In this document: positions 1 to 64,000 of the stretch, one piece after another
Numbering within the stretch: position 1 is the stretch's first letter
Layout of the letters: the number at the start of each line of letters is the position of its first letter
Source of the DNA: Flavobacterium chilense
GTDB lineage: Bacteria; Bacteroidota; Bacteroidia; Flavobacteriales; Flavobacteriaceae
Direction of reading: 5' to 3'
Assembly (NCBI RefSeq): GCF_001602525.1
Contig: NZ_LSYT01000009.1
Span: 62,001 to 126,000, forward strand
DNA: 64,000 bases
Made by a program: the position numbers and the translations under genes
The notes under the pieces: model-generated
What the model was told of the DNA's origin: nothing
Database searches by the model: none
What the model saw: only the letters and a program-made list of their open reading frames with translations

Positions 1-714
1 AATTTCAGCTTTGATGAGATCAAAAAAGAAACCATAAAAAAAATTATAAGTATAGGATTTCCATCAGCAATGCAAATGCTTTTTGAAGTGGTATTGTTTA
101 CAGCTTCAATCTGGCTTTGTGGTAATATTGGTAAAACCAGTCAGGCAGCCAATCAAATTGCGTTGAGTCTGGCTTCTCTGACTTTTATGTTTGCCATGGG
201 ATTAAGTGTAACTTCGATGATCCGCGTAAGCAATCAAAGAGGTTTACAGGATTATAAAAACTTAATTGTTGTAGCCCGTTCAATCTTTTTATTAGCCATT
301 ATCATCGAAACTGTTTTTGCCATTTTGTTTGTGGCTTTTCATAATTTTCTGCCGCATATCTTTCTGAATATGGAAAATAGCGGGCAGGTTCTGGACAATA
401 GCGAAGTAATTGGTATTGCATCAAAATTGCTTTTAATAGCTGCAGTTTTTCAAATTTCTGACGGAATTCAGGTTGTTGTTCTGGGAGCTCTACGCGGATT
501 GCAGGATGTAAAAGTACCAATGTATATTACGTTTGTTGCTTATTGGGTAATTGGTTTTCCAATCTCTTATTATTTAGCCGAATATACTGAGTTAAAGGCA
601 CAAGGTGTATGGATCGGACTCTTGGCAGGATTAACCTCTGCAGCTCTGTTATTATATATCCGCTTTCATTTCCTGACCAAAAAATTAATCAATAATTCAT
701 TTTCAAATAGTTAA
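1..714 (+). CDS. MATE family efflux transporter, C-terminal half (5' end outside window)
   Basis: The reading frame is open from the first base of the window, so the start codon lies upstream and 237 residues are visible; family members are about 450 residues. The visible part has long hydrophobic segments separated by short polar loops. The stretch with GALRGLQDVKVPM followed by a WVIGFPISY helix is typical of the C-terminal bundle of MATE (NorM/DinF-type) Na+- or H+-coupled multidrug exporters in the inner membrane. The substrate cannot be told. An apparent ATG at 70 is an internal Met, not the start. A hairpin follows at 739-800. Confidence 0.85.
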   Translation, partial: NFSFDEIKKETIKKIISIGFPSAMQMLFEVVLFTASIWLCGNIGKTSQAANQIALSLASLTFMFAMGLSVTSMIRVSNQRGLQDYKNLIVVARSIFLLAIIIETVFAILFVAFHNFLPHIFLNMENSGQVLDNSEVIGIASKLLLIAAVFQISDGIQVVVLGALRGLQDVKVPMYITFVAYWVIGFPISYYLAEYTELKAQGVWIGLLAGLTSAALLLYIRFHFLTKKLINNSFSNS

Positions 715-738
715 ATTTGAAAAAAATAAAATAAAGCA

Positions 739-800
739 GCCACAGAGATGAAGTGGATTCGCACAGCTGATAAAACTTTTTAGTTCTTTTAGTCTGTGGC
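739..800. terminator. Hairpin after MATE gene
   Basis: GCCACAGA (739-746) pairs with TCTGTGGC (793-800), followed by an A-rich stretch. The loop is long (46 nt) and lacks a T run, so it may be a dispersed palindromic repeat rather than a classical terminator. Confidence 0.4.
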
Positions 801-834
801 AAAAAAGTAAAAACAAAATTATAAATAAATAAAA

Positions 835-1062
835 ATGGAATTACCTAAATTTTTACTCGGAGACAATACTGACTTCCCGGATGATATTTTTATCATTCAC
901 CTTGATTATCCAAGATTTATCATCAACCTAAAAGACGATGAGGTTGAATTTATGGAAGAAGCCGAAGATCTTGATGAAGCAGAACTGAATGCTGAAATGG
1001 AAGGTTTAATTATTTTGGCAAACGAATTTTACGATCGTGAAATTAATCGTTACGAAGAGTAG
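835..1062 (+). CDS. Small acidic hypothetical protein
   Basis: 75 residues, very acidic (about a third D/E), with no signal peptide or membrane segment. It starts MELPKFLLGDNTDFPDDIF and ends in an acidic helical region. I recognise the type as a conserved small cytoplasmic protein of Flavobacteriaceae but know no function. It ends 34 nt before the LTA-synthase-like gene on the same strand and may be co-transcribed with it. The compact ORF with an ATG after an A-rich leader supports a real gene. Confidence 0.7.
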   Translation: MELPKFLLGDNTDFPDDIFIIHLDYPRFIINLKDDEVEFMEEAEDLDEAELNAEMEGLIILANEFYDREINRYEE

Positions 1063-1096
1063 TCATTTTAAGTTTTTCACGTTCTAAATTTTTCAA

Positions 1097-3037
1097 ATGA
1101 AGAAATTAAGTTTTTTAAAACCCATTTTTAATTTTATAGCAATTGGATTGCTAATTACTACTTTAAGCCGAATCTTTTTATTTTTTCTTTTTAAAGACAG
1201 AGTAGTAGAAACACCAAATTTCTGGTATATTTTTCCAATCGGACTTCGAATGGATTTGATATTATTGTGTTATATGTCTTTTCTGCCGGCAGTTTTAATT
1301 ACTTTCCTGCCAAATAAATGGTTGAAGTTTACCAACAATTTTTTGGTTATTTATAGTTTTCTGTTCCTGTTTCTGATTCTTTTTGTAGAATTAGCAACAC
1401 CGGATTTTGTAAAACAATACGATACACGTCCTAATAAAATATTCTTAGATTATTTAATTTATCCTAAAGAAGTAGTTGGAATGCTTTTAAAAAGTTATCT
1501 GACTTCTATCATCGTGACTTTTTTAATATTAGGTGTAGTTTTATATTTTGCCCTTAAAAAAGGAAAAAAATATTTTCATACAACAAGTGCCGAATACAAA
1601 TTCAAATTAATACTTTTTCCATTAATAGCATTTTTATTGTTTTTTGGAGCACGTTCAAGTCTTACTTCAAAACGTCCAATCAATGCCAGTAACGCTGTTT
1701 TTTCAACAGATCAGTTAACCAATACTTTAGGGTTAAACTCATTTTATACAGTAGCATTCGCTGCCTATTCCATTAAAAATGAAGGGAACACCAAAATGTA
1801 TGGTAAAATGGATGAAGCCGAAGCAATCGCCCGTGTTAAAAAATACATGATTGCCGGACCAAATGATTTTACCGATGCCAAAATTCCGTTTTTGCATGTA
1901 GAACAACCTGATACACTTTTGAAGAAACCTTACAATTTGGTAATTTTTCTGCAGGAAAGTTTAGGAGCTGAATATGTTGGAATTTTAGGAGGAAAACCAT
2001 TAACACCAGAATTTGATAAATTATCGAAAGAAGGTTTATTGTTTACCAATTTATATTGTACCGGAACAAGAAGCGTTCGTGGAATTGAAGCGGTTGTAAC
2101 CGGATTTTTGCCCTCTCCGTCAGAGAGTGTAGTAAAATTAGGAAACTCACAACAAGGATTTTTCACACTTGCCGAAGCTTTAAAACAAAAAGGTTATGAA
2201 ACCAGTTTCATTTATGGCGGAATGGCAAATTTTGATAATATGGCTTCGTTTTTCAACGGAAACGGTTTTCAGGATATTGTAGATCAGGAAGATTTTGAAT
2301 CAGATGGAAACAAATATGCTTTTAAAGGAACCTGGGGTTATTCTGATGAAGATTTGGTAACCAAAGCCAATAATTACTTTAAGGCAAAAGGCGATAAACC
2401 TTTCTTCTCTTTGATGTTCTCAACTTCAAATCATGAACCGTTTGAATATCCTGCGGGAAGAATCAAACCTTATGATGCAAAACCGGCAACTGTAAATAAT
2501 GCCATGAAATATGCCGATTTTTCGATTGGAAAATTCTTCGAAATGGCAAAAAAAGAGCCTTATTTTAAAAATACCATTTTCATTGTAATCGCAGATCATA
2601 ATACAAGAACTTACGGAAAGAATTTAGTGCCAATTAATAAATTCCATATTCCGGCTTTAATAATGGGACCAGGAGTTCCAAAAGGAGTTTCGTACAGTAA
2701 ACTGGCTAGTCAGATAGATATTCCGCCAACCTTGTTAAGTTATTTAGGACTTCCGTTTGAAACCCCAATGGTAGGAAGAAATTTAAACAAACTAGATCCA
2801 AAAACACAAGGAAGATCGATCATGCAGTTTAATGATATCAATGCTTTCAGAGTAGAAAATCAGGTCGTAATTATGCAGCCTAATTTGAAACCGCTGCAAT
2901 TCGAAATTAAAAACGATACAACATTAATTCCGGTCAAATTAAATGAAGAATTAGCAAAAGATGCTTTGGCGCACGTAATTACAGCAGGAAATTTATATAA
3001 AGAGAATAAGTATAAGCTTAGAGGTACAAAAAAATAA
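1097..3037 (+). CDS. LTA synthase family membrane sulfatase/phosphoglycerol transferase
   Basis: 646 residues. The N-terminal ~190 residues form about five transmembrane helices. The extracytoplasmic part (about 275-600) is an alkaline-phosphatase-superfamily domain: FLQESLG matches the first metal-ligand region, GTRSVRGIEA carries the nucleophile Thr region, TSNHEPFEYP and FIVIADHNTR supply further metal ligands. Such proteins transfer phosphoglycerol or phosphoethanolamine to a polymer or lipid at the periplasmic face. Bacteroidota lack lipoteichoic acid, so the acceptor here is probably a lipid or envelope glycan (inference). A strong terminator follows at 3053-3097. Confidence 0.85.
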   Translation: MKKLSFLKPIFNFIAIGLLITTLSRIFLFFLFKDRVVETPNFWYIFPIGLRMDLILLCYMSFLPAVLITFLPNKWLKFTNNFLVIYSFLFLFLILFVELATPDFVKQYDTRPNKIFLDYLIYPKEVVGMLLKSYLTSIIVTFLILGVVLYFALKKGKKYFHTTSAEYKFKLILFPLIAFLLFFGARSSLTSKRPINASNAVFSTDQLTNTLGLNSFYTVAFAAYSIKNEGNTKMYGKMDEAEAIARVKKYMIAGPNDFTDAKIPFLHVEQPDTLLKKPYNLVIFLQESLGAEYVGILGGKPLTPEFDKLSKEGLLFTNLYCTGTRSVRGIEAVVTGFLPSPSESVVKLGNSQQGFFTLAEALKQKGYETSFIYGGMANFDNMASFFNGNGFQDIVDQEDFESDGNKYAFKGTWGYSDEDLVTKANNYFKAKGDKPFFSLMFSTSNHEPFEYPAGRIKPYDAKPATVNNAMKYADFSIGKFFEMAKKEPYFKNTIFIVIADHNTRTYGKNLVPINKFHIPALIMGPGVPKGVSYSKLASQIDIPPTLLSYLGLPFETPMVGRNLNKLDPKTQGRSIMQFNDINAFRVENQVVIMQPNLKPLQFEIKNDTTLIPVKLNEELAKDALAHVITAGNLYKENKYKLRGTKK

Positions 3038-3052
3038 TTTTCAGTTCATTTT

Positions 3053-3097
3053 AAAAAAAGCTGTTAAGTCTGAAATTTCAGACTTAACAGCTTTTTT
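3053..3097 (+). terminator. Strong palindromic terminator
   Basis: Near-perfect inverted repeat: the arm AAAAAAGCTGTTAAGTCTGA is followed directly by its complement and a six-T run. It ends transcription from the sulfatase gene, 16 nt after its stop. Confidence 0.9.
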
Positions 3098-3201
3098 GTT
3101 TTAAAAATATAGATTTATGCTGACAGTTTAAATTAGTAATAATGAAATAAATGTGATAATTCTGATTTTAAAAAAAAAAGACGGGTAACAAAAAATAATT
3201 C

Positions 3202-3266
3202 TAATTGATCTATAATAAACCAAAAGGCGTAACCTGAAAAGCCTGTGATAGAGTAGGGATCAATTA
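3202..3266 (+). promoter_or_regulatory. Possible structured 5' leader of the lipoprotein gene
   Basis: The 9-bp arms TAATTGATC (3202-3210) and GATCAATTA (3258-3266) are exact complements. They enclose a second short pairing, AGGC (3225-3228) with GCCT (3241-3244). The element ends 13 nt before the ATG at 3280. It could be a structured leader, an attenuator or an operator; no known riboswitch class is recognised. Confidence 0.3.
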
Positions 3267-3279
3267 AATTTTATTTATT

Positions 3280-3822
3280 ATGAAAAATTTACTACCAAAA
3301 AAATTAAAAAAATCTGAAGTGTTAAAAGTAATGTTAGTTTTTGTGTTTACAGTTTTTTTTATGAGCTGCAGCCAGGAACCTAGTGCAAATCAAAATGCTG
3401 AAGTATCACAAACAGATCAGCAAAATCCACCAAATACTAAAAGAATATATTATCAATATTCATTTATTGTTCGAAATTGGGGATCACATAATGTTGATTG
3501 TAGTCAACCAGAAGGTTTCTGTTATGATATTTATACTTTTAAATGGTACTACCTTAGTCTTTTTAAGCCAGATGCTACCGGAACACCAGTACGTATTGAC
3601 AATGTAAAAGAAAAATTTGTTATGACAATTCAAAAAAGTGCTTTGACTCCGGAGCATCATAAAGATTTAGTAAGAAATGGAGTTTACGTAATACCTGAAG
3701 GCCAAATTTTAGCTCCGGAAATAGTTAAAGCTTTAAAGTTCAATTCAGATATTCTAATTCCCGGAAAATACCCTATTCAAGAAAGTGAAGAGGCTTATAC
3801 AATTGCAATTGATGTAAAATAA
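3280..3822 (+). CDS. Hypothetical lipoprotein
   Basis: 180 residues. A basic N-terminus, a hydrophobic core and the lipobox FMSC (Cys30) mark it as a lipoprotein. The mature part begins with a Gln/Asn/Ser-rich linker, then a region with two Cys (DCSQPEGFCYD) that may form a disulfide and several aromatic residues (FKWYYLSLF). I do not recognise a family. It stands alone between a terminator and the convergent meaB gene, behind an inverted-repeat leader. Confidence 0.7.
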   Translation: MKNLLPKKLKKSEVLKVMLVFVFTVFFMSCSQEPSANQNAEVSQTDQQNPPNTKRIYYQYSFIVRNWGSHNVDCSQPEGFCYDIYTFKWYYLSLFKPDATGTPVRIDNVKEKFVMTIQKSALTPEHHKDLVRNGVYVIPEGQILAPEIVKALKFNSDILIPGKYPIQESEEAYTIAIDVK

Positions 3823-3841
3823 AGCAAACTTTAAAATAGCT

Positions 3842-4942
3842 TTAGGGAATTAAAAGTTGTTTTTTATATTCATTCAATAAAAACTGAGCGGCTGCAAAAG
3901 GTGATATTTCATCATTTTGCACCGCCTTTTTTATTTGTGCCAATTGCCCAATAATCGCCGGCTGATTGTAAAAATTCAATTTGAGTTGTTCATTAATCGT
4001 TTCCATCATCCAGAAATGATTTTGATCTTTTCTGTTTTCATTAAAATAACCTGAAATATTGGTTTGTTCCAGATAAGCAGCAATAGTTTCCCAGATTTCT
4101 AAAATACCATCTTTTGTAATGGCACTGCAAGTGGTAACTTTTGGCTGCCAGTTTGATTTTTTGGGAGGGAATAAATGCAAAGCCCTGTTGAATTCCAGTT
4201 TCGCTTGATTGGCTTTTTTGATATTATCTCCATCTGCTTTGTTGATGACAATAGCATCTGCCATTTCCATAATACCACGTTTAATGCCCTGAAGCTCATC
4301 GCCGGCACCGGATATTTTGAGCAATAAAAAAAAATCAACCATACTATGAACCGCAGTTTCGCTTTGGCCAACACCAACAGTTTCGATAATAATAGTATCA
4401 AAACCAGCTGCTTCACATAAAATAATCGATTCGCGTGTTTTGCGGGCAACACCACCCAAAGTATCTCCGGAAGCACTAGGTCTGATAAAAGCATTTTCAT
4501 CTTTTACCAATTCTTCCATACGCGTTTTGTCACCTAAAATACTTCCGTGCGAAAGAGAACTGCTTGGATCAACCGCCAGAACAGCAACCTTTTTGCCTAA
4601 TTGAGTCAAAAAACTTCCAAAAGCTTCAATAAAAGTACTTTTTCCAACGCCGGGAACGCCTGTAATTCCTATTCGGATTGATTTATTGGCGTGAGGCAAA
4701 CAGCCATTAATCACATCATTGGCTTTTGTAATATGTTCAGGATTTGTGCTTTCGACCAGAGTAATCGCACGACTCAAAGCCGTTCTGTTTCCGTTTAATA
4801 TTCCACTAATCAATTCATCAGCAGAAGGTTGTTGTCTTCTGTTTATTTTAATTTGATTGATGGCAGAAATATTGGTGATTTCGGGAGGCGAAATTCCGGC
4901 TTTTTCTTGTAAACTGCTGGATTGTTTTTTTGAAGCTGACAA
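3842..4942 (-). CDS. meaB: MeaB-type GTPase, methylmalonyl-CoA mutase chaperone
   Basis: 366 residues, the normal length for MeaB/ArgK P-loop GTPases, which protect adenosylcobalamin-dependent methylmalonyl-CoA mutase and gate cofactor loading. Visible motifs: Walker A GVPGVGKST, DPSSSLSHGSILGDKTRM, the switch region IIETVGVGQSE, and NKAD for guanine recognition. The mutase is not in the window, but a cobalamin adenosyltransferase is at 27376-27945. The reading frame begins with TTG (4942); no ATG lies close upstream or downstream in frame, and the N-terminus resembles that of related Flavobacterium proteins, so TTG is taken as start. Confidence 0.93.
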   Translation of the reverse strand: MSASKKQSSSLQEKAGISPPEITNISAINQIKINRRQQPSADELISGILNGNRTALSRAITLVESTNPEHITKANDVINGCLPHANKSIRIGITGVPGVGKSTFIEAFGSFLTQLGKKVAVLAVDPSSSLSHGSILGDKTRMEELVKDENAFIRPSASGDTLGGVARKTRESIILCEAAGFDTIIIETVGVGQSETAVHSMVDFFLLLKISGAGDELQGIKRGIMEMADAIVINKADGDNIKKANQAKLEFNRALHLFPPKKSNWQPKVTTCSAITKDGILEIWETIAAYLEQTNISGYFNENRKDQNHFWMMETINEQLKLNFYNQPAIIGQLAQIKKAVQNDEISPFAAAQFLLNEYKKQLLIP

Positions 4943-4979
4943 AATGTACTTTTTGGTACTGTAAAAGTACAGAAAACAA

Positions 4980-5020
4980 AAACAGTTTCAAAAAGACAAT
5001 TAATCCTTTTGAAACTGTTT
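4980..5020. terminator. 14-bp stem-loop upstream of meaB
   Basis: AAACAGTTTCAAAA (4980-4993) pairs exactly with TTTTGAAACTGTTT (5007-5020), with a 13-nt loop. It lies between the upstream oxidoreductase gene and meaB, both on the minus strand, and could terminate the former's transcript. Confidence 0.6.
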
Positions 5021-5115
5021 TGTGAATAGAACACTAATTCCACGAATTAGCACAAATTTTTATCTCTCGTTCGAAAAGACAAACTAAACAAAAATATCAT
5101 TATGAAAACGAATGT

Positions 5116-5194
5116 CTAGCCCCGATAGAAGTGGAAATCCTTTTGTGCCGTGGTTCGGCACAAAAGATTGTAACGTATAGCGGGATTAGCTCCT
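5116..5194 (+). repeat. Dispersed 80-nt structured repeat, copy A
   Basis: Reads TAGCCCCGATAGAAGTGG, then a perfect hairpin TTTTGTGCC ... GGCACAAAA, then TATAGCGGGATTAGCTCCT. The same ends recur at 20661-20803 (reverse), 21948-22016 and 55245-55322. AGC-CCCG at the left end can pair with CGGG-atta-GCT at the right end, giving a closed fold. Outer flanks also pair: ACACTAATT (5031-5039) with AATTAGTGT (5285-5293). No ORF is present in the 352-nt gap 4943-5294; this element and the stem-loop fill most of it. Confidence 0.8.
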
Positions 5195-5294
5195 GAAAAA
5201 AAAGATTTGTTTTTGCCATACAAATTGGCATAAGAAACAGATCTTGATTTTATCCTTAAAAGTTTAATTCGTGAAAATCTGTGAAATTAGTGTT

Positions 5295-5936
5295 TTAATA
5301 AGCCGCAGTAAAACGAACTTGGTGATGTTTTGCATTTTCTGCCTCTTCAGCGATAACAACTGCTAAATCTTCTACAGAAAGAATACTTCTTTGTTCGTCA
5401 TTAAAAACCGGATGCTCTAATCCTAAACGATATTTTCCGGTTCTACCTGTTGTAATTCCCTGATGCATTTCGAAAGCCGGACTAAAAAACGCCCAATCCA
5501 ATTCTTTTTCTTCTTTCAAAATATTTAAATAATCTCTTGCGGCAGTTGCACCAGCATGATATTCTTTTGGGAAATCAGGAGTATCTACTGCTTGTAAACC
5601 AGGGGCAACAAACAAACTTCCTGCACCACCAATAGTAATAAAACGTTTAACACCAGATTTTTTTACTGCTTCCTGAATCGCTTTAGATCCTGCAATAAAA
5701 TCATCATAAATATTAGGGTTTGTCCAACCTGAATTATAAGCATTAATAACAACATCGTTTCCTTTTAAGATTTCTGCCAATGCTTCTACATTAAAAATGT
5801 CAGCACTTTTCCAGTTTACATTCGATGTGTCTTTTGGGTTTCTTGCAATAGCAGTAATGTCATGATTTCTGTTTGTTAATTCGTTTAAAATGGCTGAGCC
5901 AACAAATCCCGTTGCTCCAATAATTGCAATTTTCAT
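5295..5936 (-). CDS. NAD(P)-binding oxidoreductase, atypical SDR/NmrA type (YwnB-like)
   Basis: 213 residues with an N-terminal Rossmann motif GATGFVG and a typical NmrA-like core (DVVINAYNSGW, RFITIGGAGSLF, DWAFFSPAFEM). It lacks the classical SDR YxxxK pair, so it may act as an NAD(P)H sensor, quinone reductase or isomerase-like protein. It lies 57 nt downstream of an Rrf2 regulator on the same strand, the pairing seen for ywnA-ywnB in Bacillus. An 18-bp element shared with the regulator's own promoter lies at 5955-5972, so it is probably a direct target of that regulator. Confidence 0.85.
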   Translation of the reverse strand: MKIAIIGATGFVGSAILNELTNRNHDITAIARNPKDTSNVNWKSADIFNVEALAEILKGNDVVINAYNSGWTNPNIYDDFIAGSKAIQEAVKKSGVKRFITIGGAGSLFVAPGLQAVDTPDFPKEYHAGATAARDYLNILKEEKELDWAFFSPAFEMHQGITTGRTGKYRLGLEHPVFNDEQRSILSVEDLAVVIAEEAENAKHHQVRFTAAY

Positions 5937-5954
5937 AATATATAATTTTAATTA

Positions 5955-5972
5955 GTAATAAAAAATGTTACA
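5955..5972. promoter_or_regulatory. Probable Rrf2-family operator, site 2
   Basis: GTAATAAAAAATGTTACA, a dyad with GTAA/TTAC arms, differs by one base from the site at 6405-6422. It lies 19 nt before the ATG of the oxidoreductase gene. Confidence 0.6.
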
Positions 5973-5993
5973 GTTTTGTATAAAAAAATAGTT

Positions 5994-6401
5994 TTAGAAT
6001 TGATTAGAAAAATCTTCCAATGAAATACCTTCTAATTGTAAACTAACTTTTTGATTCATATCAGCATATAAAGAACTTAGATTTTGATTGATTCTTTTAC
6101 CAACCGGACAATCAGGATTAGGCTGATTTTTTGCATATCCTAGATTAATCGATTCAAAAGTCATCTCAAATATTTCTTTTAATGTAATTTTCGAAGGATC
6201 GACAGCCAGTTTTGTACCGCCATTTTTTCCTTCTTTACTTTCTACAATATGATTGGCTTTTAGATTGGCAATTTCTTTTCGGACCAAAACAGGATTCAGA
6301 TTAATGCTTCCGGCAATATACTCAGATGATAAATAATCATTTGGGAATTTTGTCAGTAAAGTCAAAATGTGAATCGTTATGGCAAACTTACCTGAAATCA
6401 T
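5994..6401 (-). CDS. Rrf2 family transcriptional regulator (YwnA-like)
   Basis: 135 residues. The N-terminal winged helix-turn-helix has the Rrf2 pattern: FAITIHILTLL, the recognition region INLNPVLVRKEIANL, then a wing GKNGGTKLAVDP. Only one Cys is present (in NPDCPVGK), so it cannot hold the three-Cys Fe-S site of IscR/NsrR and is of the cluster-less YwnA type. Such regulators usually repress themselves and an adjacent redox gene. Its start is immediately next to a dyad at 6405-6422 that recurs upstream of the oxidoreductase gene. Confidence 0.88.
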   Translation of the reverse strand: MISGKFAITIHILTLLTKFPNDYLSSEYIAGSINLNPVLVRKEIANLKANHIVESKEGKNGGTKLAVDPSKITLKEIFEMTFESINLGYAKNQPNPDCPVGKRINQNLSSLYADMNQKVSLQLEGISLEDFSNQF

Positions 6402-6404
6402 ACT

Positions 6405-6428
6405 GTAATAAAATATGTTACAAATGTA
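6405..6428 (-). promoter_or_regulatory. Promoter and operator of the Rrf2 gene
   Basis: GTAATAAAATATGTTACA (6405-6422) is the putative operator. It overlaps a minus-strand TACATTTG (6421-6428), which fits the Bacteroidota -7 box TAnnTTTG and lies 20 nt before the ATG. Binding here would block the promoter, consistent with autorepression. Confidence 0.55.
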
Positions 6429-6582
6429 GTGAGGATAGGGAGAATAAAAAAAGATTTTAACTAAAAATTAATTTTTTGGAAAAAGTGGGGCAGAAGCCCT
6501 AAAATAAAACATCTTAAAAACATACTTGTTTTTTATAAATGCTAGATTTGTATTTGATTAGTAACACTTTCAATTGATTACA

Positions 6583-7665
6583 ATGAAATTTAAATTAGCA
6601 CTTATCTTTTTCTATGGTTTGTTAACCTGTATCTATGCACAGAATCATGCACAATATGCAGATTCAATTCGTGTAGCAAGCGGTATACCGGAATTAAGTT
6701 ATGCTGTAGTTACTGGCAATAAGACTTTAGAGATTAATACATCAGGATTACATTCGACCTATTTAACAGATCCTGCTACTTTAAACGATCGCTTTCATAT
6801 TGGTTCAAATACAAAAGCAATGACGGCTTTTATGATTGCCAGATATGTTGAAAAAGGAAAATTAAAATGGAACACTAAATTTTTTGATATATTTCCGGAT
6901 TTAAAAAAAACTTCAAAACCGGAATATTACGGCATAACACTTGAACAACTATTATCTCACCAAGCTTTAATTCAGCCTTTTCAGGGAGAAAATGATCCTG
7001 CGGTTCCAAATTTTACGGGAACACATCAGGAAAAAAGAAATCAGTTTGGGCAATTTGTATTAACATTAGATCCGGCTAAACCGGACTCAGAACATCAATA
7101 TGTGTATTCAAATGCCGGATATACACTTGCTACCATGATGGTTGAAAAAGTGACCGGAACAAGTTGGGAAAAATTGATTGATAAAGTTTTTAATAAAGAT
7201 TTGAAGCTGGATGTTCAATTGTCCTGGCCGGAAAATTTGAAAGTAAAAGATACCTGGGGACATTTTTTCGAAAATAATAAACTGAGTCCCGTTCCTTCAA
7301 ACACAGATTATCATTTAGATTTTACAGAACCGGCCGGTGATATCAATATCAAACTGACAGATTATATCAAATTTATTCAGCTTAATATTAAGGGGCTTCA
7401 GGGACAGGATAATTATCTAAAAGCAAATACTTATACCTTTATTCATAAAGCAATCGAAGGTTATTCGTTAGGATGGTTTAATAGTTACGAAAACAATCAG
7501 GATTTTTCGACCCATTCCGGAACTGCGGGAACGTATTATACTATTGCCTCGATCGATCGAAAAAAATTTATTGGGTATATCATTTTTACAAATTCTTTTA
7601 ATGAAGCAACTGTAAACGGAGTGAGATTGTTAATGAGAAAATTAAAGAAAGATTACGGAAAGTAA
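6583..7665 (+). CDS. Serine hydrolase of the beta-lactamase/class C family, secreted
   Basis: 360 residues from the ATG at 6583; a TTG nine bases earlier in frame is a less likely start because the signal peptide begins at the ATG and is cleaved near CIYA-QN. Active-site motifs: SxxK as SNTK (75-78), YxN as YSN (175-177) and HSG (311-313, in place of KTG). These mark penicillin-binding-protein-like esterases or D-amino peptidases rather than a proven beta-lactamase. It probably acts in the periplasm. A second, unrelated-in-detail serine hydrolase is at 54041-55111. Confidence 0.85.
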   Translation: MKFKLALIFFYGLLTCIYAQNHAQYADSIRVASGIPELSYAVVTGNKTLEINTSGLHSTYLTDPATLNDRFHIGSNTKAMTAFMIARYVEKGKLKWNTKFFDIFPDLKKTSKPEYYGITLEQLLSHQALIQPFQGENDPAVPNFTGTHQEKRNQFGQFVLTLDPAKPDSEHQYVYSNAGYTLATMMVEKVTGTSWEKLIDKVFNKDLKLDVQLSWPENLKVKDTWGHFFENNKLSPVPSNTDYHLDFTEPAGDINIKLTDYIKFIQLNIKGLQGQDNYLKANTYTFIHKAIEGYSLGWFNSYENNQDFSTHSGTAGTYYTIASIDRKKFIGYIIFTNSFNEATVNGVRLLMRKLKKDYGK

Positions 7666-7727
7666 AATCTGTAATCATTTTAAATCCTGCATTTCAATAA
7701 TAACTTATTTTTGATGCTTTTAGCGCC

Positions 7728-8639
7728 ATGAACAACTTTATCCTTATATTTTTCTTTCTTGCCTTAGGTTTGATTTTGCAACGTATAAAGCAATTTCCAA
7801 CACATATCTACAAGGTTCTAAACAAGATTGTGATTTATATTTGTCTTCCGGCAATCACTTTATACCATATTCCAAAAATAAAATGGAGTAATGAATTGCT
7901 GTTTCCCATATTGGCAGGCTGGATTGCTTTTTTACTGGCTTTTATCTTTTTTCATTTTTTAGGACGACGATTAGGCTGGTCAAACAAACTTATAGGTTGT
8001 TTGATTCTAACTGCCGGATTAAGCAATTCTTCTTTTTTGGGATATCCTATTATCGAAGCTTTATTTGGAAAAAAAGGTTTAGAAACGGCTATTTTGGTTG
8101 ATCAGCCCGGAACTTTTGTTGTAGTTTCGACTTTGGGTGTTTTTGTTGCTGCTTTTTATTCAAAAGGAAGTCCTGATGGTTTTAGCATTTTCAAAAAAAT
8201 AATCTTTTTTCCGCCCTTTATTACTTTTGTTGTAGCCTGTTTGCTGAATGTTTTTCAATACGATTTAGAGATCAATGTTCAATCGGTTTTACTGAAAGTT
8301 GGAAGTTTGGTTACGCCATTAGCTTTGCTGTCAGTAGGATTACAGCTTACTTTTGACCAAAGAAGCCAGCATTGGAAATTTCTGAGGCTTGGACTTTTCT
8401 TTAGGCTTATACTAACGCCTTTTGTTATTTTGATTTTATATGTTTTTATTTTTAATCAACATTCTGAGCCCATTAAAATAACTATTATGGAAACCGCTAT
8501 GGCACCCATGATAACAGGTGCAATCTTAGCTTCGACTTATGGCTTAAAGCCAAAGTTAAGCAGTATGATGATTGGTTTTGGAATCCCAATTTCGTTTGTA
8601 ACCCTTGCTATTTGGTATTTTGTGGTGAGCTTAATTTGA
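7728..8639 (+). CDS. AEC (auxin efflux carrier) family transporter
   Basis: 303 residues forming about ten hydrophobic helices. The pattern LILTAGLSNSSFLGYPIIEALFG and, in the second half, METAMAPMITGAILASTYG are the two crossover-helix motifs of the AEC/bile-acid:sodium symporter fold. Bacterial members carry malonate, malate or similar small organic acids across the inner membrane; the substrate cannot be inferred. It is 62 nt after the serine hydrolase gene and may be read through from it. Confidence 0.88.
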   Translation: MNNFILIFFFLALGLILQRIKQFPTHIYKVLNKIVIYICLPAITLYHIPKIKWSNELLFPILAGWIAFLLAFIFFHFLGRRLGWSNKLIGCLILTAGLSNSSFLGYPIIEALFGKKGLETAILVDQPGTFVVVSTLGVFVAAFYSKGSPDGFSIFKKIIFFPPFITFVVACLLNVFQYDLEINVQSVLLKVGSLVTPLALLSVGLQLTFDQRSQHWKFLRLGLFFRLILTPFVILILYVFIFNQHSEPIKITIMETAMAPMITGAILASTYGLKPKLSSMMIGFGIPISFVTLAIWYFVVSLI

Positions 8640-8751
8640 GTTTAAATAGTAATTCGATAGAAAATATAGAATTTTAACTTATTTTTAAAAAATCCATGTT
8701 TTCCTTATACCTTTTTTGACTAATTTTAGATGAACTAAAAAATATATTATT

Positions 8752-9390
8752 ATGTCAACATTAAGATTAGGAGATATCGCTCCAGATTTTCATGCAGAAA
8801 CAACCGAAGGACCAATCCAATTTCATGAATGGTTAGGAGATTCCTGGGGAGTTTTATTTTCGCATCCTGCAGATTTTACCCCTGTTTGTACCACTGAATT
8901 AGGAACAGTTGCTAATTATGTTCCGGAATTTAAAAAAAGAAATACAAAAGTAATTGCTTTGAGCGTTGATGGTCTTGAATCTCATAAAGAATGGATTAAA
9001 GATATTAACGAAACCCAAAATACAACAGTTAATTTCCCGATAATTGCTGATGAGGATAAAAAAATCGCAACGTTATACGATATGTTGCATCCAAATGCGA
9101 GTGAGAAATTTACAGTTCGTTCTGTTTTTGTGATTGGACCGGATAAAAAAATAAAACTGACTTTAACGTATCCTGCTTCAACCGGAAGAAATTTTGAAGA
9201 GTTGCTTCGTGTTATTGATAGTTTGCAATTAACAGCTAATTATAGTGTAGCAACTCCGGCCAACTGGAAAGACGGAGAAGATGTAGTGATTACGCCTGCT
9301 GTTCCGGATAGCGATATTCCGGCGAAATTTCCAAAAGGACACACTCCGATTAAACCTTATTTGAGAATGACTCCGCAGCCAAATAAATAA
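8752..9390 (+). CDS. 1-Cys peroxiredoxin (Prx6 type)
   Basis: 212 residues. The peroxidatic motif HPADFTPVCTTELG has Cys46 as the only cysteine in the protein, so it is a true 1-Cys enzyme needing an external thiol; bacillithiol is a candidate since BshC is encoded at 59114. The C-terminal arm with NWKDGEDVVITP and FPKGH is typical of Prx6. It reduces H2O2 and alkyl hydroperoxides in the cytoplasm. Followed by an 8-bp-period repeat that can fold as a hairpin (9391-9459). Confidence 0.94.
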   Translation: MSTLRLGDIAPDFHAETTEGPIQFHEWLGDSWGVLFSHPADFTPVCTTELGTVANYVPEFKKRNTKVIALSVDGLESHKEWIKDINETQNTTVNFPIIADEDKKIATLYDMLHPNASEKFTVRSVFVIGPDKKIKLTLTYPASTGRNFEELLRVIDSLQLTANYSVATPANWKDGEDVVITPAVPDSDIPAKFPKGHTPIKPYLRMTPQPNK

Positions 9391-9459
9391 GATTCTAAGC
9401 GACTAAGTTTCTAAGATGCTAAGAGTTGATCTCTTAAAAAGCTTAGAAACTTAGCACTT
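9391..9459. repeat. Octamer-period intergenic repeat, copy 1
   Basis: Left half is four units ending CTAAG spaced 8 bp apart; right half is the complementary CTTAGnnn series. CTAAGTTTCTAAG (9403-9415) pairs exactly with CTTAGAAACTTAG (9442-9454). It sits between convergent genes and may act as a bidirectional terminator. Confidence 0.75.
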
Positions 9460-9467
9460 TAGTAAGT

Positions 9468-11717
9468 TTACATAGGTATATTAACGCTCTTTTTGGTTAA
9501 TTCGTTCATTCGTTTTTTGTCACCAACCACCCAGATAATATCATTTTTTTCCAGGATTATATGAGATTCCGGATTTAAAATACGATTACCGTTTCGTTCA
9601 ATTCCCACAACAAGTCCGCCTGTTTTTTCTCTAAACTGACCAATCCTTTTTTGGACAAACTGTTCATTCGAAATCTCTAATTGACGCAATACGATTTCAG
9701 ATTCATCTACGTTTTTCGCAGCTTCAACCTGATTTTGTAAATAATTGGTAAACTGCGTAATTTGCTCATCGGTACCAATAACACAAATTTCGTCACCCGG
9801 AAATAAACGTTCATTTTTGGTTGGAATCGAGATGGTAATTTCACCACGCCTGATAAAAGCAATATTGATTCCCATATTCTCTCTGATTCGTAATTCTTCT
9901 AAAGTTTTTCCAGCAAGATTAGATTCTTTTCCAATATCAAAAATAGACATGTGACCGTCCCAAGGCATTAAATTGGCATATCTTCGGTCGATTTTTTTGT
10001 TTTCGCGATCGTTTAGATTTTTTAAAAAGTGATTTTCGATTTTATGATATTGTTCGTTTAATTTTTTAGGGAATAATTGATACACTCCAATCGCAATGAT
10101 TAAGGCAACAAAAGCCACTAAAGGAGAGAAGAAAATATTCAATAAGAAACCAACGAAAAATAATCCAAGGCTCATTCTAATTAAAATAAGCATTAAAATT
10201 GCACCACGGTATTTTCGTTCTTCCCATAATTCATCCACTTCTGCAACTTTTACACGTCGTAAGGAAAGTGCCCATAAAAACGGAGCAATGACAACCAAAG
10301 TAATCAGGGCAGCCAAAGTATTTCCAAAACGGGTATCAGCAACCAAAGGCGCTACAAATTTTGATGATAATAAAATAATAGCGGTAATAATAATAGTGTG
10401 CAATATGATTTGTGTGATAGAAGCACGAAGTACAATTTGCCAGGTGCTTACAGATTTTATCGCTTGTGCATTCACACTATAACGGTTGATGTTTTTAATC
10501 CATTTTTTAGGTAGTTTTTGTTCTAAATATCCGGAAAACGGATCAGAGTATTTGATTAAAAACGGAGTTGTAAATGTGGTGATTGCTGATACGGCAACAA
10601 TTATGGGATATAAAAAATCGCTGGTTACTTTAAGTGTCATTCCAAGAGTGGCAATAATAAAAGAGAACTCACCAATTTGTGCCAAACTCATTCCGGTCTG
10701 AACAGATTGTTTTAAAGGCTGTCCGGATAATAATGCTCCGATGGAAGAACTAAATGCTTTTCCAAAAATAGTCAGCAATGTTATTAATGCAACAGGAAGT
10801 GCATAAGTAATCAACGTTTCCGGATTAATCAACATTCCGACAGATACAAAGAAAACAGCACCAAAGAGATCTTTTACCGGCTGAATCAAATGTTCTATTT
10901 TTTCTGCCTGAGTAGTTTCTGCAATAATAGATCCCATGATAAAAGCACCAAGGGCAGGTGAGAAGCCTACATTGGCAGCAAACATAACCATCATTAAACA
11001 AAGTGCCAATGAAATAATCAATAACATTTCATCTGTCAAAAGGTGTTTTGCTTTTTTTAGAATTGTTGGAATAATAAAGATTCCGCCTAAAAACCATATA
11101 ATTAGAAAGAACACTAATTTTAAAACGGATTGCAATAAAGCTCCGCCCGAAACCTGATCGCTTACTGCAATTGTAGATAATAAAACCAGCATTAAGATGG
11201 CTACAATATCTTCAACAATTAAGGCACCAAATACAATTCCGGCAAACTTTTTTCCTTTAACACCGAGTTCATCAAAGGCACGAATAATAATAGTCGTAGA
11301 CGAGATAGAAAGTGTAGCGCCAAGAAAAATACTGTCCATTTTGGCCCATCCCATCCATTGCCCGACACAATACCCAATGAGGGTCATAAAAAGGATTTGG
11401 GTTATGGCTGTTATAGAGGATGTTCCGCCCACTTTCATGAGTTTCTTGAAACTAAATTCGAGTCCTAAACTAAACAATAAAAAGATTACCCCAATTTCTG
11501 CCCAGACTTCAACACTTTTCATGTCTGTGATTGAAGGAAAAAAGTCAAAATGGTTTCCGGCTAAAAATCCTGCAATCAAATAACCTAAAACCAGAGGTTG
11601 TTTTAGTTTCTTAAATAATAAGACAGCAATTCCTGCCGTCATCAGGATTAAACCTAAGTCGCTAATGAGAGGTTGCAAGTGGTGTGTAGTTTCTGCAGCG
11701 GCGTTTAAGGCAATCAT
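9468..11717 (-). CDS. CPA2 cation:proton antiporter (KefB-like) with two C-terminal RCK_C domains
   Basis: 749 residues. Residues 1-385 form a Na+/H+-exchanger domain of CPA2 type (PLVLGYLIAGFLAG; EIGVIFLLFSLGLEF; GALIVEDIVAI; SPALGAFIMGSIIAE). A further hydrophobic block spans about 425-550. The tail holds two TrkA_C/RCK_C domains (about 575-650 and 670-745), each with a GD(E)-I or N-DIIWVVG ending. Unlike KefB/KefC there is no NAD-binding RCK_N domain. It probably exchanges K+ or Na+ for H+ at the inner membrane, gated by a ligand bound to the RCK_C pair. Confidence 0.9.
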   Translation of the reverse strand: MIALNAAAETTHHLQPLISDLGLILMTAGIAVLLFKKLKQPLVLGYLIAGFLAGNHFDFFPSITDMKSVEVWAEIGVIFLLFSLGLEFSFKKLMKVGGTSSITAITQILFMTLIGYCVGQWMGWAKMDSIFLGATLSISSTTIIIRAFDELGVKGKKFAGIVFGALIVEDIVAILMLVLLSTIAVSDQVSGGALLQSVLKLVFFLIIWFLGGIFIIPTILKKAKHLLTDEMLLIISLALCLMMVMFAANVGFSPALGAFIMGSIIAETTQAEKIEHLIQPVKDLFGAVFFVSVGMLINPETLITYALPVALITLLTIFGKAFSSSIGALLSGQPLKQSVQTGMSLAQIGEFSFIIATLGMTLKVTSDFLYPIIVAVSAITTFTTPFLIKYSDPFSGYLEQKLPKKWIKNINRYSVNAQAIKSVSTWQIVLRASITQIILHTIIITAIILLSSKFVAPLVADTRFGNTLAALITLVVIAPFLWALSLRRVKVAEVDELWEERKYRGAILMLILIRMSLGLFFVGFLLNIFFSPLVAFVALIIAIGVYQLFPKKLNEQYHKIENHFLKNLNDRENKKIDRRYANLMPWDGHMSIFDIGKESNLAGKTLEELRIRENMGINIAFIRRGEITISIPTKNERLFPGDEICVIGTDEQITQFTNYLQNQVEAAKNVDESEIVLRQLEISNEQFVQKRIGQFREKTGGLVVGIERNGNRILNPESHIILEKNDIIWVVGDKKRMNELTKKSVNIPM

Positions 11718-11846
11718 AAGGTGGTATTTTTTTGTTCAGGGGTTTATTTGTTTTTGTATTGCAGGTTTTATTTCAAATAGCTATTGTTTTGAGCAATAAG
11801 TTTTTTGAATGCAATTCAGGCTCATTTATTAACAAGATTTGTAAAT

Positions 11847-11878
11847 AAAAAAAGCTATCGATAAAGATAGCTTTTTTT
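11847..11878. terminator. Terminator of purB
   Basis: AAAAAAAGCTATC (11847-11859) pairs with GATAGCTTTTTTT (11866-11878) around a 6-nt loop. It lies 23 nt beyond the purB stop on the minus strand. Confidence 0.9.
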
Positions 11879-11900
11879 GATAAAATATTTTAGGTTTTCT

Positions 11901-13247
11901 TTAAATTCCCACGTAATTAGCAGGAGTTATTGCTAATAATTCGGCTCTGATTTCATCAGAAACCTCTAAAGTAGCAATGAAATTATGAATTGCTTTTTTA
12001 TCGATTGCTTCATTGGTTCTGGTTAAACCTTTTAATGCTTCATATGGATTTGGATATGCTTCACGACGCAAAATAGTCTGAATAGCCTCAGCAACTACTG
12101 CCCAGTTTTTCTCTAAATCTTCAGCAAATTTACTTTCATTCAAAAGCAATTTGTTCAAACCTTTTAGAGATGCTTCAAAAGCAATAATAGTATGTCCCAT
12201 TGGCACTCCAATATTACGTAAAACAGTACTGTCTGTTAAATCACGCTGTAATCTTGAAACCGGTAATTTAGCAGCTAAATGTTCAAAAATAGCATTCGCA
12301 ATTCCTAAATTTCCTTCAGAGTTTTCAAAATCAATCGGGTTTACTTTATGTGGCATTGCAGAAGATCCAATTTCTCCGGCTTTGATTTTTTGTTTAAAAT
12401 AATCCATCGAAACATACGTCCAGATATCACGATCTAAATCGATAATGATGGTATTGATTCTTTTTAAAGCATCAAAAAATGCCGCAAAATGATCATAATG
12501 TTCAATTTGAGTAGTTGGAAATGAGTGATGTAAACCTAAATCTGTTTCAACAAATTTATTCCCAAATTGTTTCCAGTCAATTTGTGGATATGCTACATGA
12601 TGCGCGTTGTAGTTTCCTGTAGCTCCACCAAATTTTGCAGCAAAAGGAATATTAAACAACAAACGCATTTGCTCTTCTAAACGCTCTACGAAAACCAAAA
12701 TTTCTTTACCCAAACGAGTAGGAGATGCAGGTTGTCCGTGCGTACGTGCCAACATTGGAATAGCTGCCCATTCGACACTTAATTCTTTCAATTTTGAAAT
12801 TAAAGCAATTAAAGAAGGCATATAAACCTGCTCAAACGCTTCTTTTGTAGAAAGCGGAATCGCAGTATTGTTAATATCCTGAGACGTTAACCCAAAGTGA
12901 ATAAACTCTTTGTACTGAGATAAACCTAATTTTTCAAAAGCATCTTTGATAAAGTATTCCACCGCTTTTACGTCGTGATTGGTTACTTTTTCCGTTTCTT
13001 TAATCCAAAGAGCATCTTCGGTAGAGAAATTTTTATAGATGTTACGTAAGCTGTCAAATAAATTTGAATCTACACCTTTAAGTTGTGGTAAAGGAACTTC
13101 GCACAAAGCAATAAAATATTCGACTTCAACTAATACACGGTATTTGATTAAAGCTTCTTCAGAGAAAAATGGTGCTAATGAAAGGGTTTTACTTCTATAT
13201 CTTCCGTCAATTGGTGATATAGCATTCAGTTCGTTTAGAGTAGTCAT
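11901..13247 (-). CDS. purB: Adenylosuccinate lyase
   Basis: 448 residues. The fumarase/aspartase-superfamily signature GSSAMPHKVNP is present, as are HFGLTSQDIN, ARTHGQPASPTRLGKE and SPIDGRY at the N-terminus, which is diagnostic for PurB. The enzyme releases fumarate from adenylosuccinate and from SAICAR in purine synthesis. The gene appears monocistronic, with a TATATTTG box 26 nt upstream and a strong terminator downstream. Confidence 0.97.
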   Translation of the reverse strand: MTTLNELNAISPIDGRYRSKTLSLAPFFSEEALIKYRVLVEVEYFIALCEVPLPQLKGVDSNLFDSLRNIYKNFSTEDALWIKETEKVTNHDVKAVEYFIKDAFEKLGLSQYKEFIHFGLTSQDINNTAIPLSTKEAFEQVYMPSLIALISKLKELSVEWAAIPMLARTHGQPASPTRLGKEILVFVERLEEQMRLLFNIPFAAKFGGATGNYNAHHVAYPQIDWKQFGNKFVETDLGLHHSFPTTQIEHYDHFAAFFDALKRINTIIIDLDRDIWTYVSMDYFKQKIKAGEIGSSAMPHKVNPIDFENSEGNLGIANAIFEHLAAKLPVSRLQRDLTDSTVLRNIGVPMGHTIIAFEASLKGLNKLLLNESKFAEDLEKNWAVVAEAIQTILRREAYPNPYEALKGLTRTNEAIDKKAIHNFIATLEVSDEIRAELLAITPANYVGI

Positions 13248-13272
13248 TGTTATGTTGTTTTTTCGAAAGGTG

Positions 13273-13280
13273 CAAATATA
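13273..13280 (-). promoter_or_regulatory. Candidate -7 box of purB
   Basis: TATATTTG on the minus strand matches the Bacteroidota consensus TAnnTTTG and ends 26 nt before the purB ATG. No clear TTG -33 box at the expected distance. Confidence 0.45.
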
Positions 13281-13338
13281 AGCTATTGTTAAAACTTCTG
13301 AAAATTACCGAAGCGTTATTATGGTAGAAACTAATAAA

Positions 13339-14031
13339 TTAAATTCTTGTTTTAAAAATTTTATCCCAGATCGTAAAATAAAAACCAAAATTATGGGATT
13401 CGTTTTTATGGTGATCAGCATGAAATTTCGTGGTTGAAATCCATTTGGTAATTTTGCTTTGGTACCAAAAATCAGGAAATAAATCTGTTTTTAAATGCCC
13501 GAAGATTCCATACGACAGGTTTAATATAAGATATATGATAATGCTGATGAAATTAAAATGCAATACCGTAATCGAAGTTAACCATATCAGGCCAAAGCCT
13601 AATGTTTCTATCGGATGAAGTACATACAGGCTGTAAACACTGGTTTCAACATGAGTATGATGCAGTTGGTGAATGGCATAAAACCATTTTAAATGATGCA
13701 CCAGATAATGAAAACAAAACATAAAGAAATCCATTACCACAATCAACAGTAATGTATCTAACAGGATATTCAGGATTGAAGGTGTAAAATCTATTTTGAT
13801 GATTCCAAACTCATACAATTTGTATCCTAAAAGTGTGATGAATGTATTGCAAATAAGAGTTGAAAAAATCCATTTCCGGTCTTTTTTGAGAAGTTTGGTG
13901 TTTTCATATTCTATTAATTTTCCTAATAGTACCGAAAGAAAAATTAGTATTGCATTTTCTGCCAGAAAGAAAATGAATAGTACCAATAGATTAAACTGCG
14001 ATAATTGTTGTAACCAGCTTTCGAATATCAT
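13339..14031 (-). CDS. Sterol desaturase/fatty acid hydroxylase family membrane protein
   Basis: 230 residues with several membrane helices and the full set of di-iron histidine motifs: HxxxHH (HYLVHH, 108-113), HxxHH (HQLHH, 121-125) and HADHH near 204-208. Bacterial members hydroxylate or desaturate lipids such as carotenoids, fatty acids or sphingolipid-like chains; the substrate is unknown here. Its ATG overlaps the stop of the sirtuin gene by 4 bp (ATGA), so the two are translationally coupled. Confidence 0.88.
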   Translation of the reverse strand: MIFESWLQQLSQFNLLVLFIFFLAENAILIFLSVLLGKLIEYENTKLLKKDRKWIFSTLICNTFITLLGYKLYEFGIIKIDFTPSILNILLDTLLLIVVMDFFMFCFHYLVHHLKWFYAIHQLHHTHVETSVYSLYVLHPIETLGFGLIWLTSITVLHFNFISIIIYLILNLSYGIFGHLKTDLFPDFWYQSKITKWISTTKFHADHHKNESHNFGFYFTIWDKIFKTRI

Positions 14032-14729
14032 GAAATTTTTTCTGTTTCAAATAATCTGTCTCTTAATTCTGCCACACCTTCTGAAGCAACTTTTGCAATC
14101 ACCCCGACTTTATTCTGAATATGCGGAATTGAAATTGGCTTTGGATCAATGTAAAAAACCGGAGTTGTACTGTAGGTATACGAAATCAGGCCTGCAGCGG
14201 GATATACCTGTAAAGAAGTTCCAATTACGGCAAAATAATCAGCATCTTCAGTAATTTCGATTGCACGTTCTAAAGCCGGGACATCTTCGCCAAACCAAAC
14301 AATATGAGGTCGTAGCTGATGTCCGTTTTTATCCAGATCACCAGTAAATAAATCATCCTGCCAGTCCAGAATTAAATCTTTGTTTTGTGTACTTCTTGCT
14401 TTTAGTAATTCACCATGTAAATGAAGAATTTTTGTACTTCCGGCACGTTCGTGTAAATCATCAACATTTTGAGTAATAATATATACATCAAAATGCTGTT
14501 CCAGTTCGGCTAAAATATAATGTCCTAAATTAGGTTTTACCTCTTTGAGCTGTTGACGTCTTTTGTTGTAAAAGTCTAAAACCAATTCCTGATTTTTACG
14601 CCAGCCTTCGGGAGTGGCAACTTCCATTACATCATGACCTTCCCATAAACCATCACTGTCACGGAAAGTTTTAATTCCGCTTTCGGCACTAATTCCGGCG
14701 CCGGTCAATACAACAAGTTTCTTTTTCAT
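14028..14729 (-). CDS. cobB: SIR2 family NAD-dependent protein deacylase
   Basis: 233 residues. Motifs of the sirtuin fold are present: GAGISAESGIKTFRD for NAD binding, ITQNVDDLHERAG, the catalytic His in HLHGE, RPHIVWFGEDVP and GTSLQVYPAAGL. The four zinc Cys are absent (no CxxC pair), as in some short class III/U bacterial sirtuins. It removes acetyl, succinyl or related groups from lysines. First gene of a two-gene unit with the fatty acid hydroxylase. Confidence 0.92.
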   Translation of the reverse strand: MKKKLVVLTGAGISAESGIKTFRDSDGLWEGHDVMEVATPEGWRKNQELVLDFYNKRRQQLKEVKPNLGHYILAELEQHFDVYIITQNVDDLHERAGSTKILHLHGELLKARSTQNKDLILDWQDDLFTGDLDKNGHQLRPHIVWFGEDVPALERAIEITEDADYFAVIGTSLQVYPAAGLISYTYSTTPVFYIDPKPISIPHIQNKVGVIAKVASEGVAELRDRLFETEKIS

Positions 14730-14902
14730 GCTACTACAATTAAAAGATAAAAATAGTGATTTACAAATCTGATTTTATAAAAAAGCAGGACTTATTATGA
14801 TTTAAATAATTTTTAATCATCAATAAAAGCGTAATTATACTTATTGTTAGAATCCTGCAAATTTTTTAATTTTAATGTGGAGTAAAATAAAAGGACTTTA
14901 TA

Positions 14903-15436
14903 ATGATTTTAATTCAGTTTACAGGATTATCAGGCTCAGGAAAAACGACCCTGGCAGAAAATGTTCGTTCTTTGTTAGTAGAGAATGGGTACAGAGCCGA
15001 AGTTGTTGACGGAGATGTGTATCGTGCAACTATTTGTAAAGATCTCGGATTTTCTAAAGAAGACCGTTGCGAGAACGTAAGACGGCTTTTTAAGGTGGGA
15101 CAAAATTTTGTCGATTCTGATACTATAGTTTTAATGTCTGTGATCAATCCGTATGAGAATCTGAGAAACGAGATAAGAGAATATAAGTTTGTACGAACTG
15201 TATTTTTAGATTGTGCCCTTGATAATCTAATACAACGAGATCCAAAAGGGCTTTACAAAAAAGCATTGCTTCCGGATCATGATCATAATAAGATCAATAA
15301 TTTTACGGGAATAAGCGATGTTTTCGAAACTCCGGTCAATACTGATCTAGTCCTGAAAACGGATTCTGAAACAGTTTCTTTTTCAACAAATAAATTATAT
15401 CATTTCATAATCGACAATTTAACTCAGACAGTTTGA
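14903..15436 (+). CDS. Adenylylsulfate (APS) kinase
   Basis: 177 residues, a complete stand-alone APS kinase that makes PAPS from APS and ATP. Walker A GLSGSGKTT (8-16), DGD (36-38) followed by KDLGFSKEDRCENVRR, NPYENLRNEIRE, the signature RDPKGLYKK (112-120), and FTGISDVFETP all match CysC. No ATP sulfurylase or sulfate reduction gene is nearby. It is followed at 39 nt by a dioxygenase gene and then a PAPS-dependent sulfotransferase gene on the same strand, suggesting PAPS made for a dedicated sulfation rather than for assimilation. Confidence 0.9.
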   Translation: MILIQFTGLSGSGKTTLAENVRSLLVENGYRAEVVDGDVYRATICKDLGFSKEDRCENVRRLFKVGQNFVDSDTIVLMSVINPYENLRNEIREYKFVRTVFLDCALDNLIQRDPKGLYKKALLPDHDHNKINNFTGISDVFETPVNTDLVLKTDSETVSFSTNKLYHFIIDNLTQTV

Positions 15437-15475
15437 TACATCTGGCTTGTAAACTAACTTAATTCTTTATATGGT

Positions 15476-16159
15476 ATGAATCCTTCTTCCTGTAAACTTC
15501 CGGTTTCCTTTTCTATCGATAAATTGCATAAAGATTTAGTAATCTGCGAAAATGATTTATGGACACCTCATTTTAATACCAATAGATACGAAGGCAATTG
15601 GACCAGTATTTCTCTACGGTCACATTCTGGATTAACGACTGATATTTTATCGTTTCCGGACAAAGAATATACGAATACCAATTTGCTTGACCGCTGCCAT
15701 TATTTTAAGGAAATTATGGATTGGTTTCAGTGTGACAAAGAAGCCGTAAGATTGCTCAGACTTGATCCGCAAAGCGAAATTAAAGAACATGTTGATAATG
15801 ATACTTCTTACGAAGATGGTTTTTTTAGAATTCATGTACCCATTATAACAAACTCTGAAGTGTTTTTCTATGTAGATAAAAAACGCGTTCCTATGGAAAT
15901 GGGTGAATGCTGGTATGCTAATTTTCAGCTTCCGCATAGTGTAGAAAACAGAAGCTACAAACCACGTATTCATCTTACGCTGGATTGTGTCAGAAACGAT
16001 TGGTCTGATGAACTATTCAGTAAAATGGGATTTGATATCAATCTGACGACAAAACAAAATAATTATACAGATAAAGTAAAACAGCAAATTATTGCCGAAC
16101 TTTCTCTTAATCCATCTGAAACAAGTGCTAAAATTATTGCAGATTTATTAGCCCAATAA
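15476..16159 (+). CDS. Aspartyl/asparaginyl beta-hydroxylase-like Fe(II)/2-oxoglutarate dioxygenase
   Basis: 227 residues. The core (about 95-175) has the AspH-family pattern: LLRLDPQSEIKEHVDND with the HxD metal pair (H105, D107), FRIHVPI, the distal His in LPHSVENRS (H154), and RIHLTLD carrying the 2-oxoglutarate Arg (R164). Such enzymes hydroxylate the beta carbon of Asp/Asn or related side chains. A 50-residue helical tail follows the core. It lies between the APS kinase and the sulfotransferase (10 nt before the latter), so hydroxylation followed by sulfation of the new hydroxyl is a natural hypothesis. Confidence 0.82.
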   Translation: MNPSSCKLPVSFSIDKLHKDLVICENDLWTPHFNTNRYEGNWTSISLRSHSGLTTDILSFPDKEYTNTNLLDRCHYFKEIMDWFQCDKEAVRLLRLDPQSEIKEHVDNDTSYEDGFFRIHVPIITNSEVFFYVDKKRVPMEMGECWYANFQLPHSVENRSYKPRIHLTLDCVRNDWSDELFSKMGFDINLTTKQNNYTDKVKQQIIAELSLNPSETSAKIIADLLAQ

Positions 16160-16169
16160 AATATACATA

Positions 16170-17138
16170 ATGAAAAATAACAATCATCCGCTTTTAAATT
16201 GGATTCCTTATAAACTAATAGAAAACGATCAGGAGGTTTATTTTGAATGGATTTATTTATCTGATAATGAATACGCCGAACCGTTTTTTGATGAAACAAT
16301 AGCAATTTGTAAAAGTCATTCTTATAATTCAAGTAGATTTAAAATAGTAAGCACTGTAGAAAATCTTATTGATTGGTCTGTACAATTAGAGTCAGTCGAA
16401 TTAAGATCGTTGGTTTTTCATGTATCACGATGTGGTTCTACCATGCTGAGTCAATCATTAGCAACAACATCAGAAAATATAATGATTTCTGAAGCACCTG
16501 TTATTGATCAGATTTTAAGAAGTGAACTTTTTACTGAAGATCAAAAAAGTGTTCTTTTAAAATCGACATTACAAATATTAGGTCAAAAACGATTTCTGGA
16601 GCAAAAGCATCTTATTATCAAACTAGATGCCTGGCATATTTTTAAAGCTTCGTACTTAAGATCACTTTTTCCTGAAATTCCGTTTGCACTGCTTTACAGA
16701 AATCCGACAGAGGTTTTAAAATCTCATCAAAAAATGGCAGGAATGCACATGGTTCCTAATCTGTTGCCTGCAGCAGTTTTTGGAATTTCGACAGAAGAAA
16801 TTAATCAAATAAGCTTTTGGCAATATGGTGCATTGGTATTAGAAAAGTATTTCCAGGGATTTATTGATTTTTATGAGAGTGATAAAAATGTAGTAATCCT
16901 TAATTATAATGATGGTATGAATCAGGTTATAGAAAGATTTTTGTCTTTTATTGCTGCTGACTATTCCGGTAATGAACAGAATAAAATGTATGATCGCCTT
17001 AAAAGCCATTCAAAAGATAAAAATGCCGTTTTTACTGGTGATGTTTATAAAAACGAAGCTTTAGAAATAGATTTTACAAAGGTTAATAAGCTACACGAAA
17101 AGTTAAATAACAACCTGATTGAATATGTAGAAAGTTGA
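16170..17138 (+). CDS. PAPS-dependent sulfotransferase family protein
   Basis: 322 residues. The 5'-phosphosulfate-binding loop is FHVSRCGSTML (83-93), a Cys-containing form seen in bacterial sulfotransferases. The 3'-phosphate-binding segment FALLYRNPTEVLKSH (172-186) supplies the Arg and Ser that bind PAPS. The N-terminal 75 residues are variable and likely bind the acceptor. The gene is the third in the APS kinase-dioxygenase-sulfotransferase run. Acceptor unknown: a peptide, protein side chain, lipid or small molecule are all possible. Confidence 0.85.
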   Translation: MKNNNHPLLNWIPYKLIENDQEVYFEWIYLSDNEYAEPFFDETIAICKSHSYNSSRFKIVSTVENLIDWSVQLESVELRSLVFHVSRCGSTMLSQSLATTSENIMISEAPVIDQILRSELFTEDQKSVLLKSTLQILGQKRFLEQKHLIIKLDAWHIFKASYLRSLFPEIPFALLYRNPTEVLKSHQKMAGMHMVPNLLPAAVFGISTEEINQISFWQYGALVLEKYFQGFIDFYESDKNVVILNYNDGMNQVIERFLSFIAADYSGNEQNKMYDRLKSHSKDKNAVFTGDVYKNEALEIDFTKVNKLHEKLNNNLIEYVES

Positions 17139-17177
17139 AAATTGGGATGATTTTTTCATTCTGTTTTATTTATGATG

Positions 17178-17185
17178 TATTTTTG
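17178..17185 (+). promoter_or_regulatory. Candidate -7 box of the SpoU methyltransferase gene
   Basis: TATTTTTG, 20 nt before the ATG at 17206, fits TAnnTTTG. It suggests the methyltransferase gene has its own promoter and is not part of the sulfation unit. Confidence 0.35.
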
Positions 17186-17205
17186 CCTCAAAATAAAATA
17201 TTAAA

Positions 17206-17868
17206 ATGATTGATTTAGATTACCTCGCTTTCCTTGAAAACATATTGACAGACAACCGTAAAGAAAAATTTCTAAAAGTATTAGAAAACCGTACGAAACA
17301 TTTTACTATTGCAGTCGAAGATGTTTTTCAGATGCATAATACAAGCGCAGTAATGCGCAGTTGTGAGGTTTTTGGAATTCAGGAACTTAATATTATTGAG
17401 CAGCGTTTTGGAAAAAGAATCGATAAAGAGATTGCTTTGGGGGCGCAAAAGTGGGTAGATATCAACAGATTTGATACCGTAGACGCCTGTATCTCATCTT
17501 TACGCAATAAAGGATATCAAATTATTGCAACTACACCACATGAAAACGATTGTATGATTCAGGATTTTGATATCACAAAACCAAGCGCCTTATTTTTTGG
17601 AACTGAAAAAGACGGACTTTCACCTGAAATCCTTGAAAAAGCAGATGGTTTCTTAAAAATACCAATGGTAGGCTTTACAGAAAGTTTAAATATTTCTGTT
17701 TCTGCAGCCATCATCATTCAAAACCTAACTAACAGATTGCGAAATTCAGACATAGACTGGCATTTGTCAGACGAAGAAATACTGGAGAAGCGTCTGGTTT
17801 GGGCTAAAAATTCAATTAAAGATATTAAGAGAATCGAAGCACGTTATTATCAGGAGAATCCTAAATAA
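17206..17868 (+). CDS. trmH: TrmH/SpoU family tRNA (guanosine-2'-O-)-methyltransferase
   Basis: 220 residues with the SPOUT knot motifs: HNTSAVMRSCEVFGIQELN (motif 1 with catalytic Arg), FFGTEKDGLSPEILEKAD (motif 2) and IPMVGFTESLNISVSAAI (motif 3). This matches the TrmH branch that methylates G18 of tRNA with S-adenosylmethionine. The C-terminal extension of about 40 residues is typical of TrmH. A 24-bp perfect stem follows (17894-17945). Confidence 0.88.
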   Translation: MIDLDYLAFLENILTDNRKEKFLKVLENRTKHFTIAVEDVFQMHNTSAVMRSCEVFGIQELNIIEQRFGKRIDKEIALGAQKWVDINRFDTVDACISSLRNKGYQIIATTPHENDCMIQDFDITKPSALFFGTEKDGLSPEILEKADGFLKIPMVGFTESLNISVSAAIIIQNLTNRLRNSDIDWHLSDEEILEKRLVWAKNSIKDIKRIEARYYQENPK

Positions 17869-17893
17869 TATTCTTGCTACTGAACTTAAAAAG

Positions 17894-17945
17894 TCAGCCC
17901 CGAATTCACGAATATTTATTAAAATATTCGTGAATTCGGGGCTGA
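17894..17945. terminator. Very strong bidirectional terminator
   Basis: A perfect 24-bp inverted repeat with a 4-nt loop: arms begin TCAGCCCCGAATTCACGAAT (17894 onwards) and end at 17945. It separates the convergent trmH and YARHG genes. Confidence 0.9.
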
Positions 17946-17956
17946 AAAATTAAAAA

Positions 17957-18856
17957 TTACCTTCCAAACGAATCGTAATTGTCTTCGGCGTATTTTTCAA
18001 AACGTTTTAATAATACAATGTTTTCTTTTTCGACTGCGGTTAATTCATCGTTTACATTGTCTGAAACAGGAATATACCACTCCACACTATCAAAAAACTG
18101 ACGAACTGTTTTGGTTTTAAATGTTAGTCCGTGTCTTGCAAAAATGGTATTTCTTAGAATCTCTAAATCAATTTTCTTTAAATTTTTTAAATCCGATTCT
18201 TTTAATTTTTTTGTAGATGAATTTATGGTCACAATACTTTCTGATGCTGCTCTGTATACAGTTTCCATATAGGTTTCGGTTCCTTTATCTGCTTCTGTGC
18301 CGTCTTCATTTTCTGAATCAGTTACTTGTTCCTCTTTTGGATTTTCATAATCGATATACATTCCTTCTTCCGGAAGCATCACATTAGGATCATATTTAAA
18401 TTCTTTTTTAGTAAGTTCAAATTTTCTTTTGGTAACTTCTTTTTTTAGATTATTGGCAGTCCAGGTTCCAACTAAAAGGTTATCATTTTTTATTTCAAAA
18501 TCAAAAACGCCATCATTTTTATCATCGCCCGGTTCTTTAAGTATAAAAAGAACCGTATTTCCTTTTGTGGTCATTGTACCTGTAAGTGGTCTGCTATTAC
18601 CGGCAACAATACTTTGTCCAGTCACTTCAGTATCTGTAATTTTTTTAATAACAATATTGATCTTATTGATGTAATTTTCTTTTGCAGGTCTGCTGGTATC
18701 GCGTTCTAAAATAGTAAAATCACCAACGTATGAACCGTATAAATCTGTTCTAATTTCTTTTGGCAGATCTTCGGTACTGCTTTTTACGATTTTATTTTCT
18801 TTCGAATTACAGGAAAATAGCAGTATTGATACTAATAAACAAAAAAGGTGTTTCAT
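17957..18856 (-). CDS. YARHG domain lipoprotein
   Basis: 299 residues. Lipobox LFSC (Cys16) follows a short hydrophobic signal. Residues 30-150 look like a beta-rich lipocalin-like module describing an extracytoplasmic domain, then an acidic linker with many Glu/Asp/Thr (about 175-190). Residues 200-290 are a YARHG domain with the signature FARHGLTF followed by FDSVEWYIP and the end DNYDSFGR. Function of YARHG is unknown; it is thought to be an extracellular module. The start overlaps the stop of the DUF2306 gene by 4 bp. Confidence 0.83.
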   Translation of the reverse strand: MKHLFCLLVSILLFSCNSKENKIVKSSTEDLPKEIRTDLYGSYVGDFTILERDTSRPAKENYINKINIVIKKITDTEVTGQSIVAGNSRPLTGTMTTKGNTVLFILKEPGDDKNDGVFDFEIKNDNLLVGTWTANNLKKEVTKRKFELTKKEFKYDPNVMLPEEGMYIDYENPKEEQVTDSENEDGTEADKGTETYMETVYRAASESIVTINSSTKKLKESDLKNLKKIDLEILRNTIFARHGLTFKTKTVRQFFDSVEWYIPVSDNVNDELTAVEKENIVLLKRFEKYAEDNYDSFGR

Positions 18857-19488
18857 TTTTTTAATTGATTATAGAGATAATATTCAGCGATTAATAAATT
18901 AGGAATCCAGCCCAGCCAGGCAATAATCTGATACAGATCCATTGGTGAAGGATGAAACAAATATACAAGAATGACTTTCCAGAAACGTAATGTGACAGCA
19001 GAAAAGGTTAGGGCAAAACTTCGCAACATAAATGCTTTGTGCTTTGTGATATTTTTGTTTTTTATCGCCGTAAAACCCTTGATAGTAAAGTAAAACCACA
19101 GAATCGACAATGTAACAAATGAGATTTTAGAGTAAAGTCCGCCATTGGCAAAAAGCCCAATAAACAATCCTGAAGGTGCACTTAAAAAAAGCACTGTCAG
19201 GACATAAAATTTCCCAATATTTCGATGTGCTACAGGATATTTTTTTAAAAGAACAGCACTGAACTGGAAGAATCCGGCGAGTAAAACAAAAATTGCCGAA
19301 TAGACATGAATGTAAAAGAAAGTTATATAAAACGGAATTTCAGAAACTTCTGTCTGTTTGATTTGAAGAAAAGCAGCATCTTTTTTTAATGGAACATACT
19401 GCCACGTGAGCTGTAACATTAAAACAAAGAAATAACTAAAAAGGATGGTCCAGATTAATAGCAATGAAAACCGAATATTTTTTTTCAA
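18853..19488 (-). CDS. DUF2306-type membrane protein
   Basis: 211 residues with about six hydrophobic helices and conserved His residues within or near them (FYIHVYSAIFVLLAG, HRNIGKFYVL, KHKAFMLRS), the pattern of DUF2306, a possible haem or quinone-binding membrane family. The start is TTG at 19488, since no in-frame ATG exists before the first helix. Overlaps the YARHG gene (ATGA), implying coupled translation. Confidence 0.75.
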   Translation of the reverse strand: MKKNIRFSLLLIWTILFSYFFVLMLQLTWQYVPLKKDAAFLQIKQTEVSEIPFYITFFYIHVYSAIFVLLAGFFQFSAVLLKKYPVAHRNIGKFYVLTVLFLSAPSGLFIGLFANGGLYSKISFVTLSILWFYFTIKGFTAIKNKNITKHKAFMLRSFALTFSAVTLRFWKVILVYLFHPSPMDLYQIIAWLGWIPNLLIAEYYLYNQLKK

Positions 19489-19528
19489 TCTTTTCTTGTA
19501 AAGGTTTTATTAGTTATCAAATATAGAA

Positions 19529-19558
19529 AATCCCCAATTACCAAAGCAATTGGGGATT
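19529..19558 (-). terminator. Terminator downstream of the copper-unit genes
   Basis: AATCCCCAATT (19529-19539) pairs with AATTGGGGATT (19548-19558) across an 8-nt loop. T-rich on the minus-strand 3' side. Confidence 0.75.
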
Positions 19559-19569
19559 AGTATTTTTTT

Positions 19570-19677
19570 TAGAGATTCTAAGAAGCTGAGGTTCTAAGGG
19601 ACTAAGTTTTTTAATTATCTAACAACTAAAGATACCTTTGCAGCTTTGAACCTTTGTACCTCTGAACCTAAAAAGAC
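19570..19677. repeat. Octamer-period intergenic repeat, copy 2
   Basis: The left part has 8-bp units ATTCTAAG, AAGCTGAG, GTTCTAAG, GGACTAAG. The right part (from about 19634) has the unit series CTTTGCAG, CTTTGAAC, CTTTGTAC, CTCTGAAC. Lies downstream of the outer-membrane protein gene. Confidence 0.7.
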
Positions 19678-19687
19678 TCAGAACCTT

Positions 19688-20647
19688 TTACAAAGTATAA
19701 TTCAAATTAATACTCCATCTGTAATTGGCTTCCATGTTTCCATTTGACAAATTTTGACTAATAGGCAACATAGCGTTTACACCAACCGAAAATTTATCTT
19801 TTCCTGCTTCTATACCAAATTTTCCAAACAAAATATCTCCGGCTGTATTGGGTAAATCAAGATTGTGCTGTTTGTTAGTTTGATACATTTCGCCGGCTAA
19901 ACCAGCTTGCGGAACAATCTGAACCGACTTTAAATCAAATAAGTAAAAAAATGTTCCGGCATAATTAAACTGATCTCCGTATTGGTAATTTTTACTGTTT
20001 TCTGTTTTAAAAATGTAATTTAAAGTTGTGTTTAATCCCAGATTTTTATGTTTGATCACATATTCAGTAACCAACGGAAAATCCCAGCTTCCGGTTCCTA
20101 ACTGAAAACTCTGGTTGATTGTTCCCAGATTATTTGTCTCTTTAAACTTTCCTGTAGGTATTTTGACTCCACCTCCAATATTTAATTTATGAGACAAAAA
20201 AGTACTGTCTTTTTTAGTTTCATAAATAGTATAAAGTCCCATAATGGTGATATCTCCTAAACCTTCAATACTTTGAGTTCCGGCAGTAAGTTGTCGTTCA
20301 TGAAAATGATATGGAACGAGGGTCGAAATCTGAACTTTCTCAGTAACAGGAATACGTGCCCAGGCCTGGATGGTATTAAAATTTTCATCAATCCATGGTG
20401 AATTGGCAAAAATCCCGTCACGACTGGTGTAGCTTTGTTTAAAGTATCTCAAACCCACAAAATTATTGTTCAGCATTGAGCTAAACCCCATACTTCCTCC
20501 ACTAGCCGAACAACCACAAGCGTCACAGTCAAAATCTTCCATCATAGCCAGACGCTGAAAGGTAAAAACTGAAACACTATCTTTTACTGTGAAACTAAAG
20601 GCCGAAAAACCAGCCAAAAGGGCGAACATTACTATTATTTTTTTCAT
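19688..20647 (-). CDS. Outer-membrane beta-barrel protein with N-terminal Cys motif, copper-unit partner
   Basis: 319 residues. A signal peptide precedes a short mature N-terminus with the motif CDACGCSASGGSMG (Cys41, 44, 46), likely a metal site. The rest alternates in amphipathic strands (LVPYHFHE, NIGGGVKIPTGKF, ending NYRWSINLNYTL with a terminal aromatic-x-Leu), as in transporter-like outer-membrane barrels. It is the last gene after an MbnP-like protein and an MbnH-like peroxidase on the same strand. A role in metal (copper) passage or sensing is inferred, not shown. Confidence 0.7.
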   Translation of the reverse strand: MKKIIVMFALLAGFSAFSFTVKDSVSVFTFQRLAMMEDFDCDACGCSASGGSMGFSSMLNNNFVGLRYFKQSYTSRDGIFANSPWIDENFNTIQAWARIPVTEKVQISTLVPYHFHERQLTAGTQSIEGLGDITIMGLYTIYETKKDSTFLSHKLNIGGGVKIPTGKFKETNNLGTINQSFQLGTGSWDFPLVTEYVIKHKNLGLNTTLNYIFKTENSKNYQYGDQFNYAGTFFYLFDLKSVQIVPQAGLAGEMYQTNKQHNLDLPNTAGDILFGKFGIEAGKDKFSVGVNAMLPISQNLSNGNMEANYRWSINLNYTL

Positions 20648-20660
20648 TTTTATTTTTTTT

Positions 20661-20803
20661 AGGAGCTAATCCCGCTTTCCGTTGCAAGCTTTTCTCAAAA
20701 TCCCATTTTTCCATAAGTTTATTCAGCTTCCGCTGGTCGCTTAATAAACTCAGAAAAAATAAGGTCTTTTTTCAAAAAGGCTTTTCACTTCAATCGGGGC
20801 TAA
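20661..20803 (-). repeat. Dispersed structured repeat, copy B (long form)
   Basis: On the minus strand: TAGCCCCGATTGAAGTG, CCTTTT, a long variable middle with a stem AGTTTATT/AATAAACT (20716-20750), then AACGGAAAGCGGGATTAGC and TCCT. Same ends as copies A, C and D but 143 nt because of the enlarged middle hairpin. It lies between the peroxidase and barrel genes. Confidence 0.75.
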
Positions 20804-20829
20804 GACTCCGGTTTTCATTATAATTTTAT

Positions 20830-20866
20830 TTTTTGCTACCCCAGACAGCTATCGGGAGTGGCAAAA
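20830..20866 (-). terminator. Hairpin directly after the peroxidase gene
   Basis: TTTTGC ... GCAAAA outer stem with an inner imperfect ACTCCC/GGGGT stem; it begins 4 nt beyond the stop at 20870. May give partial termination before the barrel gene. Confidence 0.55.
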
Positions 20867-20869
20867 GTG

Positions 20870-21910
20870 TTAATATTCTGAAAAACGTTTATCCGTAAGA
20901 TATTGTTGATCGGTTAACGTTTTCAGGAAAGCTATTATTTGTTTTTTGTCTGTTTCAGAAAGTGAAATTCCTAATTTTCCATTCTGTTTTAATATCGGAT
21001 CTAAGGTTGCCGAATTTTCTATGCCACTTTCATAATGATCCAAAACACCTTCCAGAGTTCCAAATCTTCCATCGTGCATATAAGGTCCGGAAACTTCTAC
21101 ATTTCGTAAACTGGGTACTTTAAATTTATAATAATCACTTGCCAGTTCCGTCACTTTATAACGCCCAACATCATTTACCATTGGATTTACTGCTAAACCA
21201 TTATTGCGAAATGAATTATCAGTTTGTAAATCTGTAGCATGACATGAAGCACATTTAGATTTAAATAAATCATATCCTGCCAATTCATCAGCAGTTAAAG
21301 TGCCACCGGTTTCATGGCGTCTGTATTTATCAAATCGGGAGTTTGATGAGGTTACCATAACCATAAATTGCGAAAGTGCTTTTAGCATGTTTTCGGTTGT
21401 AATCGCGCCATCGTCAAAAGCCTGTCCAAATAATTTTTGGTACTCTTTGTCGGCTTTCATCATTTTTAGAATAGCATTCAGATCGCCATTCATTTCGATA
21501 ACGCTCTTAAGCGGAATAAGCGGCTGTAAGTCTAAATGATCTGCGGCTCCGTCGTACATAAATACGGTTTGATAAGCCAGATTTTGAATAGATGGTGTGT
21601 TTCTTGTTCCTTGTGCATTGTCTACACCATGGCTTACAGTGTGTCCGTGATGTGTAAATGCATTCGCCTGAATATGACAAAAACCGCAGGAAACGACTCC
21701 ATCAGACGCTAAACGTCCGTCGTAAAACAGTTTTTTTCCCAGTTCAAATCCTTTTTCTGTTGGCGGATTCTGTGCTATGTTATACGCTAAAGCAGGAAAG
21801 TTTGACGGAACAGTAAATTCTAACGGGATATTTACATATTCGTCCTCCTGATTAGAGCAGCTCCACAACAACGGAATCATGAGCCATAGAAAATATTTTA
21901 TTTTCTGCAT
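20870..21910 (-). CDS. Dihaem cytochrome c peroxidase family lipoprotein (MbnH/MauG-like)
   Basis: 346 residues. Signal with lipobox LWSC (Cys18). Two haem c sites: CGFCH (75-79) and CASCH (220-224); YMHDGRFGTLEGVLDHYESG near the C-terminus is the MauG/CcpA distal region. Next to an MbnP-like gene this points to the MbnH branch, which in Methylosinus oxidises a Trp of MbnP to kynurenine to build a copper site. Classical CcpA peroxide detoxification is the alternative. Flanked on both sides by repeat copies B and C in opposite orientation. Confidence 0.88.
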   Translation of the reverse strand: MQKIKYFLWLMIPLLWSCSNQEDEYVNIPLEFTVPSNFPALAYNIAQNPPTEKGFELGKKLFYDGRLASDGVVSCGFCHIQANAFTHHGHTVSHGVDNAQGTRNTPSIQNLAYQTVFMYDGAADHLDLQPLIPLKSVIEMNGDLNAILKMMKADKEYQKLFGQAFDDGAITTENMLKALSQFMVMVTSSNSRFDKYRRHETGGTLTADELAGYDLFKSKCASCHATDLQTDNSFRNNGLAVNPMVNDVGRYKVTELASDYYKFKVPSLRNVEVSGPYMHDGRFGTLEGVLDHYESGIENSATLDPILKQNGKLGISLSETDKKQIIAFLKTLTDQQYLTDKRFSEY

Positions 21911-21947
21911 GATTTCTTTGGTTTTTTAGAAGCACAAAAGTTCTTAT

Positions 21948-22016
21948 CTAGCCCCGATGGGAGTGATATCCTTTTATGACAGGGTTTGGCATAAAAGATA
22001 TAACGGACAGCGGGAC
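21948..22016 (+). repeat. Dispersed structured repeat, copy C
   Basis: CTAGCCCCGATGGGAGTG, ATATCC, hairpin TTTTATG ... CATAAAA, then TATAACGGACAGCGGGA. Inverted relative to copy B, so that B and C bracket the peroxidase gene. Confidence 0.75.
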
Positions 22017-22060
22017 AATATTTCTATTGAATGCTGACTTTTGTGCTCCTTAAAATAAAT

Positions 22061-22861
22061 TTAGTCGTTGTGTACGTGATCTACTCTAAACATGCCGTTG
22101 ATGTTTTGGGTAATTAACGGCAAATTAGCTCCGCCCATAATCATTGCGCCCATTCCGCCTGCATTGTTGTCAGAAAGTTTGATTTTGTTTGTTCCGTCTA
22201 TGATTTTAGACAAATCAGTAATTAAGTGAACCTCAGGGGTAATAGTAGTACGTACCAAAGCTTTTGTAGGCATATCAAGTGTTACTTCGGTATAATTGTA
22301 ATCGGTTCCGGTTTTCCCTGTATGAATCATGAAAGGTGTTGCAGTTGTAACTGTTGGAGATGTAAAAGTTCCTTCGAAAGCCAAAAATTTGTAACCTGCT
22401 GCCCACGACCACATCATGCCTGCTGCATCGGCTTTAGCCAGAAAATCTCCCTGACCTGAAGCGCCTAATTTCCATTGGTCTTCATCAACTCCAACTCCAA
22501 ATTTTACTTTTACATAATCTCCTGCCGGAACGTCTGTAAGTTCAAATTCATGGCCGTCAGTTGATGCTTCATCAGCAATAAAATAGCTTTTACTTTTTGG
22601 ATATGTAAAAGTAGTTCCGTCTGCTTTGGTTAAAACCACATTACTGATTATGTATTTTATGGTGCTTATCTTTAAAATTTCGTTGTTTGAGGTTTTGTTT
22701 CCCTGAGTATTTAAAATAAGATCGTTTGCTCCGTAAGCATTATCAAATTCCAGGATAATTTTTCCGTTTCCGGAAACTTCCTGATTATCGTCGTTAGAAC
22801 ATGAAGTCAGAGCAATAGAAAGTGCTACAATAGCAAGTGCTTTGTATAAAGTATTTTTCAT
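22061..22861 (-). CDS. MbnP-like copper-binding lipoprotein
   Basis: 266 residues from the ATG at 22861; an in-frame ATG 57 nt earlier would put 19 charged residues before the signal peptide and is rejected. Lipobox LTSC (Cys21). The core has the MbnP-family hallmarks: FSI-like strand KIILEFDNAYGANDL, LKISTIKYIISNVVLTK, GVGVDEDQW, the aromatic segment MMWSWAAGYKFL (Trp151, Trp153), and a His-ending C-terminus FRVDHVHND. In characterised MbnP a Trp is converted to kynurenine by MbnH and helps bind Cu(I). The partner peroxidase is the next gene. Confidence 0.85.
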   Translation of the reverse strand: MKNTLYKALAIVALSIALTSCSNDDNQEVSGNGKIILEFDNAYGANDLILNTQGNKTSNNEILKISTIKYIISNVVLTKADGTTFTYPKSKSYFIADEASTDGHEFELTDVPAGDYVKVKFGVGVDEDQWKLGASGQGDFLAKADAAGMMWSWAAGYKFLAFEGTFTSPTVTTATPFMIHTGKTGTDYNYTEVTLDMPTKALVRTTITPEVHLITDLSKIIDGTNKIKLSDNNAGGMGAMIMGGANLPLITQNINGMFRVDHVHND

Positions 22862-22977
22862 TTTATGAATTTTATATAATTTGATTTTAAATTTAGACAT
22901 GCGTAAACGCGTTTTCATTGATTTTGAAACAATGAAAATTGGATTTCAATTATGAAAATGAAATCTGATTTAAAAAA

Positions 22978-23355
22978 TTATATAAAATAGGATGGAGGGC
23001 GAAAAGTAGCGATAGAAACTGCAATAGGCTTTTCGTTTAGAACTGCAAAAAGTTTTGCTTTAGACTGAATAGGTGCTACTAATTTAAATTCTGTTGTAAA
23101 GGTGTTTTGTATGTAAACAATCTCTGCTTTTTCTTTCAGGTTGTTTTGCATCTTTTTTTCGTTGTCGGCGTATTTTTTTAAACTTTTTTGAAGTTCACAT
23201 CGACCGTTACACGTATTATAAACCAGCTTACGTTGTACACAAATGGTTCTTGTTATTTCGTCCTGATTTAATTTGAATGAAGTATAAACAAAGAAACTGC
23301 CAAATGATGGCACTAAAAGCATACAGGATAATATTATGATAAAAAATCTCTTCAA
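22978..23355 (-). CDS. Small membrane-anchored Cys protein, first gene of the putative copper unit
   Basis: 125 residues. An N-terminal hydrophobic segment (about 4-26) is followed by ICVQRKLVYNTCNGRCELQK with Cys39, Cys49 and Cys53. Proteins of this layout (membrane segment, then C-x9-CxxxC with basic residues) are common in Bacteroidota beside metal-uptake genes but have no assigned function. The start is TTG at 23355; a TATTTTTG box lies 24 nt upstream. It is 116 nt upstream of the MbnP-like gene on the same strand. Confidence 0.65.
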   Translation of the reverse strand: MKRFFIIILSCMLLVPSFGSFFVYTSFKLNQDEITRTICVQRKLVYNTCNGRCELQKSLKKYADNEKKMQNNLKEKAEIVYIQNTFTTEFKLVAPIQSKAKLFAVLNEKPIAVSIATFRPPSYFI

Positions 23356-23378
23356 GACTTGTTTCGTTGTTTCGAATG

Positions 23379-23386
23379 CAAAAATA
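23379..23386 (-). promoter_or_regulatory. Candidate -7 box of the copper unit
   Basis: TATTTTTG on the minus strand, 24 nt before the TTG start of the small Cys protein; fits TAnnTTTG. Confidence 0.4.
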
Positions 23387-23431
23387 CATTTTATTATTTT
23401 TAATCATGATGATTTTTGTCATTTAACATAA

Positions 23432-23468
23432 AAAAATCCCTAATTACAAAATGCAATTAGGGATTTTT
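23432..23468. terminator. Terminator downstream of secA
   Basis: AAAAATCCCTAATT (23432-23445) pairs exactly with AATTAGGGATTTTT (23455-23468), 9-nt loop. A second small palindrome, CAGGTTTT-T-AAAACCTG, follows at 23485-23501. Confidence 0.85.
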
Positions 23469-23533
23469 GAAGTGATAAACGTAGCAGGTTTTTAAAACCT
23501 GTCAGGTTTAAATATAGGTTTAAAATTTAGAAA

Positions 23534-26500
23534 TTATTCTTTCACAATAACCCAGGCTCCTGAAGCTAAAAGAGTTTCTGCTTTTTTGTACTTCATAGTT
23601 TCTGTTTTACCAGTAGCAACTTCCTGAATGGTAACATTGTCATTACGATTGATTTTTGGATTATCTCTCACAATGGTTTCTGTAACCTGACGTTGTTGCG
23701 TTTCTCCGGCTTCACGATTGATGTCTTCGCTGTTTACGATTTCGTCTTTGCTTAATTTGAAGTTTTCTTTTTGACGAACTTCAACTGCTTCCTGAATTTC
23801 AGGTACGTTTTGAGCTGGTAAATCACCTTTAAACAAGAATGAAATAACTTCTTTATTTACATTGTCCAGCATCGCTCTAAACAAGTTAAAAGCTTCTAGT
23901 TTGTAAATAAGCAATGGATCTTTTTGTTCGTGAACGGCTAATTGAACAGATTGTTTCAATTCGTCCATTTTACGTAAGTGTTTTTTCCAGGCTTCATCGA
24001 CAATAGATAGTGTGATGTTTTTCTCGAAATCTGCAATTAACTGAGCTCCTTCGCTCTCGTATGCTTTTTTAAGATCTGTAACAACATTCAAAGTTTTGAT
24101 TCCGTCAGTAAACGGAACTACAATTCTTTCAAAATGATTGTTTGGCTCTTCGTAAACTCCTCTAATGATCGGGAAAGCTTCTCTTGCGCTACGTTCTGTT
24201 TTTTCAGTGTAGAACGCTAAAGCTTCTTTGTATACTTTTCCTGTGATTTCAATATCAGATAATTTTACGAAATCAGCTTCTGCAATAGGAGAAGTGATAG
24301 AGAAATAACGAATCAAATCAAATTCAAATGCTTTGAAATCATTTGTTACTTTAGTATTACTTACGATTAATTCGCAGGTATCATAAAGCATATTCGCAAT
24401 ATCCAGTTTCAAACGCTCACCAAATAAAGCGTGACGACGACGTTTGTAAACTACTTCACGCTGAGAGTTCATAACGTCATCATATTCTAATAAACGTTTA
24501 CGAACACCAAAGTTGTTTTCTTCTACTTTTTTCTGAGCACGTTCGATAGATTTGGTCATCATAGAATGCTGAATTACTTCACCTTCCTGTAATCCCATTC
24601 TGTCCATTACTTTAGCAACTCTTTCAGAACCAAATAAACGCATTAAGTTATCTTCAAGAGAAACATAGAATTGAGAACTACCAGGATCTCCCTGACGTCC
24701 GGAACGACCACGTAACTGTCTGTCGACACGACGTGAATCATGACGCTCTGTACCAACGATTGCTAAACCTCCGGCAGCTTTTACTTCTGGAGATAATTTA
24801 ATATCGGTACCACGACCAGCCATGTTTGTTGCAATGGTTACAACTCCGGCTTTACCAGCTTCTTCTACGATTTGTGCCTCTTGCTTGTGCATTTTAGCAT
24901 TCAATACGTTGTGTGTGATTCCTCTCATTTTAAGCATACGGCTTAATAATTCTGAAATCTCTACAGAAGTTGTTCCAATTAATACTGGTCTTCCTGCGTT
25001 TGATAACTCAGTAACGTCTTCAATAACAGCGTTGAATTTTTCACGTGTTGTTTTGTAGATATAATCTTCTTTATCGTGTCTTGCAATTGGACGGTTGGTT
25101 GGAATTTCAACCACATCCAGTTTGTAAATCTGCCATAACTCTCCGGCCTCTGTAACAGCTGTTCCGGTCATACCTCCTAATTTACTGTACATTCTAAAGT
25201 AGTTCTGTAATGTAACAGTAGCAAAAGTTTGAGTTGCAGCTTCGATTTTTACGTTTTCTTTAGCTTCAATCGCCTGGTGAAGACCGTCAGAATAACGACG
25301 ACCATCCATGATACGACCTGTTTGCTCATCGACAATCATAATTTTGTTGTCCATGATCACATATTCTACGTCTTTTTCGAAAAGGGCGTATGCTTTTAAA
25401 AGCTGTGTAAGGGTGTGGATACGCTCGCTTTTTACTCCAAAATCCTGAAATAATCTTTCTTTGGCTTCTGCCTCAGCATCTTTATCCAGTTTTTGTTTTT
25501 CGATAGCAGCGATTTCTGTTCCGATGTCCGGTAAAACGAAGAAATCAGAATCAGTATCTCCAGATAAGTATTTGATACCGTTATCTGTTAATTCTACCTG
25601 ATTGTTTTTTTCTTCAATCACAAAATACAAAGCTTCATCAACTTTATGCATTTCACGATTGTTATCCTGCATGTATTGATTTTCGGTTTTTTGAAGTAAT
25701 TGTTTAATTCCTTCTTCACTCAAAAATTTAATTAATGCTTTATTTTTAGGTAAACTTCTGTATGCTCTTAACAATAAGAAACCACCTTCTTTAGTATTTC
25801 CTTCTTTGATTAATTTTTTAGCTTCGGCTAAGAAACCATTTGCTAATTGACGTTGTTGCGCAACTAAGTTTTCGATTTTTGGTTTCAACTCGTTAAATTC
25901 ATGACGATCTCCCTGAGGAACCGGACCTGAAATAATAAGTGGTGTTCTGGCATCATCAATTAATACAGAATCGACCTCATCGACAATAGCATAATTGTGT
26001 TTTCTCTGCACTAAATCGCTAGGAGAGTGCGCCATGTTATCTCTTAAGTAGTCAAAACCAAATTCGTTATTGGTTCCGTAAGTGATATCAGCATCGTAAG
26101 CTTTTTTTCTTGCCTCAGTACTTGGCTGGTGATTGTCGATACAATCTACAGATAAACCGTGAAACTCGAACAATGGAGCTTTCCAGGTGCTATCACGTTT
26201 TGCCAGGTAGTCATTCACTGTTACTAAGTGAACACCGTTTCCGGTTAAAGCGTTTAAGTAAAGTGGTAATGTTGCAACCAAAGTTTTACCTTCTCCTGTT
26301 TGCATTTCGGCAACTTTACCTTCGTGCAAAACCATTCCTCCAATTAACTGAACATCATAGTGAATCATGTCCCAGGTAATGTCTTTTCCGGCAGCATTCC
26401 ATTTGTTTGCCCAAACAGATTTTTCGCCGTCAATAGTAATATAAGGTTTTGTTGCAGAAAACTCACGGTCTTTTGGAGTTGCAGTAACTTCGATATGAGT

Positions 26501-26878
26501 ATTTTCTTTGAAACGACGAGCCGTTTCTTTAACAACAGAAAAAGCTTCAGGAAGAATTTCCAACAAAGTTTTTTCTGAGATTTCGTATGCTTCTTTTTCA
26601 AGAGTATCGATAGCATCATAAAGATCTTCTCTTTTGTCGATGTCTTCAATGTTCTCTACTTCGGCTTTAAGCGAAGCGATTTTAGCGTCTTTATCAGCTC
26701 TGGCTTCTTTTATTCTTTCTTTAAAATATACGGTTCTGGCTCTTAACTCGTCGTGAGACAAAGCCATTAAGCTGGTTTCGAATGTTTTAATTTTATTTAA
26801 GTAGGGCTGTAAAGCTTTGACATCTTTCTGTGACTTATCACCTACAAAGACTTTAATAATACTGTTTATGAAACTCAT
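23534..26878 (-). CDS. secA: Preprotein translocase ATPase SecA
   Basis: 1114 residues, long for SecA (E. coli 901) as is usual in Bacteroidota because of insertions, including an acidic/variable block around 330-400. Motifs: [15 protein letters not shown] (Walker A), [20 protein letters not shown] (Walker B and DEAD-like), GTDIKL and [13 protein letters not shown] (motif VI). It drives export through SecYEG. The C-terminus ends GAWVIVKE and lacks the CxCx8CH zinc motif that binds SecB. It is not in an operon with secB. Confidence 0.98.
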
Positions 26879-26925
26879 GATTTATTGTATTTCTATTTTA
26901 TGTAAATGTGTATTTGAACCAAAAA

Positions 26926-26950
26926 AAAAGCCTCGGTGATGAGACTTTTT
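26926..26950 (-). terminator. Probable terminator of the DUF2795 gene
   Basis: AAAAAGTCTC ... GAGGCTTTTT on the minus strand, with one mismatch in the stem and a long T run towards lower coordinates, 16 nt beyond the stop. Confidence 0.6.
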
Positions 26951-26965
26951 CCTTTGGTTTATTTT

Positions 26966-27187
26966 TTAATATTCATCCTCATTCCAAAGATAATCTTCGT
27001 CTGTTGGATAATCAGGCCAAATTTCTTCCATTGATTCATATATCTCTCCTTCGTCTTCAATTGACTGAAGGTTTTCTACTACTTCTAATGGAGCACCAGC
27101 TCTAATAGCGTAGTCAATAAGTTCGTCTTTGTTAGCAGGCCATGGCGCATCACTTAAATAAGATGCTAATTCTAATGTCCAATACAT
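26966..27187 (-). CDS. DUF2795 domain protein
   Basis: 73 residues, acidic. The pattern WTLELASYLSDAPWPANKDE, LIDYAIRAGAPLEVVENLQ and IWPDYPTDEDYLWNEDEY matches the DUF2795 family, a short helical protein nearly universal in Bacteroidota. Function unknown; lies just upstream of secA on the same strand but separated by its own terminator. Confidence 0.88.
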   Translation of the reverse strand: MYWTLELASYLSDAPWPANKDELIDYAIRAGAPLEVVENLQSIEDEGEIYESMEEIWPDYPTDEDYLWNEDEY

Positions 27188-27375
27188 CTGTTATCTGTTT
27201 AGTTTGTGCAAAAATAAATTTTTTACTGAAAAAGACAAGTAAAATTTGATTTATTTTAATAAAATTTAAGAACGTTCCCTTAATTGTATATTTTAGATGA
27301 TTGATTTTAGATTTTTGAATACTTAAAATATGTGAATATCTGCAATCAAAAATCATTAATCTCCAATCAAAAATC

Positions 27376-27945
27376 CTATTTCCTCGGAATCCACTTTACT
27401 TCATCCGCTTTTAAGTCTGAGGACAACTTCCGTGCCAAGACAAAAAGGTAGTCAGAAAGTCGGTTTAAGTACATTATCGCTATTTCAGGAACATGTTCAT
27501 TATGGCTTAAATGTACTGCCAAACGCTCTGCTCTGCGGCAAATGCAACGCGCTATATGACAATGTGACACGGTTGGATGCCCGCCCGGTAAAACAAAATG
27601 AGTCATTTGCGGAAGGCTTTCTTCCATTTTATCTATTTCGTTTTCTAATAATTCGATATCAGAATCGATTATTCCCAGGTTTTTTAAGCGAAGTTCACCG
27701 TTCTTTAAAACCTCTTTCTCCTGTGGTGTAGCCAAAATAGCACCAACGGTAAAAAGACGATCCTGAATTTCGATTAAAATAGTCTTGTAATGCGCATCGA
27801 TTTCCTGATCGCGTATTAGTCCTATATAAGAGTTGAGTTCGTCGACAGTTCCATAACTGTCAATTCGTATATGATCTTTAGGAACACGGGTGCCTCCAAA
27901 AAGAGCGGTTGTTCCTTTATCTCCTGTTTTGGTATATACTTTCAT
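27376..27945 (-). CDS. pduO: Cob(I)alamin adenosyltransferase, PduO type
   Basis: 189 residues. The N-terminal ATP-binding signature YTKTGDKGTTALFGG and the downstream SYGTVDELNSYIG, RAERLAVHL and VLARKLSSD match PduO-type ATP:cob(I)alamin adenosyltransferases. It makes adenosylcobalamin, the cofactor of methylmalonyl-CoA mutase, whose chaperone MeaB is encoded at 3842-4942. Preceded by an octamer-repeat tract. Confidence 0.94.
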   Translation of the reverse strand: MKVYTKTGDKGTTALFGGTRVPKDHIRIDSYGTVDELNSYIGLIRDQEIDAHYKTILIEIQDRLFTVGAILATPQEKEVLKNGELRLKNLGIIDSDIELLENEIDKMEESLPQMTHFVLPGGHPTVSHCHIARCICRRAERLAVHLSHNEHVPEIAIMYLNRLSDYLFVLARKLSSDLKADEVKWIPRK

Positions 27946-27948
27946 TTT

Positions 27949-28035
27949 TTTTAAGATGCTAAGGTTCTGAGCTGCTAAGATTCTAAGATTTCTTTTTTTT
28001 GAGTAAAATTTAAAGCCTTTTAAGATGCTGAGTTT
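27949..28035. repeat. Octamer-period intergenic repeat, copy 3
   Basis: Units ATGCTAAG, GTTCTGAG, CTGCTAAG, ATTCTAAG at 8-bp spacing, then after a T-rich gap AAGATGCTGAG. Between the ABC ATPase gene and pduO. Confidence 0.65.
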
Positions 28036-28076
28036 TTCCTTTTTCGATTAAACAATTAACCAAATAAACGATTAAA

Positions 28077-28763
28077 CTATTTAGTTGTATCGCTTTCAAT
28101 TAAACCATCACGCAAACGAATAACACGATGTGCATAAGCCGCAATATCTTCTTCGTGGGTTACCAGGATTACCGTATTTCCCTGTGCATGAATATCTCCA
28201 AAAAGCTTCATGATTTCTACAGAAGTTTTACTGTCCAGGTTTCCCGTTGGTTCATCGGCAAGAATAATCGAAGGTTTGTTGACCAAAGCACGGGCAATTG
28301 CCACACGCTGGCGTTGTCCTCCTGAAAGCTGATTGGGCTGGTGATCCATTCTGTCTGCAAGATTTACTTGTTTTAAAACCTCAACCGCTCTTGCATGGCG
28401 GTCTGATTTAGAATATCCTGCATAAATCATAGGCAGAGCCACATTGTCTAAAGCAGTAGTTCTGGGTAAAAGATTGAAAGTCTGAAATACAAATCCAATT
28501 TCTTTGTTCCGAATTCCCGCCAATTCATCATCTCTCATTTGGCTGACATCTTTTCCGTTTAAAACATATCGCCCTGAAGTTGGCGTATCCAGACAACCCA
28601 ATAAATTCATTAAAGTTGATTTTCCAGATCCCGAAGGTCCCATTAAGGCAACGTATTCTCCTTTGTTGATTTCTAAATTAATTCCTTTTAAAACATAAAC
28701 AATTTCGTTACCTAATACAAAATCTCGTTTGATGTCAGTTATTTTAATTAATGGATTTGCCAT
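28077..28763 (-). CDS. ABC transporter ATP-binding protein, LolD/MacB type
   Basis: 228 residues, a single nucleotide-binding domain: Walker [11 protein letters not shown]-loop FQTFNLL, signature [14 protein letters not shown], Walker [12 protein letters not shown] and the switch His in LVTHEED. The [13 protein letters not shown] and [11 protein letters not shown] stretches place it in the MacB/LolD/FtsE subgroup that powers lipoprotein release or export. No permease gene is adjacent, so its partner lies elsewhere. Confidence 0.93.
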
Positions 28764-29069
28764 TTCTATTTACAATTTTGGATTTAAAAGTACAAAACAC
28801 TTTTCAATAAAAGGTAAGTAGTATTAAATTGATTTATGTTACAAATTGAAGTTCTTAATTATTGATTTAAGTTTTAATATTTGTTTTTTTAATATTGAAA
28901 TTTCTATTAAAAAATTGTTCTATAATTTTAGAATATTGTTGTATAATTTAAATGTTTTTTGTGTTTTATTGAATTATATTGTTTTTTATGTTTTAAAAGT
29001 GATAATTATGTAATATGTTACTTAGGTTTCTAACCTATATTTGTTATCTAATCTTTAACAATCAGAATT
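28764..29069. other. AT-rich intergenic region, promoter of the next lipoprotein gene
   Basis: 306 nt of extremely AT-rich sequence with no ORF, repeat or hairpin that I can support. It separates divergent genes; the only signal is the TATATTTG box at 29036-29043. Confidence 0.6.
29036..29043 (+). promoter_or_regulatory. Candidate -7 box
   Basis: TATATTTG, 26 nt before the ATG at 29070, matches TAnnTTTG. The upstream -33 TTG is not evident. Confidence 0.45.
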
Positions 29070-29729
29070 ATGAAAAATATACAATTAATATCAGGAATTG
29101 CAATAATCGTATTAGGCTTTACATCGTGTAAAGATGAAAAACAAGAAAAAGCGAAGAAAACAATCGACTCTTATATAACCTACGTCGATTCTGTTAAAAA
29201 TGTAAAAGCTGACGATTTGAAAGCAGATTGGAAAAACGTTGAAGCTGAGTATGACAGAAGAGCCGCAAATGCACAACTGGCACTTGCAGATCTTAAAGAT
29301 AATGCTGCCGAAACGGAAAAGATAAATACAAGTAAAGTTAAGTACGAAGAGTTTAAAGATAAAATGACCACCGTTTTTGCCCCTCCGGCTCCAAGCCCAC
29401 AACAACAATTAAGAAATTCCTTATTTGGTGAAGGAAAAATTGGCGAGGATATGAATTTTGATTGGGTAAACGCTAAAAATATTCATAGTGTGTACCAACA
29501 ATTTGTTCATACCGTAGAGAATAACAAAGATAAATATTCCCGTGAAGACTGGGATAAAATTAAAATCATGTACGAAGCCCTTGACAGCCGAAAAAACACA
29601 GTTGAAAAAGAAGGACTTACGGCTGAGGATAATAGAAAAATTGCAGGTTTAAAAATAAAATTTGCGCCAATGTATACACTTAACAGAATGGGAGCTAAAT
29701 CTGAAGAGAACAAAGAAGCTAAAAAATAA
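29070..29729 (+). CDS. Helical lipoprotein, DUF6565-like
   Basis: 219 residues. Lipobox FTSC (Cys20). The mature part is highly charged and almost wholly helical: repeats of the kind ETEKINTSKVKYEEFKDK and AEDNRKIAGLKIKF, with a Pro-rich hinge APPAPSPQQ near 110. It resembles small periplasmic helical lipoproteins of flavobacteria, possibly DUF6565. Function unknown. It has its own promoter-like box and terminator, so it is a single-gene unit. Confidence 0.72.
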   Translation: MKNIQLISGIAIIVLGFTSCKDEKQEKAKKTIDSYITYVDSVKNVKADDLKADWKNVEAEYDRRAANAQLALADLKDNAAETEKINTSKVKYEEFKDKMTTVFAPPAPSPQQQLRNSLFGEGKIGEDMNFDWVNAKNIHSVYQQFVHTVENNKDKYSREDWDKIKIMYEALDSRKNTVEKEGLTAEDNRKIAGLKIKFAPMYTLNRMGAKSEENKEAKK

Positions 29730-29751
29730 TTGAGTAAATTGAATTAGTACT

Positions 29752-29783
29752 AAAAGACAATCAGAAATGGTTGTCTTTTTTTT
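29752..29783 (+). terminator. Intrinsic terminator
   Basis: AAAAGACAA (29752-29760) pairs with TTGTCTTTT (29771-29779), followed by more Ts. Confidence 0.9.
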
Positions 29784-29813
29784 GTTTAGAAAGAATATTT
29801 GATCTTGTATAAA

Positions 29814-30665
29814 TTACTCTTCAAAGTTTTTTAAATTCTGTAAAAAGAGCTTCCAGATCGTATCCTGAAATCTGGTTTTGAAAAAGCCAAAATGGCCAAT
29901 ATCCTGAACACCAAAATCATTTGCTTTTAAATGTACCCGGGTTACCTGAGCGTTTTTAAATTTTGATGCAATCCAGTCTACCGCTGATACTGTAGCATAA
30001 AAATCATGATCAATACTGTAAGAAACAATTTTGCATTTTATTTTGTTATAACGCTCTTGTGTGTTTTTAATGACATCAAAATGATAGTTGGCTTTTTTAC
30101 ACCAATTTGCCCATTCTAATGCCATTCCTTTTGGTAAGTCTTCCATTCGGGTTAAATGACTGGAAGGTAAATAGTTGAAGATCCTCGTAAAAACAGGTAT
30201 GATTACATACCACAAAAGCTGCATTTTTATTCTTGCAATTCCTTTCCAGTGCACCCAGCTGCCGGATTGTGAAACAACCATAATAATACCATCAAATAGA
30301 TCATTAGAAGGAACTAAACCAATAAGCTGACCGCCAATGCTGTGGGTAATGATGAATAATTTGCTGTTTGTATTTTTACCTTTAACATATTTAACGACGG
30401 ATTCAAAATCGTTTTCTGCCCAATTTGAGGCTGTTGTATTCAGTTTAGAAAGTGGTCCGGATTGCGATTCGCCAATTCCGCTGTAATCAAACGTGAAAAC
30501 AGAGTAGTGCTGACTACAAAGAAACTTTGCAAAATGATTGTAGTAACTTTTTTTTACTCCGGTCGCAGAAGCAATAATAACACAATTAGCATTTGGAATG
30601 TCTGAAATGAATTCAGTTACTGCTATTTGATAGTGTAAAGGCGTATTGATTTTTATTGCATTCAT
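29814..30665 (-). CDS. Alpha/beta hydrolase
   Basis: 283 residues. The nucleophile elbow is THSIGGQL (the usual GxSxG has Thr-His here), preceded by FTFDYSGIGESQSG, and the final His lies in DIGHFGFF. No signal peptide, so cytoplasmic. It resembles uncharacterised serine aminopeptidase-like or esterase-like hydrolases; substrate unknown. It precedes a region with a relic of a methyltransferase gene. Confidence 0.78.
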   Translation of the reverse strand: MNAIKINTPLHYQIAVTEFISDIPNANCVIIASATGVKKSYYNHFAKFLCSQHYSVFTFDYSGIGESQSGPLSKLNTTASNWAENDFESVVKYVKGKNTNSKLFIITHSIGGQLIGLVPSNDLFDGIIMVVSQSGSWVHWKGIARIKMQLLWYVIIPVFTRIFNYLPSSHLTRMEDLPKGMALEWANWCKKANYHFDVIKNTQERYNKIKCKIVSYSIDHDFYATVSAVDWIASKFKNAQVTRVHLKANDFGVQDIGHFGFFKTRFQDTIWKLFLQNLKNFEE

Positions 30666-30731
30666 AAAATTTGAAATAGTAACAAATGTAATAAAAATAG
30701 GATTTTATGTTTTTTATACCAAACCCGAAAA

Positions 30732-30790
30732 ACAAAGTGTTCTTTTTCCTGCTCGTATTTAAAAAGCATAAATGCCGGGCTGGCACAAGG
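30732..30790 (-). pseudogene. Relic of the 3' end of an O-methyltransferase gene
   Basis: 27 bases at 30732-30758 are identical to 31405-31431 in the neighbouring methyltransferase gene and similarity continues for about 20 more, with an indel. On the minus strand it encodes the remnant KYEQEKEHFV, matching RYEQEKEHFV of the intact protein. Frameshifted and without a start, it looks like the decayed end of a duplicate copy. Confidence 0.6.
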
Positions 30791-30812
30791 ATTTTTCTCG
30801 TAGACCCTAAAA

Positions 30813-31217
30813 TTATTTGCTAATCAATTGTTCAAGTCTCGTCATCATTTCATCTTTTTCTTTCAGCATACGCTCAAATAAAGCAATTTTTTCTTCATGA
30901 AGTTTTTTTATTTCTTCGATAGGATTGAAGTTGAATGTAGAATTAGGATTTCCAACGCAGGCATTATCTCCAAAAGTATTTGCAATCACATTTACTGCAT
31001 TATCTTCATCAAAATTTTTAAAAGCTTCAACAGGAATTCTCAAAGAACTGGAGATTTGTTTAAGGAGATTATCTTCAATTATCTCTTTCTGTTCCAGTAT
31101 AGAAATTTTCTTCTGGTTCCAGTCTTCTCCCAAATCATAAGCAAGTGCTTCCTGTTTGATGCCAAGCATTTCTCTGAAGCGTTTTACGTTTCTTCCCTGA
31201 TGAATTTTCTGTTCCAT
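30813..31217 (-). CDS. XRE-like helix-turn-helix regulator with C-terminal coiled coil
   Basis: 134 residues. The N-terminal half is a degenerate XRE-type HTH (RNVKRFREMLGIKQEALA, then ISILEQKEIIEDNLLKQI). The C-terminal third (from about 95) is a heptad-rich coiled coil (KLHEEKIALFERMLKEKDEM) that probably dimerises it. Between them is a Asn-rich segment with the only Cys. The upstream region has duplicated TATCTTTG boxes and a 12-bp-spaced direct repeat (31243-31311), suggesting autoregulation. No toxin-like partner gene adjoins it. Confidence 0.75.
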   Translation of the reverse strand: MEQKIHQGRNVKRFREMLGIKQEALAYDLGEDWNQKKISILEQKEIIEDNLLKQISSSLRIPVEAFKNFDEDNAVNVIANTFGDNACVGNPNSTFNFNPIEEIKKLHEEKIALFERMLKEKDEMMTRLEQLISK

Positions 31218-31242
31218 AATGAGTGTCTTTTTTCTGAAAGTT

Positions 31243-31311
31243 CAAAGATAAAGTTATCTGTATTAAAAAGTTTGAATTTCAAAGATAAAAAAACATCTTA
31301 TAAAACATCTT
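31243..31311 (-). promoter_or_regulatory. Promoter region of the HTH gene with paired direct repeats
   Basis: TTCAAAGATAAA occurs at 31241-31252 and 31278-31289; read on the minus strand each contains TATCTTTG, a fit to TAnnTTTG, the nearer lying 26 nt before the ATG. AAAACATCTT is repeated at 31290-31299 and 31302-31311. Confidence 0.45.
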
Positions 31312-31391
31312 TTTTTGTCAGATATTATATCTAAATTTAGTATGGTTTGCCTTAATCCGTTTGCTTAAATATAAAGAGAAGGTCAGTAATT

Positions 31392-32171
31392 TTATGCTCT
31401 AATTACAAAGTGTTCTTTTTCCTGCTCGTATCTAAAAAACACGAATCCCCATTGAAAAGTATCGATAGTGACTTTTACTTTTGGATGTTTTTTTATGATT
31501 TCCCAGGCTTCTTCCATTTCTGGTGACCAATGAATATCATCAAAAATCCAGACAGAATCGTTGTTGATTGTTGGTAATAAAAGTTCAAAATAAGCTAAAG
31601 TTGCTTTTTTAGAATGATTACCATCAAAGTATATTAAATTGTAAGTTGCAGATTGCAGGTTTTCAGAAACTAAAAAAGATTCAAACTCTGAGATTACACT
31701 TTCAACGTTGTTTAAATTGAATTTTTGCAATTCTAATTGACATTGATTTCCTGTGTTTGGGCAACCTTCGAGCGTAATTACTTTGGCATTTGTATTGCCT
31801 AATGCCATGGCAGAAGTAGCCAGACCTAAAGAAGTTCCTATTTCTAAAATACAATCAGGTTTAAAATAATGAGTCACTCTAAACAACAGTTCAGCACGTT
31901 TTGGAGAAATTCCGGCTGTTTTTGCAATCTTCGAGATTTGTCTTTTGTTTGATTTAAAAACTTTCGAACCGGCACCAAAATCGATTACTTCGATAAAATC
32001 GTTATTTTCAATAAGTGATTTTCTGTAGTTCTTTAAAATCGAATATTCCGGTTTTGATTTTTTATCATAAAAACACTTTGTCAACAGATTAAAAACAAAC
32101 GGAGAATGTACACCATGTTCGTTTTTGGAGTTCCAAAGAAATTTTAAATAGGATTGTATTTGAAATAGCAT
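31392..32171 (-). CDS. Class I SAM-dependent O-methyltransferase
   Basis: 259 residues. The SAM-binding motif I is CILEIGTSLGLATSAMA, followed by VITLEGCPNTG (acidic residue binding the ribose) and LIYFDGNHSKKATLAYFELL, which is typical of class I O-methyltransferases. Motif DDIHWSPEMEEAW follows. Substrate unknown. A damaged copy of its 3' end lies at 30732-30790, beyond the HTH gene. Confidence 0.83.
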   Translation of the reverse strand: MLFQIQSYLKFLWNSKNEHGVHSPFVFNLLTKCFYDKKSKPEYSILKNYRKSLIENNDFIEVIDFGAGSKVFKSNKRQISKIAKTAGISPKRAELLFRVTHYFKPDCILEIGTSLGLATSAMALGNTNAKVITLEGCPNTGNQCQLELQKFNLNNVESVISEFESFLVSENLQSATYNLIYFDGNHSKKATLAYFELLLPTINNDSVWIFDDIHWSPEMEEAWEIIKKHPKVKVTIDTFQWGFVFFRYEQEKEHFVIRA

Positions 32172-32221
32172 TTTTTGTTTTAGCCAATAAACTAGTTTTA
32201 AAACTGTTTTAGCTTTTATAA

Positions 32222-32698
32222 TTATTTGTTTACCGATATTAGCTTAACATCAAAAATAAGTACTGAACCTGCCGGAATACTACTGTAAGTATAACTTCCG
32301 TATCCTAAATGTGCCGGAATTAATAAAATTCCACTTCCGCCTGTTTTAAAATAAGGAATTCCTTCTGTCCAGCCTTTAATTACCTGATTTAATCCAAAAG
32401 CAATTCCCTGGGCACTACTTTGGTCAAAAACTTTTCCACTTGTAAAATAACCTTTGTAAGCAACAGTTACATTTGAAGCTGCTGTTGGCTGCGCTCCGCT
32501 ACCAGGTTCATTAATAACATAATAGAGTCCGGAATTGGTTTTTTGAGCAGTTAAATTATTTTTTGCAATATAATCAGTGATTTCTTTTTCGTTTTGGGCA
32601 GTATAATCAACTTCTACAGGTTGTTCCTCTTCTTTTTCATTACTTACACAAGATGTAAATAAAGTAAATACTAATAATGCTGATAAAAGGTATTTCAT
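32222..32698 (-). CDS. FKBP-type peptidyl-prolyl isomerase lipoprotein
   Basis: 158 residues. Lipobox FTSC (Cys17), a short acidic linker, then an FKBP domain (about 50-157): VTVAYKGYFTSGKVFDQS, FGLNQVIKGWTEGI, GSGILLIPAHLGYGS, and IPAGSVLIFDVKLISV. The residues lining the FKBP pocket are present, so it is likely an active prolyl isomerase assisting folding outside the cytoplasm. Starts 76 nt after the end of the ABC-F gene. Confidence 0.92.
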   Translation of the reverse strand: MKYLLSALLVFTLFTSCVSNEKEEEQPVEVDYTAQNEKEITDYIAKNNLTAQKTNSGLYYVINEPGSGAQPTAASNVTVAYKGYFTSGKVFDQSSAQGIAFGLNQVIKGWTEGIPYFKTGGSGILLIPAHLGYGSYTYSSIPAGSVLIFDVKLISVNK

Positions 32699-32773
32699 GT
32701 GGTATTTGTTTTTTGAGATTGTAAATATAAAAATATGATTTTAGTTTCAAAAGTTTAAAAACGGAACGAAAAA

Positions 32774-34636
32774 TTATCCTTCAATTTTAGCAGATAGTTC
32801 AAACCAGCGTTCTTCCTTTTGATTTATTTTATTAATGATATTTTGCAGTTCATTTGCTTTTTTCTCAATATCAGCATCTGCTACTTTTCCATCAGAAAAT
32901 AATTGTTCGATTTTAGTTTTCTCAATTTCTAAATCTTTGATTTCTCTTTCGATTTTCTGATATTCTTTTTGTTCGTTAAAAGTTAAGTTTCCGGTTGGAT
33001 TGTTTTGTTTCCAGTCTTTTTTCTCCGCTTTATTTTCTTCTTTTTGAGCCACATCTGCACTGTCCTCATAAGCTCTGAAATCAGAATAGTTTCCAGGGAA
33101 ATTTTCGATTTCGCCCTGTCCTCTGAAAACAAATAAGTGATCGACAATTTTATCCATGAAATAACGGTCGTGCGAAACAACTAATAAACATCCCGGATAA
33201 TCTAAAAGAAAACTTTCAAGTACATTTAACGTTACAATATCTAAATCGTTTGTTGGCTCATCGAGAATTAAAAAGTTTGGGTTCTGAATTAAAACGGTAC
33301 ATAAATACAAACGTTTTAATTCTCCTCCGCTTAATTTTTCTACATAATCGTATTGTTTTTTAGCATCAAAAAGAAAACGCTCTAACAATTGCGAAGCCGA
33401 AATAATTTTTCCTTTTGTAAGCGGAATGTATTCACCGTATTCTTTAATAATATCAATTACACGCTGATTTGGTTTCGGGTTGATTCCGCTTTGCGTATAA
33501 TAACCAATTTTAATTGTATCACCTTTTACAACACGGCCGCTGTCCGGCGGAATTGTTCCGGTAAGTAAATTTAAAAAAGTAGATTTTCCGGTTCCGTTTT
33601 TACCAATAATTCCAATTCTTTCGCCACGCTGAAAATCAAAACTGAAATTATCCAGAATAACCTTTTCCTTAAATTTTTTAGAAAGTTTATGAAGCTCAAT
33701 AATTTTGCTTCCCATTCTTTCCATATTAATTTCAAGTTCGACCTTGTTTTCTTTACGTCGGCTTTGGGCTTTTTCTTTAATTAGATAGAAATCATCCTGA
33801 CGGGATTTAGATTTGGTTGTTCTCGCTTTTGGCTGACGGCGCATCCATTCTAATTCTTTTACAAATAGATTTTTTGCTTTATCAATACTGGAGTTTTCAG
33901 AAGCAATTCGTTCTTCTTTTTTCTCTAAATAATACGAGTAATTACCTTTGTATTGGTACAGTTTACCATTGTCCAGTTCGATAATTTCATTACAAACACG
34001 CTCCAGAAAGAAACGGTCGTGTGTTACCATAAACAAGGTAATATTTTCTTTGGTAAAATAACTTTCAAGCCATTCGATCATTTCAAGATCTAAATGGTTG
34101 GTTGGCTCATCCAGGATCAATAAATCAGGGCGATTAATTAAGATGATAGCCAGAGAAAGACGTTTTTTTTGTCCTCCCGAAAGATTTTTTACTTTAAGTT
34201 TAAAATCTTCCAGTTTTAATTTAAATAAAATCTGTTTGTATTGCGTTTCAAAATCCCAGGCATTATGCTGATCCATTGCGTCGAAAGCTTTTTGATACGC
34301 TTCTTCGTCATTTGGGTTTTCAAGCGCTTTTTCGTAAGCTTCAATTACCTTTAAGGTTTCATTGTCTGAAGCAAAAATACTTTCTTCAATTGTAAGCTCA
34401 TCCTGCAAATTATTGTCCTGTGAAAGAAACGCCATTCTGATTCCTTTTCTCAAAACCACTTGTCCGGTATCAGGCTCGTCTAAGCCATTGATAATGCTCA
34501 TAATGGTGGTTTTTCCGGAACCATTTTTGGCAATAAAAGCGATTTTTTGGTCTTTGTTGATTCCAAAAGAGATATTGTCAAAAAGGACTCTTTCGCCAAA
34601 TGACTTTGATATATTTTCTACAGATAAGTAATTCAT
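32774..34636 (-). CDS. ABC-F family ATPase (Uup-like)
   Basis: 620 residues with two ABC domains (about 1-250 and 310-530) in one chain and no membrane segment. Walker A AKNGSGKTT and GKNGTGKST, signatures LSGGQKKRLSLA and LSGGELKRLYL, Walker B LLILDEPTNHLD and FLILDEPTNDLD. The linker between the domains is basic and Arg/Lys-rich, and the last 75 residues form a coiled coil, as in Uup. Such proteins act on the ribosome or on nucleic acid structures rather than in transport. Confidence 0.92.
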   Translation of the reverse strand: MNYLSVENISKSFGERVLFDNISFGINKDQKIAFIAKNGSGKTTIMSIINGLDEPDTGQVVLRKGIRMAFLSQDNNLQDELTIEESIFASDNETLKVIEAYEKALENPNDEEAYQKAFDAMDQHNAWDFETQYKQILFKLKLEDFKLKVKNLSGGQKKRLSLAIILINRPDLLILDEPTNHLDLEMIEWLESYFTKENITLFMVTHDRFFLERVCNEIIELDNGKLYQYKGNYSYYLEKKEERIASENSSIDKAKNLFVKELEWMRRQPKARTTKSKSRQDDFYLIKEKAQSRRKENKVELEINMERMGSKIIELHKLSKKFKEKVILDNFSFDFQRGERIGIIGKNGTGKSTFLNLLTGTIPPDSGRVVKGDTIKIGYYTQSGINPKPNQRVIDIIKEYGEYIPLTKGKIISASQLLERFLFDAKKQYDYVEKLSGGELKRLYLCTVLIQNPNFLILDEPTNDLDIVTLNVLESFLLDYPGCLLVVSHDRYFMDKIVDHLFVFRGQGEIENFPGNYSDFRAYEDSADVAQKEENKAEKKDWKQNNPTGNLTFNEQKEYQKIEREIKDLEIEKTKIEQLFSDGKVADADIEKKANELQNIINKINQKEERWFELSAKIEG

Positions 34637-34879
34637 GAAGATATTTCTAGCTGAAAATCAGCTTTTATTAATTAAGATTCTAAAAAAAGATTGCGCAAAG
34701 ATAGCTTTTTGAATCAGAGAAAAAAAACGACTTTTTAAGTGGTAATATTCCTGATTTATTTTGAATTGAAAGATCAGTAAGGATGTAAATTAAAACCCGA
34801 TTGTGATGTAACATTTTAAGAAAGGTGTCGACTTATCAAATTGTAAAATAGTTTGGTAATTAATCATTAAATTAAGAGT

Positions 34880-35305
34880 ATGGAAGAAAATAATACTAAT
34901 AAATTAGAAGATTTTAAAATAAATACTAAAATTAAACTTGCCGCATTATGGACTTCTGTCATGTTTTGCTATGTTTATGGAGATTACTTTTCTCTGTATG
35001 TTCCTAAAAAAGTAGAAGATTTTATAACTGGCGAAACATTGCTTGATTCTCCTGTGAAATTATTTCTTGCCGCAATCTTAATGGCAGTTCCGGCTTTAAT
35101 GATTTTTGCATCTGTTGTTTTAAAACCAAACATAAACAGAGTACTGAATATTGTTTTTGGAATTTTTTATACCGCAATCATGTTATTAATTGCATTTACT
35201 TCAATTGCACCCTGGTGGAGTTTTTATGTATTTTTTGCATTATTAGAAAGTATTCTTACATCAGTAATATTTTGGACTGCACTTAAATGGCCAAAACAAA
35301 TTTAA
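34880..35305 (+). CDS. DUF6326-like four-helix membrane protein
   Basis: 141 residues with four hydrophobic helices after a short charged N-terminus. The pattern KIKLAALWTSVMFCYVYGDY and LMAVPALMIFASVVL fits the DUF6326 family. First gene of a same-strand run with a DUF4386 protein (22 nt), an AraC-family regulator (40 nt) and a hydrolase lipoprotein (61 nt). Function unknown. Confidence 0.75.
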   Translation: MEENNTNKLEDFKINTKIKLAALWTSVMFCYVYGDYFSLYVPKKVEDFITGETLLDSPVKLFLAAILMAVPALMIFASVVLKPNINRVLNIVFGIFYTAIMLLIAFTSIAPWWSFYVFFALLESILTSVIFWTALKWPKQI

Positions 35306-35327
35306 ATTTTAAAAAGATATAAGAAAG

Positions 35328-36023
35328 ATGGATCAAGAATCAAAATTATCGTTTAGAAATACAGGAAGAATTGCCGGGTTGCTATATTTAGTAGTCGTAA
35401 TAACCGGAATTTTTAGTTTAGGATATGTTCCTTCAAAATTAATAGTCTGGAACAACGCTTCTGCAACTTTTGTCAATATTACAAACTCTGAGTTGCTTTT
35501 TAGACTTGGTGTTGTAAGTGGTTTAATCTGTTATATTTTCTTTTTGTTTCTGCCTTTGGTTTTGTATAAACTATTGAAACCCGTTCATAAAACATACGCT
35601 CTGTATATGGTAATTTTAGCAATTGTAAGTGTTCCGATTTCTTTTGCAAACATGCAGAATAAATTTGCAGTACTTTCTGTAATTAGTTCTGAAGGACAAG
35701 ATAAAGATCTTGTAATGTTTTATCTCAATCAATATGATTATGGAAATTTAGTTGTTCAGATATTTTGGGGGCTTTGGCTTTTTCCGTTAGGATATTTAAT
35801 TTTTAAGTCAGGAATAATTCCAAAATTTTTAGGAATATTATTAATGCTTGGCTGTTTAAGTTATTTAATAGATTTTTTTGGAGATACATTGTTTACTAAT
35901 TATCCTAAACTTGGAATATCTTCTTATATAAGGCTTCCGGCAACTTTTGGCGAGATCGGAACCTGTTTATGGCTTCTAATAATGGGAGCTAAAAATAATT
36001 TAGATGCATTTTCTACAGAATAA
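35328..36023 (+). CDS. DUF4386 family membrane protein
   Basis: 231 residues with six or more helices. The N-terminal RNTGRIAGLLYLVVVITGIF with a downstream YVPSKLIV, and later NQYDYGNLVVQIFWGLWLFPLGYLIFKSG, are the marks of DUF4386. Function is unknown. Commonly found beside AraC- or Tet-type regulators, as here. Confidence 0.85.
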   Translation: MDQESKLSFRNTGRIAGLLYLVVVITGIFSLGYVPSKLIVWNNASATFVNITNSELLFRLGVVSGLICYIFFLFLPLVLYKLLKPVHKTYALYMVILAIVSVPISFANMQNKFAVLSVISSEGQDKDLVMFYLNQYDYGNLVVQIFWGLWLFPLGYLIFKSGIIPKFLGILLMLGCLSYLIDFFGDTLFTNYPKLGISSYIRLPATFGEIGTCLWLLIMGAKNNLDAFSTE

Positions 36024-36063
36024 GACAAACTTAATTATTTAGATTTGTGATCAAAATTGTTTT

Positions 36064-37206
36064 ATGTATTCGATATTCAATGCGATAATTTGCGGTGCAG
36101 CATTTTTACTGACATTTATAATTTTTGTAAACCAAAATAAGGTTAATATAAAAGCCAATCGCTGGTTTGGATGTTTTATATTTTGCATTTTTTTGATCTT
36201 ACTCGAAAATGTTATTATAGACAGCAAAATATTAAGCGAAACTGATATTTTGAATGAATTAATAAACATCTCCAGTTTTATTGTTGCTCCGGTATTTTAT
36301 TTAAGTGTCTGCTATTATATTGAGCCTGTTCGAAAATGGAAAGCAATTGATTACCTGCATTTTAGTTTTGCTTTCTTAGTCTTTATTCTTCTTGTTATGT
36401 CCTGGGCAATAGATGATAACACTAAACCTGAAGATATAAGTCCTGAAATTGTACAAAAGACGATAGCAATATTTAATTTTATTTTCAGCTTATACGTTTT
36501 TATTTATTGTTTTCTGGCTTATAAAAAGATTATTAAGCATGAGAAAACAATTCGTCTTTTAAATTCTACTTCTGAAAATCTGGATTTAAAATGGCTAAAA
36601 AATATTATTGTCGGTGTTATTTTTATCACGATTTTTTGGATTTTTGATATTGTATTTCAAATATCCGAAGGAAACAAAACTTTTGATATTCTGACCAGTT
36701 TAATTTACTTTTTAAGTATTCTCTATATTACGTATTATTGGCAAAAACAAAAAGAAATTTTTCCTTATAGTTTAAAAGAGAAAGAAGAAATAGAAACTAT
36801 TATTGTTGAAACCACTTTGCCGAAAGGAAAGCGAAAAGAATTGCTTACAGATGAGGAGTTACAGGAACAAAAAAGCAATTTATTGCAATTAATGGAAATC
36901 GAAAAACCTTTTTTAGACTTTGATTTAAGTTTGGTAAAACTGGCAGCTTCGATGAAAATTTCTACCCATATACTTTCGTATGTAATCAACAATGGATTTG
37001 ATGAAAATTTTTATCAGTTTATAAATCGATACCGTATTGAAGAAGCCAAAAAACTAATGGCTGATCTTGAAACGAATCGATTAAGTTTATTGGGAATTGG
37101 ATTTTCTGTAGGCTTTAATTCAAAAACGGTTTTTAATACTACATTTAAAAAAGTGACCGGACAAACTCCGTCAGAATATAAGAAACAAATAGGTTCTACT
37201 TTATAA
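36064..37206 (+). CDS. AraC-family regulator with N-terminal membrane domain
   Basis: 380 residues. The first 230 residues contain about seven transmembrane helices. After a charged linker (about 235-275) the C-terminal 105 residues form an AraC DNA-binding domain: ISTHILSYVINNGFDENFYQ, RYRIEEAKKLM, GIGFSVGFNSKTVFNTTFKK and TGQTPSEYKK. Membrane-anchored AraC regulators sense a signal at the envelope. It probably controls the run of genes it lies in. Confidence 0.88.
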   Translation: MYSIFNAIICGAAFLLTFIIFVNQNKVNIKANRWFGCFIFCIFLILLENVIIDSKILSETDILNELINISSFIVAPVFYLSVCYYIEPVRKWKAIDYLHFSFAFLVFILLVMSWAIDDNTKPEDISPEIVQKTIAIFNFIFSLYVFIYCFLAYKKIIKHEKTIRLLNSTSENLDLKWLKNIIVGVIFITIFWIFDIVFQISEGNKTFDILTSLIYFLSILYITYYWQKQKEIFPYSLKEKEEIETIIVETTLPKGKRKELLTDEELQEQKSNLLQLMEIEKPFLDFDLSLVKLAASMKISTHILSYVINNGFDENFYQFINRYRIEEAKKLMADLETNRLSLLGIGFSVGFNSKTVFNTTFKKVTGQTPSEYKKQIGSTL

Positions 37207-37267
37207 ATCCGAACGACCAGCCTTTGTTTTTAAGGGATTTTTGCTGAAAATTTTAATCTTATAAGAA

Positions 37268-38104
37268 ATGAAATCAGCAAAAAACATTATTGCAAAAATT
37301 GGTCTAAGCTTATTCTTTACATTCGTTTCCTGCGATAAAGACAGTGATAAGAATACTGAAACTTTAAAAGAAACAAAAGTAGATGTTGGAACTCATAAAT
37401 TGGCAGCCTATTCTATTATTCACAACTCAAAATATTTGGTAGTTTTTGAATCCGGACTCGGAGACGGACATGCTGTTTGGGACGAAAAAAAAATACCAAT
37501 AAAACTAAACGCCAAGTTAGATGTCCTGACATATGACAGAGCCGGTTACGGAAATTCTGAAAAAGATTCAAAACCAAGAAACATAAATCAATTAAGAAGT
37601 GAACTGGAAACTGTGATTAATAATTTTTCAAACGGAAGAAAAGTTATTCTTATCGGACATTCGCTTGGCGGAATGATTATTAGAGATTATGCCGTTAAAA
37701 ATCCTTCTAAAGTTGCCGGATTATTATTTATAGATCCATCGCACGAATACTATAATCAACTTTCACAAGATGAGGAGGATATGCTTTATAATGCTTGTAA
37801 GACCAATTATGGAGCAGATTCTGGTGCAGCACGCGAAGCCAGAGAATTAATAGAAGATTCTCAGTATATGGCAACACTTCCGCATTTGCCAAATATTCCT
37901 GTAATTGTAATTTCGAGCTTAAAAGTCGATGCATCTACTTCTGAATCAGACAAACAAAAATGGTTTAAAGCACATGAATTGTTAAAAGACGGAGTTACTG
38001 ATTTTACACACATTACAACAACAAAATCGGGGCATTATATTATGAATGATGAACCTGATCTGGTAATTGGTAATTTTAATTTACTACTATCTAAATTGCC
38101 ATAA
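37268..38104 (+). CDS. Alpha/beta hydrolase lipoprotein
   Basis: 278 residues. Lipobox FVSC (Cys22). The hydrolase core has YLVVFESGLGDGHAVWDE, TYDRAGYGNSEK, the nucleophile elbow VILIGHSLGGMIIRDYA, FIDPSHEYY and the catalytic His in SGHYIMNDEPDLV. Anchored at an outer face; substrate unknown. Last gene of the DUF6326-DUF4386-AraC run and ends at a convergent hairpin. Confidence 0.87.
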   Translation: MKSAKNIIAKIGLSLFFTFVSCDKDSDKNTETLKETKVDVGTHKLAAYSIIHNSKYLVVFESGLGDGHAVWDEKKIPIKLNAKLDVLTYDRAGYGNSEKDSKPRNINQLRSELETVINNFSNGRKVILIGHSLGGMIIRDYAVKNPSKVAGLLFIDPSHEYYNQLSQDEEDMLYNACKTNYGADSGAAREARELIEDSQYMATLPHLPNIPVIVISSLKVDASTSESDKQKWFKAHELLKDGVTDFTHITTTKSGHYIMNDEPDLVIGNFNLLLSKLP

Positions 38105-38116
38105 CCCAAAAGCATT

Positions 38117-38170
38117 CTATGTGTTTTCACGGGATTTGGCTGTTTGGTTAAAACTCGTGAAAACACATAG
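38117..38170. terminator. Bidirectional hairpin between convergent genes
   Basis: CTATGTGTTTTCACG (38117-38131) pairs exactly with CGTGAAAACACATAG (38156-38170); the 24-nt loop is larger than usual, so a dispersed palindromic repeat is an alternative. Confidence 0.75.
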
Positions 38171-38197
38171 TAATTATTTTATTTATACGATTTCAGT

Positions 38198-39163
38198 TTA
38201 TTGATGAATATGCGAATTCAATAAAAAACTTAAATCAAAACGATGAATCTGCTGCGGAACATTTATAACGGGTTTTCGAACCAGTGCTTCGTTGCTCAGA
38301 TAATAATGTAAACCGTCAAAAGTGGCGATTCCTTCTATTTGATGAAAAGGAAGCTTAATGTTTATTCTTCGTTTGTTTCCCGATAAAAAATCAGCATTTT
38401 GGTAATCATATAAAAGATACAAAAAAGGTTTCCCTATTTTAGAATAACCGCATAAAACGATTCGTTTTTTAGATTCGACATAAGTTGCTCCTGTAACCAG
38501 ACCTTTTACATCAAGTGTGTTTTTCAATTGTGCAACATGATTTCCGGCCAGATTAGGCAAAACATAAATACTCGTTTTAGATGATTTCCATTGTTTGGTA
38601 AACAAATAAATACTGTCTTTTAAAACTATAAAAGCTTCGCAATCAAAGTTAGTGCTGTTTGGTTTTTGAGCAGAAAAATCAGTTTGATCTGCATAGCGAA
38701 AAGAAATTGTTTCGATAACAGGTTTTCCTTCCAAAAATGACTTTTTTTCGATTTTTAGAATATTCAGATTCGTTCGGTTTCCGCTGTAATTATTCCCAAA
38801 ATCACCAATATATAAATGAGTGTTGTCTTGCGAGATTTCTTCCCAATCATGATTGACAGCCTGATCTAAAATGATTTTTTTTCGAATTTTTCCCAATGAA
38901 TCCAATCCGTAAATTGTTTGGTCATGGTCATCATTGTGTGTCCATAACAAATTATCAAACGCAATTAATCCTGAAGTTTCTTTGATAGAATCACTTAGTT
39001 TGACAGAATATTCAGTTTTTAATTTTACATTTTTATAAAAACAGCTTCCGTTGTTTACCGTAGCATTTGGATTATAATTTTTAGAAAGCGGATCTGTACA
39101 TTCTGTAACCTGGGCATTAGCAGAAAATACAATCAGGCAAAAGAATAAAGTGTTTTTAATCAT
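38198..39163 (-). CDS. Secreted beta-propeller-like protein with N-terminal Cys module
   Basis: 321 residues from the ATG at 39163 (a TTG three codons earlier is less likely). A signal peptide ends at ANA-Q. The module CTDPLSKNYNPNATVNNGSC is a short disulfide-linked repeat found in many secreted Bacteroidota proteins. The rest has repeated strands of the type LIAFDNLLWTHNDDHDQTIYG and LYIGDFGNNYSGN, suggesting a beta-propeller. No T9SS sorting tail. Possible outer-surface or periplasmic binding protein; function unknown. Confidence 0.7.
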   Translation of the reverse strand: MIKNTLFFCLIVFSANAQVTECTDPLSKNYNPNATVNNGSCFYKNVKLKTEYSVKLSDSIKETSGLIAFDNLLWTHNDDHDQTIYGLDSLGKIRKKIILDQAVNHDWEEISQDNTHLYIGDFGNNYSGNRTNLNILKIEKKSFLEGKPVIETISFRYADQTDFSAQKPNSTNFDCEAFIVLKDSIYLFTKQWKSSKTSIYVLPNLAGNHVAQLKNTLDVKGLVTGATYVESKKRIVLCGYSKIGKPFLYLLYDYQNADFLSGNKRRINIKLPFHQIEGIATFDGLHYYLSNEALVRKPVINVPQQIHRFDLSFLLNSHIHQ

Positions 39164-39309
39164 GGTCTGCAATATTAAATTTGCATAATATAAAAGTAAA
39201 CTTTTAAAGAATAGATTCTAAATAGTATTGGAAAATATAATTAAAATACTACTTTGCAGTGCTAATTTAAAAGTTAGATTTTATTTTTAAGATTAAGCAT
39301 AACCCCAAT

Positions 39310-40728
39310 ATGAAAATTTTACAAAGACTATCACATTACCGTTTTTCGCGCTATTTTAAACTTTTATTTGTTCTGGTAGATGTGTTGTTGTTAAATCTGG
39401 CAACAATCTTATCTGCACAAGTAGTATTTGGAAACTTAGATATGCTCTTGTCAAAAGAGGAAAAAACAGTTTCGTTATTAGCAATTATAATCTGGATAGT
39501 GTTATTGCTTCAAAATGATTCTAACCGAAGTATCAGGGTAGAACCTATCGAATCCATATTGGTCAGAACCATTCGAAAATTAGTAATTCATGCTGCTGTA
39601 ATTTCAGTATTTGTGGTGTATTTAAAATATACTGATATTTCCAGGCTTCGGTTGCTTTCATTCTATTTGATTTTCTTTGGCTTATTAATGATTACCCGCT
39701 ATTTGTCGATGAAACTTTTAAAATATATAAGAGCCGAAGGCTATAATTTTAAAACGTTTATTATTGTAGGAGCAAATCAATCCGGAGAAAAAATACGTAA
39801 AATACTCGCCAAAGATTTGACTTTTGGCTATAAATTTCTAGGCTTTTTTGATGAAAAAACAGATGCTTCTATTGTTAATCCTGATTCGGTTTTAGGAGGT
39901 TTTGGATCTATCCGAAAGTTTATTACCGAAAAAAAGGTAGATGAAATGTATGTAGCACTTCATATCGATAATATTGAGATTATTAATGAGCTTACGCTAA
40001 TTTGTGAGCAAAACATGATACGCATTAAGTTTATTCCGGATTTTCAGTTGTACACCAAATCAAGTAAGGTCGAAGTGAATTTTTATGAAAATACCCCGGT
40101 ACTAATGTTTCGTCCGGAACCTTTGGAATTTGCCGTAAACAGACTTGCGAAAAAGATGTTTGATATTTGCTTCTCCGGTTTAGTTATTTTGTTAATATTT
40201 CCGTGGTTGTTTCCCATTATAATGCTGATTATTAAATTAGAATCTTCCGGACCAGTTTTTTTCAGACAGGAAAGAGCCGGTCGCGATAAAAGATCATTTA
40301 CTTGCCTAAAATTTAGAAGTATGTATATAAATGATCTGGCCAATCATAAAATTACAGAAAGAGGTGATAGCCGTATTACGAAGTTTGGCGCCTTTATTCG
40401 CAAAACAAGTATAGATGAGTTGCCGCAGTTTATAAATGTTTTTTGGGGAGATATGTCTATTGTAGGGCCAAGGCCGCATATGGTAAATGTTGTTAAAGAA
40501 TACAGCGATTTGATTGATAATTATTTAGTACGTCAATATGCAAAACCCGGAATTACAGGCTGGGCACAAGTAAATGGTTTCCGTGGAGAAACAAAAGAAC
40601 TCATTGACATGGAAAACCGTGTAGAATATGACATTTGGTATATCGAAAACTGGAGTTTACTTTTAGATATAAAAATTATTATAAGAACAGTCATCAATAT
40701 TTTCAAAGGCGAAGAAAATGCGTATTAA
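39310..40728 (+). CDS. Undecaprenyl-phosphate sugar phosphotransferase (polysaccharide priming enzyme)
   Basis: 472 residues of the polyprenyl glycosylphosphotransferase type. Four N-terminal helices, a Rossmann-like middle domain (IIVGANQSGEKIRKIL, about 150-260), another helix, and a catalytic C-terminal domain: RQERAGRDKRSFTCLKFRSM, DELPQFINVFWGDMSIVGPR and KPGITGWAQVNGFRGET. It loads the first sugar phosphate onto the lipid carrier for capsule or exopolysaccharide synthesis. No other polysaccharide cluster gene lies on its strand here; a CpsB-type phosphatase converges from the other strand. Confidence 0.92.
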   Translation: MKILQRLSHYRFSRYFKLLFVLVDVLLLNLATILSAQVVFGNLDMLLSKEEKTVSLLAIIIWIVLLLQNDSNRSIRVEPIESILVRTIRKLVIHAAVISVFVVYLKYTDISRLRLLSFYLIFFGLLMITRYLSMKLLKYIRAEGYNFKTFIIVGANQSGEKIRKILAKDLTFGYKFLGFFDEKTDASIVNPDSVLGGFGSIRKFITEKKVDEMYVALHIDNIEIINELTLICEQNMIRIKFIPDFQLYTKSSKVEVNFYENTPVLMFRPEPLEFAVNRLAKKMFDICFSGLVILLIFPWLFPIIMLIIKLESSGPVFFRQERAGRDKRSFTCLKFRSMYINDLANHKITERGDSRITKFGAFIRKTSIDELPQFINVFWGDMSIVGPRPHMVNVVKEYSDLIDNYLVRQYAKPGITGWAQVNGFRGETKELIDMENRVEYDIWYIENWSLLLDIKIIIRTVINIFKGEENAY

Positions 40729-40737
40729 GCAAATCGA

Positions 40738-41475
40738 TTAGAATTTAAAAAACTGATTGTTTGCAATAACTTCCTTTAGATTAGCAACACTGCCTGTTTT
40801 TATCTTTTGGTCAAAAGCTTTAATATGATTGCTGTGATGAACATCTGTTCCTGTAAAGTCATACATTCCTTTTTTTAGAAGTTCATCTGCTATCTTAGCG
40901 ATTTTTTCGCCATAATAACCCACAATAGCTAATAAGTTAAGCTGAAATAAACAGCCCGCTTTTTTTAGTTTTTCATATTCGTCAAAATCTTTGTGATAAT
41001 ATAGATAACGCTCCGGATGCGCCAAAACCGGAATGTATCCTGCTACTTGTAATTCAAACAAAGTTTTATATAAATACAGCGGAGGGTTTTGATATGATAT
41101 TTCGACTAAAACATAGTTGTCTTTTAATGTCAGAAGTTTTTCATTTTTAAAATGATTTTCAAACCAGTCATCAATAAAGTATTCGGCAGCAGCCTGAAAA
41201 GGGATCTTTATATGATGTTCTTCCAGTAAAATTTTAGTATCGGAATGTTTGGCAATAATCGTTTCGGCTGAATTATTCCAGACATAATGGTTAATATGTG
41301 GAGTTGTAATAAATTGGGAAATGCCAAAATCCTGAAAAGCCTTTCCGAGTCTGATACTACTATTGCCATTTTTTGCCCCATCATCTATTCCGGGTAACAG
41401 ATGCGAATGAATGTCGATATAATTCTCTGAAATTAGATCTTTTAAAACCGGTTTTGATTGTAAAAATGATAACAT
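40738..41475 (-). CDS. CpsB/CapC-type PHP phosphotyrosine phosphatase
   Basis: 245 residues. PHP-domain metal motifs DIHSHLLPGIDDG (HxH near 24-26), TTPHI, LVEISYQ, LAHPERYLYYHKD and GTDVHHSNH are all present, as in CpsB/Wzb-like manganese phosphatases that dephosphorylate the tyrosine kinase of capsule assembly. The gene ends 10 nt from the convergent priming transferase, strengthening a polysaccharide role. Confidence 0.9.
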   Translation of the reverse strand: MLSFLQSKPVLKDLISENYIDIHSHLLPGIDDGAKNGNSSIRLGKAFQDFGISQFITTPHINHYVWNNSAETIIAKHSDTKILLEEHHIKIPFQAAAEYFIDDWFENHFKNEKLLTLKDNYVLVEISYQNPPLYLYKTLFELQVAGYIPVLAHPERYLYYHKDFDEYEKLKKAGCLFQLNLLAIVGYYGEKIAKIADELLKKGMYDFTGTDVHHSNHIKAFDQKIKTGSVANLKEVIANNQFFKF

Positions 41476-41556
41476 GAGGGCAAAAGTAAAGAAATAGACA
41501 GCATTATTATCACAAATAAAATGTAATAAATGTAACCTGACATTTTAGAATTATAT

Positions 41557-41564
41557 TATATTTG
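41557..41564 (+). promoter_or_regulatory. Candidate -7 box of the acyltransferase-like gene
   Basis: TATATTTG, 23 nt before the ATG at 41588; fits TAnnTTTG. Confidence 0.4.
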
Positions 41565-41587
41565 AAATGCTGAAAACATAGAAATTT

Positions 41588-42781
41588 ATGAAAATTAAAG
41601 AGAACTTATACAATCAAAGAATTATTTCTATTGATGCTTTGCGGGGAATTACCATTTTTGTTATGATTTTTGTAAATGAACTTGCCAGTATCAAAGAGGT
41701 GCCACAATGGATGAGACATATGCCTGCTGATGCTGATGCAATGACCTTTGTAGATGTAGTTTTTCCTGCTTTTTTATTTATTGTCGGAATGTCAGTTCCG
41801 TTTGCCTTTAATGCCAGATTAATTAAAGGAGATAGTGCTAAAACCATCTGGACACATACTTTAAAAAGAGCTTTGGCTTTAATAATCATAGGTGTTTTTA
41901 TGGTCAATGCCGAATATGGTTATGACGCTTCAAAAATGATAATTCAACCTGTTTTCTGGGCACTTTTAGCATATGCAATGCCAATTCCGATCTGGAATAA
42001 ATATGCCAAAGATTTTCCGGTCTGGTTAAAATACACACTTCAATATGGCGGAATGTTAGTATTAGTCGCGCTGTATTTTTTATATGTTCAGGAAGATACC
42101 GGAGAAATTGGAATAACGCCAAAATGGTGGGGAATTCTGGGGCTGATTGGTTGGGCTTACCTCTTTACAGTAGTTTACTATTGGATTGTATGCGGAAGAT
42201 TAGCAGCCATGATTGTCTTTTTAGTAGTTTGTGTAGCAGCAAACGCAATCAATCTAACCGAAGGAGCTCCATTGCAGCATTTACCGTGGTTTAATTTTAT
42301 TGCCGGACATTTAACACACGCAGCATTAGTGTCTGCCGGAGTAGTAATTTCACTATTGTTTTTTGACCGAAAAGTAGCAGCTAAGATCAATTGGCCGGTA
42401 GTTGTTTTTGCAATACTGTTTTTTGTAGCAGGATATTTATTAAGACCGTATTACGGAATTTCTAAAATAAAAGGAACCCCATCCTGGACCATGTTTTCGG
42501 CAACAATCTGTACCGTATTATTCTACTTTTTGTATTGGTTAATGGAAGTGAAAAAAATAACCAAATGGAGTAATTTCTTTATGCCTGCAGCGGCAAATCC
42601 TTTACTAATTTACATTTTACCCGGTGTAATTTATTATTTCTGCAAGGCATTTCATATTCATATTATTCCCGGGTATTTCAGAGTTGGAGTTCCGGGAATT
42701 ATCTGGTCATTGATATTTTCGACAATTATGTTATTTGTCATGAAATTATGCAACAAGTATAAGATTCAGTTGCATTTGTAG
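41588..42781 (+). CDS. DUF5009/heparan-glucosaminide-acetyltransferase-like membrane protein, paralogue 1
   Basis: 397 residues, about ten helices. The N-terminus RIISIDALRGITIFVMIFVN and PAFLFIVGMSVPFAF is the mark of the NagX/DUF5009 acyltransferase-like family; eukaryotic HGSNAT acetylates glucosamine across a membrane. The acceptor here is unknown, likely a sugar. A second member is at 57669-58940 (shared pattern DxxRGxTIxxM and FPFFIFIMG-type loop). Stands alone, downstream of its own promoter-like box. Confidence 0.82.
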   Translation: MKIKENLYNQRIISIDALRGITIFVMIFVNELASIKEVPQWMRHMPADADAMTFVDVVFPAFLFIVGMSVPFAFNARLIKGDSAKTIWTHTLKRALALIIIGVFMVNAEYGYDASKMIIQPVFWALLAYAMPIPIWNKYAKDFPVWLKYTLQYGGMLVLVALYFLYVQEDTGEIGITPKWWGILGLIGWAYLFTVVYYWIVCGRLAAMIVFLVVCVAANAINLTEGAPLQHLPWFNFIAGHLTHAALVSAGVVISLLFFDRKVAAKINWPVVVFAILFFVAGYLLRPYYGISKIKGTPSWTMFSATICTVLFYFLYWLMEVKKITKWSNFFMPAAANPLLIYILPGVIYYFCKAFHIHIIPGYFRVGVPGIIWSLIFSTIMLFVMKLCNKYKIQLHL

Positions 42782-42822
42782 TGAGAATTTAACCACAAAA
42801 AGCACTAAGATCTACGCAAAGT

Positions 42823-42881
42823 CCGCAAAGTTTTTCAAGTTGGATTTTAATAAGTGCAATCCACAACAAAAAACTTTGCGG
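42823..42881. terminator. Hairpin of the CGCAAAG repeat type between convergent genes
   Basis: CCGCAAAGTTTTT (42823-42835) pairs with AAAAACTTTGCGG (42869-42881). Outside it TGAGAAT-TTAACC and GGTTAA-ATATTCTCA also pair. The inner repeats (ACGCAAAG, CCGCAAAG) resemble the octamer tracts elsewhere. Confidence 0.65.
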
Positions 42882-42914
42882 TTAAATATTCTCATTACAA
42901 CCTGAAACAAGTTT

Positions 42915-43316
42915 TTATCTCACACGTTTAAACGCAATCGGTCCGTTTCTTTTTTTATTGTCTGTAAAAGTTCCTTCCAGTTTATTGCCGTCTTCAGATA
43001 ATGTTAGAGTATGTGTTCCTGCAGTTGCCCAGCCTTCAATGGGTAAAGTCACCTTTACGGTATAAACAATGGTATTTCCAGTTCTTTTTCCAGAACCGCT
43101 TTCTACAAACTTTTGTCCTTTCCATTCCAGATAATGCGAGAAAATAACTTTTCCGTTTTGTTCCGATATAATAGCAACCGCATTTTGAACTCCGGGATTT
43201 ATATCTTCCCAAACCCCATTAATATCTGTTTTTGGCGTTGTAGATTTTTTTTGGCTGTAGCCGAAATTTGTAAATAATACAGTAACGAAAAGTAAAAACA
43301 AAAGTCTTGTGTTCAT
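42915..43316 (-). CDS. Small secreted hypothetical protein
   Basis: 133 residues. Signal peptide ending near GYSQ, a Lys/Thr linker, then a compact beta-rich domain beginning NGVWEDINPG and containing two repeated strand patterns (GKVIFSHYLEWKGQ, GTHTLTLSEDGNKLEGTF) as in lipocalin-like or DUF4488-type modules. Function unknown. It starts 4 nt from the stop of the next secreted gene upstream on the same strand, so the two form a unit. Confidence 0.68.
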   Translation of the reverse strand: MNTRLLFLLFVTVLFTNFGYSQKKSTTPKTDINGVWEDINPGVQNAVAIISEQNGKVIFSHYLEWKGQKFVESGSGKRTGNTIVYTVKVTLPIEGWATAGTHTLTLSEDGNKLEGTFTDNKKRNGPIAFKRVR

Positions 43317-43320
43317 ATTT

Positions 43321-43917
43321 TTATGATGGAATAATAACTGATTTTATTTCTAAAAAGGCTCCCGAAACAGGATTGTAATTCACAAAATTGAATTTGCAAA
43401 GATTATGAATGTTTAAAAGTTTACCATCTGGTAATCCGTCCTGTTTAAAATCAGACCACAGAATTTTAATCGTACTAAACTTTTTGGGCGAAGGGGCTAA
43501 ATCTACTCTTGGATGTGAACCTCCGTGTACACAACCATTTCCTTCTTCATTTCCTTCACGGGCTTGTAATTTTATTAAATGCGATGATTTATAAGTAATA
43601 CTTACGAATTTAGAACTATTCGATAAGTTTGTTGGTGCGCCATCATTCGAATTAGAATCAGTAATTAAAACATTCAGTTCAATTTCTCCAACAGGATTCT
43701 CTTTTGCGGTCACTTTAATAATTCCCTTTTCCTGACGAACCTGATTAATAGTTTCCTGATTCTCTATAGTCGGACCGGCAATATACCAGGTTGAGCTTTT
43801 GACCAGATTTTTGCCTGAATTTAAGCCTTTGTCAATCGGGGTAAAACCCAATAGAAAAATGCCAATCGTAAATAATAACAGTAAAAAAGAAGTTTGAATT
43901 AATGATTTATTCTTCAT
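43321..43917 (-). CDS. Exported hypothetical protein
   Basis: 198 residues with an N-terminal hydrophobic segment (about 8-27) and a mature part rich in beta strands. Two Cys (GCVHGG and NLCKF) could form a disulfide. No recognised family. It shares a unit with the downstream 133-residue secreted protein. Confidence 0.62.
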   Translation of the reverse strand: MKNKSLIQTSFLLLLFTIGIFLLGFTPIDKGLNSGKNLVKSSTWYIAGPTIENQETINQVRQEKGIIKVTAKENPVGEIELNVLITDSNSNDGAPTNLSNSSKFVSITYKSSHLIKLQAREGNEEGNGCVHGGSHPRVDLAPSPKKFSTIKILWSDFKQDGLPDGKLLNIHNLCKFNFVNYNPVSGAFLEIKSVIIPS

Positions 43918-44058
43918 GAAAATGAAATTTTATTCCAAATCAAAAATATACTTTTTTGTAATCAGTTATAAGTTTCATCATTTTATTATTTCTAAAACTA
44001 ACGTTCATTGTGAATTTATTTTAAATTTGTAAGATATTGTTCCTGAAAACTTTACGGT

Positions 44059-45240
44059 ATGAAAAGACTAAAATCTATAATTGTTTTGTTTTTCTTTTTT
44101 TTAGTGCCATTTTGTTATGCACAAAATGACTCAGTTGTAAATAAAGAAAAAGACATTTTAGATGTTTTGTATAAACTTTTTCATAAAAATGATTCCGTTA
44201 GATTAAATCCTGATAAAAAGATTGCTTTTTCCTTACTTCCCGTACCAATAGATGCCAATAAAAATGCAGGATTAGTGGTTTCTTTTTTAACAACCTTTTA
44301 TCTAGGAGACAGTAATACCACAAAAATGTCACAGGTTTCTTTTTCGCCTTATTTTAGTTTTACCAAACAATACGTTTTTCCTGTTCAAACCTATATTTAT
44401 ACAAAAGATAACAATTGGAATTTTATCGGAGATTATCGTTATATGATATATCCACAGCCTACTTATGGTTTAGGCGGACATAATACAGATCAAAAAATGT
44501 CAACGCTGGATTATCAGCAATGGCGTTTCTATCAATTTGCAACCCGTAGAGTAATTGGAGATTTTCGGCTGGGATTAGGATTGTTGTATGATAGTTATCA
44601 AAACATTTCGGAGGAATCATATATAGACGATGAAACTGATTATTCGAAATACATGAATGGGGATTTTTCAGATGAAAACTCTTTAGGAGTCGCGATTCAG
44701 GGATTATATGATTCCAGAAAAAATAATGTAAATCCCACTCAGGGCTTATATATAGAAGCAGATTACAGAATCAATACCAGTGGTGTAAATGGTGATAAAT
44801 GGAAGTCGATTTATTTTGATGCCCGAAAATACTTTTCCATTAGTAAATACAAACACAGAGTTTTGGCTTCCAGAGCATTTTATTGGTCTACTTTTGGCGG
44901 AAAACCTCATTATCTTGATTTACCAAGTATTGGCTGGGATCGCGAAGGCAGAACAGGACGCGGTTTTACCAGAAACAGATTTAGAAGCAATGCTTTAATT
45001 TATTTTGAAACGGAGTATCGCACTGATATTACCAAAAATGGTTTTATTGGCGCTGTTTTTTTTACCAATATTTCCTCGGTTTCCAAATTAGATACTTATG
45101 ATTTTAAGAAATGGAATCCCGCCATTGGAACCGGTTTGAGGATTAAGTGGAACAAGCAAAACAATAGCAATCTGGTCCTCGATTTTGGGCTTAGTAAAAA
45201 CGATTGGTCATTACGACTAGGTTTGGCCGAAAATTTCTAA
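44059..45240 (+). CDS. BamA/TamA-family outer-membrane beta-barrel protein (barrel only)
   Basis: 393 residues. Signal peptide ends at CYA-Q. The chain is mostly a C-terminal surface-antigen barrel: alternating strands, QGLYIEADYRI, LASRAFYWSTFGGKP, RGFTRNRFRSNALIYFETEYRT and a terminal GLAENF with the outer-membrane-insertion signal (final Phe). No POTRA repeats, so it is a short barrel-only member rather than BamA itself. May export or import a substrate or anchor a partner; unknown. The glycosyltransferase gene follows at 30 nt. Confidence 0.83.
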   Translation: MKRLKSIIVLFFFFLVPFCYAQNDSVVNKEKDILDVLYKLFHKNDSVRLNPDKKIAFSLLPVPIDANKNAGLVVSFLTTFYLGDSNTTKMSQVSFSPYFSFTKQYVFPVQTYIYTKDNNWNFIGDYRYMIYPQPTYGLGGHNTDQKMSTLDYQQWRFYQFATRRVIGDFRLGLGLLYDSYQNISEESYIDDETDYSKYMNGDFSDENSLGVAIQGLYDSRKNNVNPTQGLYIEADYRINTSGVNGDKWKSIYFDARKYFSISKYKHRVLASRAFYWSTFGGKPHYLDLPSIGWDREGRTGRGFTRNRFRSNALIYFETEYRTDITKNGFIGAVFFTNISSVSKLDTYDFKKWNPAIGTGLRIKWNKQNNSNLVLDFGLSKNDWSLRLGLAENF

Positions 45241-45270
45241 CTTTCCCAAAAATCTATTCCTTTATTTTTC

Positions 45271-46434
45271 ATGCAATTATCGGTAATTATTCTTAATTAT
45301 AATGTACGTTACTTTCTGGAACAATGCGTTTTAAGTGTTCAGGAAGCTATTTTGGCACTTGATGCCGAAATTATTGTTGTCGATAACAATTCGTCAGACG
45401 AGAGCTGTCTGATGATGAAAAATAAATTCTCTAACGTAAAATTAATTGAGAATAAGACCAATTTTGGTTTTCCAAAAGGAAATAATATTGGAGTTGAACA
45501 AGCCACCGGAAAATATATCTGTATTTTAAATCCCGATACCATTGTTGCCGAAGATACCTTTGTAAAAGTTTTGGCTTTCGCCGAAAGGCAAATCAATTTA
45601 GGTATTATTGGCTGTAAATTAATTGACGGTACAGGAGATTTTTTGCCGGAAAGTAAACGCGGAATTCCAACACCCTGGGTAGCGTTTACAAAGATTTTTG
45701 GTTTGTACAAGATTTTTCCAAAATGGACTCTTTTCAATCAATATTATGCCCAGCATCTGAGGCAAAATGAAACAGGAAAAGTAGCAATTTTAGTAGGAGC
45801 TTTTATGCTCATGCAACGCGATTTGTATCTGGAAATTGAAGGTTTTGATGAAAAATGTTTTATGTATGCTGATGATATCGATTTGTCGTATCGTGTTTTA
45901 CAGAAACAAAAAGCAAATTATTATTTTCATGAAACCACCGTTTTACATTATAAAGGCGAAAGCACTGTAAAAGATGAAAAGTACATGAAACGTTTTCAGG
46001 AAGCGATGAGTTTTTTCTATCAAAAGCATTTTAGAAAATCCTGGTTTTTTGAAATTTTCATTCAAATCGGTATTTGGTTTTTCTCTTTTGTAAAAATGTT
46101 TCAGGGAAAAACAAAGGCAAAACCATCGCCGGAAAGAGTCGTTTTTTACTCTTCAAATAAAAAAATGTCTGAAAAATTACCTTCTATTTTGAAAAATAAA
46201 GTCCTCTTTTGCGATTTCAAAAAAGAAAAAATGGTAAATTCGTGCCTGATTTTTAAGGGTAAAAAGGTTGAGATTATTTTGGATAATCAGTATGTTTCAT
46301 TCAAAAAATGTATCAAAATCATAGAAACTCTTAAAGATAAGAACATTACTTTTAAGATTTTCCCTAAAAACACAAATTTTATTATTGGAAGCAATTCCCG
46401 AAATGACAGGGGGCAAATTATAAAAATTGAGTAA
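45271..46434 (+). CDS. Family 2 glycosyltransferase with C-terminal extension
   Basis: 387 residues. GT2 fold: SVIILNYNVRYFLEQCV, IIVVDNNSSDES, NPDTIVAEDTF (DxD-like), VGAFMLMQRDLYLEIEGFDE and MYADDIDLSYR. A hydrophobic segment at about 265-275 suggests membrane association. After it a basic domain of about 100 residues ends GSNSRNDRGQ, which I cannot assign to a family. It probably extends a surface glycan. Next to an outer-membrane barrel gene. Confidence 0.9.
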   Translation: MQLSVIILNYNVRYFLEQCVLSVQEAILALDAEIIVVDNNSSDESCLMMKNKFSNVKLIENKTNFGFPKGNNIGVEQATGKYICILNPDTIVAEDTFVKVLAFAERQINLGIIGCKLIDGTGDFLPESKRGIPTPWVAFTKIFGLYKIFPKWTLFNQYYAQHLRQNETGKVAILVGAFMLMQRDLYLEIEGFDEKCFMYADDIDLSYRVLQKQKANYYFHETTVLHYKGESTVKDEKYMKRFQEAMSFFYQKHFRKSWFFEIFIQIGIWFFSFVKMFQGKTKAKPSPERVVFYSSNKKMSEKLPSILKNKVLFCDFKKEKMVNSCLIFKGKKVEIILDNQYVSFKKCIKIIETLKDKNITFKIFPKNTNFIIGSNSRNDRGQIIKIE

Positions 46435-46518
46435 AAAATTATATTAAGTGTAATTTATATTTAAAATATTCAGTAATTTCGCAATCAGAAAATCAAAATC
46501 ATCCTTTAGATTAACAAT

Positions 46519-47847
46519 ATGGCAAGATTTGAATTAAAGCTTCCTAAAATGGGAGAGAGTGTCGCTGAAGCAACTATTACTAACTGGTTGAAAGAAGTTG
46601 GAGACAAAATTGAAGCTGATGAAGCTGTACTGGAAATTGCGACTGATAAAGTTGATAGTGAAGTACCAAGCGAGGTATCAGGAATTTTAGTTGAACAATT
46701 GTTTGGTAAAGACGATTTGGTTCAGGTAGGACAAACTATTGCAATTATTGAAACTGAGGGTGATGCACCAGCTGCAAAAGCAACAGAAGAAGTTGCTGCT
46801 CCGGCAGAAGTTGCTGAAATTGAAAAAACAATCGAAACCGCTAAAGAAACTGTTGCGGCTCCACAGGATTTTTCAGGATCAGATAAATTCTTTTCTCCAT
46901 TAGTAAAAAATATTGCCAAAGAAGAAGGTGTTTCTGTTGCCGAATTAGACAATATTGCAGGTTCAGGAAAAGATGGTCGTGTAACAAAAGAAGATATCTT
47001 AAAATATATTGAAAACCGTAAATTAGGTGTTGTTGAAACTCCAAAAGTTGCTGTAACTGCACCAAAAGTGGTAGAACCAGTAGTTCAGGCAGCTCCGGTT
47101 CAAAAAAGCCAGCAGGCAGTTCCGGTTTCTGTAAATGGAGGTGATGAAATTATCGAAATGGACAGAATGCGTAAACTGATTTCCGGATATATGACAGCTT
47201 CGGTACAAACATCAGCCCACGTTCAGTCTTTTATAGAAGTTGATGTAACCAACATTGTAAAATGGAGGGATAAAGTTAAAACCGCTTTTGAAAAAAGAGA
47301 AGGAGAGAAGCTGACTTTTACGCCAATTATGATGGAAGCAGTTGCAAAAGCGCTGAAAGATTTCCCTGGAATGAATATCTCAGTTGATGGTGATTATATC
47401 ATCAAAAAGAAAAATATAAATTTAGGAATGGCTGCTGCTTTACCAAACGGAAACTTAATTGTTCCTGTAATTAAAAATGCAGATCAGCTAAACTTAGTTG
47501 GAATGGCAAAAGCGGTAAACGATTTAGGAAACCGTGCAAAAGCAGGAAAATTAAAACCGGACGATACACAAGGCGGAACTTATACAGTTACGAATGTGGG
47601 AACTTTTGGAAGTGTTTTTGGAACGCCAATTATCAATCAGCCCCAAGTTGGAATTTTAGCTCTTGGAGCTATTCGTAAAGTACCGGCAGTTATTGAAACT
47701 CCTGAAGGTGATTTTATCGGAATCCGTCAAAAAATGTTCTTGTCGCACTCTTATGATCACAGAGTTGTTGATGGAGCATTAGGAGGAAGTTTTGTAAAAA
47801 GAGTAGCAGAATATTTAGAAGCTTTTGATGTAGACAGAGATTTCTAA
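46519..47847 (+). CDS. Dihydrolipoamide acyltransferase (E2) of a 2-oxoacid dehydrogenase complex
   Basis: 442 residues: an N-terminal lipoyl domain with the modified Lys in ATDKVDSEVP (Lys44), an Ala/Glu/Val-rich linker, an E3-binding domain (about 128-168), a second linker, and the catalytic domain ending in HSYDHRVVDGALGG (His414, Asp418). A single lipoyl domain is typical of 2-oxoglutarate or branched-chain complexes; which is not decidable without the E1 gene, which is not adjacent. A terminator follows at 47870-47903. Confidence 0.93.
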   Translation: MARFELKLPKMGESVAEATITNWLKEVGDKIEADEAVLEIATDKVDSEVPSEVSGILVEQLFGKDDLVQVGQTIAIIETEGDAPAAKATEEVAAPAEVAEIEKTIETAKETVAAPQDFSGSDKFFSPLVKNIAKEEGVSVAELDNIAGSGKDGRVTKEDILKYIENRKLGVVETPKVAVTAPKVVEPVVQAAPVQKSQQAVPVSVNGGDEIIEMDRMRKLISGYMTASVQTSAHVQSFIEVDVTNIVKWRDKVKTAFEKREGEKLTFTPIMMEAVAKALKDFPGMNISVDGDYIIKKKNINLGMAAALPNGNLIVPVIKNADQLNLVGMAKAVNDLGNRAKAGKLKPDDTQGGTYTVTNVGTFGSVFGTPIINQPQVGILALGAIRKVPAVIETPEGDFIGIRQKMFLSHSYDHRVVDGALGGSFVKRVAEYLEAFDVDRDF

Positions 47848-47869
47848 TTCATGCTAAAAATAAATTCAG

Positions 47870-47903
47870 GCCCGGAAAATTTTAATGATTTTCCGGGCTT
47901 TTT
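47870..47903 (+). terminator. Intrinsic terminator of the E2 gene
   Basis: GCCCGGAAAAT pairs with ATTTTCCGGGC (7-nt loop), followed by TTTTTC. Confidence 0.92.
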
Positions 47904-48064
47904 CTTTTGTAAGAAAAGGTTAAGAAAACAAGTGAGAGCCTTCTTTTGGAGTGATTTTAAAAGTTAAAATCGTAAAATCGACTCAGTTTTTGGTTAAAAA
48001 AATCAAGAATAAAAGAGGAAATTCGGCTTTAAAAATTACATTTGTAATCTTATAAAAATTAAAA

Positions 48065-48835
48065 ATGGAATTAAAACTCAACAAACCAATTTGCTTTTTT
48101 GATCTTGAAACAACCGGAATTGATATCGGAAAAGATCGAATTGTAGAAATTTCGATATTTAAAGTTTTTCCAAACGGAAATAAAGAAAGTAAGACCTGGT
48201 TGGTGAATCCTACCATTCCAATTCCGCCACAAACTACCGCTGTTCACGGTATTACTGATGAAAAAGTAGCAAATGAACCTACTTTTGCAGAACTGGCGCC
48301 TCAGGTTCATAATATGATTAAAGACAGTGATCTGGGCGGATTTAATTCAGATCGTTTTGATATTCCGTTATTGGCTGAAGAATTGCTTCGTGCCGGAGTT
48401 GATTTCGATATGAAAAATAAAGTTTCAGTTGATGTTCAGACTATTTTTCATAAAATGGAAGAACGTACTTTGAGTGCAGCCTTAAAATTCTATTGCGGAA
48501 AAAGTCTTGAAAATGCCCACTCGGCAGAAGCAGATACAATGGCGACTTATGAAATTTTAAAAGCACAATTGGATCGTTATCCGGAATTAGAAAATGATAT
48601 GAAATCATTATCTGAATTTACGACCCGTAAAAAGATTGCTGATTTTGCCGGAATGATTGCTTTTGATCAGGACAATGAAGAGATTTTTACCTTTGGAAAA
48701 CATAAAGGTGCCAAAGTAGAGAAAGTATTAGAAACAGAACCGGGATATTTTAGCTGGATTCAAAACGCTGATTTTCCCCTGTATACAAAAAAGGTTTTAA
48801 CGGCAATTAAATTAAGAAAGTTAAATACAAAATAA
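48065..48835 (+). CDS. DnaQ-like 3'-5' exonuclease with C-terminal FGKHKG domain
   Basis: 256 residues. DEDDh exonuclease motifs: FFDLETTGIDIGKDRIVEI (ExoI), GFNSDRFDIPLL (ExoII) and HSAEADTMATYEIL (ExoIII with catalytic His). A C-terminal domain of about 50 residues contains FTFGKHKGAKVEKVLETEPG and YFSWIQNADFP, a small module often attached to such exonucleases in Bacteroidota. Probably a proofreading or RNA/DNA-trimming enzyme; exact role unknown. An octamer-repeat tract follows the stop. Confidence 0.9.
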   Translation: MELKLNKPICFFDLETTGIDIGKDRIVEISIFKVFPNGNKESKTWLVNPTIPIPPQTTAVHGITDEKVANEPTFAELAPQVHNMIKDSDLGGFNSDRFDIPLLAEELLRAGVDFDMKNKVSVDVQTIFHKMEERTLSAALKFYCGKSLENAHSAEADTMATYEILKAQLDRYPELENDMKSLSEFTTRKKIADFAGMIAFDQDNEEIFTFGKHKGAKVEKVLETEPGYFSWIQNADFPLYTKKVLTAIKLRKLNTK

Positions 48836-48836
48836 G

Positions 48837-48920
48837 GTTCTGAGTCGCTAAGGTTCTAAGGTGCTAAGTTTTTTTTGCATAGTTTCTTAGAGTCTTTGTG
48901 GCTTAGCAACTTAGTAACTT
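48837..48920. repeat. Octamer-period intergenic repeat, copy 4
   Basis: GTTCTGAG, TCGCTAAG, GTTCTAAG, GTGCTAAG at 8-bp spacing, then a T run, then the complementary CTTAG series. It reaches almost to the ATG at 48929; an in-frame ATG at 48875 lies inside the repeat and is not a real start. Confidence 0.75.
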
Positions 48921-48928
48921 ATAAAGAA

Positions 48929-49540
48929 ATGAAGATCATCTGTATCGGTAGAAATTATACCAATCATATTGAAGAGTTAAAAAACGAGCGACCAACAGAG
49001 CCTGTGGTTTTCATGAAACCTGATTCGGCAGTTTTATTAAAGCAGCATCCGTTTGTAATCCCCGAATTTTCTGAAGAAATTCATCACGAAATAGAAATAA
49101 TTGTTAAAATCAATAAGGTAGGAAAGTATATTGAACCTAAGTTTGCTCATAAGTATTATGATGAAATAAGTGTAGGTATTGATTTTACTGCCAGAGATTT
49201 ACAAGATAAATTAAAGTCAAAAGGATTGCCTTGGGAAAAAGCAAAAGCCTTTGACGGTTCTGCAGTTATTGGAGAGTTTTTACCAAAAACTGATTTTATT
49301 TCGATGGAGAATCTTACATTTGAGTTAACAAATAATTCTAAAACAGTTCAAAAAGGAAATACAAGTCTGATGCTTTGGAAAATTGATGAGCTTGTTTCAT
49401 ATGTATCACAATTTTTTACCCTGAAAATTGGAGATATTATATTTACGGGAACTCCCGAAGGTGTTGCGGCTGTAAAACCAAATGATGTTTTAGAAGGCTT
49501 TTTAGAAGATAAAAAATTATTCAGAATACAAGTAAAATAA
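48929..49540 (+). CDS. Fumarylacetoacetate hydrolase family protein
   Basis: 203 residues from the ATG at 48929 (MKIICIGRNYTNH, the usual N-terminus). FAH signatures: KPDSAVLL, EIHHEIEIIVKI with the metal Glu/Glu, GIDFTARDLQDKLKSKGLPWEKAKAFD in order, and IGDIIFTGTPEGVA. Short single-domain members cleave acylpyruvates or decarboxylate oxaloacetate. It overlaps the next gene by one base (TAATG), so the two are coupled. Confidence 0.9.
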   Translation: MKIICIGRNYTNHIEELKNERPTEPVVFMKPDSAVLLKQHPFVIPEFSEEIHHEIEIIVKINKVGKYIEPKFAHKYYDEISVGIDFTARDLQDKLKSKGLPWEKAKAFDGSAVIGEFLPKTDFISMENLTFELTNNSKTVQKGNTSLMLWKIDELVSYVSQFFTLKIGDIIFTGTPEGVAAVKPNDVLEGFLEDKKLFRIQVK

Positions 49541-49884
49541 TGGCTTTAAAATACAACCTTTCAAAAGTGTATGCACTTTCAGACAATGATCCGGAATTTG
49601 TAAACGAGATTCTTAAATTATTTGTTACCGAAGTTCCTGAAGATTTAAAACAAATCAAAGAAGGAATTAAGAAAAAGGATCATAAATATGCTTATTCTTA
49701 TGCACACAAAATAAAACCTACATTAGACTTAATGGGGTTAAATGTTGCTTTTGAGGAAATTCTGCAAGTCGAAGCCTGGACAAAGACAGAAGGGAAGAAA
49801 AAAGATATTATGGAAACTTTTAAGAGTATAAAAATACAAGTAAAAGAAGCGATTAAAGAGATCAAAAAAGATTTTGATTTGTAA
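49540..49884 (+). CDS. Histidine phosphotransfer (HPt) domain protein
   Basis: 114 residues, four-helix HPt fold: FVNEILKLFVTEVPEDLKQIK, then the phospho-acceptor His in YAYSYAHKIKPTLDLMGL, and a final helix. No kinase or receiver domain adjoins, so it is an orphan phosphorelay intermediate. Coupled by a 1-bp overlap to the FAH-family gene. Confidence 0.88.
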   Translation: MALKYNLSKVYALSDNDPEFVNEILKLFVTEVPEDLKQIKEGIKKKDHKYAYSYAHKIKPTLDLMGLNVAFEEILQVEAWTKTEGKKKDIMETFKSIKIQVKEAIKEIKKDFDL

Positions 49885-49904
49885 AAAGCTTTGATAAATT
49901 TTCT

Positions 49905-49955
49905 AAAATCCTTTAAAATGAGCTGATAAAACAGATCATTTTGGAGGTTTTTTAT
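49905..49955 (+). terminator. Probable terminator of the FAH-HPt unit
   Basis: Imperfect 18-20 bp stem: AAAATCCTTTAAAATGAGCT against its partner around 49932-49951, followed by a T run. Confidence 0.6.
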
Positions 49956-50063
49956 TTCTTTTCTGGTTTAGTTTTCTTTAAGAATACTTTATTTTTTGAT
50001 AAAGAATGTTTCTTCTTTGTTCCCAAATCTACTTACTATTCCTACTTTTGTAATAACTAATAA

Positions 50064-51344
<1,281 letters not shown>

Positions 51345-51348
51345 ATTT

Positions 51349-51379
51349 TTGCTACAATGGTTTATTTTTCTTTTCTTTG
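51349..51379 (+). promoter_or_regulatory. Candidate promoter of rpmB-rpmG-DUF4295
   Basis: TTG (51349-51351), 20 nt spacer, then TTTCTTTG (51372-51379), one mismatch to TAnnTTTG. The spacing fits the Bacteroidota sigma-ABfr promoter (TTG-N19-TAnnTTTG), 36 nt before the L28 ATG. Confidence 0.45.
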
Positions 51380-51415
51380 CACCCTGATTTTGAATAACGA
51401 TAAAAGATAAGTATA

Positions 51416-51652
51416 ATGTCAAGAGTTTGTGACCTTACAGGTAAAAGAGCGATGGTAGGAAATAACGTTTCTCACGCTATGAACAAAACTAAGAGAAAGT
51501 TTTCTGTAAACTTAGTTAAAAAGCGTTTTTATCTTCCAGAAGAAGATAGATGGATTACTCTTAGAGTAGCAGCATCTACGATAAAAACAATTAATAAAAA
51601 TGGAATCACTGCTGTTTTGAAAAAAGCACAGTCAGAAGGATTTATCAAATAA
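51416..51652 (+). CDS. rpmB: 50S ribosomal protein L28
   Basis: 78 residues, normal length; N-terminus [20 protein letters not shown] with the following TKRKFSVNL and [13 protein letters not shown] typical of bL28. First of three short genes (L28, L33, DUF4295) followed by ftsY; an A-rich leader rather than a Shine-Dalgarno. Confidence 0.97.
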
Positions 51653-51679
51653 TCTTTTCCTAAATAAATATATAGCAAG

Positions 51680-51862
51680 ATGGCAAAGAAAGGTAATAGA
51701 ATCCAGGTAATTTTAGAATGTACTGAACACAAGACTTCTGGTGTTGCAGGAACTTCTAGATATATTACAACTAAGAACAAAAAAAATACTCCGGATAGAT
51801 TAGAGATTAAAAAATTTAATCCAATCTTGAAACGCGTAACTGTTCACAAAGAAATTAAGTAA
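51680..51862 (+). CDS. rpmG: 50S ribosomal protein L33
   Basis: 60 residues; [20 protein letters not shown] and [19 protein letters not shown] are typical of bL33. Only one Cys is present, so it is the zinc-free (C-minus) form. 27 nt after rpmB. Confidence 0.97.
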
Positions 51863-51939
51863 TAATTAGAGATTTTTGTAAATCTCAAATGGTTTTGCCA
51901 TTTCGAGTTTTATAAAAAACTTCAAATAACATTTGAATC

Positions 51940-52092
51940 ATGGCAAAGAAAACCGTAGCATCGTTACAAACATCTTCTAAGAGATTATCAAAAGCCATCA
52001 AAATGGTAAAATCTCCTAAAACTGGTGCATATACATTCGTAGAATCTATTATGGCTCCTGAAGAGGTTGATGAATTCTTGAAAAAGAAATAA
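51940..52092 (+). CDS. DUF4295 protein, probably ribosomal protein bL38
   Basis: 50 residues, very basic, starting MAKKTVASLQTSSKRLSKAI and ending EEVDEFLKKK. DUF4295 is restricted to Bacteroidota and always in this position behind L33. From memory, the Flavobacterium johnsoniae ribosome structure revealed a lineage-specific protein bL38 that I believe is this family; I have not verified it. 77 nt after rpmG, with a terminator at 52112. Confidence 0.85.
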   Translation: MAKKTVASLQTSSKRLSKAIKMVKSPKTGAYTFVESIMAPEEVDEFLKKK

Positions 52093-52111
52093 TTACAATC
52101 ACATTATATAG

Positions 52112-52144
52112 AAAAGCTACTTTCATTCGGAAGTAGCTTTTTTA
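52112..52144 (+). terminator. Terminator of the ribosomal protein block
   Basis: AAAAGCTACTT (52112-52122) pairs with AAGTAGCTTTT (52131-52141), then Ts. It puts ftsY in a separate transcript or under readthrough. Confidence 0.88.
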
Positions 52145-52261
52145 TTTTTTATATTTGTCTAAAATTTAGAGAAAAACAGCCGTTTTGTTCATCTTTAAAT
52201 AATATTAAGATTGTTTAGATTGTAAAATCGCAATAATCTAAAAAACTAACAACCTATCAAA

Positions 52262-53215
52262 ATGAGTTTTTTTAAAAAATTATTTTCTACTGATAAAAAA
52301 GAGACTTTAGACAAAGGTCTTGAAAAATCAAAAACTACTTTTTTCTCAAAGTTAAGCAAAGCCGTTGCCGGAAAATCTAAAGTTGACGATGATGTTCTGG
52401 ATGATCTGGAAGAAATCCTTGTTGCTTCTGATGTTGGAGTAAATACAACCCTAAAGATAATTTCGAGAATTGAAAAGCGTGTTGCTGAAGACAAATATTT
52501 AGGAACAGACGAGCTGAATCAGATTCTTCGTGAAGAAATTGCAGCTTTATTGTCTGAAACCAATAGAGGAGAAGCGACCGAGTTTGAAGTTCCTGCAGCT
52601 AAAAAGCCATATGTTTTAATGGTTGTTGGAGTTAACGGGGTTGGAAAAACAACTACAATTGGTAAACTGGCTTATCAGTTTAAAAAAGCCGGATATAAAG
52701 TGGTTTTAGGAGCTGCAGATACTTTTCGTGCTGCTGCTATCGACCAGTTACAAGTTTGGGCAGATCGTGTAGATGTGCCTATTGTAAGACAAAATATGGG
52801 TAGTGACCCTGCATCTGTAGCTTTTGATACTTTGCAGTCAGCAGTAGCACAAAATGCCGATGTGGTAATTATTGATACTGCCGGACGTTTGCATAATAAA
52901 ATCAATTTGATGAACGAACTTACTAAAGTGAAACGTGTCATGCAAAAGGTAGTAGCAGATGCGCCTCATGATGTGCTTTTAGTTTTAGACGGTTCTACAG
53001 GTCAAAATGCTTTTGAGCAGGCAAAACAATTTACTGCTGCAACCGAAGTAACTTCGTTGGCTGTAACAAAATTAGACGGAACTGCAAAAGGCGGGGTTGT
53101 GATTGGTATTTCAGATCAGTTTCAAATTCCCGTTAAATATATAGGTGTCGGCGAAGGAATCGAAGATTTACAGGTCTTTAATAAATATGAATTCGTAGAT
53201 AGTTTCTTTAAATAA
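52262..53215 (+). CDS. ftsY: Signal recognition particle receptor FtsY
   Basis: 317 residues. NG domain: helical N part (about 25-95), then GTPase motifs GVNGVGKTTTIGKLA (G1), DTFRAAAIDQLQ, DTAGRLHNK (G3), and TKLDGTAKGG (G4), ending VGEGIEDLQVF. The acidic membrane-targeting A domain of E. coli FtsY is almost absent, as in many Bacteroidota. It receives SRP-bound ribosomes at the membrane. Confidence 0.97.
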   Translation: MSFFKKLFSTDKKETLDKGLEKSKTTFFSKLSKAVAGKSKVDDDVLDDLEEILVASDVGVNTTLKIISRIEKRVAEDKYLGTDELNQILREEIAALLSETNRGEATEFEVPAAKKPYVLMVVGVNGVGKTTTIGKLAYQFKKAGYKVVLGAADTFRAAAIDQLQVWADRVDVPIVRQNMGSDPASVAFDTLQSAVAQNADVVIIDTAGRLHNKINLMNELTKVKRVMQKVVADAPHDVLLVLDGSTGQNAFEQAKQFTAATEVTSLAVTKLDGTAKGGVVIGISDQFQIPVKYIGVGEGIEDLQVFNKYEFVDSFFK

Positions 53216-53222
53216 TTGATTG

Positions 53223-53402
53223 ATGAGTTTTTCTTCTTTTAAAAATATACCGCCTCTTGCTTTTTATTTTGGAAGCGTTATCTGTTTTGTTTTAGCGAAT
53301 GTATTAAGAGACAAAACGTTGTCGTTTTATTATGTTTTATTAATTCTTGGGATACTCTTCTTTTTTATGGGAGTTCTAAGAAGATTAGGAACTAAACGAT
53401 AA
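53223..53402 (+). CDS. Small membrane protein
   Basis: 59 residues from the ATG at 53223, with two hydrophobic segments (PPLAFYFGSVICFVLANV; FYYVLLILGILFFFMGVL) joined by a short polar turn, ending in a basic RRLGTKR. Placed 7 nt after ftsY and 19 nt before the metalloprotease gene, so likely co-transcribed. Function unknown. Confidence 0.7.
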   Translation: MSFSSFKNIPPLAFYFGSVICFVLANVLRDKTLSFYYVLLILGILFFFMGVLRRLGTKR

Positions 53403-53421
53403 TTCTTGTGAATTTCTGATT

Positions 53422-54030
53422 ATGAAATACTATTTTCTGGTTTTTCTTTTTGTTATAATTTCTTGCACAAATAGAAACAATGAAAATGTCAATATTTTTC
53501 AAAAATCGAATCAAAAAGTAATTGTTATTCAGCCTTTGGGTAGCTTTAAAGCTGAAGAGGCTAAAAAAGTTTTTGTAGAAATTAAGACTATAAATCCAAA
53601 TGTAGTTTTAAGATCTAATATTTCTTTTCCTGAAAATTCATTTTATAAACCTAGAAATAGATACCGTGCTGATAGTATTATTAAAAAACTTAAAAATACT
53701 ATTGGTGAAGATTCTGTAATTGTTGGATTATCTCATTCTGATATTAGTACGACTAAAAATACAATTAAAGATTGGGGCGTTATGGGTTTGGGATATTGTC
53801 CGGGAAAAGCCTGTGTTGTTTCTGATTTTAGATTGCATGTCAAAAATAAAAATCAACAATTTTATAAATTAGTTTTACATGAACTTGGTCATACAGCGGG
53901 TTTGCCACATTGTGCAGTAAAGACTTGTTTAATGCGGGATGCAGAAGGAGGAAACCCACTGGATGAGGAAAAAGATTTTTGCAATAATTGTAAAAGCTTT
54001 TTAAAAGGCAAAGGCTGGCGGTTGCTATAA
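53422..54030 (+). CDS. Archaemetzincin-like metalloprotease, lipoprotein
   Basis: 202 residues. Signal with lipobox IISC (Cys15). The catalytic motif HELGHTAGLPHC (HExxHxxGxxH, 153-163) is followed by C-x4-CLM and, after a spacer, FCNNC (Cys187, Cys190). The HExxHxxGxxH plus the Cys/Cys-x2-Cys set is the archaemetzincin signature, with a second zinc site. Archaemetzincins are known from archaea and vertebrates, and bacterial members are sparse. A lipid-anchored form is unusual. The peptide substrate is unknown. Confidence 0.83.
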   Translation: MKYYFLVFLFVIISCTNRNNENVNIFQKSNQKVIVIQPLGSFKAEEAKKVFVEIKTINPNVVLRSNISFPENSFYKPRNRYRADSIIKKLKNTIGEDSVIVGLSHSDISTTKNTIKDWGVMGLGYCPGKACVVSDFRLHVKNKNQQFYKLVLHELGHTAGLPHCAVKTCLMRDAEGGNPLDEEKDFCNNCKSFLKGKGWRLL

Positions 54031-54040
54031 AATTTAATCT

Positions 54041-55111
54041 TTATTGATATAAAGCGCTAATTTTCTCCCATAACACTTTATCAAAATCAGACAAGGCTAA
54101 GTTAACATTGTCCGCTGCGTCTCCCATTCTGATAATTACCATGTTTTTACTCGGAACGACATATATTTTCTGGTCGTTTTTTCCTAAAGCCATAAACATA
54201 TCATTTGGTGCAGTTGGAATTATACTTCCCTGAAATGTGAGTTGTGATTGTGGTAAATGATAAGAACTTTTACCGTTTAGCCACCATAAATAGCCGTATC
54301 CTAAATTGATGTTTTGTGAAGTTGTAGTGGCTTCATTAAAATAGGTTTCGTTAAGAATAACATTATTGTCCCATTTTCCTTTATTGAGCATTAGCAGTCC
54401 AAAACGTGCCATGTTTCTGGATGTGCTGGTGTAGACACTGTTAACGCCAAGTTGAACCCAGGTTCCGTTCATGCCAATTTTGTCTCTTAGTTTACTGTTA
54501 AAATAGTTCTCCCATGTTTGTCCGCTCGCTTTGGCAACAACATCTTGTAGTTTGACATATACATTGTGATATGCCCAGCGTGTTCCGGCATCTGCTTTAT
54601 AAACTAAACTGGCAGGATCTACATCGTCTGTAGAATCGTCAAGTCCAGATGTCATGGTTAGGAGATTTTTGCAGGTGATAAGGTTTTCTTTTGCAAGTGT
54701 TTCGCTAGTCCAGCCTGTTCCAAGATATTTTGAGACCTTGTCATTTATATTTAGTAAATTTTCCTGTTGTGCGATTCCGGTTAAGGCAGAGGTTAATGTT
54801 TTTCCGGCACTTGCCCAATACCAGTTTGTTGAGGCTGTATGTCCGTTAAAATAATTTTCCATAACGATTCGGCCATTTACTAAGATAATAAACGATTTAG
54901 AGTGTTTAAGTTCTAAATAGTCCAAAAGTGGTTGAACGGCATTTTGATTCCATTTTAAATCAGTAATAGATTTTGTTTCCCAATTTGTTCCGGTTAACGG
55001 AGGAAAATACATGCTTTCCTGAGGAGTTGGAGCCGGATTTGGTTCAGATGAATCTTTGCTGCAGCTCATGAGTAAAAGAGCAGTCAGGATTGTGCAAATT
55101 GTTTTGGTCAT
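54041..55111 (-). CDS. Serine hydrolase (beta-lactamase/6-aminohexanoate-hydrolase-like) lipoprotein
   Basis: 356 residues from the ATG at 55111; an in-frame ATG 180 nt upstream would add a basic, unrelated 60-residue tail that covers repeat copy D and is rejected. Lipobox LMSC (Cys17). Active site SAGK (101-104), then YHN for YxN and FQG in the third motif position. This resembles 6-aminohexanoate-oligomer hydrolase-like beta-lactamases, which are esterase/amidases. Convergent with the archaemetzincin gene (10 nt gap). Confidence 0.85.
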   Translation of the reverse strand: MTKTICTILTALLLMSCSKDSSEPNPAPTPQESMYFPPLTGTNWETKSITDLKWNQNAVQPLLDYLELKHSKSFIILVNGRIVMENYFNGHTASTNWYWASAGKTLTSALTGIAQQENLLNINDKVSKYLGTGWTSETLAKENLITCKNLLTMTSGLDDSTDDVDPASLVYKADAGTRWAYHNVYVKLQDVVAKASGQTWENYFNSKLRDKIGMNGTWVQLGVNSVYTSTSRNMARFGLLMLNKGKWDNNVILNETYFNEATTTSQNINLGYGYLWWLNGKSSYHLPQSQLTFQGSIIPTAPNDMFMALGKNDQKIYVVPSKNMVIIRMGDAADNVNLALSDFDKVLWEKISALYQ

Positions 55112-55244
55112 GTTTATTGGTTTTGGTTTGGGGTTTGACCAAAAATATGCAAAATAGTTTAAAGTGTTTTGTGATTTTTTGTTTCTTATGATGATTATAA
55201 GTTTACCTTTGTAGTCCGAGAAAAATCTTTTGAAAACCGATGTC

Positions 55245-55322
55245 CCAGCCCTGATGGAAGCGGCATCCTTTTGTGCCGGTGTTCGGCACAAAAGATATAG
55301 CGGACAGCAGGTTTCAGCTCCT
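55245..55322 (+). repeat. Dispersed structured repeat, copy D
   Basis: CCAGCCCTGATGGAAGCGGC, ATCC, perfect hairpin TTTTGTGCC ... GGCACAAAA, then TATAGCGGACAGCAGG and TTTCAGCTCCTT. Lies between divergent genes, 20 nt before the lipoprotein ATG. Confidence 0.75.
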
Positions 55323-55341
55323 TATAAAAATTCAGGTACTT

Positions 55342-55782
55342 ATGAAAAACACTTTTATGATTTTGGTTTTGTCGCTCTTGTTTGTGGGCTGCAAGCAGGA
55401 AATTAAACCGGCAGATATTGCAAAATTAAACGGATATTGGGAAATCGAAAAAGTAGTTTTTGATAAGGGTGAGGAGAAGGAGTACGGAATGAATGAAAGT
55501 TTTGATTTTTTTAAAATGAATGGCAATAAAGGAACACGTACGAAAGTAATGCCTCAACTTGACGGAACTTTTTTAACGGGAGATAACTTTGAAAATGTAT
55601 CAGTTCGATTTAAAGACAAGAAAGCTTTTCTGGATTATAAAACTGAATATGCAAATTGGACGGAGGAATTAATTTCGATTTCTGATAAAGAATTTGTCGT
55701 AAAAAACAATCAGGATAAAGAGTATCATTATAAAAAAGCTGCACCTATAAATATTTTAAACGATGGCAAAAAGACTAAATAA
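55342..55782 (+). CDS. Lipocalin-like lipoprotein
   Basis: 146 residues from ATG at 55342 (a start at 55273 would lie in the repeat). Lipobox FVGC (Cys17). The mature part begins LNGYWEIEKVVFDKGEEKEY and has the one-strand-per-turn pattern of small lipocalin-like domains. Function unknown. Overlaps the DciA-like gene by 20 nt. Confidence 0.72.
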   Translation: MKNTFMILVLSLLFVGCKQEIKPADIAKLNGYWEIEKVVFDKGEEKEYGMNESFDFFKMNGNKGTRTKVMPQLDGTFLTGDNFENVSVRFKDKKAFLDYKTEYANWTEELISISDKEFVVKNNQDKEYHYKKAAPINILNDGKKTK

Positions 55783-56059
55783 TGAAAGTACGATTGGTGC
55801 CGTTTTGCAACAAATTATTCAGGTGAATAAATTGCAGCCCGGAATGGATCAGATTGATGTAAAAGAGGCATGGAGACAACTGATGGGGAATGGTGTAAAT
55901 ACGTATACCAGAAACGTTATTTTGAAAGGAAGCACGCTTTATGTTGAACTTGGATCAGCAGTTTTAAGAGAGGAATTAAGTCACGGAAAATCTAAAATCG
56001 TTAAAATGATTAATGAAGAGCTTGGGCGTGAAGTTGTTAAAGATGTGGTTTTGCGATAA
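55763..56059 (+). CDS. DUF721/DciA-like protein
   Basis: 98 residues with the DciA-family core: IGAVLQQIIQ, IDVKEAWRQLMGNGVNTYTR, GSTLYVELGSAVLREELSH and KSKIVKMINEELG. DciA loads the replicative helicase in bacteria lacking DnaC. The short form without an N-terminal extension is usual in Bacteroidota. The start overlaps the preceding lipoprotein gene by 20 nt. Confidence 0.85.
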   Translation: MAKRLNNESTIGAVLQQIIQVNKLQPGMDQIDVKEAWRQLMGNGVNTYTRNVILKGSTLYVELGSAVLREELSHGKSKIVKMINEELGREVVKDVVLR

Positions 56060-56109
56060 AATATTTTAAGATTTTTGAAATACGTTTTAATGTTAAAAAA
56101 TAAATTAAG

Positions 56110-56135
56110 ACTTCTGGTTTGGAAGTGTTTTTTTT
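56110..56135 (+). terminator. Weak intrinsic terminator
   Basis: ACTTC (56110-56114) pairs with GAAGT (56122-56126), then a T run of eight. Confidence 0.5.
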
Positions 56136-56213
56136 ATAATATATTTGAGCAGTAGGTTTTTTTTTATTAAAGATCTGCTTGAAAAATTAACATTTTAAAC
56201 CAATTAAAAAACA

Positions 56214-56930
56214 ATGAAAAAAGTATTACTCATTTTAACTGTATTATTTGCCTTAACGAGTTATTCACAAAAGAAAAAAGTTGCTGTTGTTTCGTTCTAT
56301 ACGGATAAAACAATTGATCTTTCGGAATTAGGATTAAATGGACTAGCTGCGATAGCTGATTTAGGAAATAATCCAAATTTTAATCTTTCTCCAATTTTAG
56401 AGAAATATCACAATGCATTTTTTAATGATTATGCTAAAAAATTTCCGTTTGATTTACTTCCTGAGACTGAAGTGACTCAGAAACCGGAATACATTGCTTT
56501 TACTCCTAAATTTGCAAGAGAAGGCGGAGAAAAAGGTACTATTATTAACTATCCCGGATATAAATATATTTATGAAGGAATGAATGGTTCTGCAAATGAA
56601 GTAGCGACCTCTACTATGTTTAAAGAAGTAGCCGATGGTGTTTTGTTTACAGAAATTCATTTTGCTGTAGTAAAAGGATTCGCTGTTGGCGGAACCGGAA
56701 CAGTAAAAATGAAAGCTTATGCGAGAATCGCTTTGTACGATAAAACAGGAAAAAAAGTATTTGCTTTCTCTGAAGGAGCAAACTCTAAGAAAACTGGAAC
56801 AATTGTAGGCGGAATTCCTGTTTTAAGTCTTGATAAAGTATTACCTATGTGCGAAAGTGCATTAGAAGAGCTTTTGAAAGATCTTGATGAAAAAATCGAG
56901 AAAATTGTTAAAAAGTCAGATAAACTTTAA
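56214..56930 (+). CDS. Secreted hypothetical protein
   Basis: 238 residues. Signal peptide ending TSYS-Q, then KKKVAVVSFYTDKTIDLSEL and a mixed alpha/beta domain. GVLFTEIHFAVVKGFAVGGTGTVKMKAYARIALYDKTGKKVF looks like a strand-rich core, and the C-terminal 35 residues are a highly charged helix. No family recognised. Single gene with a strong terminator. Confidence 0.7.
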   Translation: MKKVLLILTVLFALTSYSQKKKVAVVSFYTDKTIDLSELGLNGLAAIADLGNNPNFNLSPILEKYHNAFFNDYAKKFPFDLLPETEVTQKPEYIAFTPKFAREGGEKGTIINYPGYKYIYEGMNGSANEVATSTMFKEVADGVLFTEIHFAVVKGFAVGGTGTVKMKAYARIALYDKTGKKVFAFSEGANSKKTGTIVGGIPVLSLDKVLPMCESALEELLKDLDEKIEKIVKKSDKL

Positions 56931-56951
56931 TCGACATTTGTTATAAACACA

Positions 56952-56986
56952 AAAAAAATCCATTCGCTTAGCGAATGGATTTTTTT
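56952..56986. terminator. Bidirectional terminator
   Basis: AAAAAAATCCATTCGC (56952-56967) pairs with GCGAATGGATTTTTTT (56971-56986). Between convergent genes. Confidence 0.92.
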
Positions 56987-57031
56987 ATTTACAAAGTTCA
57001 GCAATCTAAAATCTGAACTCTAAATCATAAA

Positions 57032-57451
57032 TTAAAACTGCTCTCTACCAGCAAAGTGAAATGCACCTTCGATAGCAGCATTTTCGTCGCTGTCAGAACC
57101 GTGAACTGCATTTTCTCCAATAGAAGTTGCGTATGCTTTACGAATAGTTCCTTCAGCAGCTTCAGCCGGGTTTGTAGCTCCAATTAAAGTTCTGAAATCT
57201 TCTACTGCGTTGTCTTTTTCTAAAATTGCAGCAACAATTGGTCCGCGTGACATAAATTCAACTAATTCTCCGTAGAAAGGTCTTTCTGCGTGAACTGCGT
57301 AAAATGCTTTAGCATCAGCTACAGTTAATTGAGTTAATTTTAATGAAACGATTTTAAAACCACCATTAGTGATCATTGCTAAGATATTTCCGATGTGTCC
57401 GTTTGCAACAGCATCTGGTTTAATCATTGTAAAAGTTCTATTTGTTGCCAT
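57032..57451 (-). CDS. ndk: Nucleoside diphosphate kinase
   Basis: 139 residues; active-site histidine in ENAVHGSDS, and [41 protein letters not shown] complete the family. Transfers gamma-phosphate between nucleotides. A minus-strand TACTTTTG box (57475-57482) lies 24 nt upstream. Confidence 0.97.
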
Positions 57452-57474
57452 TTTATATTTTATTAAATTTTGTG

Positions 57475-57482
57475 CAAAAGTA
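57475..57482 (-). promoter_or_regulatory. Candidate -7 box of ndk
   Basis: TACTTTTG on the minus strand, 24 nt before the ATG; fits TAnnTTTG. Confidence 0.4.
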
Positions 57483-57562
57483 TACTTTTTTTATGAATTG
57501 TTTTTAATTAATTCGTAATTAAAACATAGTAGAATGATGTTTTAGTCAAGAAAAGTTTTTTA

Positions 57563-57661
57563 AACCATATAAGTAATATAAGTTCATTTAAATACTGCGT
57601 GCAGAATATCTCCACAAAGCATAACGTATTTCTAAAATGAACTTATATTACTTATATGGTT
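57563..57661. repeat. 27-bp perfect inverted repeat with 45-nt centre
   Basis: The arm at 57563-57589 begins AACCATATAAGTAATATAAG and is complemented exactly at 57635-57661. It lies between ndk and the acyltransferase-like gene, both on the minus strand. The arms are much longer than needed for a terminator and look like a miniature mobile or palindromic element. Confidence 0.8.
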
Positions 57662-57668
57662 AATAAAT

Positions 57669-58940
57669 TTAAACTTTGAATATTAATTTGTTTTTATAGA
57701 ATATCCATAAAATAAAAGTCCAGATACAAACATAAACAAGCGCTCCGGCTAATGAAGCAGTCATTGGGTTACTGAAAAATGGAGCGATCCAAAAACTGTA
57801 CAGGTAATTTAATAAATTGATTTTTTCTGAGGTTTTATGCGGTTTTTGAAATTCGATCATGACTAAAGCCTGCGGAATAATCTGCGAGCTAAAGAATACA
57901 ATCATAGGATTTACGCCCCAGATTAAGAATAGTTTGAATCCTTTTTTATAATGGGCAATGTCGATTATGTAGTATAAAACAGTAAGAAATACTGTAGCTA
58001 AGCCTGTAGTGTATAAAACATAGCTGCTTGTCCAGATTGATTTGTTTATTGGAAAAACAATATCCCAGATTAAGCCGAAAAAGATAAGTATCGTACCAAT
58101 GATACCCATTTTTTGCGCTTTTAGGATTTTGATGGTATTGGCTTGTAAAAGCTGTCCGATTAATAAACCGATAATTCCGTTTACAATTGACGGTATAGTG
58201 CTTAAAATTCCTTCCGGATCCCAGGTTACGGTTCCGCGATACATATGTCCTTCTAATAAAATGCCGTCAAGCCAGGACGCAAGGTTCGTTCCTTTGTCAA
58301 GATTTGCCTCGCCAATTCCGGGAACGGGAATTAAAGTCATGATTGCCCAGTATCCTAAGAGTAAAACAATTCCGGTAATGATTTGAGTTCGCTGAGAGGT
58401 TTTTAGATATAAAAGTGAAACTACAAAATAGACAATTGCAATTCGTTGCAAAACGCCGGGAAGCCTTACATTGCTGTAAGCTTCGATGCCGCTGTAAGCC
58501 AGAAACAGATAGATAAACAGAATTGAAAATGCTAAAATGTTTTTGATTTTTGAACTGAAATTTCCCATTAAGGCATAACCTACAGCAATAGTAATGGCAA
58601 GTCTGCCAATTAAAAGCGGAATTCCTTCAAGTCCGAATAACTGGATTTTTCCAAAAAAGTTGAAAAATATCCCTAAACAGAGCATTCGTAAAGAGCGGAC
58701 TAAAATTTTGTTGAATGTTGTGCCGTCATAAAACTTATCAGGCATCGCAAGCGGAACGGCGACTCCCATTATAAAAATAAAAAACGGAAATACTAAATCA
58801 GTTGGTGTGCAGCCGTGCCATTCGGCGTGTAATAATGGCGGGTAAACATGTCCCCAATCTCCGGGGTTGTTTACAATTGTCATTAATAAAATTGTTAGTC
58901 CACGAAAGACATCTAGCGAAATTAAGCGTTCTTTTACCAT
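57669..58940 (-). CDS. DUF5009/heparan-glucosaminide-acetyltransferase-like membrane protein, paralogue 2
   Basis: 423 residues with about ten helices. N-terminus RLISLDVFRGLTILLMTIVN, then HGCTPTDLVFPFFIFIMGVAVPLA, with the conserved His/Asp/Thr region that is likely catalytic. Paralogue of the 41588-42781 gene (same DxxRGxTI start). Likely transfers an acyl group to a cell-surface sugar. The end lies 8 nt from the 27-bp inverted repeat. Confidence 0.83.
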   Translation of the reverse strand: MVKERLISLDVFRGLTILLMTIVNNPGDWGHVYPPLLHAEWHGCTPTDLVFPFFIFIMGVAVPLAMPDKFYDGTTFNKILVRSLRMLCLGIFFNFFGKIQLFGLEGIPLLIGRLAITIAVGYALMGNFSSKIKNILAFSILFIYLFLAYSGIEAYSNVRLPGVLQRIAIVYFVVSLLYLKTSQRTQIITGIVLLLGYWAIMTLIPVPGIGEANLDKGTNLASWLDGILLEGHMYRGTVTWDPEGILSTIPSIVNGIIGLLIGQLLQANTIKILKAQKMGIIGTILIFFGLIWDIVFPINKSIWTSSYVLYTTGLATVFLTVLYYIIDIAHYKKGFKLFLIWGVNPMIVFFSSQIIPQALVMIEFQKPHKTSEKINLLNYLYSFWIAPFFSNPMTASLAGALVYVCIWTFILWIFYKNKLIFKV

Positions 58941-59067
58941 TGGTTTTGGGTAAATTGGTTAGTTAATAATTTTAAAAATCGCTATTTGGTTTGAAATAAT
59001 AATTTGGAGAAGATAGGTGGTTATTTGGTTCTCAAAAATTATTATTTTATTTTTTTTTTAGCCACGA

Positions 59068-59100
59068 ATTCACGAATTTTTATTTGATTAATTCGTGAAT
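59068..59100. terminator. Hairpin after bshC
   Basis: ATTCACGAATT (59068-59078) pairs with AATTCGTGAAT (59090-59100), 13 nt from the bshC stop. Confidence 0.7.
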
Positions 59101-59113
59101 TTGTAACTTACTT

Positions 59114-60703
59114 TTATATTATTATGATGTTAAAATTCATTTCTAAAGGTTTCAGTTTTTGTAATAAAAGCGGCACTAACTGCTCGCCTTTTTCCAGATA
59201 AAATTCTGAAAAATTGCTTTGGCGTTCCTGCAGGCTGTTGTTTGGGAACAATTCGCATTGTAAATCGGTTATACGCTGCAATTGATCACTTAGTTTTCTT
59301 TTTTGCGCTTTTAATAAACGTTTTTCTAAATTTTCAAGACCTTTTGTCTGCTTCACTTCCTGGGCTTTTACAGCTCCTGAAAAAGATTTATCAGTTTGAT
59401 TGGCTAATTCATAAAGATATTGAAATTGGGTTTTCAATATTTCTTTTTGAGGTGTTAAATCAATTGGAAATGCAGAAATTTTATGTGTAATCGTGTTTAT
59501 TAAATTTTCTTGTTTCGTAAAAAGATCTGCCCAGCTTAATTGCAACTGATCTGCTTTTTTAGCTTGTTTTTCGGTTGCTAAAAGAACAGAGTTACGAACC
59601 AAAATCATTGGAAAAGTAATTTTTACAGCATCAAAAAAGGATTTTAATTCCAGCCAATAAGCAATTTCTCCGCCTCCGCCAATGTAGCATAAATTTGGAA
59701 GAATAATTTCCTGATAAAGCGGGCGCATAATAACATTTGGACTGAATTTTTCAGGATGATTTTCTAATTCAGAAAGAATTTGTTCTTTAGAAAATGAGAT
59801 TTTTGTGTTGTTTACAAAGTACTTATCTTCTTCAAAAATGATTCTTTCACGGAGATTATCTTCTATATAAAATAAATTAATCTCACGCGGATTTACCTGA
59901 ACCGTATATTCTTTTAATTGTTCAATCGTTTCCTGAACCGCTTTGTATGAAGTTTGTTTTTCCAGTTCTTCTTTTGCATACGGAATAAAAGCACGTTTTA
60001 AATCGGCATCGTCAGCATCTATGATAACTAAACCATAATTAGCAAATAAGCTGTTGGCTAAAAATCGGGTTGCATTCGCCAGATTATCGTGTTTTAAATA
60101 AGCATCTTCAAAAAGCTTTTTTAAAGTATTGGCATTCGTACTTGAACCTAATTCTAATGAATAGATCTCAAAAAACTCAGCTAAACCTTCTGTTGAAAGT
60201 CGGCCAACCGGACCGTTACTTTCTTTGTTCCATCTGAATTTTTTTCCTTTAAAATTAAAATAATTGATTTCTTCAAAATCATGATCTTCTGTCGCCATCC
60301 AATAAATTGGGACAAAATTGTATGACGGATATTTCGATTTTAATTCCTTAGTAAGATTAATGGTCGAAATGATTTTATATAAGAAATACAACGGTCCGCT
60401 AAATAAATTTAACTGATGTCCGGTTGTAACGGTAAAGGTATTTTCGAGTGCTAAAAGCTCAATGTTTTGTTTGGTTGAATCTGAGATTTCGATGCTTTGA
60501 TACTGCCTTTTTAAAGAGGCAACCAAAGGAGTTCGGTTATTATTATCAAAGTTGTTTGCTTTTTCAGCAATTTGCTTTTCGAAATTTTCTAATGTTGGAA
60601 AATGGTTGTACAGCGGTTTTAATTCTGATTTTTGATCTAAATAATCTTGTATCAATTTAGAGAAATATCCAGAAGTTTGATAGCTGATACAGTCGGTAGG
60701 CAT
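59114..60703 (-). CDS. bshC: Bacillithiol biosynthesis cysteine-adding enzyme
   Basis: 529 residues, full length. Matches the BshC pattern: YWMATEDHDFEEINYFNFKG (nucleotidyl-like active site), LNLFSGPLYFLYKIISTINL, NVIMRPLYQEIILPNLCYIGGGGEIAYWLELKSFF, and a C-terminal helical extension. It adds cysteine to glucosaminyl-malate, the last step of bacillithiol synthesis, the low-molecular-weight thiol of many Bacteroidota and Firmicutes. BshA and BshB are not in the window. Confidence 0.93.
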   Translation of the reverse strand: MPTDCISYQTSGYFSKLIQDYLDQKSELKPLYNHFPTLENFEKQIAEKANNFDNNNRTPLVASLKRQYQSIEISDSTKQNIELLALENTFTVTTGHQLNLFSGPLYFLYKIISTINLTKELKSKYPSYNFVPIYWMATEDHDFEEINYFNFKGKKFRWNKESNGPVGRLSTEGLAEFFEIYSLELGSSTNANTLKKLFEDAYLKHDNLANATRFLANSLFANYGLVIIDADDADLKRAFIPYAKEELEKQTSYKAVQETIEQLKEYTVQVNPREINLFYIEDNLRERIIFEEDKYFVNNTKISFSKEQILSELENHPEKFSPNVIMRPLYQEIILPNLCYIGGGGEIAYWLELKSFFDAVKITFPMILVRNSVLLATEKQAKKADQLQLSWADLFTKQENLINTITHKISAFPIDLTPQKEILKTQFQYLYELANQTDKSFSGAVKAQEVKQTKGLENLEKRLLKAQKRKLSDQLQRITDLQCELFPNNSLQERQSNFSEFYLEKGEQLVPLLLQKLKPLEMNFNIIII

Positions 60704-60937
60704 AATTTTAAATTTATTTTTGACAGTTGTAAATTTAATGAAAATATGTAGTTAAAAACGGTTTTAACGATTGCTTATGATTTGATTTTTATTTTTTGTT
60801 TTAAACGTCCTGTAATCAGGTTTTTAATTTTGATTGAATTGATGTTGTTTAAAATGTAAAACACATCAAATTTGTTAAAAATACAGAAGAGTTTTAAAAC
60901 TAATTGCTCTAAGTGTGAAATATTAATAACGAAACTA

Positions 60938-60945
60938 TATTTTTG
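60938..60945 (+). promoter_or_regulatory. Candidate -7 box of the MFS gene
   Basis: TATTTTTG, 29 nt before the ATG at 60975; fits TAnnTTTG. Confidence 0.4.
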
Positions 60946-60974
60946 TAACCAAAAAAAAGATATATCTATTTTAC

Positions 60975-62252
60975 ATGGAAACTAACCCGAAAAAGAAGAA
61001 CTCATTAAAACATGTTCTTTTTGGTTCTTTGATTGGAACTACAATTGAATTTTTTGATTTTTATATTTATGCCAATGCAGCCGTGTTGGTTTTTCCGCAA
61101 TTATTTTTTCCCGGTTCAGATTCGACGATGGCGACTCTGGAATCTTTAGCCACTTTTTCAATTGCATTTCTATCCCGTCCGTTAGGTTCAGCATTTTTTG
61201 GACATTATGGAGATAAGATCGGACGTAAATTTACTTTAGTTGCCGCTTTATTGACAATGGGAATTTCGACTGTGACGATTGGATTTTTGCCAAGTTATGC
61301 CAGTATTGGTGTTGCTGCTCCGTTATTATTAATGCTTTGTAGATTTGGACAAGGTGTTGGTTTAGGAGGCGAGTGGGGAGGAGCCGTTTTATTGGCTATA
61401 GAAAATGCACCGCCACACAAACGTGCCTGGTACGGAATGTTTCCTCAATTGGGTGCTCCAATTGGATTGTTACTTTCGGGCGGAACTTTTTTATTGTTAA
61501 CCGATTCTATGAGCAATGAGGCTTTTATGGATTACGGCTGGAGAATTCCGTTTATTGCAAGTTCATTATTGGTTATCGTAGGGTTTTATATTAGAACAAA
61601 AATCACTGAAACGCCTTCTTTCGAAAACTCTAAAAAAGAACAGGAAGAAGTTAAAGTCCCTTTTTTGGAGCTTGTGAAATCGTATAAAAATCAACTGATT
61701 TTTGGAACGTTTGCTGCTATTACAACCTTTTTGGTTTTTTACCTGATGACGGTTTTTACATTAAGCTGGGCAACTTCAGATTTAGGAATTGTTAAAAGAG
61801 ACGGATTATTAATACAGTTGTTTTCAGTATTGTTTTTCGCCATTTTTATTCCGGTTTCAGCAGTAGTTGCAGATAAAATTGGCCGTCGTAAAATGCTTAT
61901 TGCTGCTACAGCAGCTATTGCAATTTTTGGATTTTTCTTTTCTTATTTTTTAAGTTCAGGAAACATTGTTTTGGTTACCACTTTTGCCTGTATCGGAATG
62001 GCTTTGATGGGATTCACTTATGGTCCGTTGGGAACTTTTTTATCCGAGTTGTTTCCAACAAATGTTCGTTATTCTGGTGCTTCTTTAACTTTTAATTTAG
62101 CAGGAATTCTTGGTGCTGCTTTTGCACCTATGATTGCCATTTGGCTGGCATCTAAATATAGTGTGAGTTATGTTGGTTTGTACTTAACAATAGCTGCATT
62201 TATTTCTTTAGTTTCACTTTTGGTGATTAGTAAAGACGAACATAAGTTTTAA
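60975..62252 (+). CDS. MFS transporter, metabolite:H+ symporter (MHS) family
   Basis: 425 residues with twelve helices. LIGTTIEFFDFYIYANAAVL is the MHS helix-1 pattern, followed by RPLGSAFFGHYGDKIGRK (MFS signature GxxxDKxGRK), RFGQGVGLGGEWGGAVLLA and a mirror signature DKIGRRK in the second half. Members take up alpha-ketoglutarate, proline/betaine, shikimate or related compounds with protons; the substrate is unknown. Confidence 0.92.
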   Translation: METNPKKKNSLKHVLFGSLIGTTIEFFDFYIYANAAVLVFPQLFFPGSDSTMATLESLATFSIAFLSRPLGSAFFGHYGDKIGRKFTLVAALLTMGISTVTIGFLPSYASIGVAAPLLLMLCRFGQGVGLGGEWGGAVLLAIENAPPHKRAWYGMFPQLGAPIGLLLSGGTFLLLTDSMSNEAFMDYGWRIPFIASSLLVIVGFYIRTKITETPSFENSKKEQEEVKVPFLELVKSYKNQLIFGTFAAITTFLVFYLMTVFTLSWATSDLGIVKRDGLLIQLFSVLFFAIFIPVSAVVADKIGRRKMLIAATAAIAIFGFFFSYFLSSGNIVLVTTFACIGMALMGFTYGPLGTFLSELFPTNVRYSGASLTFNLAGILGAAFAPMIAIWLASKYSVSYVGLYLTIAAFISLVSLLVISKDEHKF

Positions 62253-62277
62253 ATTAATTTCTATTGATATAAAAAAG

Positions 62278-62306
62278 CAGCAATTAAAAAATTGCTGTTT
62301 TTTTTT
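62278..62306 (+). terminator. Intrinsic terminator
   Basis: CAGCAATT pairs with AATTGCTG around a 4-nt A loop, then nine Ts. Confidence 0.92.
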
Positions 62307-62320
62307 GTTTGTTTAAAAAG

Positions 62321-62342
62321 TATTTAGATATTTGTCTAAATA
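62321..62342. promoter_or_regulatory. Operator-like palindrome before the SdpR-type gene
   Basis: TATTTAGA (62321-62328) and TCTAAATA (62335-62342) are exact complements around 6 nt. The palindrome lies 5 nt before the ATG and overlaps a GATATTTG sequence, one mismatch from the -7 consensus. Fits an ArsR-type autorepressor site. Confidence 0.6.
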
Positions 62343-62347
62343 TATAA

Positions 62348-62608
62348 ATGTTTATGAATGATATTTTTAAAGCATTAAATGATGCCACACGAAGAGAGAT
62401 TTTAGATCTTTTAAAAGAAAAAGATAGGTCTGCAGGCGAAATTGCTGATGCTTTTAATATTTCAAAACCAAGTATTTCTCATCATTTAGATATTCTAAAA
62501 CGAGCAGATTTAATAACGTCTGAAAAAAACGGACAATTCATTATTTATTCCATAAATACCACCATAATGGAAGATGTCTTGCAATGGATACTAACCTTTA
62601 AACAATAA
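62348..62608 (+). CDS. sdpR: ArsR-family autorepressor, SdpR type
   Basis: 86 residues (a second ATG at 62354 would remove two). Winged HTH: IFKALNDATRREILDLLKEKD, AGEIADAFNISKPSISHHLDILKRADLI and a wing EKNGQFIIYSIN. No metal-binding Cys, so not a metal sensor. The coupling to an SdpI-like gene 5 nt downstream is the SdpR-SdpI pair, known in Bacillus subtilis to protect against the SdpC toxin. Here it may be a general stress or toxin-response unit. Its own palindrome lies just upstream. Confidence 0.92.
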   Translation: MFMNDIFKALNDATRREILDLLKEKDRSAGEIADAFNISKPSISHHLDILKRADLITSEKNGQFIIYSINTTIMEDVLQWILTFKQ

Positions 62609-62613
62609 TAAAA

Positions 62614-63273
62614 ATGAATCTGGAATTAAAAAAAGAACTTCCTATTATTGGAATTGTTTTGACACCTTTTGTTTACTTAGCTTTAATCTGGAACAGCCTT
62701 CCGGAAACTGTTCCTATTCATTGGAATTCTAAAGGAGAAATAGACAGGTGGGGCAATAAACTTACCTTGATTCTAATGCTTTTTATGCTTCCCGTTTTAA
62801 CTTACATCATAATGTCTGCTGTTGCGAAGATTGATCCTAAGAAAAAAATGTCATTGATGGGAGGGAAGTTGTATCAGCTTAAATTTATCATGGTTCTTTT
62901 TATGTCATTTTTAGCCTTGTTTATTATCTATAGTACTAAAAACCTGGCTTCTTCAAGTCCAAGTTTTGTTTTTACACTAGTGGGTGCTTTGTTTGTGATT
63001 TTAGGAAACTATTTCAAAGTGATACAACCCAATTATTTTATAGGAATAAAGACACCATGGACTTTAGAATATCCGGAGGTGTGGAAAACTACGCATGTTT
63101 TTGCCGGAAAACTTTGGTTCATTGCGGGTCTGGTTATCGTTTTAGGAAGCTTAATTTTTGAAAGCCCTGTTTTCTCTAAAGTATTTTTGGTAATTGTTTT
63201 GAGCATAGCAACTGCCCCTTTAGTTTATTCTTATTTAAAATATAAAAGTTTGAAAAAGAAAGGAGATATATAA
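62614..63273 (+). CDS. SdpI-family immunity-type membrane protein
   Basis: 219 residues, about six helices. The DUF1648 start IIGIVLTPFVYLALIWNSLPETVPIHWNSKGEIDRWGNK is followed by an SdpI core with YFIGIKTPWTLEYPEVWKTTHVFAG. SdpI acts as immunity protein and signal transducer to SdpR by sequestering it at the membrane. 5 nt after the repressor gene and followed by a 21-codon ORF. Confidence 0.9.
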   Translation: MNLELKKELPIIGIVLTPFVYLALIWNSLPETVPIHWNSKGEIDRWGNKLTLILMLFMLPVLTYIIMSAVAKIDPKKKMSLMGGKLYQLKFIMVLFMSFLALFIIYSTKNLASSSPSFVFTLVGALFVILGNYFKVIQPNYFIGIKTPWTLEYPEVWKTTHVFAGKLWFIAGLVIVLGSLIFESPVFSKVFLVIVLSIATAPLVYSYLKYKSLKKKGDI

Positions 63274-63292
63274 AACAAATACATTATTGACG

Positions 63293-63358
63293 ATGATAAA
63301 AGTGATATTTATTCTAATGACACTATTGGTGCATTATATTTGGGAGATTAAAAAGTAG
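63293..63358 (+). CDS. Putative 21-residue membrane microprotein
   Basis: An ATG-initiated 21-codon ORF, MIKVIFILMTLLVHYIWEIKK: one hydrophobic segment with a basic tail. It starts 19 nt after the sdpI-like stop and is followed by a terminator (63373-63412), so it lies in the same transcript. Its hydrophobicity is suggestive, but a random ORF cannot be excluded. Confidence 0.35.
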   Translation: MIKVIFILMTLLVHYIWEIKK

Positions 63359-63372
63359 TTCTATATCTAAAT

Positions 63373-63412
63373 AAAAAGTTCGCAAAGATTTTATGCTTTT
63401 GCGAACTTTTTT
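63373..63412. terminator. Bidirectional terminator
   Basis: AAAAAGTTCGCAAA (63373-63386) pairs with TTTGCGAACTTTTT (63398-63411). Between convergent genes. Confidence 0.9.
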
Positions 63413-63422
63413 ATGTTGATGT

Positions 63423-64000
63423 TTATCGTTTCAGACTAAAATGTCCTCTAAATTCTTTTCCGTTAAAGCGGGTAGCAGTAAACCAATAATCTGAAGCTGG
63501 TAGATCTTTTCCGGTGTAGGTTCCGTCCCAGGAAGTGTTATAGGTTAGTTCTTTTATGAATTTTCCGTAACGGTCAAATATTTTAATTACTGAATTTGGT
63601 GCTAAATAAACAAAATCTATAGTCCAGGTATCATTATAACCATCATTGTTAGGTGTAAAGAATTTAGGAAACGGAATCTCGTCTACAAAATTAATGCAAT
63701 CGCCAACTGTTGCTCCCAGTATACTTATGTCAACAGGAATTCTGTCACTTTCACAACTATTGATAGTTTGCGAAGCATAATAAGTAATTCCGTTTTCAAG
63801 AAGAGCCGATTCTGACAGAACAATAGCAGAAGAAGCACTTTCAAACCATTTTATATTTTGCCCCATAATATTGATGTTTTTTATGGAAGCATTTTTTTGA
63901 ATACAAAATACCTGTGGTGAATCAGCAATTGGAATTTGAGTATCCTGAATTTTTACTGTTATAGCAAGTCGCGGACTTTCGCAGCTGTTTATTGTTTGGG
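63423..64000 (-). CDS. Large T9SS-exported surface protein, C-terminal part (5' end beyond window)
   Basis: 192 residues are visible; the frame stays open to the window edge, so the apparent ATG at 63866 is internal. The C-terminal about 85 residues are a gliding-motility/T9SS type-B sorting domain: FPKFFTPNNDGYNDTWTID, IKIFDRYGKFIKEL, SWDGTYTGKDLPASDYWF and a short basic end. Upstream lie repeated Ig-like units; QTINSCES occurs twice about 80 residues apart. Such proteins are large adhesins or matrix proteins on the surface. Confidence 0.88.
   Translation of the reverse strand, partial: QTINSCESPRLAITVKIQDTQIPIADSPQVFCIQKNASIKNINIMGQNIKWFESASSAIVLSESALLENGITYYASQTINSCESDRIPVDISILGATVGDCINFVDEIPFPKFFTPNNDGYNDTWTIDFVYLAPNSVIKIFDRYGKFIKELTYNTSWDGTYTGKDLPASDYWFTATRFNGKEFRGHFSLKR

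Follow-up and report, generated by a model that had tools for sequence, protein, structure and literature searches.

A conserved kinase, dioxygenase, and sulfotransferase gene run in Flavobacterium chilense as a candidate tailoring module for tail-collar proteins

The window analyzed in this study, i.e., the whole stretch of 64,000 nt from Flavobacterium chilense (GCF_001602525.1, NZ_LSYT01000009.1, positions 62,001-126,000, forward strand), contains a run of three genes that a preliminary description had read as encoding an APS kinase, an Asp/Asn-hydroxylase-like dioxygenase, and a sulfotransferase (Table 1). The open reading frames lie exactly where that description had placed them, adjacent on the same strand and separated by 39 and 10 nt, and the motifs it had called intact are all present: RDPKGLYKK in the kinase, HxD...H...R in the dioxygenase, and HVSRCGST and RNPTEVLKSH in the sulfotransferase. 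As it had also stated, sulfate-reduction genes are absent nearby, none being seen by eye among the open reading frames listed for window positions 8000-26000; CysH and CysD are encoded on a separate contig, C9. A promoter scan gave 22 matches, close to the 18.5 expected from shuffles (standard deviation, 4.0), and the Bacteroidetes-type promoter pattern had no match. An origin as prophage cargo was rejected, as a tblastn search of 50,697 phage records with the hydroxylase, the only protein used as a query, gave no match.

Table 1. Genes of the three-gene run (window coordinates)
Feature	Position	Strand	Basis
APS kinase, CysC-like, 177 aa	14903..15436	+	PF01583, TIGR00455
Asp/Asn-hydroxylase-family Fe(II)/2-oxoglutarate dioxygenase, "type I", 227 aa	15476..16159	+	PF05118
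PAPS-dependent sulfotransferase, predicted, 322 aa	16170..17138	+	AlphaFold model fold match, HVSRCGST loop

The kinase exceeds the cutoffs of both APS_kinase PF01583 (8.6e-43, 146.4 bits; cutoff, 21.1) and TIGR00455 (162.9 bits; cutoff, 138.7) and carries the Walker A motif GLSGSGKTT. No other APS kinase is encoded in the genome, and a check for a second cysC found none. Among 80 genomes picked to span classes (APS kinase threshold, E 1e-10), an APS kinase adjoins the sulfotransferase in 25/25 sulfotransferase-positive genomes, whereas only 3 of the 55 sulfotransferase-negative genomes have one, there of a different kind, and 52 are without any. The CysH of the F. chilense genome is of the CC...CXXC kind, which we take to mark APS reductases, enzymes that require no APS kinase. 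The kinase thus stands outside an assimilation operon, as first proposed, tracking the sulfotransferase, with CysH of this kind on another contig. Against its own reading, the preliminary description had set the case of a sole CysC co-regulated with sulfate assimilation; the kinase is indeed the sole CysC, but an assimilation role is not borne out, since the kinase follows the sulfotransferase. Family function and distribution together support a role for the kinase as a dedicated PAPS supplier to the sulfotransferase.

The dioxygenase is the only PF05118-type member in the genome and scores well above the cutoff for Asp_Arg_Hydrox PF05118 (6.9e-16, 58.9 bits; cutoff, 22.6). Its triad, H105-x-D107 ... 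H154 ... R164, is invariant in 8 aligned sequences. The structure model has a pLDDT of 84.7, and the best solved relative is the L-proline cis-4-hydroxylase 4p7w (6.8e-18). The relatives include proline cis-4- and 3-hydroxylases, which act on free amino acids, a property that would suit a terminal residue, whose carboxylate is free.

The sulfotransferase itself stays under the cutoff for PF13469 (18.8 bits; cutoff, 27), which is reached by its relatives in L103 (29.7 bits) and L265 (27 bits). In the AlphaFold model (pLDDT, 88.4), the ten best fold matches are all tyrosylprotein sulfotransferases (TPSTs), although the matches are weak (query TM, 0.38-0.44; Foldseek, 1.1e-5; identity, 15-18%), and STF9 and SULT structures are matched as well. 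The nearest models are thus enzymes with protein acceptors, in keeping with a protein substrate. Residues F83, H84, S86, R87, C88, G89, S90, and T91 of the HVSRCGST loop are invariant in 12 sequences, an alignment from which L038 and L044, rows with an internal stop, were left out. The model and the loop support a PAPS sulfotransferase fold with a 5'-phosphosulfate-binding loop. Plasmid searches for the sulfotransferase returned 3 and 1 distant records. Relatives from Sphingomonas and Azospirillum occur both in lasso-peptide-like clusters and next to genes for phage-tail-collar-domain proteins (collars), and a distant homologue is encoded on an Agrobacterium plasmid (L101), within an NRPS region that has no collars in view.

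The order kinase-hydroxylase-sulfotransferase is kept in 49/51 Flavobacterium-type loci, 49 of the 51 share a single inherited position flanked by SIR2 and SpoU, and the type I hydroxylase starts within 1.5 kb of the sulfotransferase in 46/46 cases in a sample of 398 Flavobacterium genomes; the trio is therefore more than a chance arrangement. A second family of this class has the trio as well, and among the loci at hand it is present in F. johnsoniae strain CI04 (L049). Fusions join the kinase with the hydroxylase in two loci (L077 and L120) and with the sulfotransferase in two others (L107 and L108), which have no local hydroxylase. In raw genome counts, which here and below ignore species-tree kinship, the sulfotransferase occurs in 60 of the 398 genomes and a hydroxylase in 59 of these 60. 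An intact type I hydroxylase lies beside the sulfotransferase in only 46 of the 60, so the idea that the hydroxylase is needed within the same operon was rejected. Among the remaining 14, 12 have a second-type hydroxylase elsewhere, one (G425) has a second-type hydroxylase nearby and a broken type I remnant beside the sulfotransferase, and one (G638; 81% complete) has the sulfotransferase with no hydroxylase found. The preliminary proposal of a dedicated module for PAPS supply, hydroxylation, and sulfation outside assimilation is upheld, at the level of sequence, by the conservation of the trio and by the kinase tracking the sulfotransferase; its picture of the hydroxylase inside the operon does not extend to those 14 genomes.

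The substrate had been called unseen, and a candidate can now be named, i.e., tail-collar proteins whose genes cluster with those for giant surface proteins. The collars are small leaderless proteins of ~180 aa with the phage-tail-collar domain PF07484. Collar genes are present in 88/91 hydroxylase-positive versus 70/307 hydroxylase-negative Flavobacterium genomes and, when the sulfotransferase genomes are left out, in 30/32 versus 70/306. The three hydroxylase genomes without a collar are G402 (93% complete), G396 (76%), and G454 (70%). In the second family, the hydroxylase occurs in 7/63 genomes, and collars are found in 7/7 of these versus 12/56 of the rest.

Physical linkage recurs across phyla. 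The complete trio is linked to collar genes in three Flavobacterium loci (L079, L083, and L111) and in four loci of the second family (L265, L267, L268, and L269), which additionally hold a PBP-like gene in three, a giant protein in three, and a formyltransferase in one. Hydroxylase, sulfotransferase, and collar are linked in Gemmatimonadaceae (L091) and other Bacteroidota (L103 and L104), and a Pseudoalteromonas locus (L223) has the hydroxylase with 3 collars. The trio of F. chilense, like that of most Flavobacterium, is not beside collar genes; the collar clusters of this genome sit on other contigs (C16 and perhaps C2). The partners in collar clusters are a formyltransferase, a protein resembling periplasmic binding proteins (PBP-like), and a giant protein with SprB repeats, of the kind exported by type IX secretion. 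SprB repeats were detected in the giant neighbors of L099 (3.5e-107) and L083 (1.8e-119), and a type IX C-terminal sorting domain was detected in those of L083 and L098, the L099 sequence having ended short; Pfam was run on three of these proteins, and "giant adhesin" serves as a label for the group. In other collar clusters, formyl-, acetyl-, or methyltransferases are found instead. The idea that second-type hydroxylases are always beside collar genes was rejected, as only 3 of the 20 loci fetched (L123, L137, and L138) are in a collar cluster; in 13 of the 17 others, a neighbor of 164-171 aa resembles an L079 protein with HEAGH. On these sequence data, the collar system is probably the target of the trio.

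Collar C termini were compared in 53 of the 88 hydroxylase-plus-collar and 33 of the 70 collar-only Flavobacterium genomes, a nonrandom sample taken by best E-values or because the sequences were already fetched; 154 of 155 collars were kept, a 339-aa open reading frame (L202) being dropped by length. In 824 residue-by-column tests over the collars of these 86 genomes, the strongest association with the hydroxylase is that of the C-terminal Asn (53/53 positive versus 17/33 negative genomes; p = 1.2e-8). The strict ending FP[STP]RN occurs in 53/53 versus 5/33, and any collar ending in Asn is found in 18/33 hydroxylase-negative genomes, one more than in the column scan since the single Asn of G556 lies in a further alignment column. 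Among PBP-type collars, 71/73 versus 3/11 end in Asn. In the PBP tree, two hydroxylase-negative genomes are nested among positive ones and have lost the C-terminal Asn: G605 (ends D, D), the sister of which is G343 (N, N), and G301 (S), the sister of which is G551 (N). A third negative group of five genomes has mixed ends (D; N in G478, FPSRN; G,G; S,N; and N,S), in which gain versus loss hinges on the midpoint root of the tree. Dependent models of hydroxylase and C-terminal residue exceed independent ones by likelihood ratios of 40.8 and 22.3.

The same residue marks the second family, with a C-terminal Asn in 7/7 hydroxylase-positive versus 2/12 negative genomes, a count that includes G1002, G971, and G985, which have only odd-length collar open reading frames; without these three, the negatives are 2/9 (p = 0.003). 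The 3 Pseudoalteromonas collars all have RN as their last two residues. One Asn-ending collar is also present in 4 of 10 plasmid collar loci without a hydroxylase in the fetched stretch (L226, L227, L228, and L231). In F. chilense, Ser is the last residue of one C16 collar out of three, and the endings in the C2 triplet are QN, QT, and RT. The co-variation leans slightly toward the collar C-terminal Asn as the residue that is hydroxylated or as a feature by which the site is recognized.

In the mechanism proposed here, CysD/CysN, encoded elsewhere, would make APS, and the kinase of the trio, judged by its family function, would turn APS into PAPS. The dioxygenase would hydroxylate the free C-terminal Asn of the ...FPSRN tail of the collar, as the co-variation suggests, and the sulfotransferase, in the least certain step, would sulfate the newly made hydroxyl. 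Tailoring would take place in the cytosol, on leaderless collar proteins, and sulfation would give the collar a negatively charged end before its assembly, together with the giant protein, into a surface structure. For this mechanism as a whole, with the trio as a hydroxylation-sulfation tailoring module for the collar C-terminal Asn, we consider the balance to be even. Sulfate on the same residue as the hydroxyl is a more tentative element, and we infer the passage of one residue through both enzymes.

The most serious alternative, which we nevertheless consider unlikely, is that the two enzymes serve the same collar structure but do not share a site, or even a protein, with the hydroxylase acting on the collar and the sulfotransferase on a collar Tyr, Ser, or Thr or on the giant protein. 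The closeness of the sulfotransferase model to TPSTs would fit such a division, as would the kinase-sulfotransferase fusions without a local hydroxylase, and 32 hydroxylase genomes are without the sulfotransferase, so the two steps are separable. However, 59/60 sulfotransferase genomes keep a hydroxylase, including those in which the second type is present elsewhere (12 genomes) or nearby (G425) when the local one is missing or broken, suggesting that hydroxylation is a prerequisite for sulfation. Moreover, sulfotransferase-positive and -negative collars are distinguished by no residue, and specifically by no Ser, Thr, or Tyr, beyond an apparent clade signal.

It is improbable that the product is a sulfated small molecule or lipid, such as a hydroxylated fatty acid, amino acid, or metabolite, and that the collar association reflects shared ancestry or genome content. 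The PF05118 family, of which LpxO and OlsC are members, includes lipid and free-amino-acid hydroxylases; the closest solved relatives of the hydroxylase are free-proline hydroxylases, and the NRPS-region homologue of L101 could be read in the same way. Neither the collar linkage in Flavobacterium, other Bacteroidota, Gemmatimonadaceae, and Pseudoalteromonas nor the co-variation of a single residue at the collar C terminus would be expected under such an explanation.

Still less probable is a lasso-peptide-like ribosomal peptide as the true substrate, with the collar genes as bystanders. The sulfotransferase lies near asparagine-synthase-like genes in L103, L089/L090, and L100 (in L103 together with the hydroxylase), part of these loci also have lasso B2, PqqD, and HprK-like genes, and possible precursor open reading frames are present in L103 (19090-19269) and L100 (15000-15215). 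Consecutive clusters with a similar gene set are given in excerpts of a paper on halotolerance (PMC10040529). Although L103 shares with F. chilense a homologous sulfotransferase-hydroxylase pair, no asparagine synthase, B2, or PqqD was seen by eye near the F. chilense trio among the window open reading frames at 8000-26000 (Pfam on 6), and similarity to lasso-type queries found none in L265, L267, L268, and L269. Collar genes, on the other hand, are present in all four named lasso-type loci and are the feature these have in common with the other loci. Short precursor-like open reading frames were rejected as a general substrate, being seen only in lasso-type loci. Finally, an ordinary sulfate-assimilation CysC by chance beside two unrelated genes is scarcely credible: the kinase belongs to the same enzyme family and is the sole APS kinase of the genome, but it differs in context, in distribution, and in its fusion to a neighbor in 4 genomes.

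Returning to the collar C terminus as the proposed site, the closest known systems each differ in one or more respects. AspH, which modifies EGF-domain residues inside a chain, and the L-proline cis-4-hydroxylase share their fold, HxD...H...R motif, and family score with the trio hydroxylase; we know of no PF05118 member that acts on a protein C terminus. TPSTs share the PAPS sulfotransferase fold and the protein substrate proposed here, but at a TM of ~0.4; their acceptor is Tyr, whereas that proposed for the trio is hydroxylated Asn, and the trio sulfotransferase is accompanied by a hydroxylase and a dedicated APS kinase. RaxST is the bacterial sulfotransferase with which it may be compared. 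In the glycosylation of collagen hydroxylysine and of Skp1 hydroxyproline, the group to which a transferase attaches its sugar is likewise created by a 2-oxoglutarate hydroxylase; in the proposed reaction, by contrast, the conjugate would be sulfate, the site a C-terminal Asn, and the host bacterial. Among the literature matches listed, there was no description of such a system and no function for tail-collar genes beside giant repeat proteins.

Somewhat more tentatively still, the trio may represent a new two-step modification of the end of a phage-tail-like fiber and one setting of a wider, cross-phyla collar-tailoring system. If true, C-terminal hydroxylation followed by sulfation would be a new kind of bacterial posttranslational modification, predicting mass shifts of +16 and +96 Da at the terminal residue of the collar. 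It would also offer an entry point to the function of tail-collar genes, which are widespread next to giant repeat proteins in several phyla, and would explain the orphan APS kinase of Flavobacterium, a common genus of soil and water.

The APS kinase, the Asp/Asn-hydroxylase-family dioxygenase (hydroxylase), and the sulfotransferase are encoded on the same strand with intergenic gaps of 39 nt (kinase/hydroxylase) and 10 nt (hydroxylase/sulfotransferase), as given in the preliminary description. These families carry out PAPS synthesis, Fe(II)/2-oxoglutarate-dependent hydroxylation, and sulfate transfer, respectively. The kinase is the sole PF01583 member found in this genome (i.e., no second cysC was found), and the hydroxylase is the sole PF05118 member. 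Both the structure model (pLDDT 84.7) and the profile of the hydroxylase place L-proline cis-4-hydroxylase as its best match. The sulfotransferase scores below the Pfam cut-off, which two of its relatives attain, and its model (pLDDT 88.4) matches PAPS sulfotransferases, with tyrosylprotein sulfotransferases ranking first.

Features and their coordinates in the window and in other fetched loci
Feature	Location	Strand	Remark
APS kinase	window 14903-15436	same strand as other two	family profile match
Asp/Asn-hydroxylase-family dioxygenase	window 15476-16159	same strand	family profile match
Sulfotransferase	window 16170-17138	same strand	below Pfam cut-off; structure-model match
Fatty-acid-hydroxylase-family gene	window 13339-14031		adjoins SIR2
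Flavo-1 RNA matches (four)	window 5114-5191, 20664-20805, 21946-22021, 55243-55318
DUF805b RNA match (one)	window 3224-3259
164-174-aa partner protein	L079 5510-6019		pairs with second-type hydroxylase
PhyH-family dioxygenase	L265 7485-8507		after APS kinase; by Pfam
PhyH-family dioxygenase	L267 7437-8456		after APS kinase; judged alike by eye
PhyH-family dioxygenase	L269 6963-7979		after APS kinase; judged alike by eye
PorV-type (type IX secretion) gene	L268 2454-3614		between hydroxylase and PBP-collar genes
Lasso-peptide-like gene set	L103 9433-19269		with collar genes
Lasso-peptide-like gene set	L100 9493-20648		with collar genes

The scan of named genomes yielded 51 loci of Flavobacterium or close records and 3 distant ones. 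The trio is conserved in other genomes, one of the two points on which the preliminary description hinged: the order kinase-hydroxylase-sulfotransferase is kept in 49 of the 51 Flavobacterium-type loci (exceptions, L079 and L085), and a site between the SIR2 and SpoU genes is common to 49 (exceptions, L079 and L083). The fatty-acid-hydroxylase-family gene is present in 28 of the 51 loci (split in L085), among which it gave no sign of module membership. The sulfotransferase occurs in 60 of 398 Flavobacterium genomes, where the hydroxylase of the kind found in the trio (first type) adjoins it in 46 of 46 cases; in 3/249 genomes of the family sample, counting the window genome, the other two matches being weak; and in 12/345 of the phylum sample, 10 of these being Flavobacterium. 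Kinase and hydroxylase are fused as a single 409-aa ORF in two genomes (L077 and L120), and kinase and sulfotransferase as a single ORF of 506 or 516 aa in two others (L107 and L108), which argues for a single pathway.

The kinase is dedicated to this module. Exactly one APS kinase, at most 2.5 kb from the sulfotransferase, was found in all 25 sulfotransferase-positive genomes tested, versus an APS kinase in 3 of 55 negative genomes, where the scores are clearly different (217-226 bits versus 135-148 bits in the positives). A non-assimilatory role of the kinase is favored by this tracking and by the location of CysH and CysD on another contig (C9; the trio is on C21, of which the window covers 62001-126000), although it is the only APS kinase of the genome. 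This CysH has CC...CXXC, which we take to mark APS reductases, enzymes that require no APS kinase.

A candidate substrate is a small protein with a phage-tail-collar domain (PF07484; collar). Collar genes neighbor the module in L079 and L083, the two Flavobacterium loci off the usual site. They also stand next to module genes in Gemmatimonadaceae (L091) and in other Bacteroidota (L103 and L104), and next to the sulfotransferase alone in Sphingomonas (L089 and L090). On a Pseudoalteromonas plasmid (L223), a hydroxylase lies 2.3 kb before three collar genes. The window genome carries its six collar genes as two triplets, both on contigs other than that of the trio. On C16, the genes after the triplet encode a sub-cut-off Peripla_BP_6 protein, a formyltransferase, and a giant SprB-repeat protein; on C2, they encode an acetyltransferase-like protein and a protein of 1340 aa that combines Ig/cadherin-like domains with a type IX sorting domain. 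Collar genes, often in triplets, are found across Bacteroidota, Proteobacteria, Deinococcus, and Paenibacillus (L098/L099 on C2/C16; plasmid records L223-L234). They are frequently accompanied by a gene of the GNAT, formyltransferase, or methyltransferase-like kind and by a giant protein that is Ig-like or built of repeats; L233 adjoins a phage tail gene. These clusters apparently represent a general, unnamed system.

Among the 398 Flavobacterium genomes, 91 carry a hydroxylase and 158 a collar. In raw counts, which still include shared ancestry in the species tree, collars occur in 88/91 genomes with the hydroxylase (misses, G402, G396, and G454) versus 70/307 without it, and in 30/32 with the hydroxylase and no sulfotransferase versus 70/306. 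The hydroxylase is found in 59 of the 60 sulfotransferase genomes; the miss (G638) is 81% complete. Of these, 46 have an intact first-type hydroxylase and 13 another, second type, usually encoded elsewhere; the two are mutually exclusive, and one of the 13, G425, has the second type plus a broken first-type remnant. This exclusion suggests that one type took over a needed function from the other. A 164-174-aa protein, with no Pfam or NCBIfam match, pairs with the second type; it is encoded in L079, with homologues in 16 of 20 hydroxylase loci fetched; HEAGH is present in both copies read, and relatives lie beside the whole module (L267 and L269) or near a collar gene (L232).

Between 53 Flavobacterium genomes with the hydroxylase and 33 without it, the collars differ most at the C terminus. 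A C-terminal Asn ranks first of 824 residue-by-column tests (53/53 versus 17/33 genomes, p = 1.2e-8); the strict ending FP[STP]RN is found in 53/53 versus 5/33, a looser form in 53/53 versus 9/33, and any Asn end in 53/53 versus 18/33. In clusters with a periplasmic-binding-protein-like (PBP-like) gene only, the collars end in Asn in 71/73 versus 3/11 cases. When 49 PBP-like proteins are placed on a gene tree, two genomes without the hydroxylase fall among positive ones, each in a well-supported sister pair, and lack the Asn: G605, with collars ending in Asp and Asp, pairs with G343 (Asn and Asn), and G301, with a Ser end, pairs with G551 (Asn). Another five negative genomes make up a third group, in which the ends are mixed (D; N; G,G; S,N; N,S). 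A further case is G537, whose collar ends in Gln and sits, with modest support, among collars that end in Asn. In approximate models on gene trees, hydroxylase and motif are better described as dependent than as independent (LR = 40.8 for a collar tree from which the last six residues had been left out, and 22.3 for a PBP tree). All three Pseudoalteromonas collars end in Asn; at other plasmid loci, where the hydroxylase is absent from the fetched stretch, 4/10 have one Asn-ending collar among others. By a crude rule, signal-peptide-like starts occur in 20/67 collars of negative versus 2/87 of positive genomes, and in these two the flagged stretch is the collar domain itself; L160, from a positive genome, has a longer hydrophobic N terminus, which may be a wrong start. 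Collars without a leader fit modification in the cytosol.

In a second family of the same class (f3), the hydroxylase occurs in 7/63 genomes, with a collar in 7/7 of these versus 12/56 others (p = 9e-5) and an Asn-ending collar in 7/7 versus 2/12 negative genomes (2/9 minus odd ORFs). Four of the seven (L265, L267, L268, and L269) have kinase, sulfotransferase, hydroxylase, and collars in one locus; three of these loci also include a PBP-like gene, three a giant protein, and one a formyltransferase. L270 has hydroxylase and collars, and L266, which lies at a contig end, has hydroxylase and sulfotransferase. In L103 (G736), the sulfotransferase and hydroxylase occur with collars, and no kinase is in view. 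The PhyH-family dioxygenase is a possible second oxidation step, and the PorV-type gene may point to a connection with type IX secretion.

Lasso-peptide-like gene sets with collar genes (L100, L103, L089/L090, and L229) contain asparagine synthase, and some of them also PqqD, B2, HprK-like, and 2OG oxygenase genes, a number of which were named by eye; all except L229 include the sulfotransferase. Possible precursors are encoded by short ORFs in L103 and L100, and that of L103 ends in TGIFPRS, like a collar C terminus. On an Agrobacterium plasmid (pAtG3_79b; L101), a distant sulfotransferase homologue lies amid NRPS, chorismate-mutase, leuCD-like, TauD, and cysD/cysN/cysQ genes, perhaps for a sulfated natural product. 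A table of halotolerance-associated clusters contains a related set of lasso B2, nucleotidyltransferase, sulfotransferase, Asp hydroxylase, PqqD, and asparagine synthase (PMC10040529). Among the matches listed from the open-access literature, no description of the module, the collar link, or hydroxy-asparagine sulfation was found, an absence that we regard as provisional. The enzyme families are already known, and as far as found, their combination, the partner, and the proposed site are new.

Several observations count against the proposed mechanism: the exceptions described above; most trios are unlinked to collar genes; and, beyond apparent clade signal, no residue separates the collars of sulfotransferase-positive genomes from those of sulfotransferase-negative ones. 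Gene content, gene order, fusions, the dedicated kinase, linkage, and co-variation are the observed side of the case. Free amino acids are the ligands of the nearest solved hydroxylases, which would suit a C-terminal residue as the site. The hydroxylase would act on the C-terminal Asn of the collar, sulfate would be transferred onto the resulting hydroxyl, and the modified collar, together with the giant protein, would form part of a structure on the cell surface.
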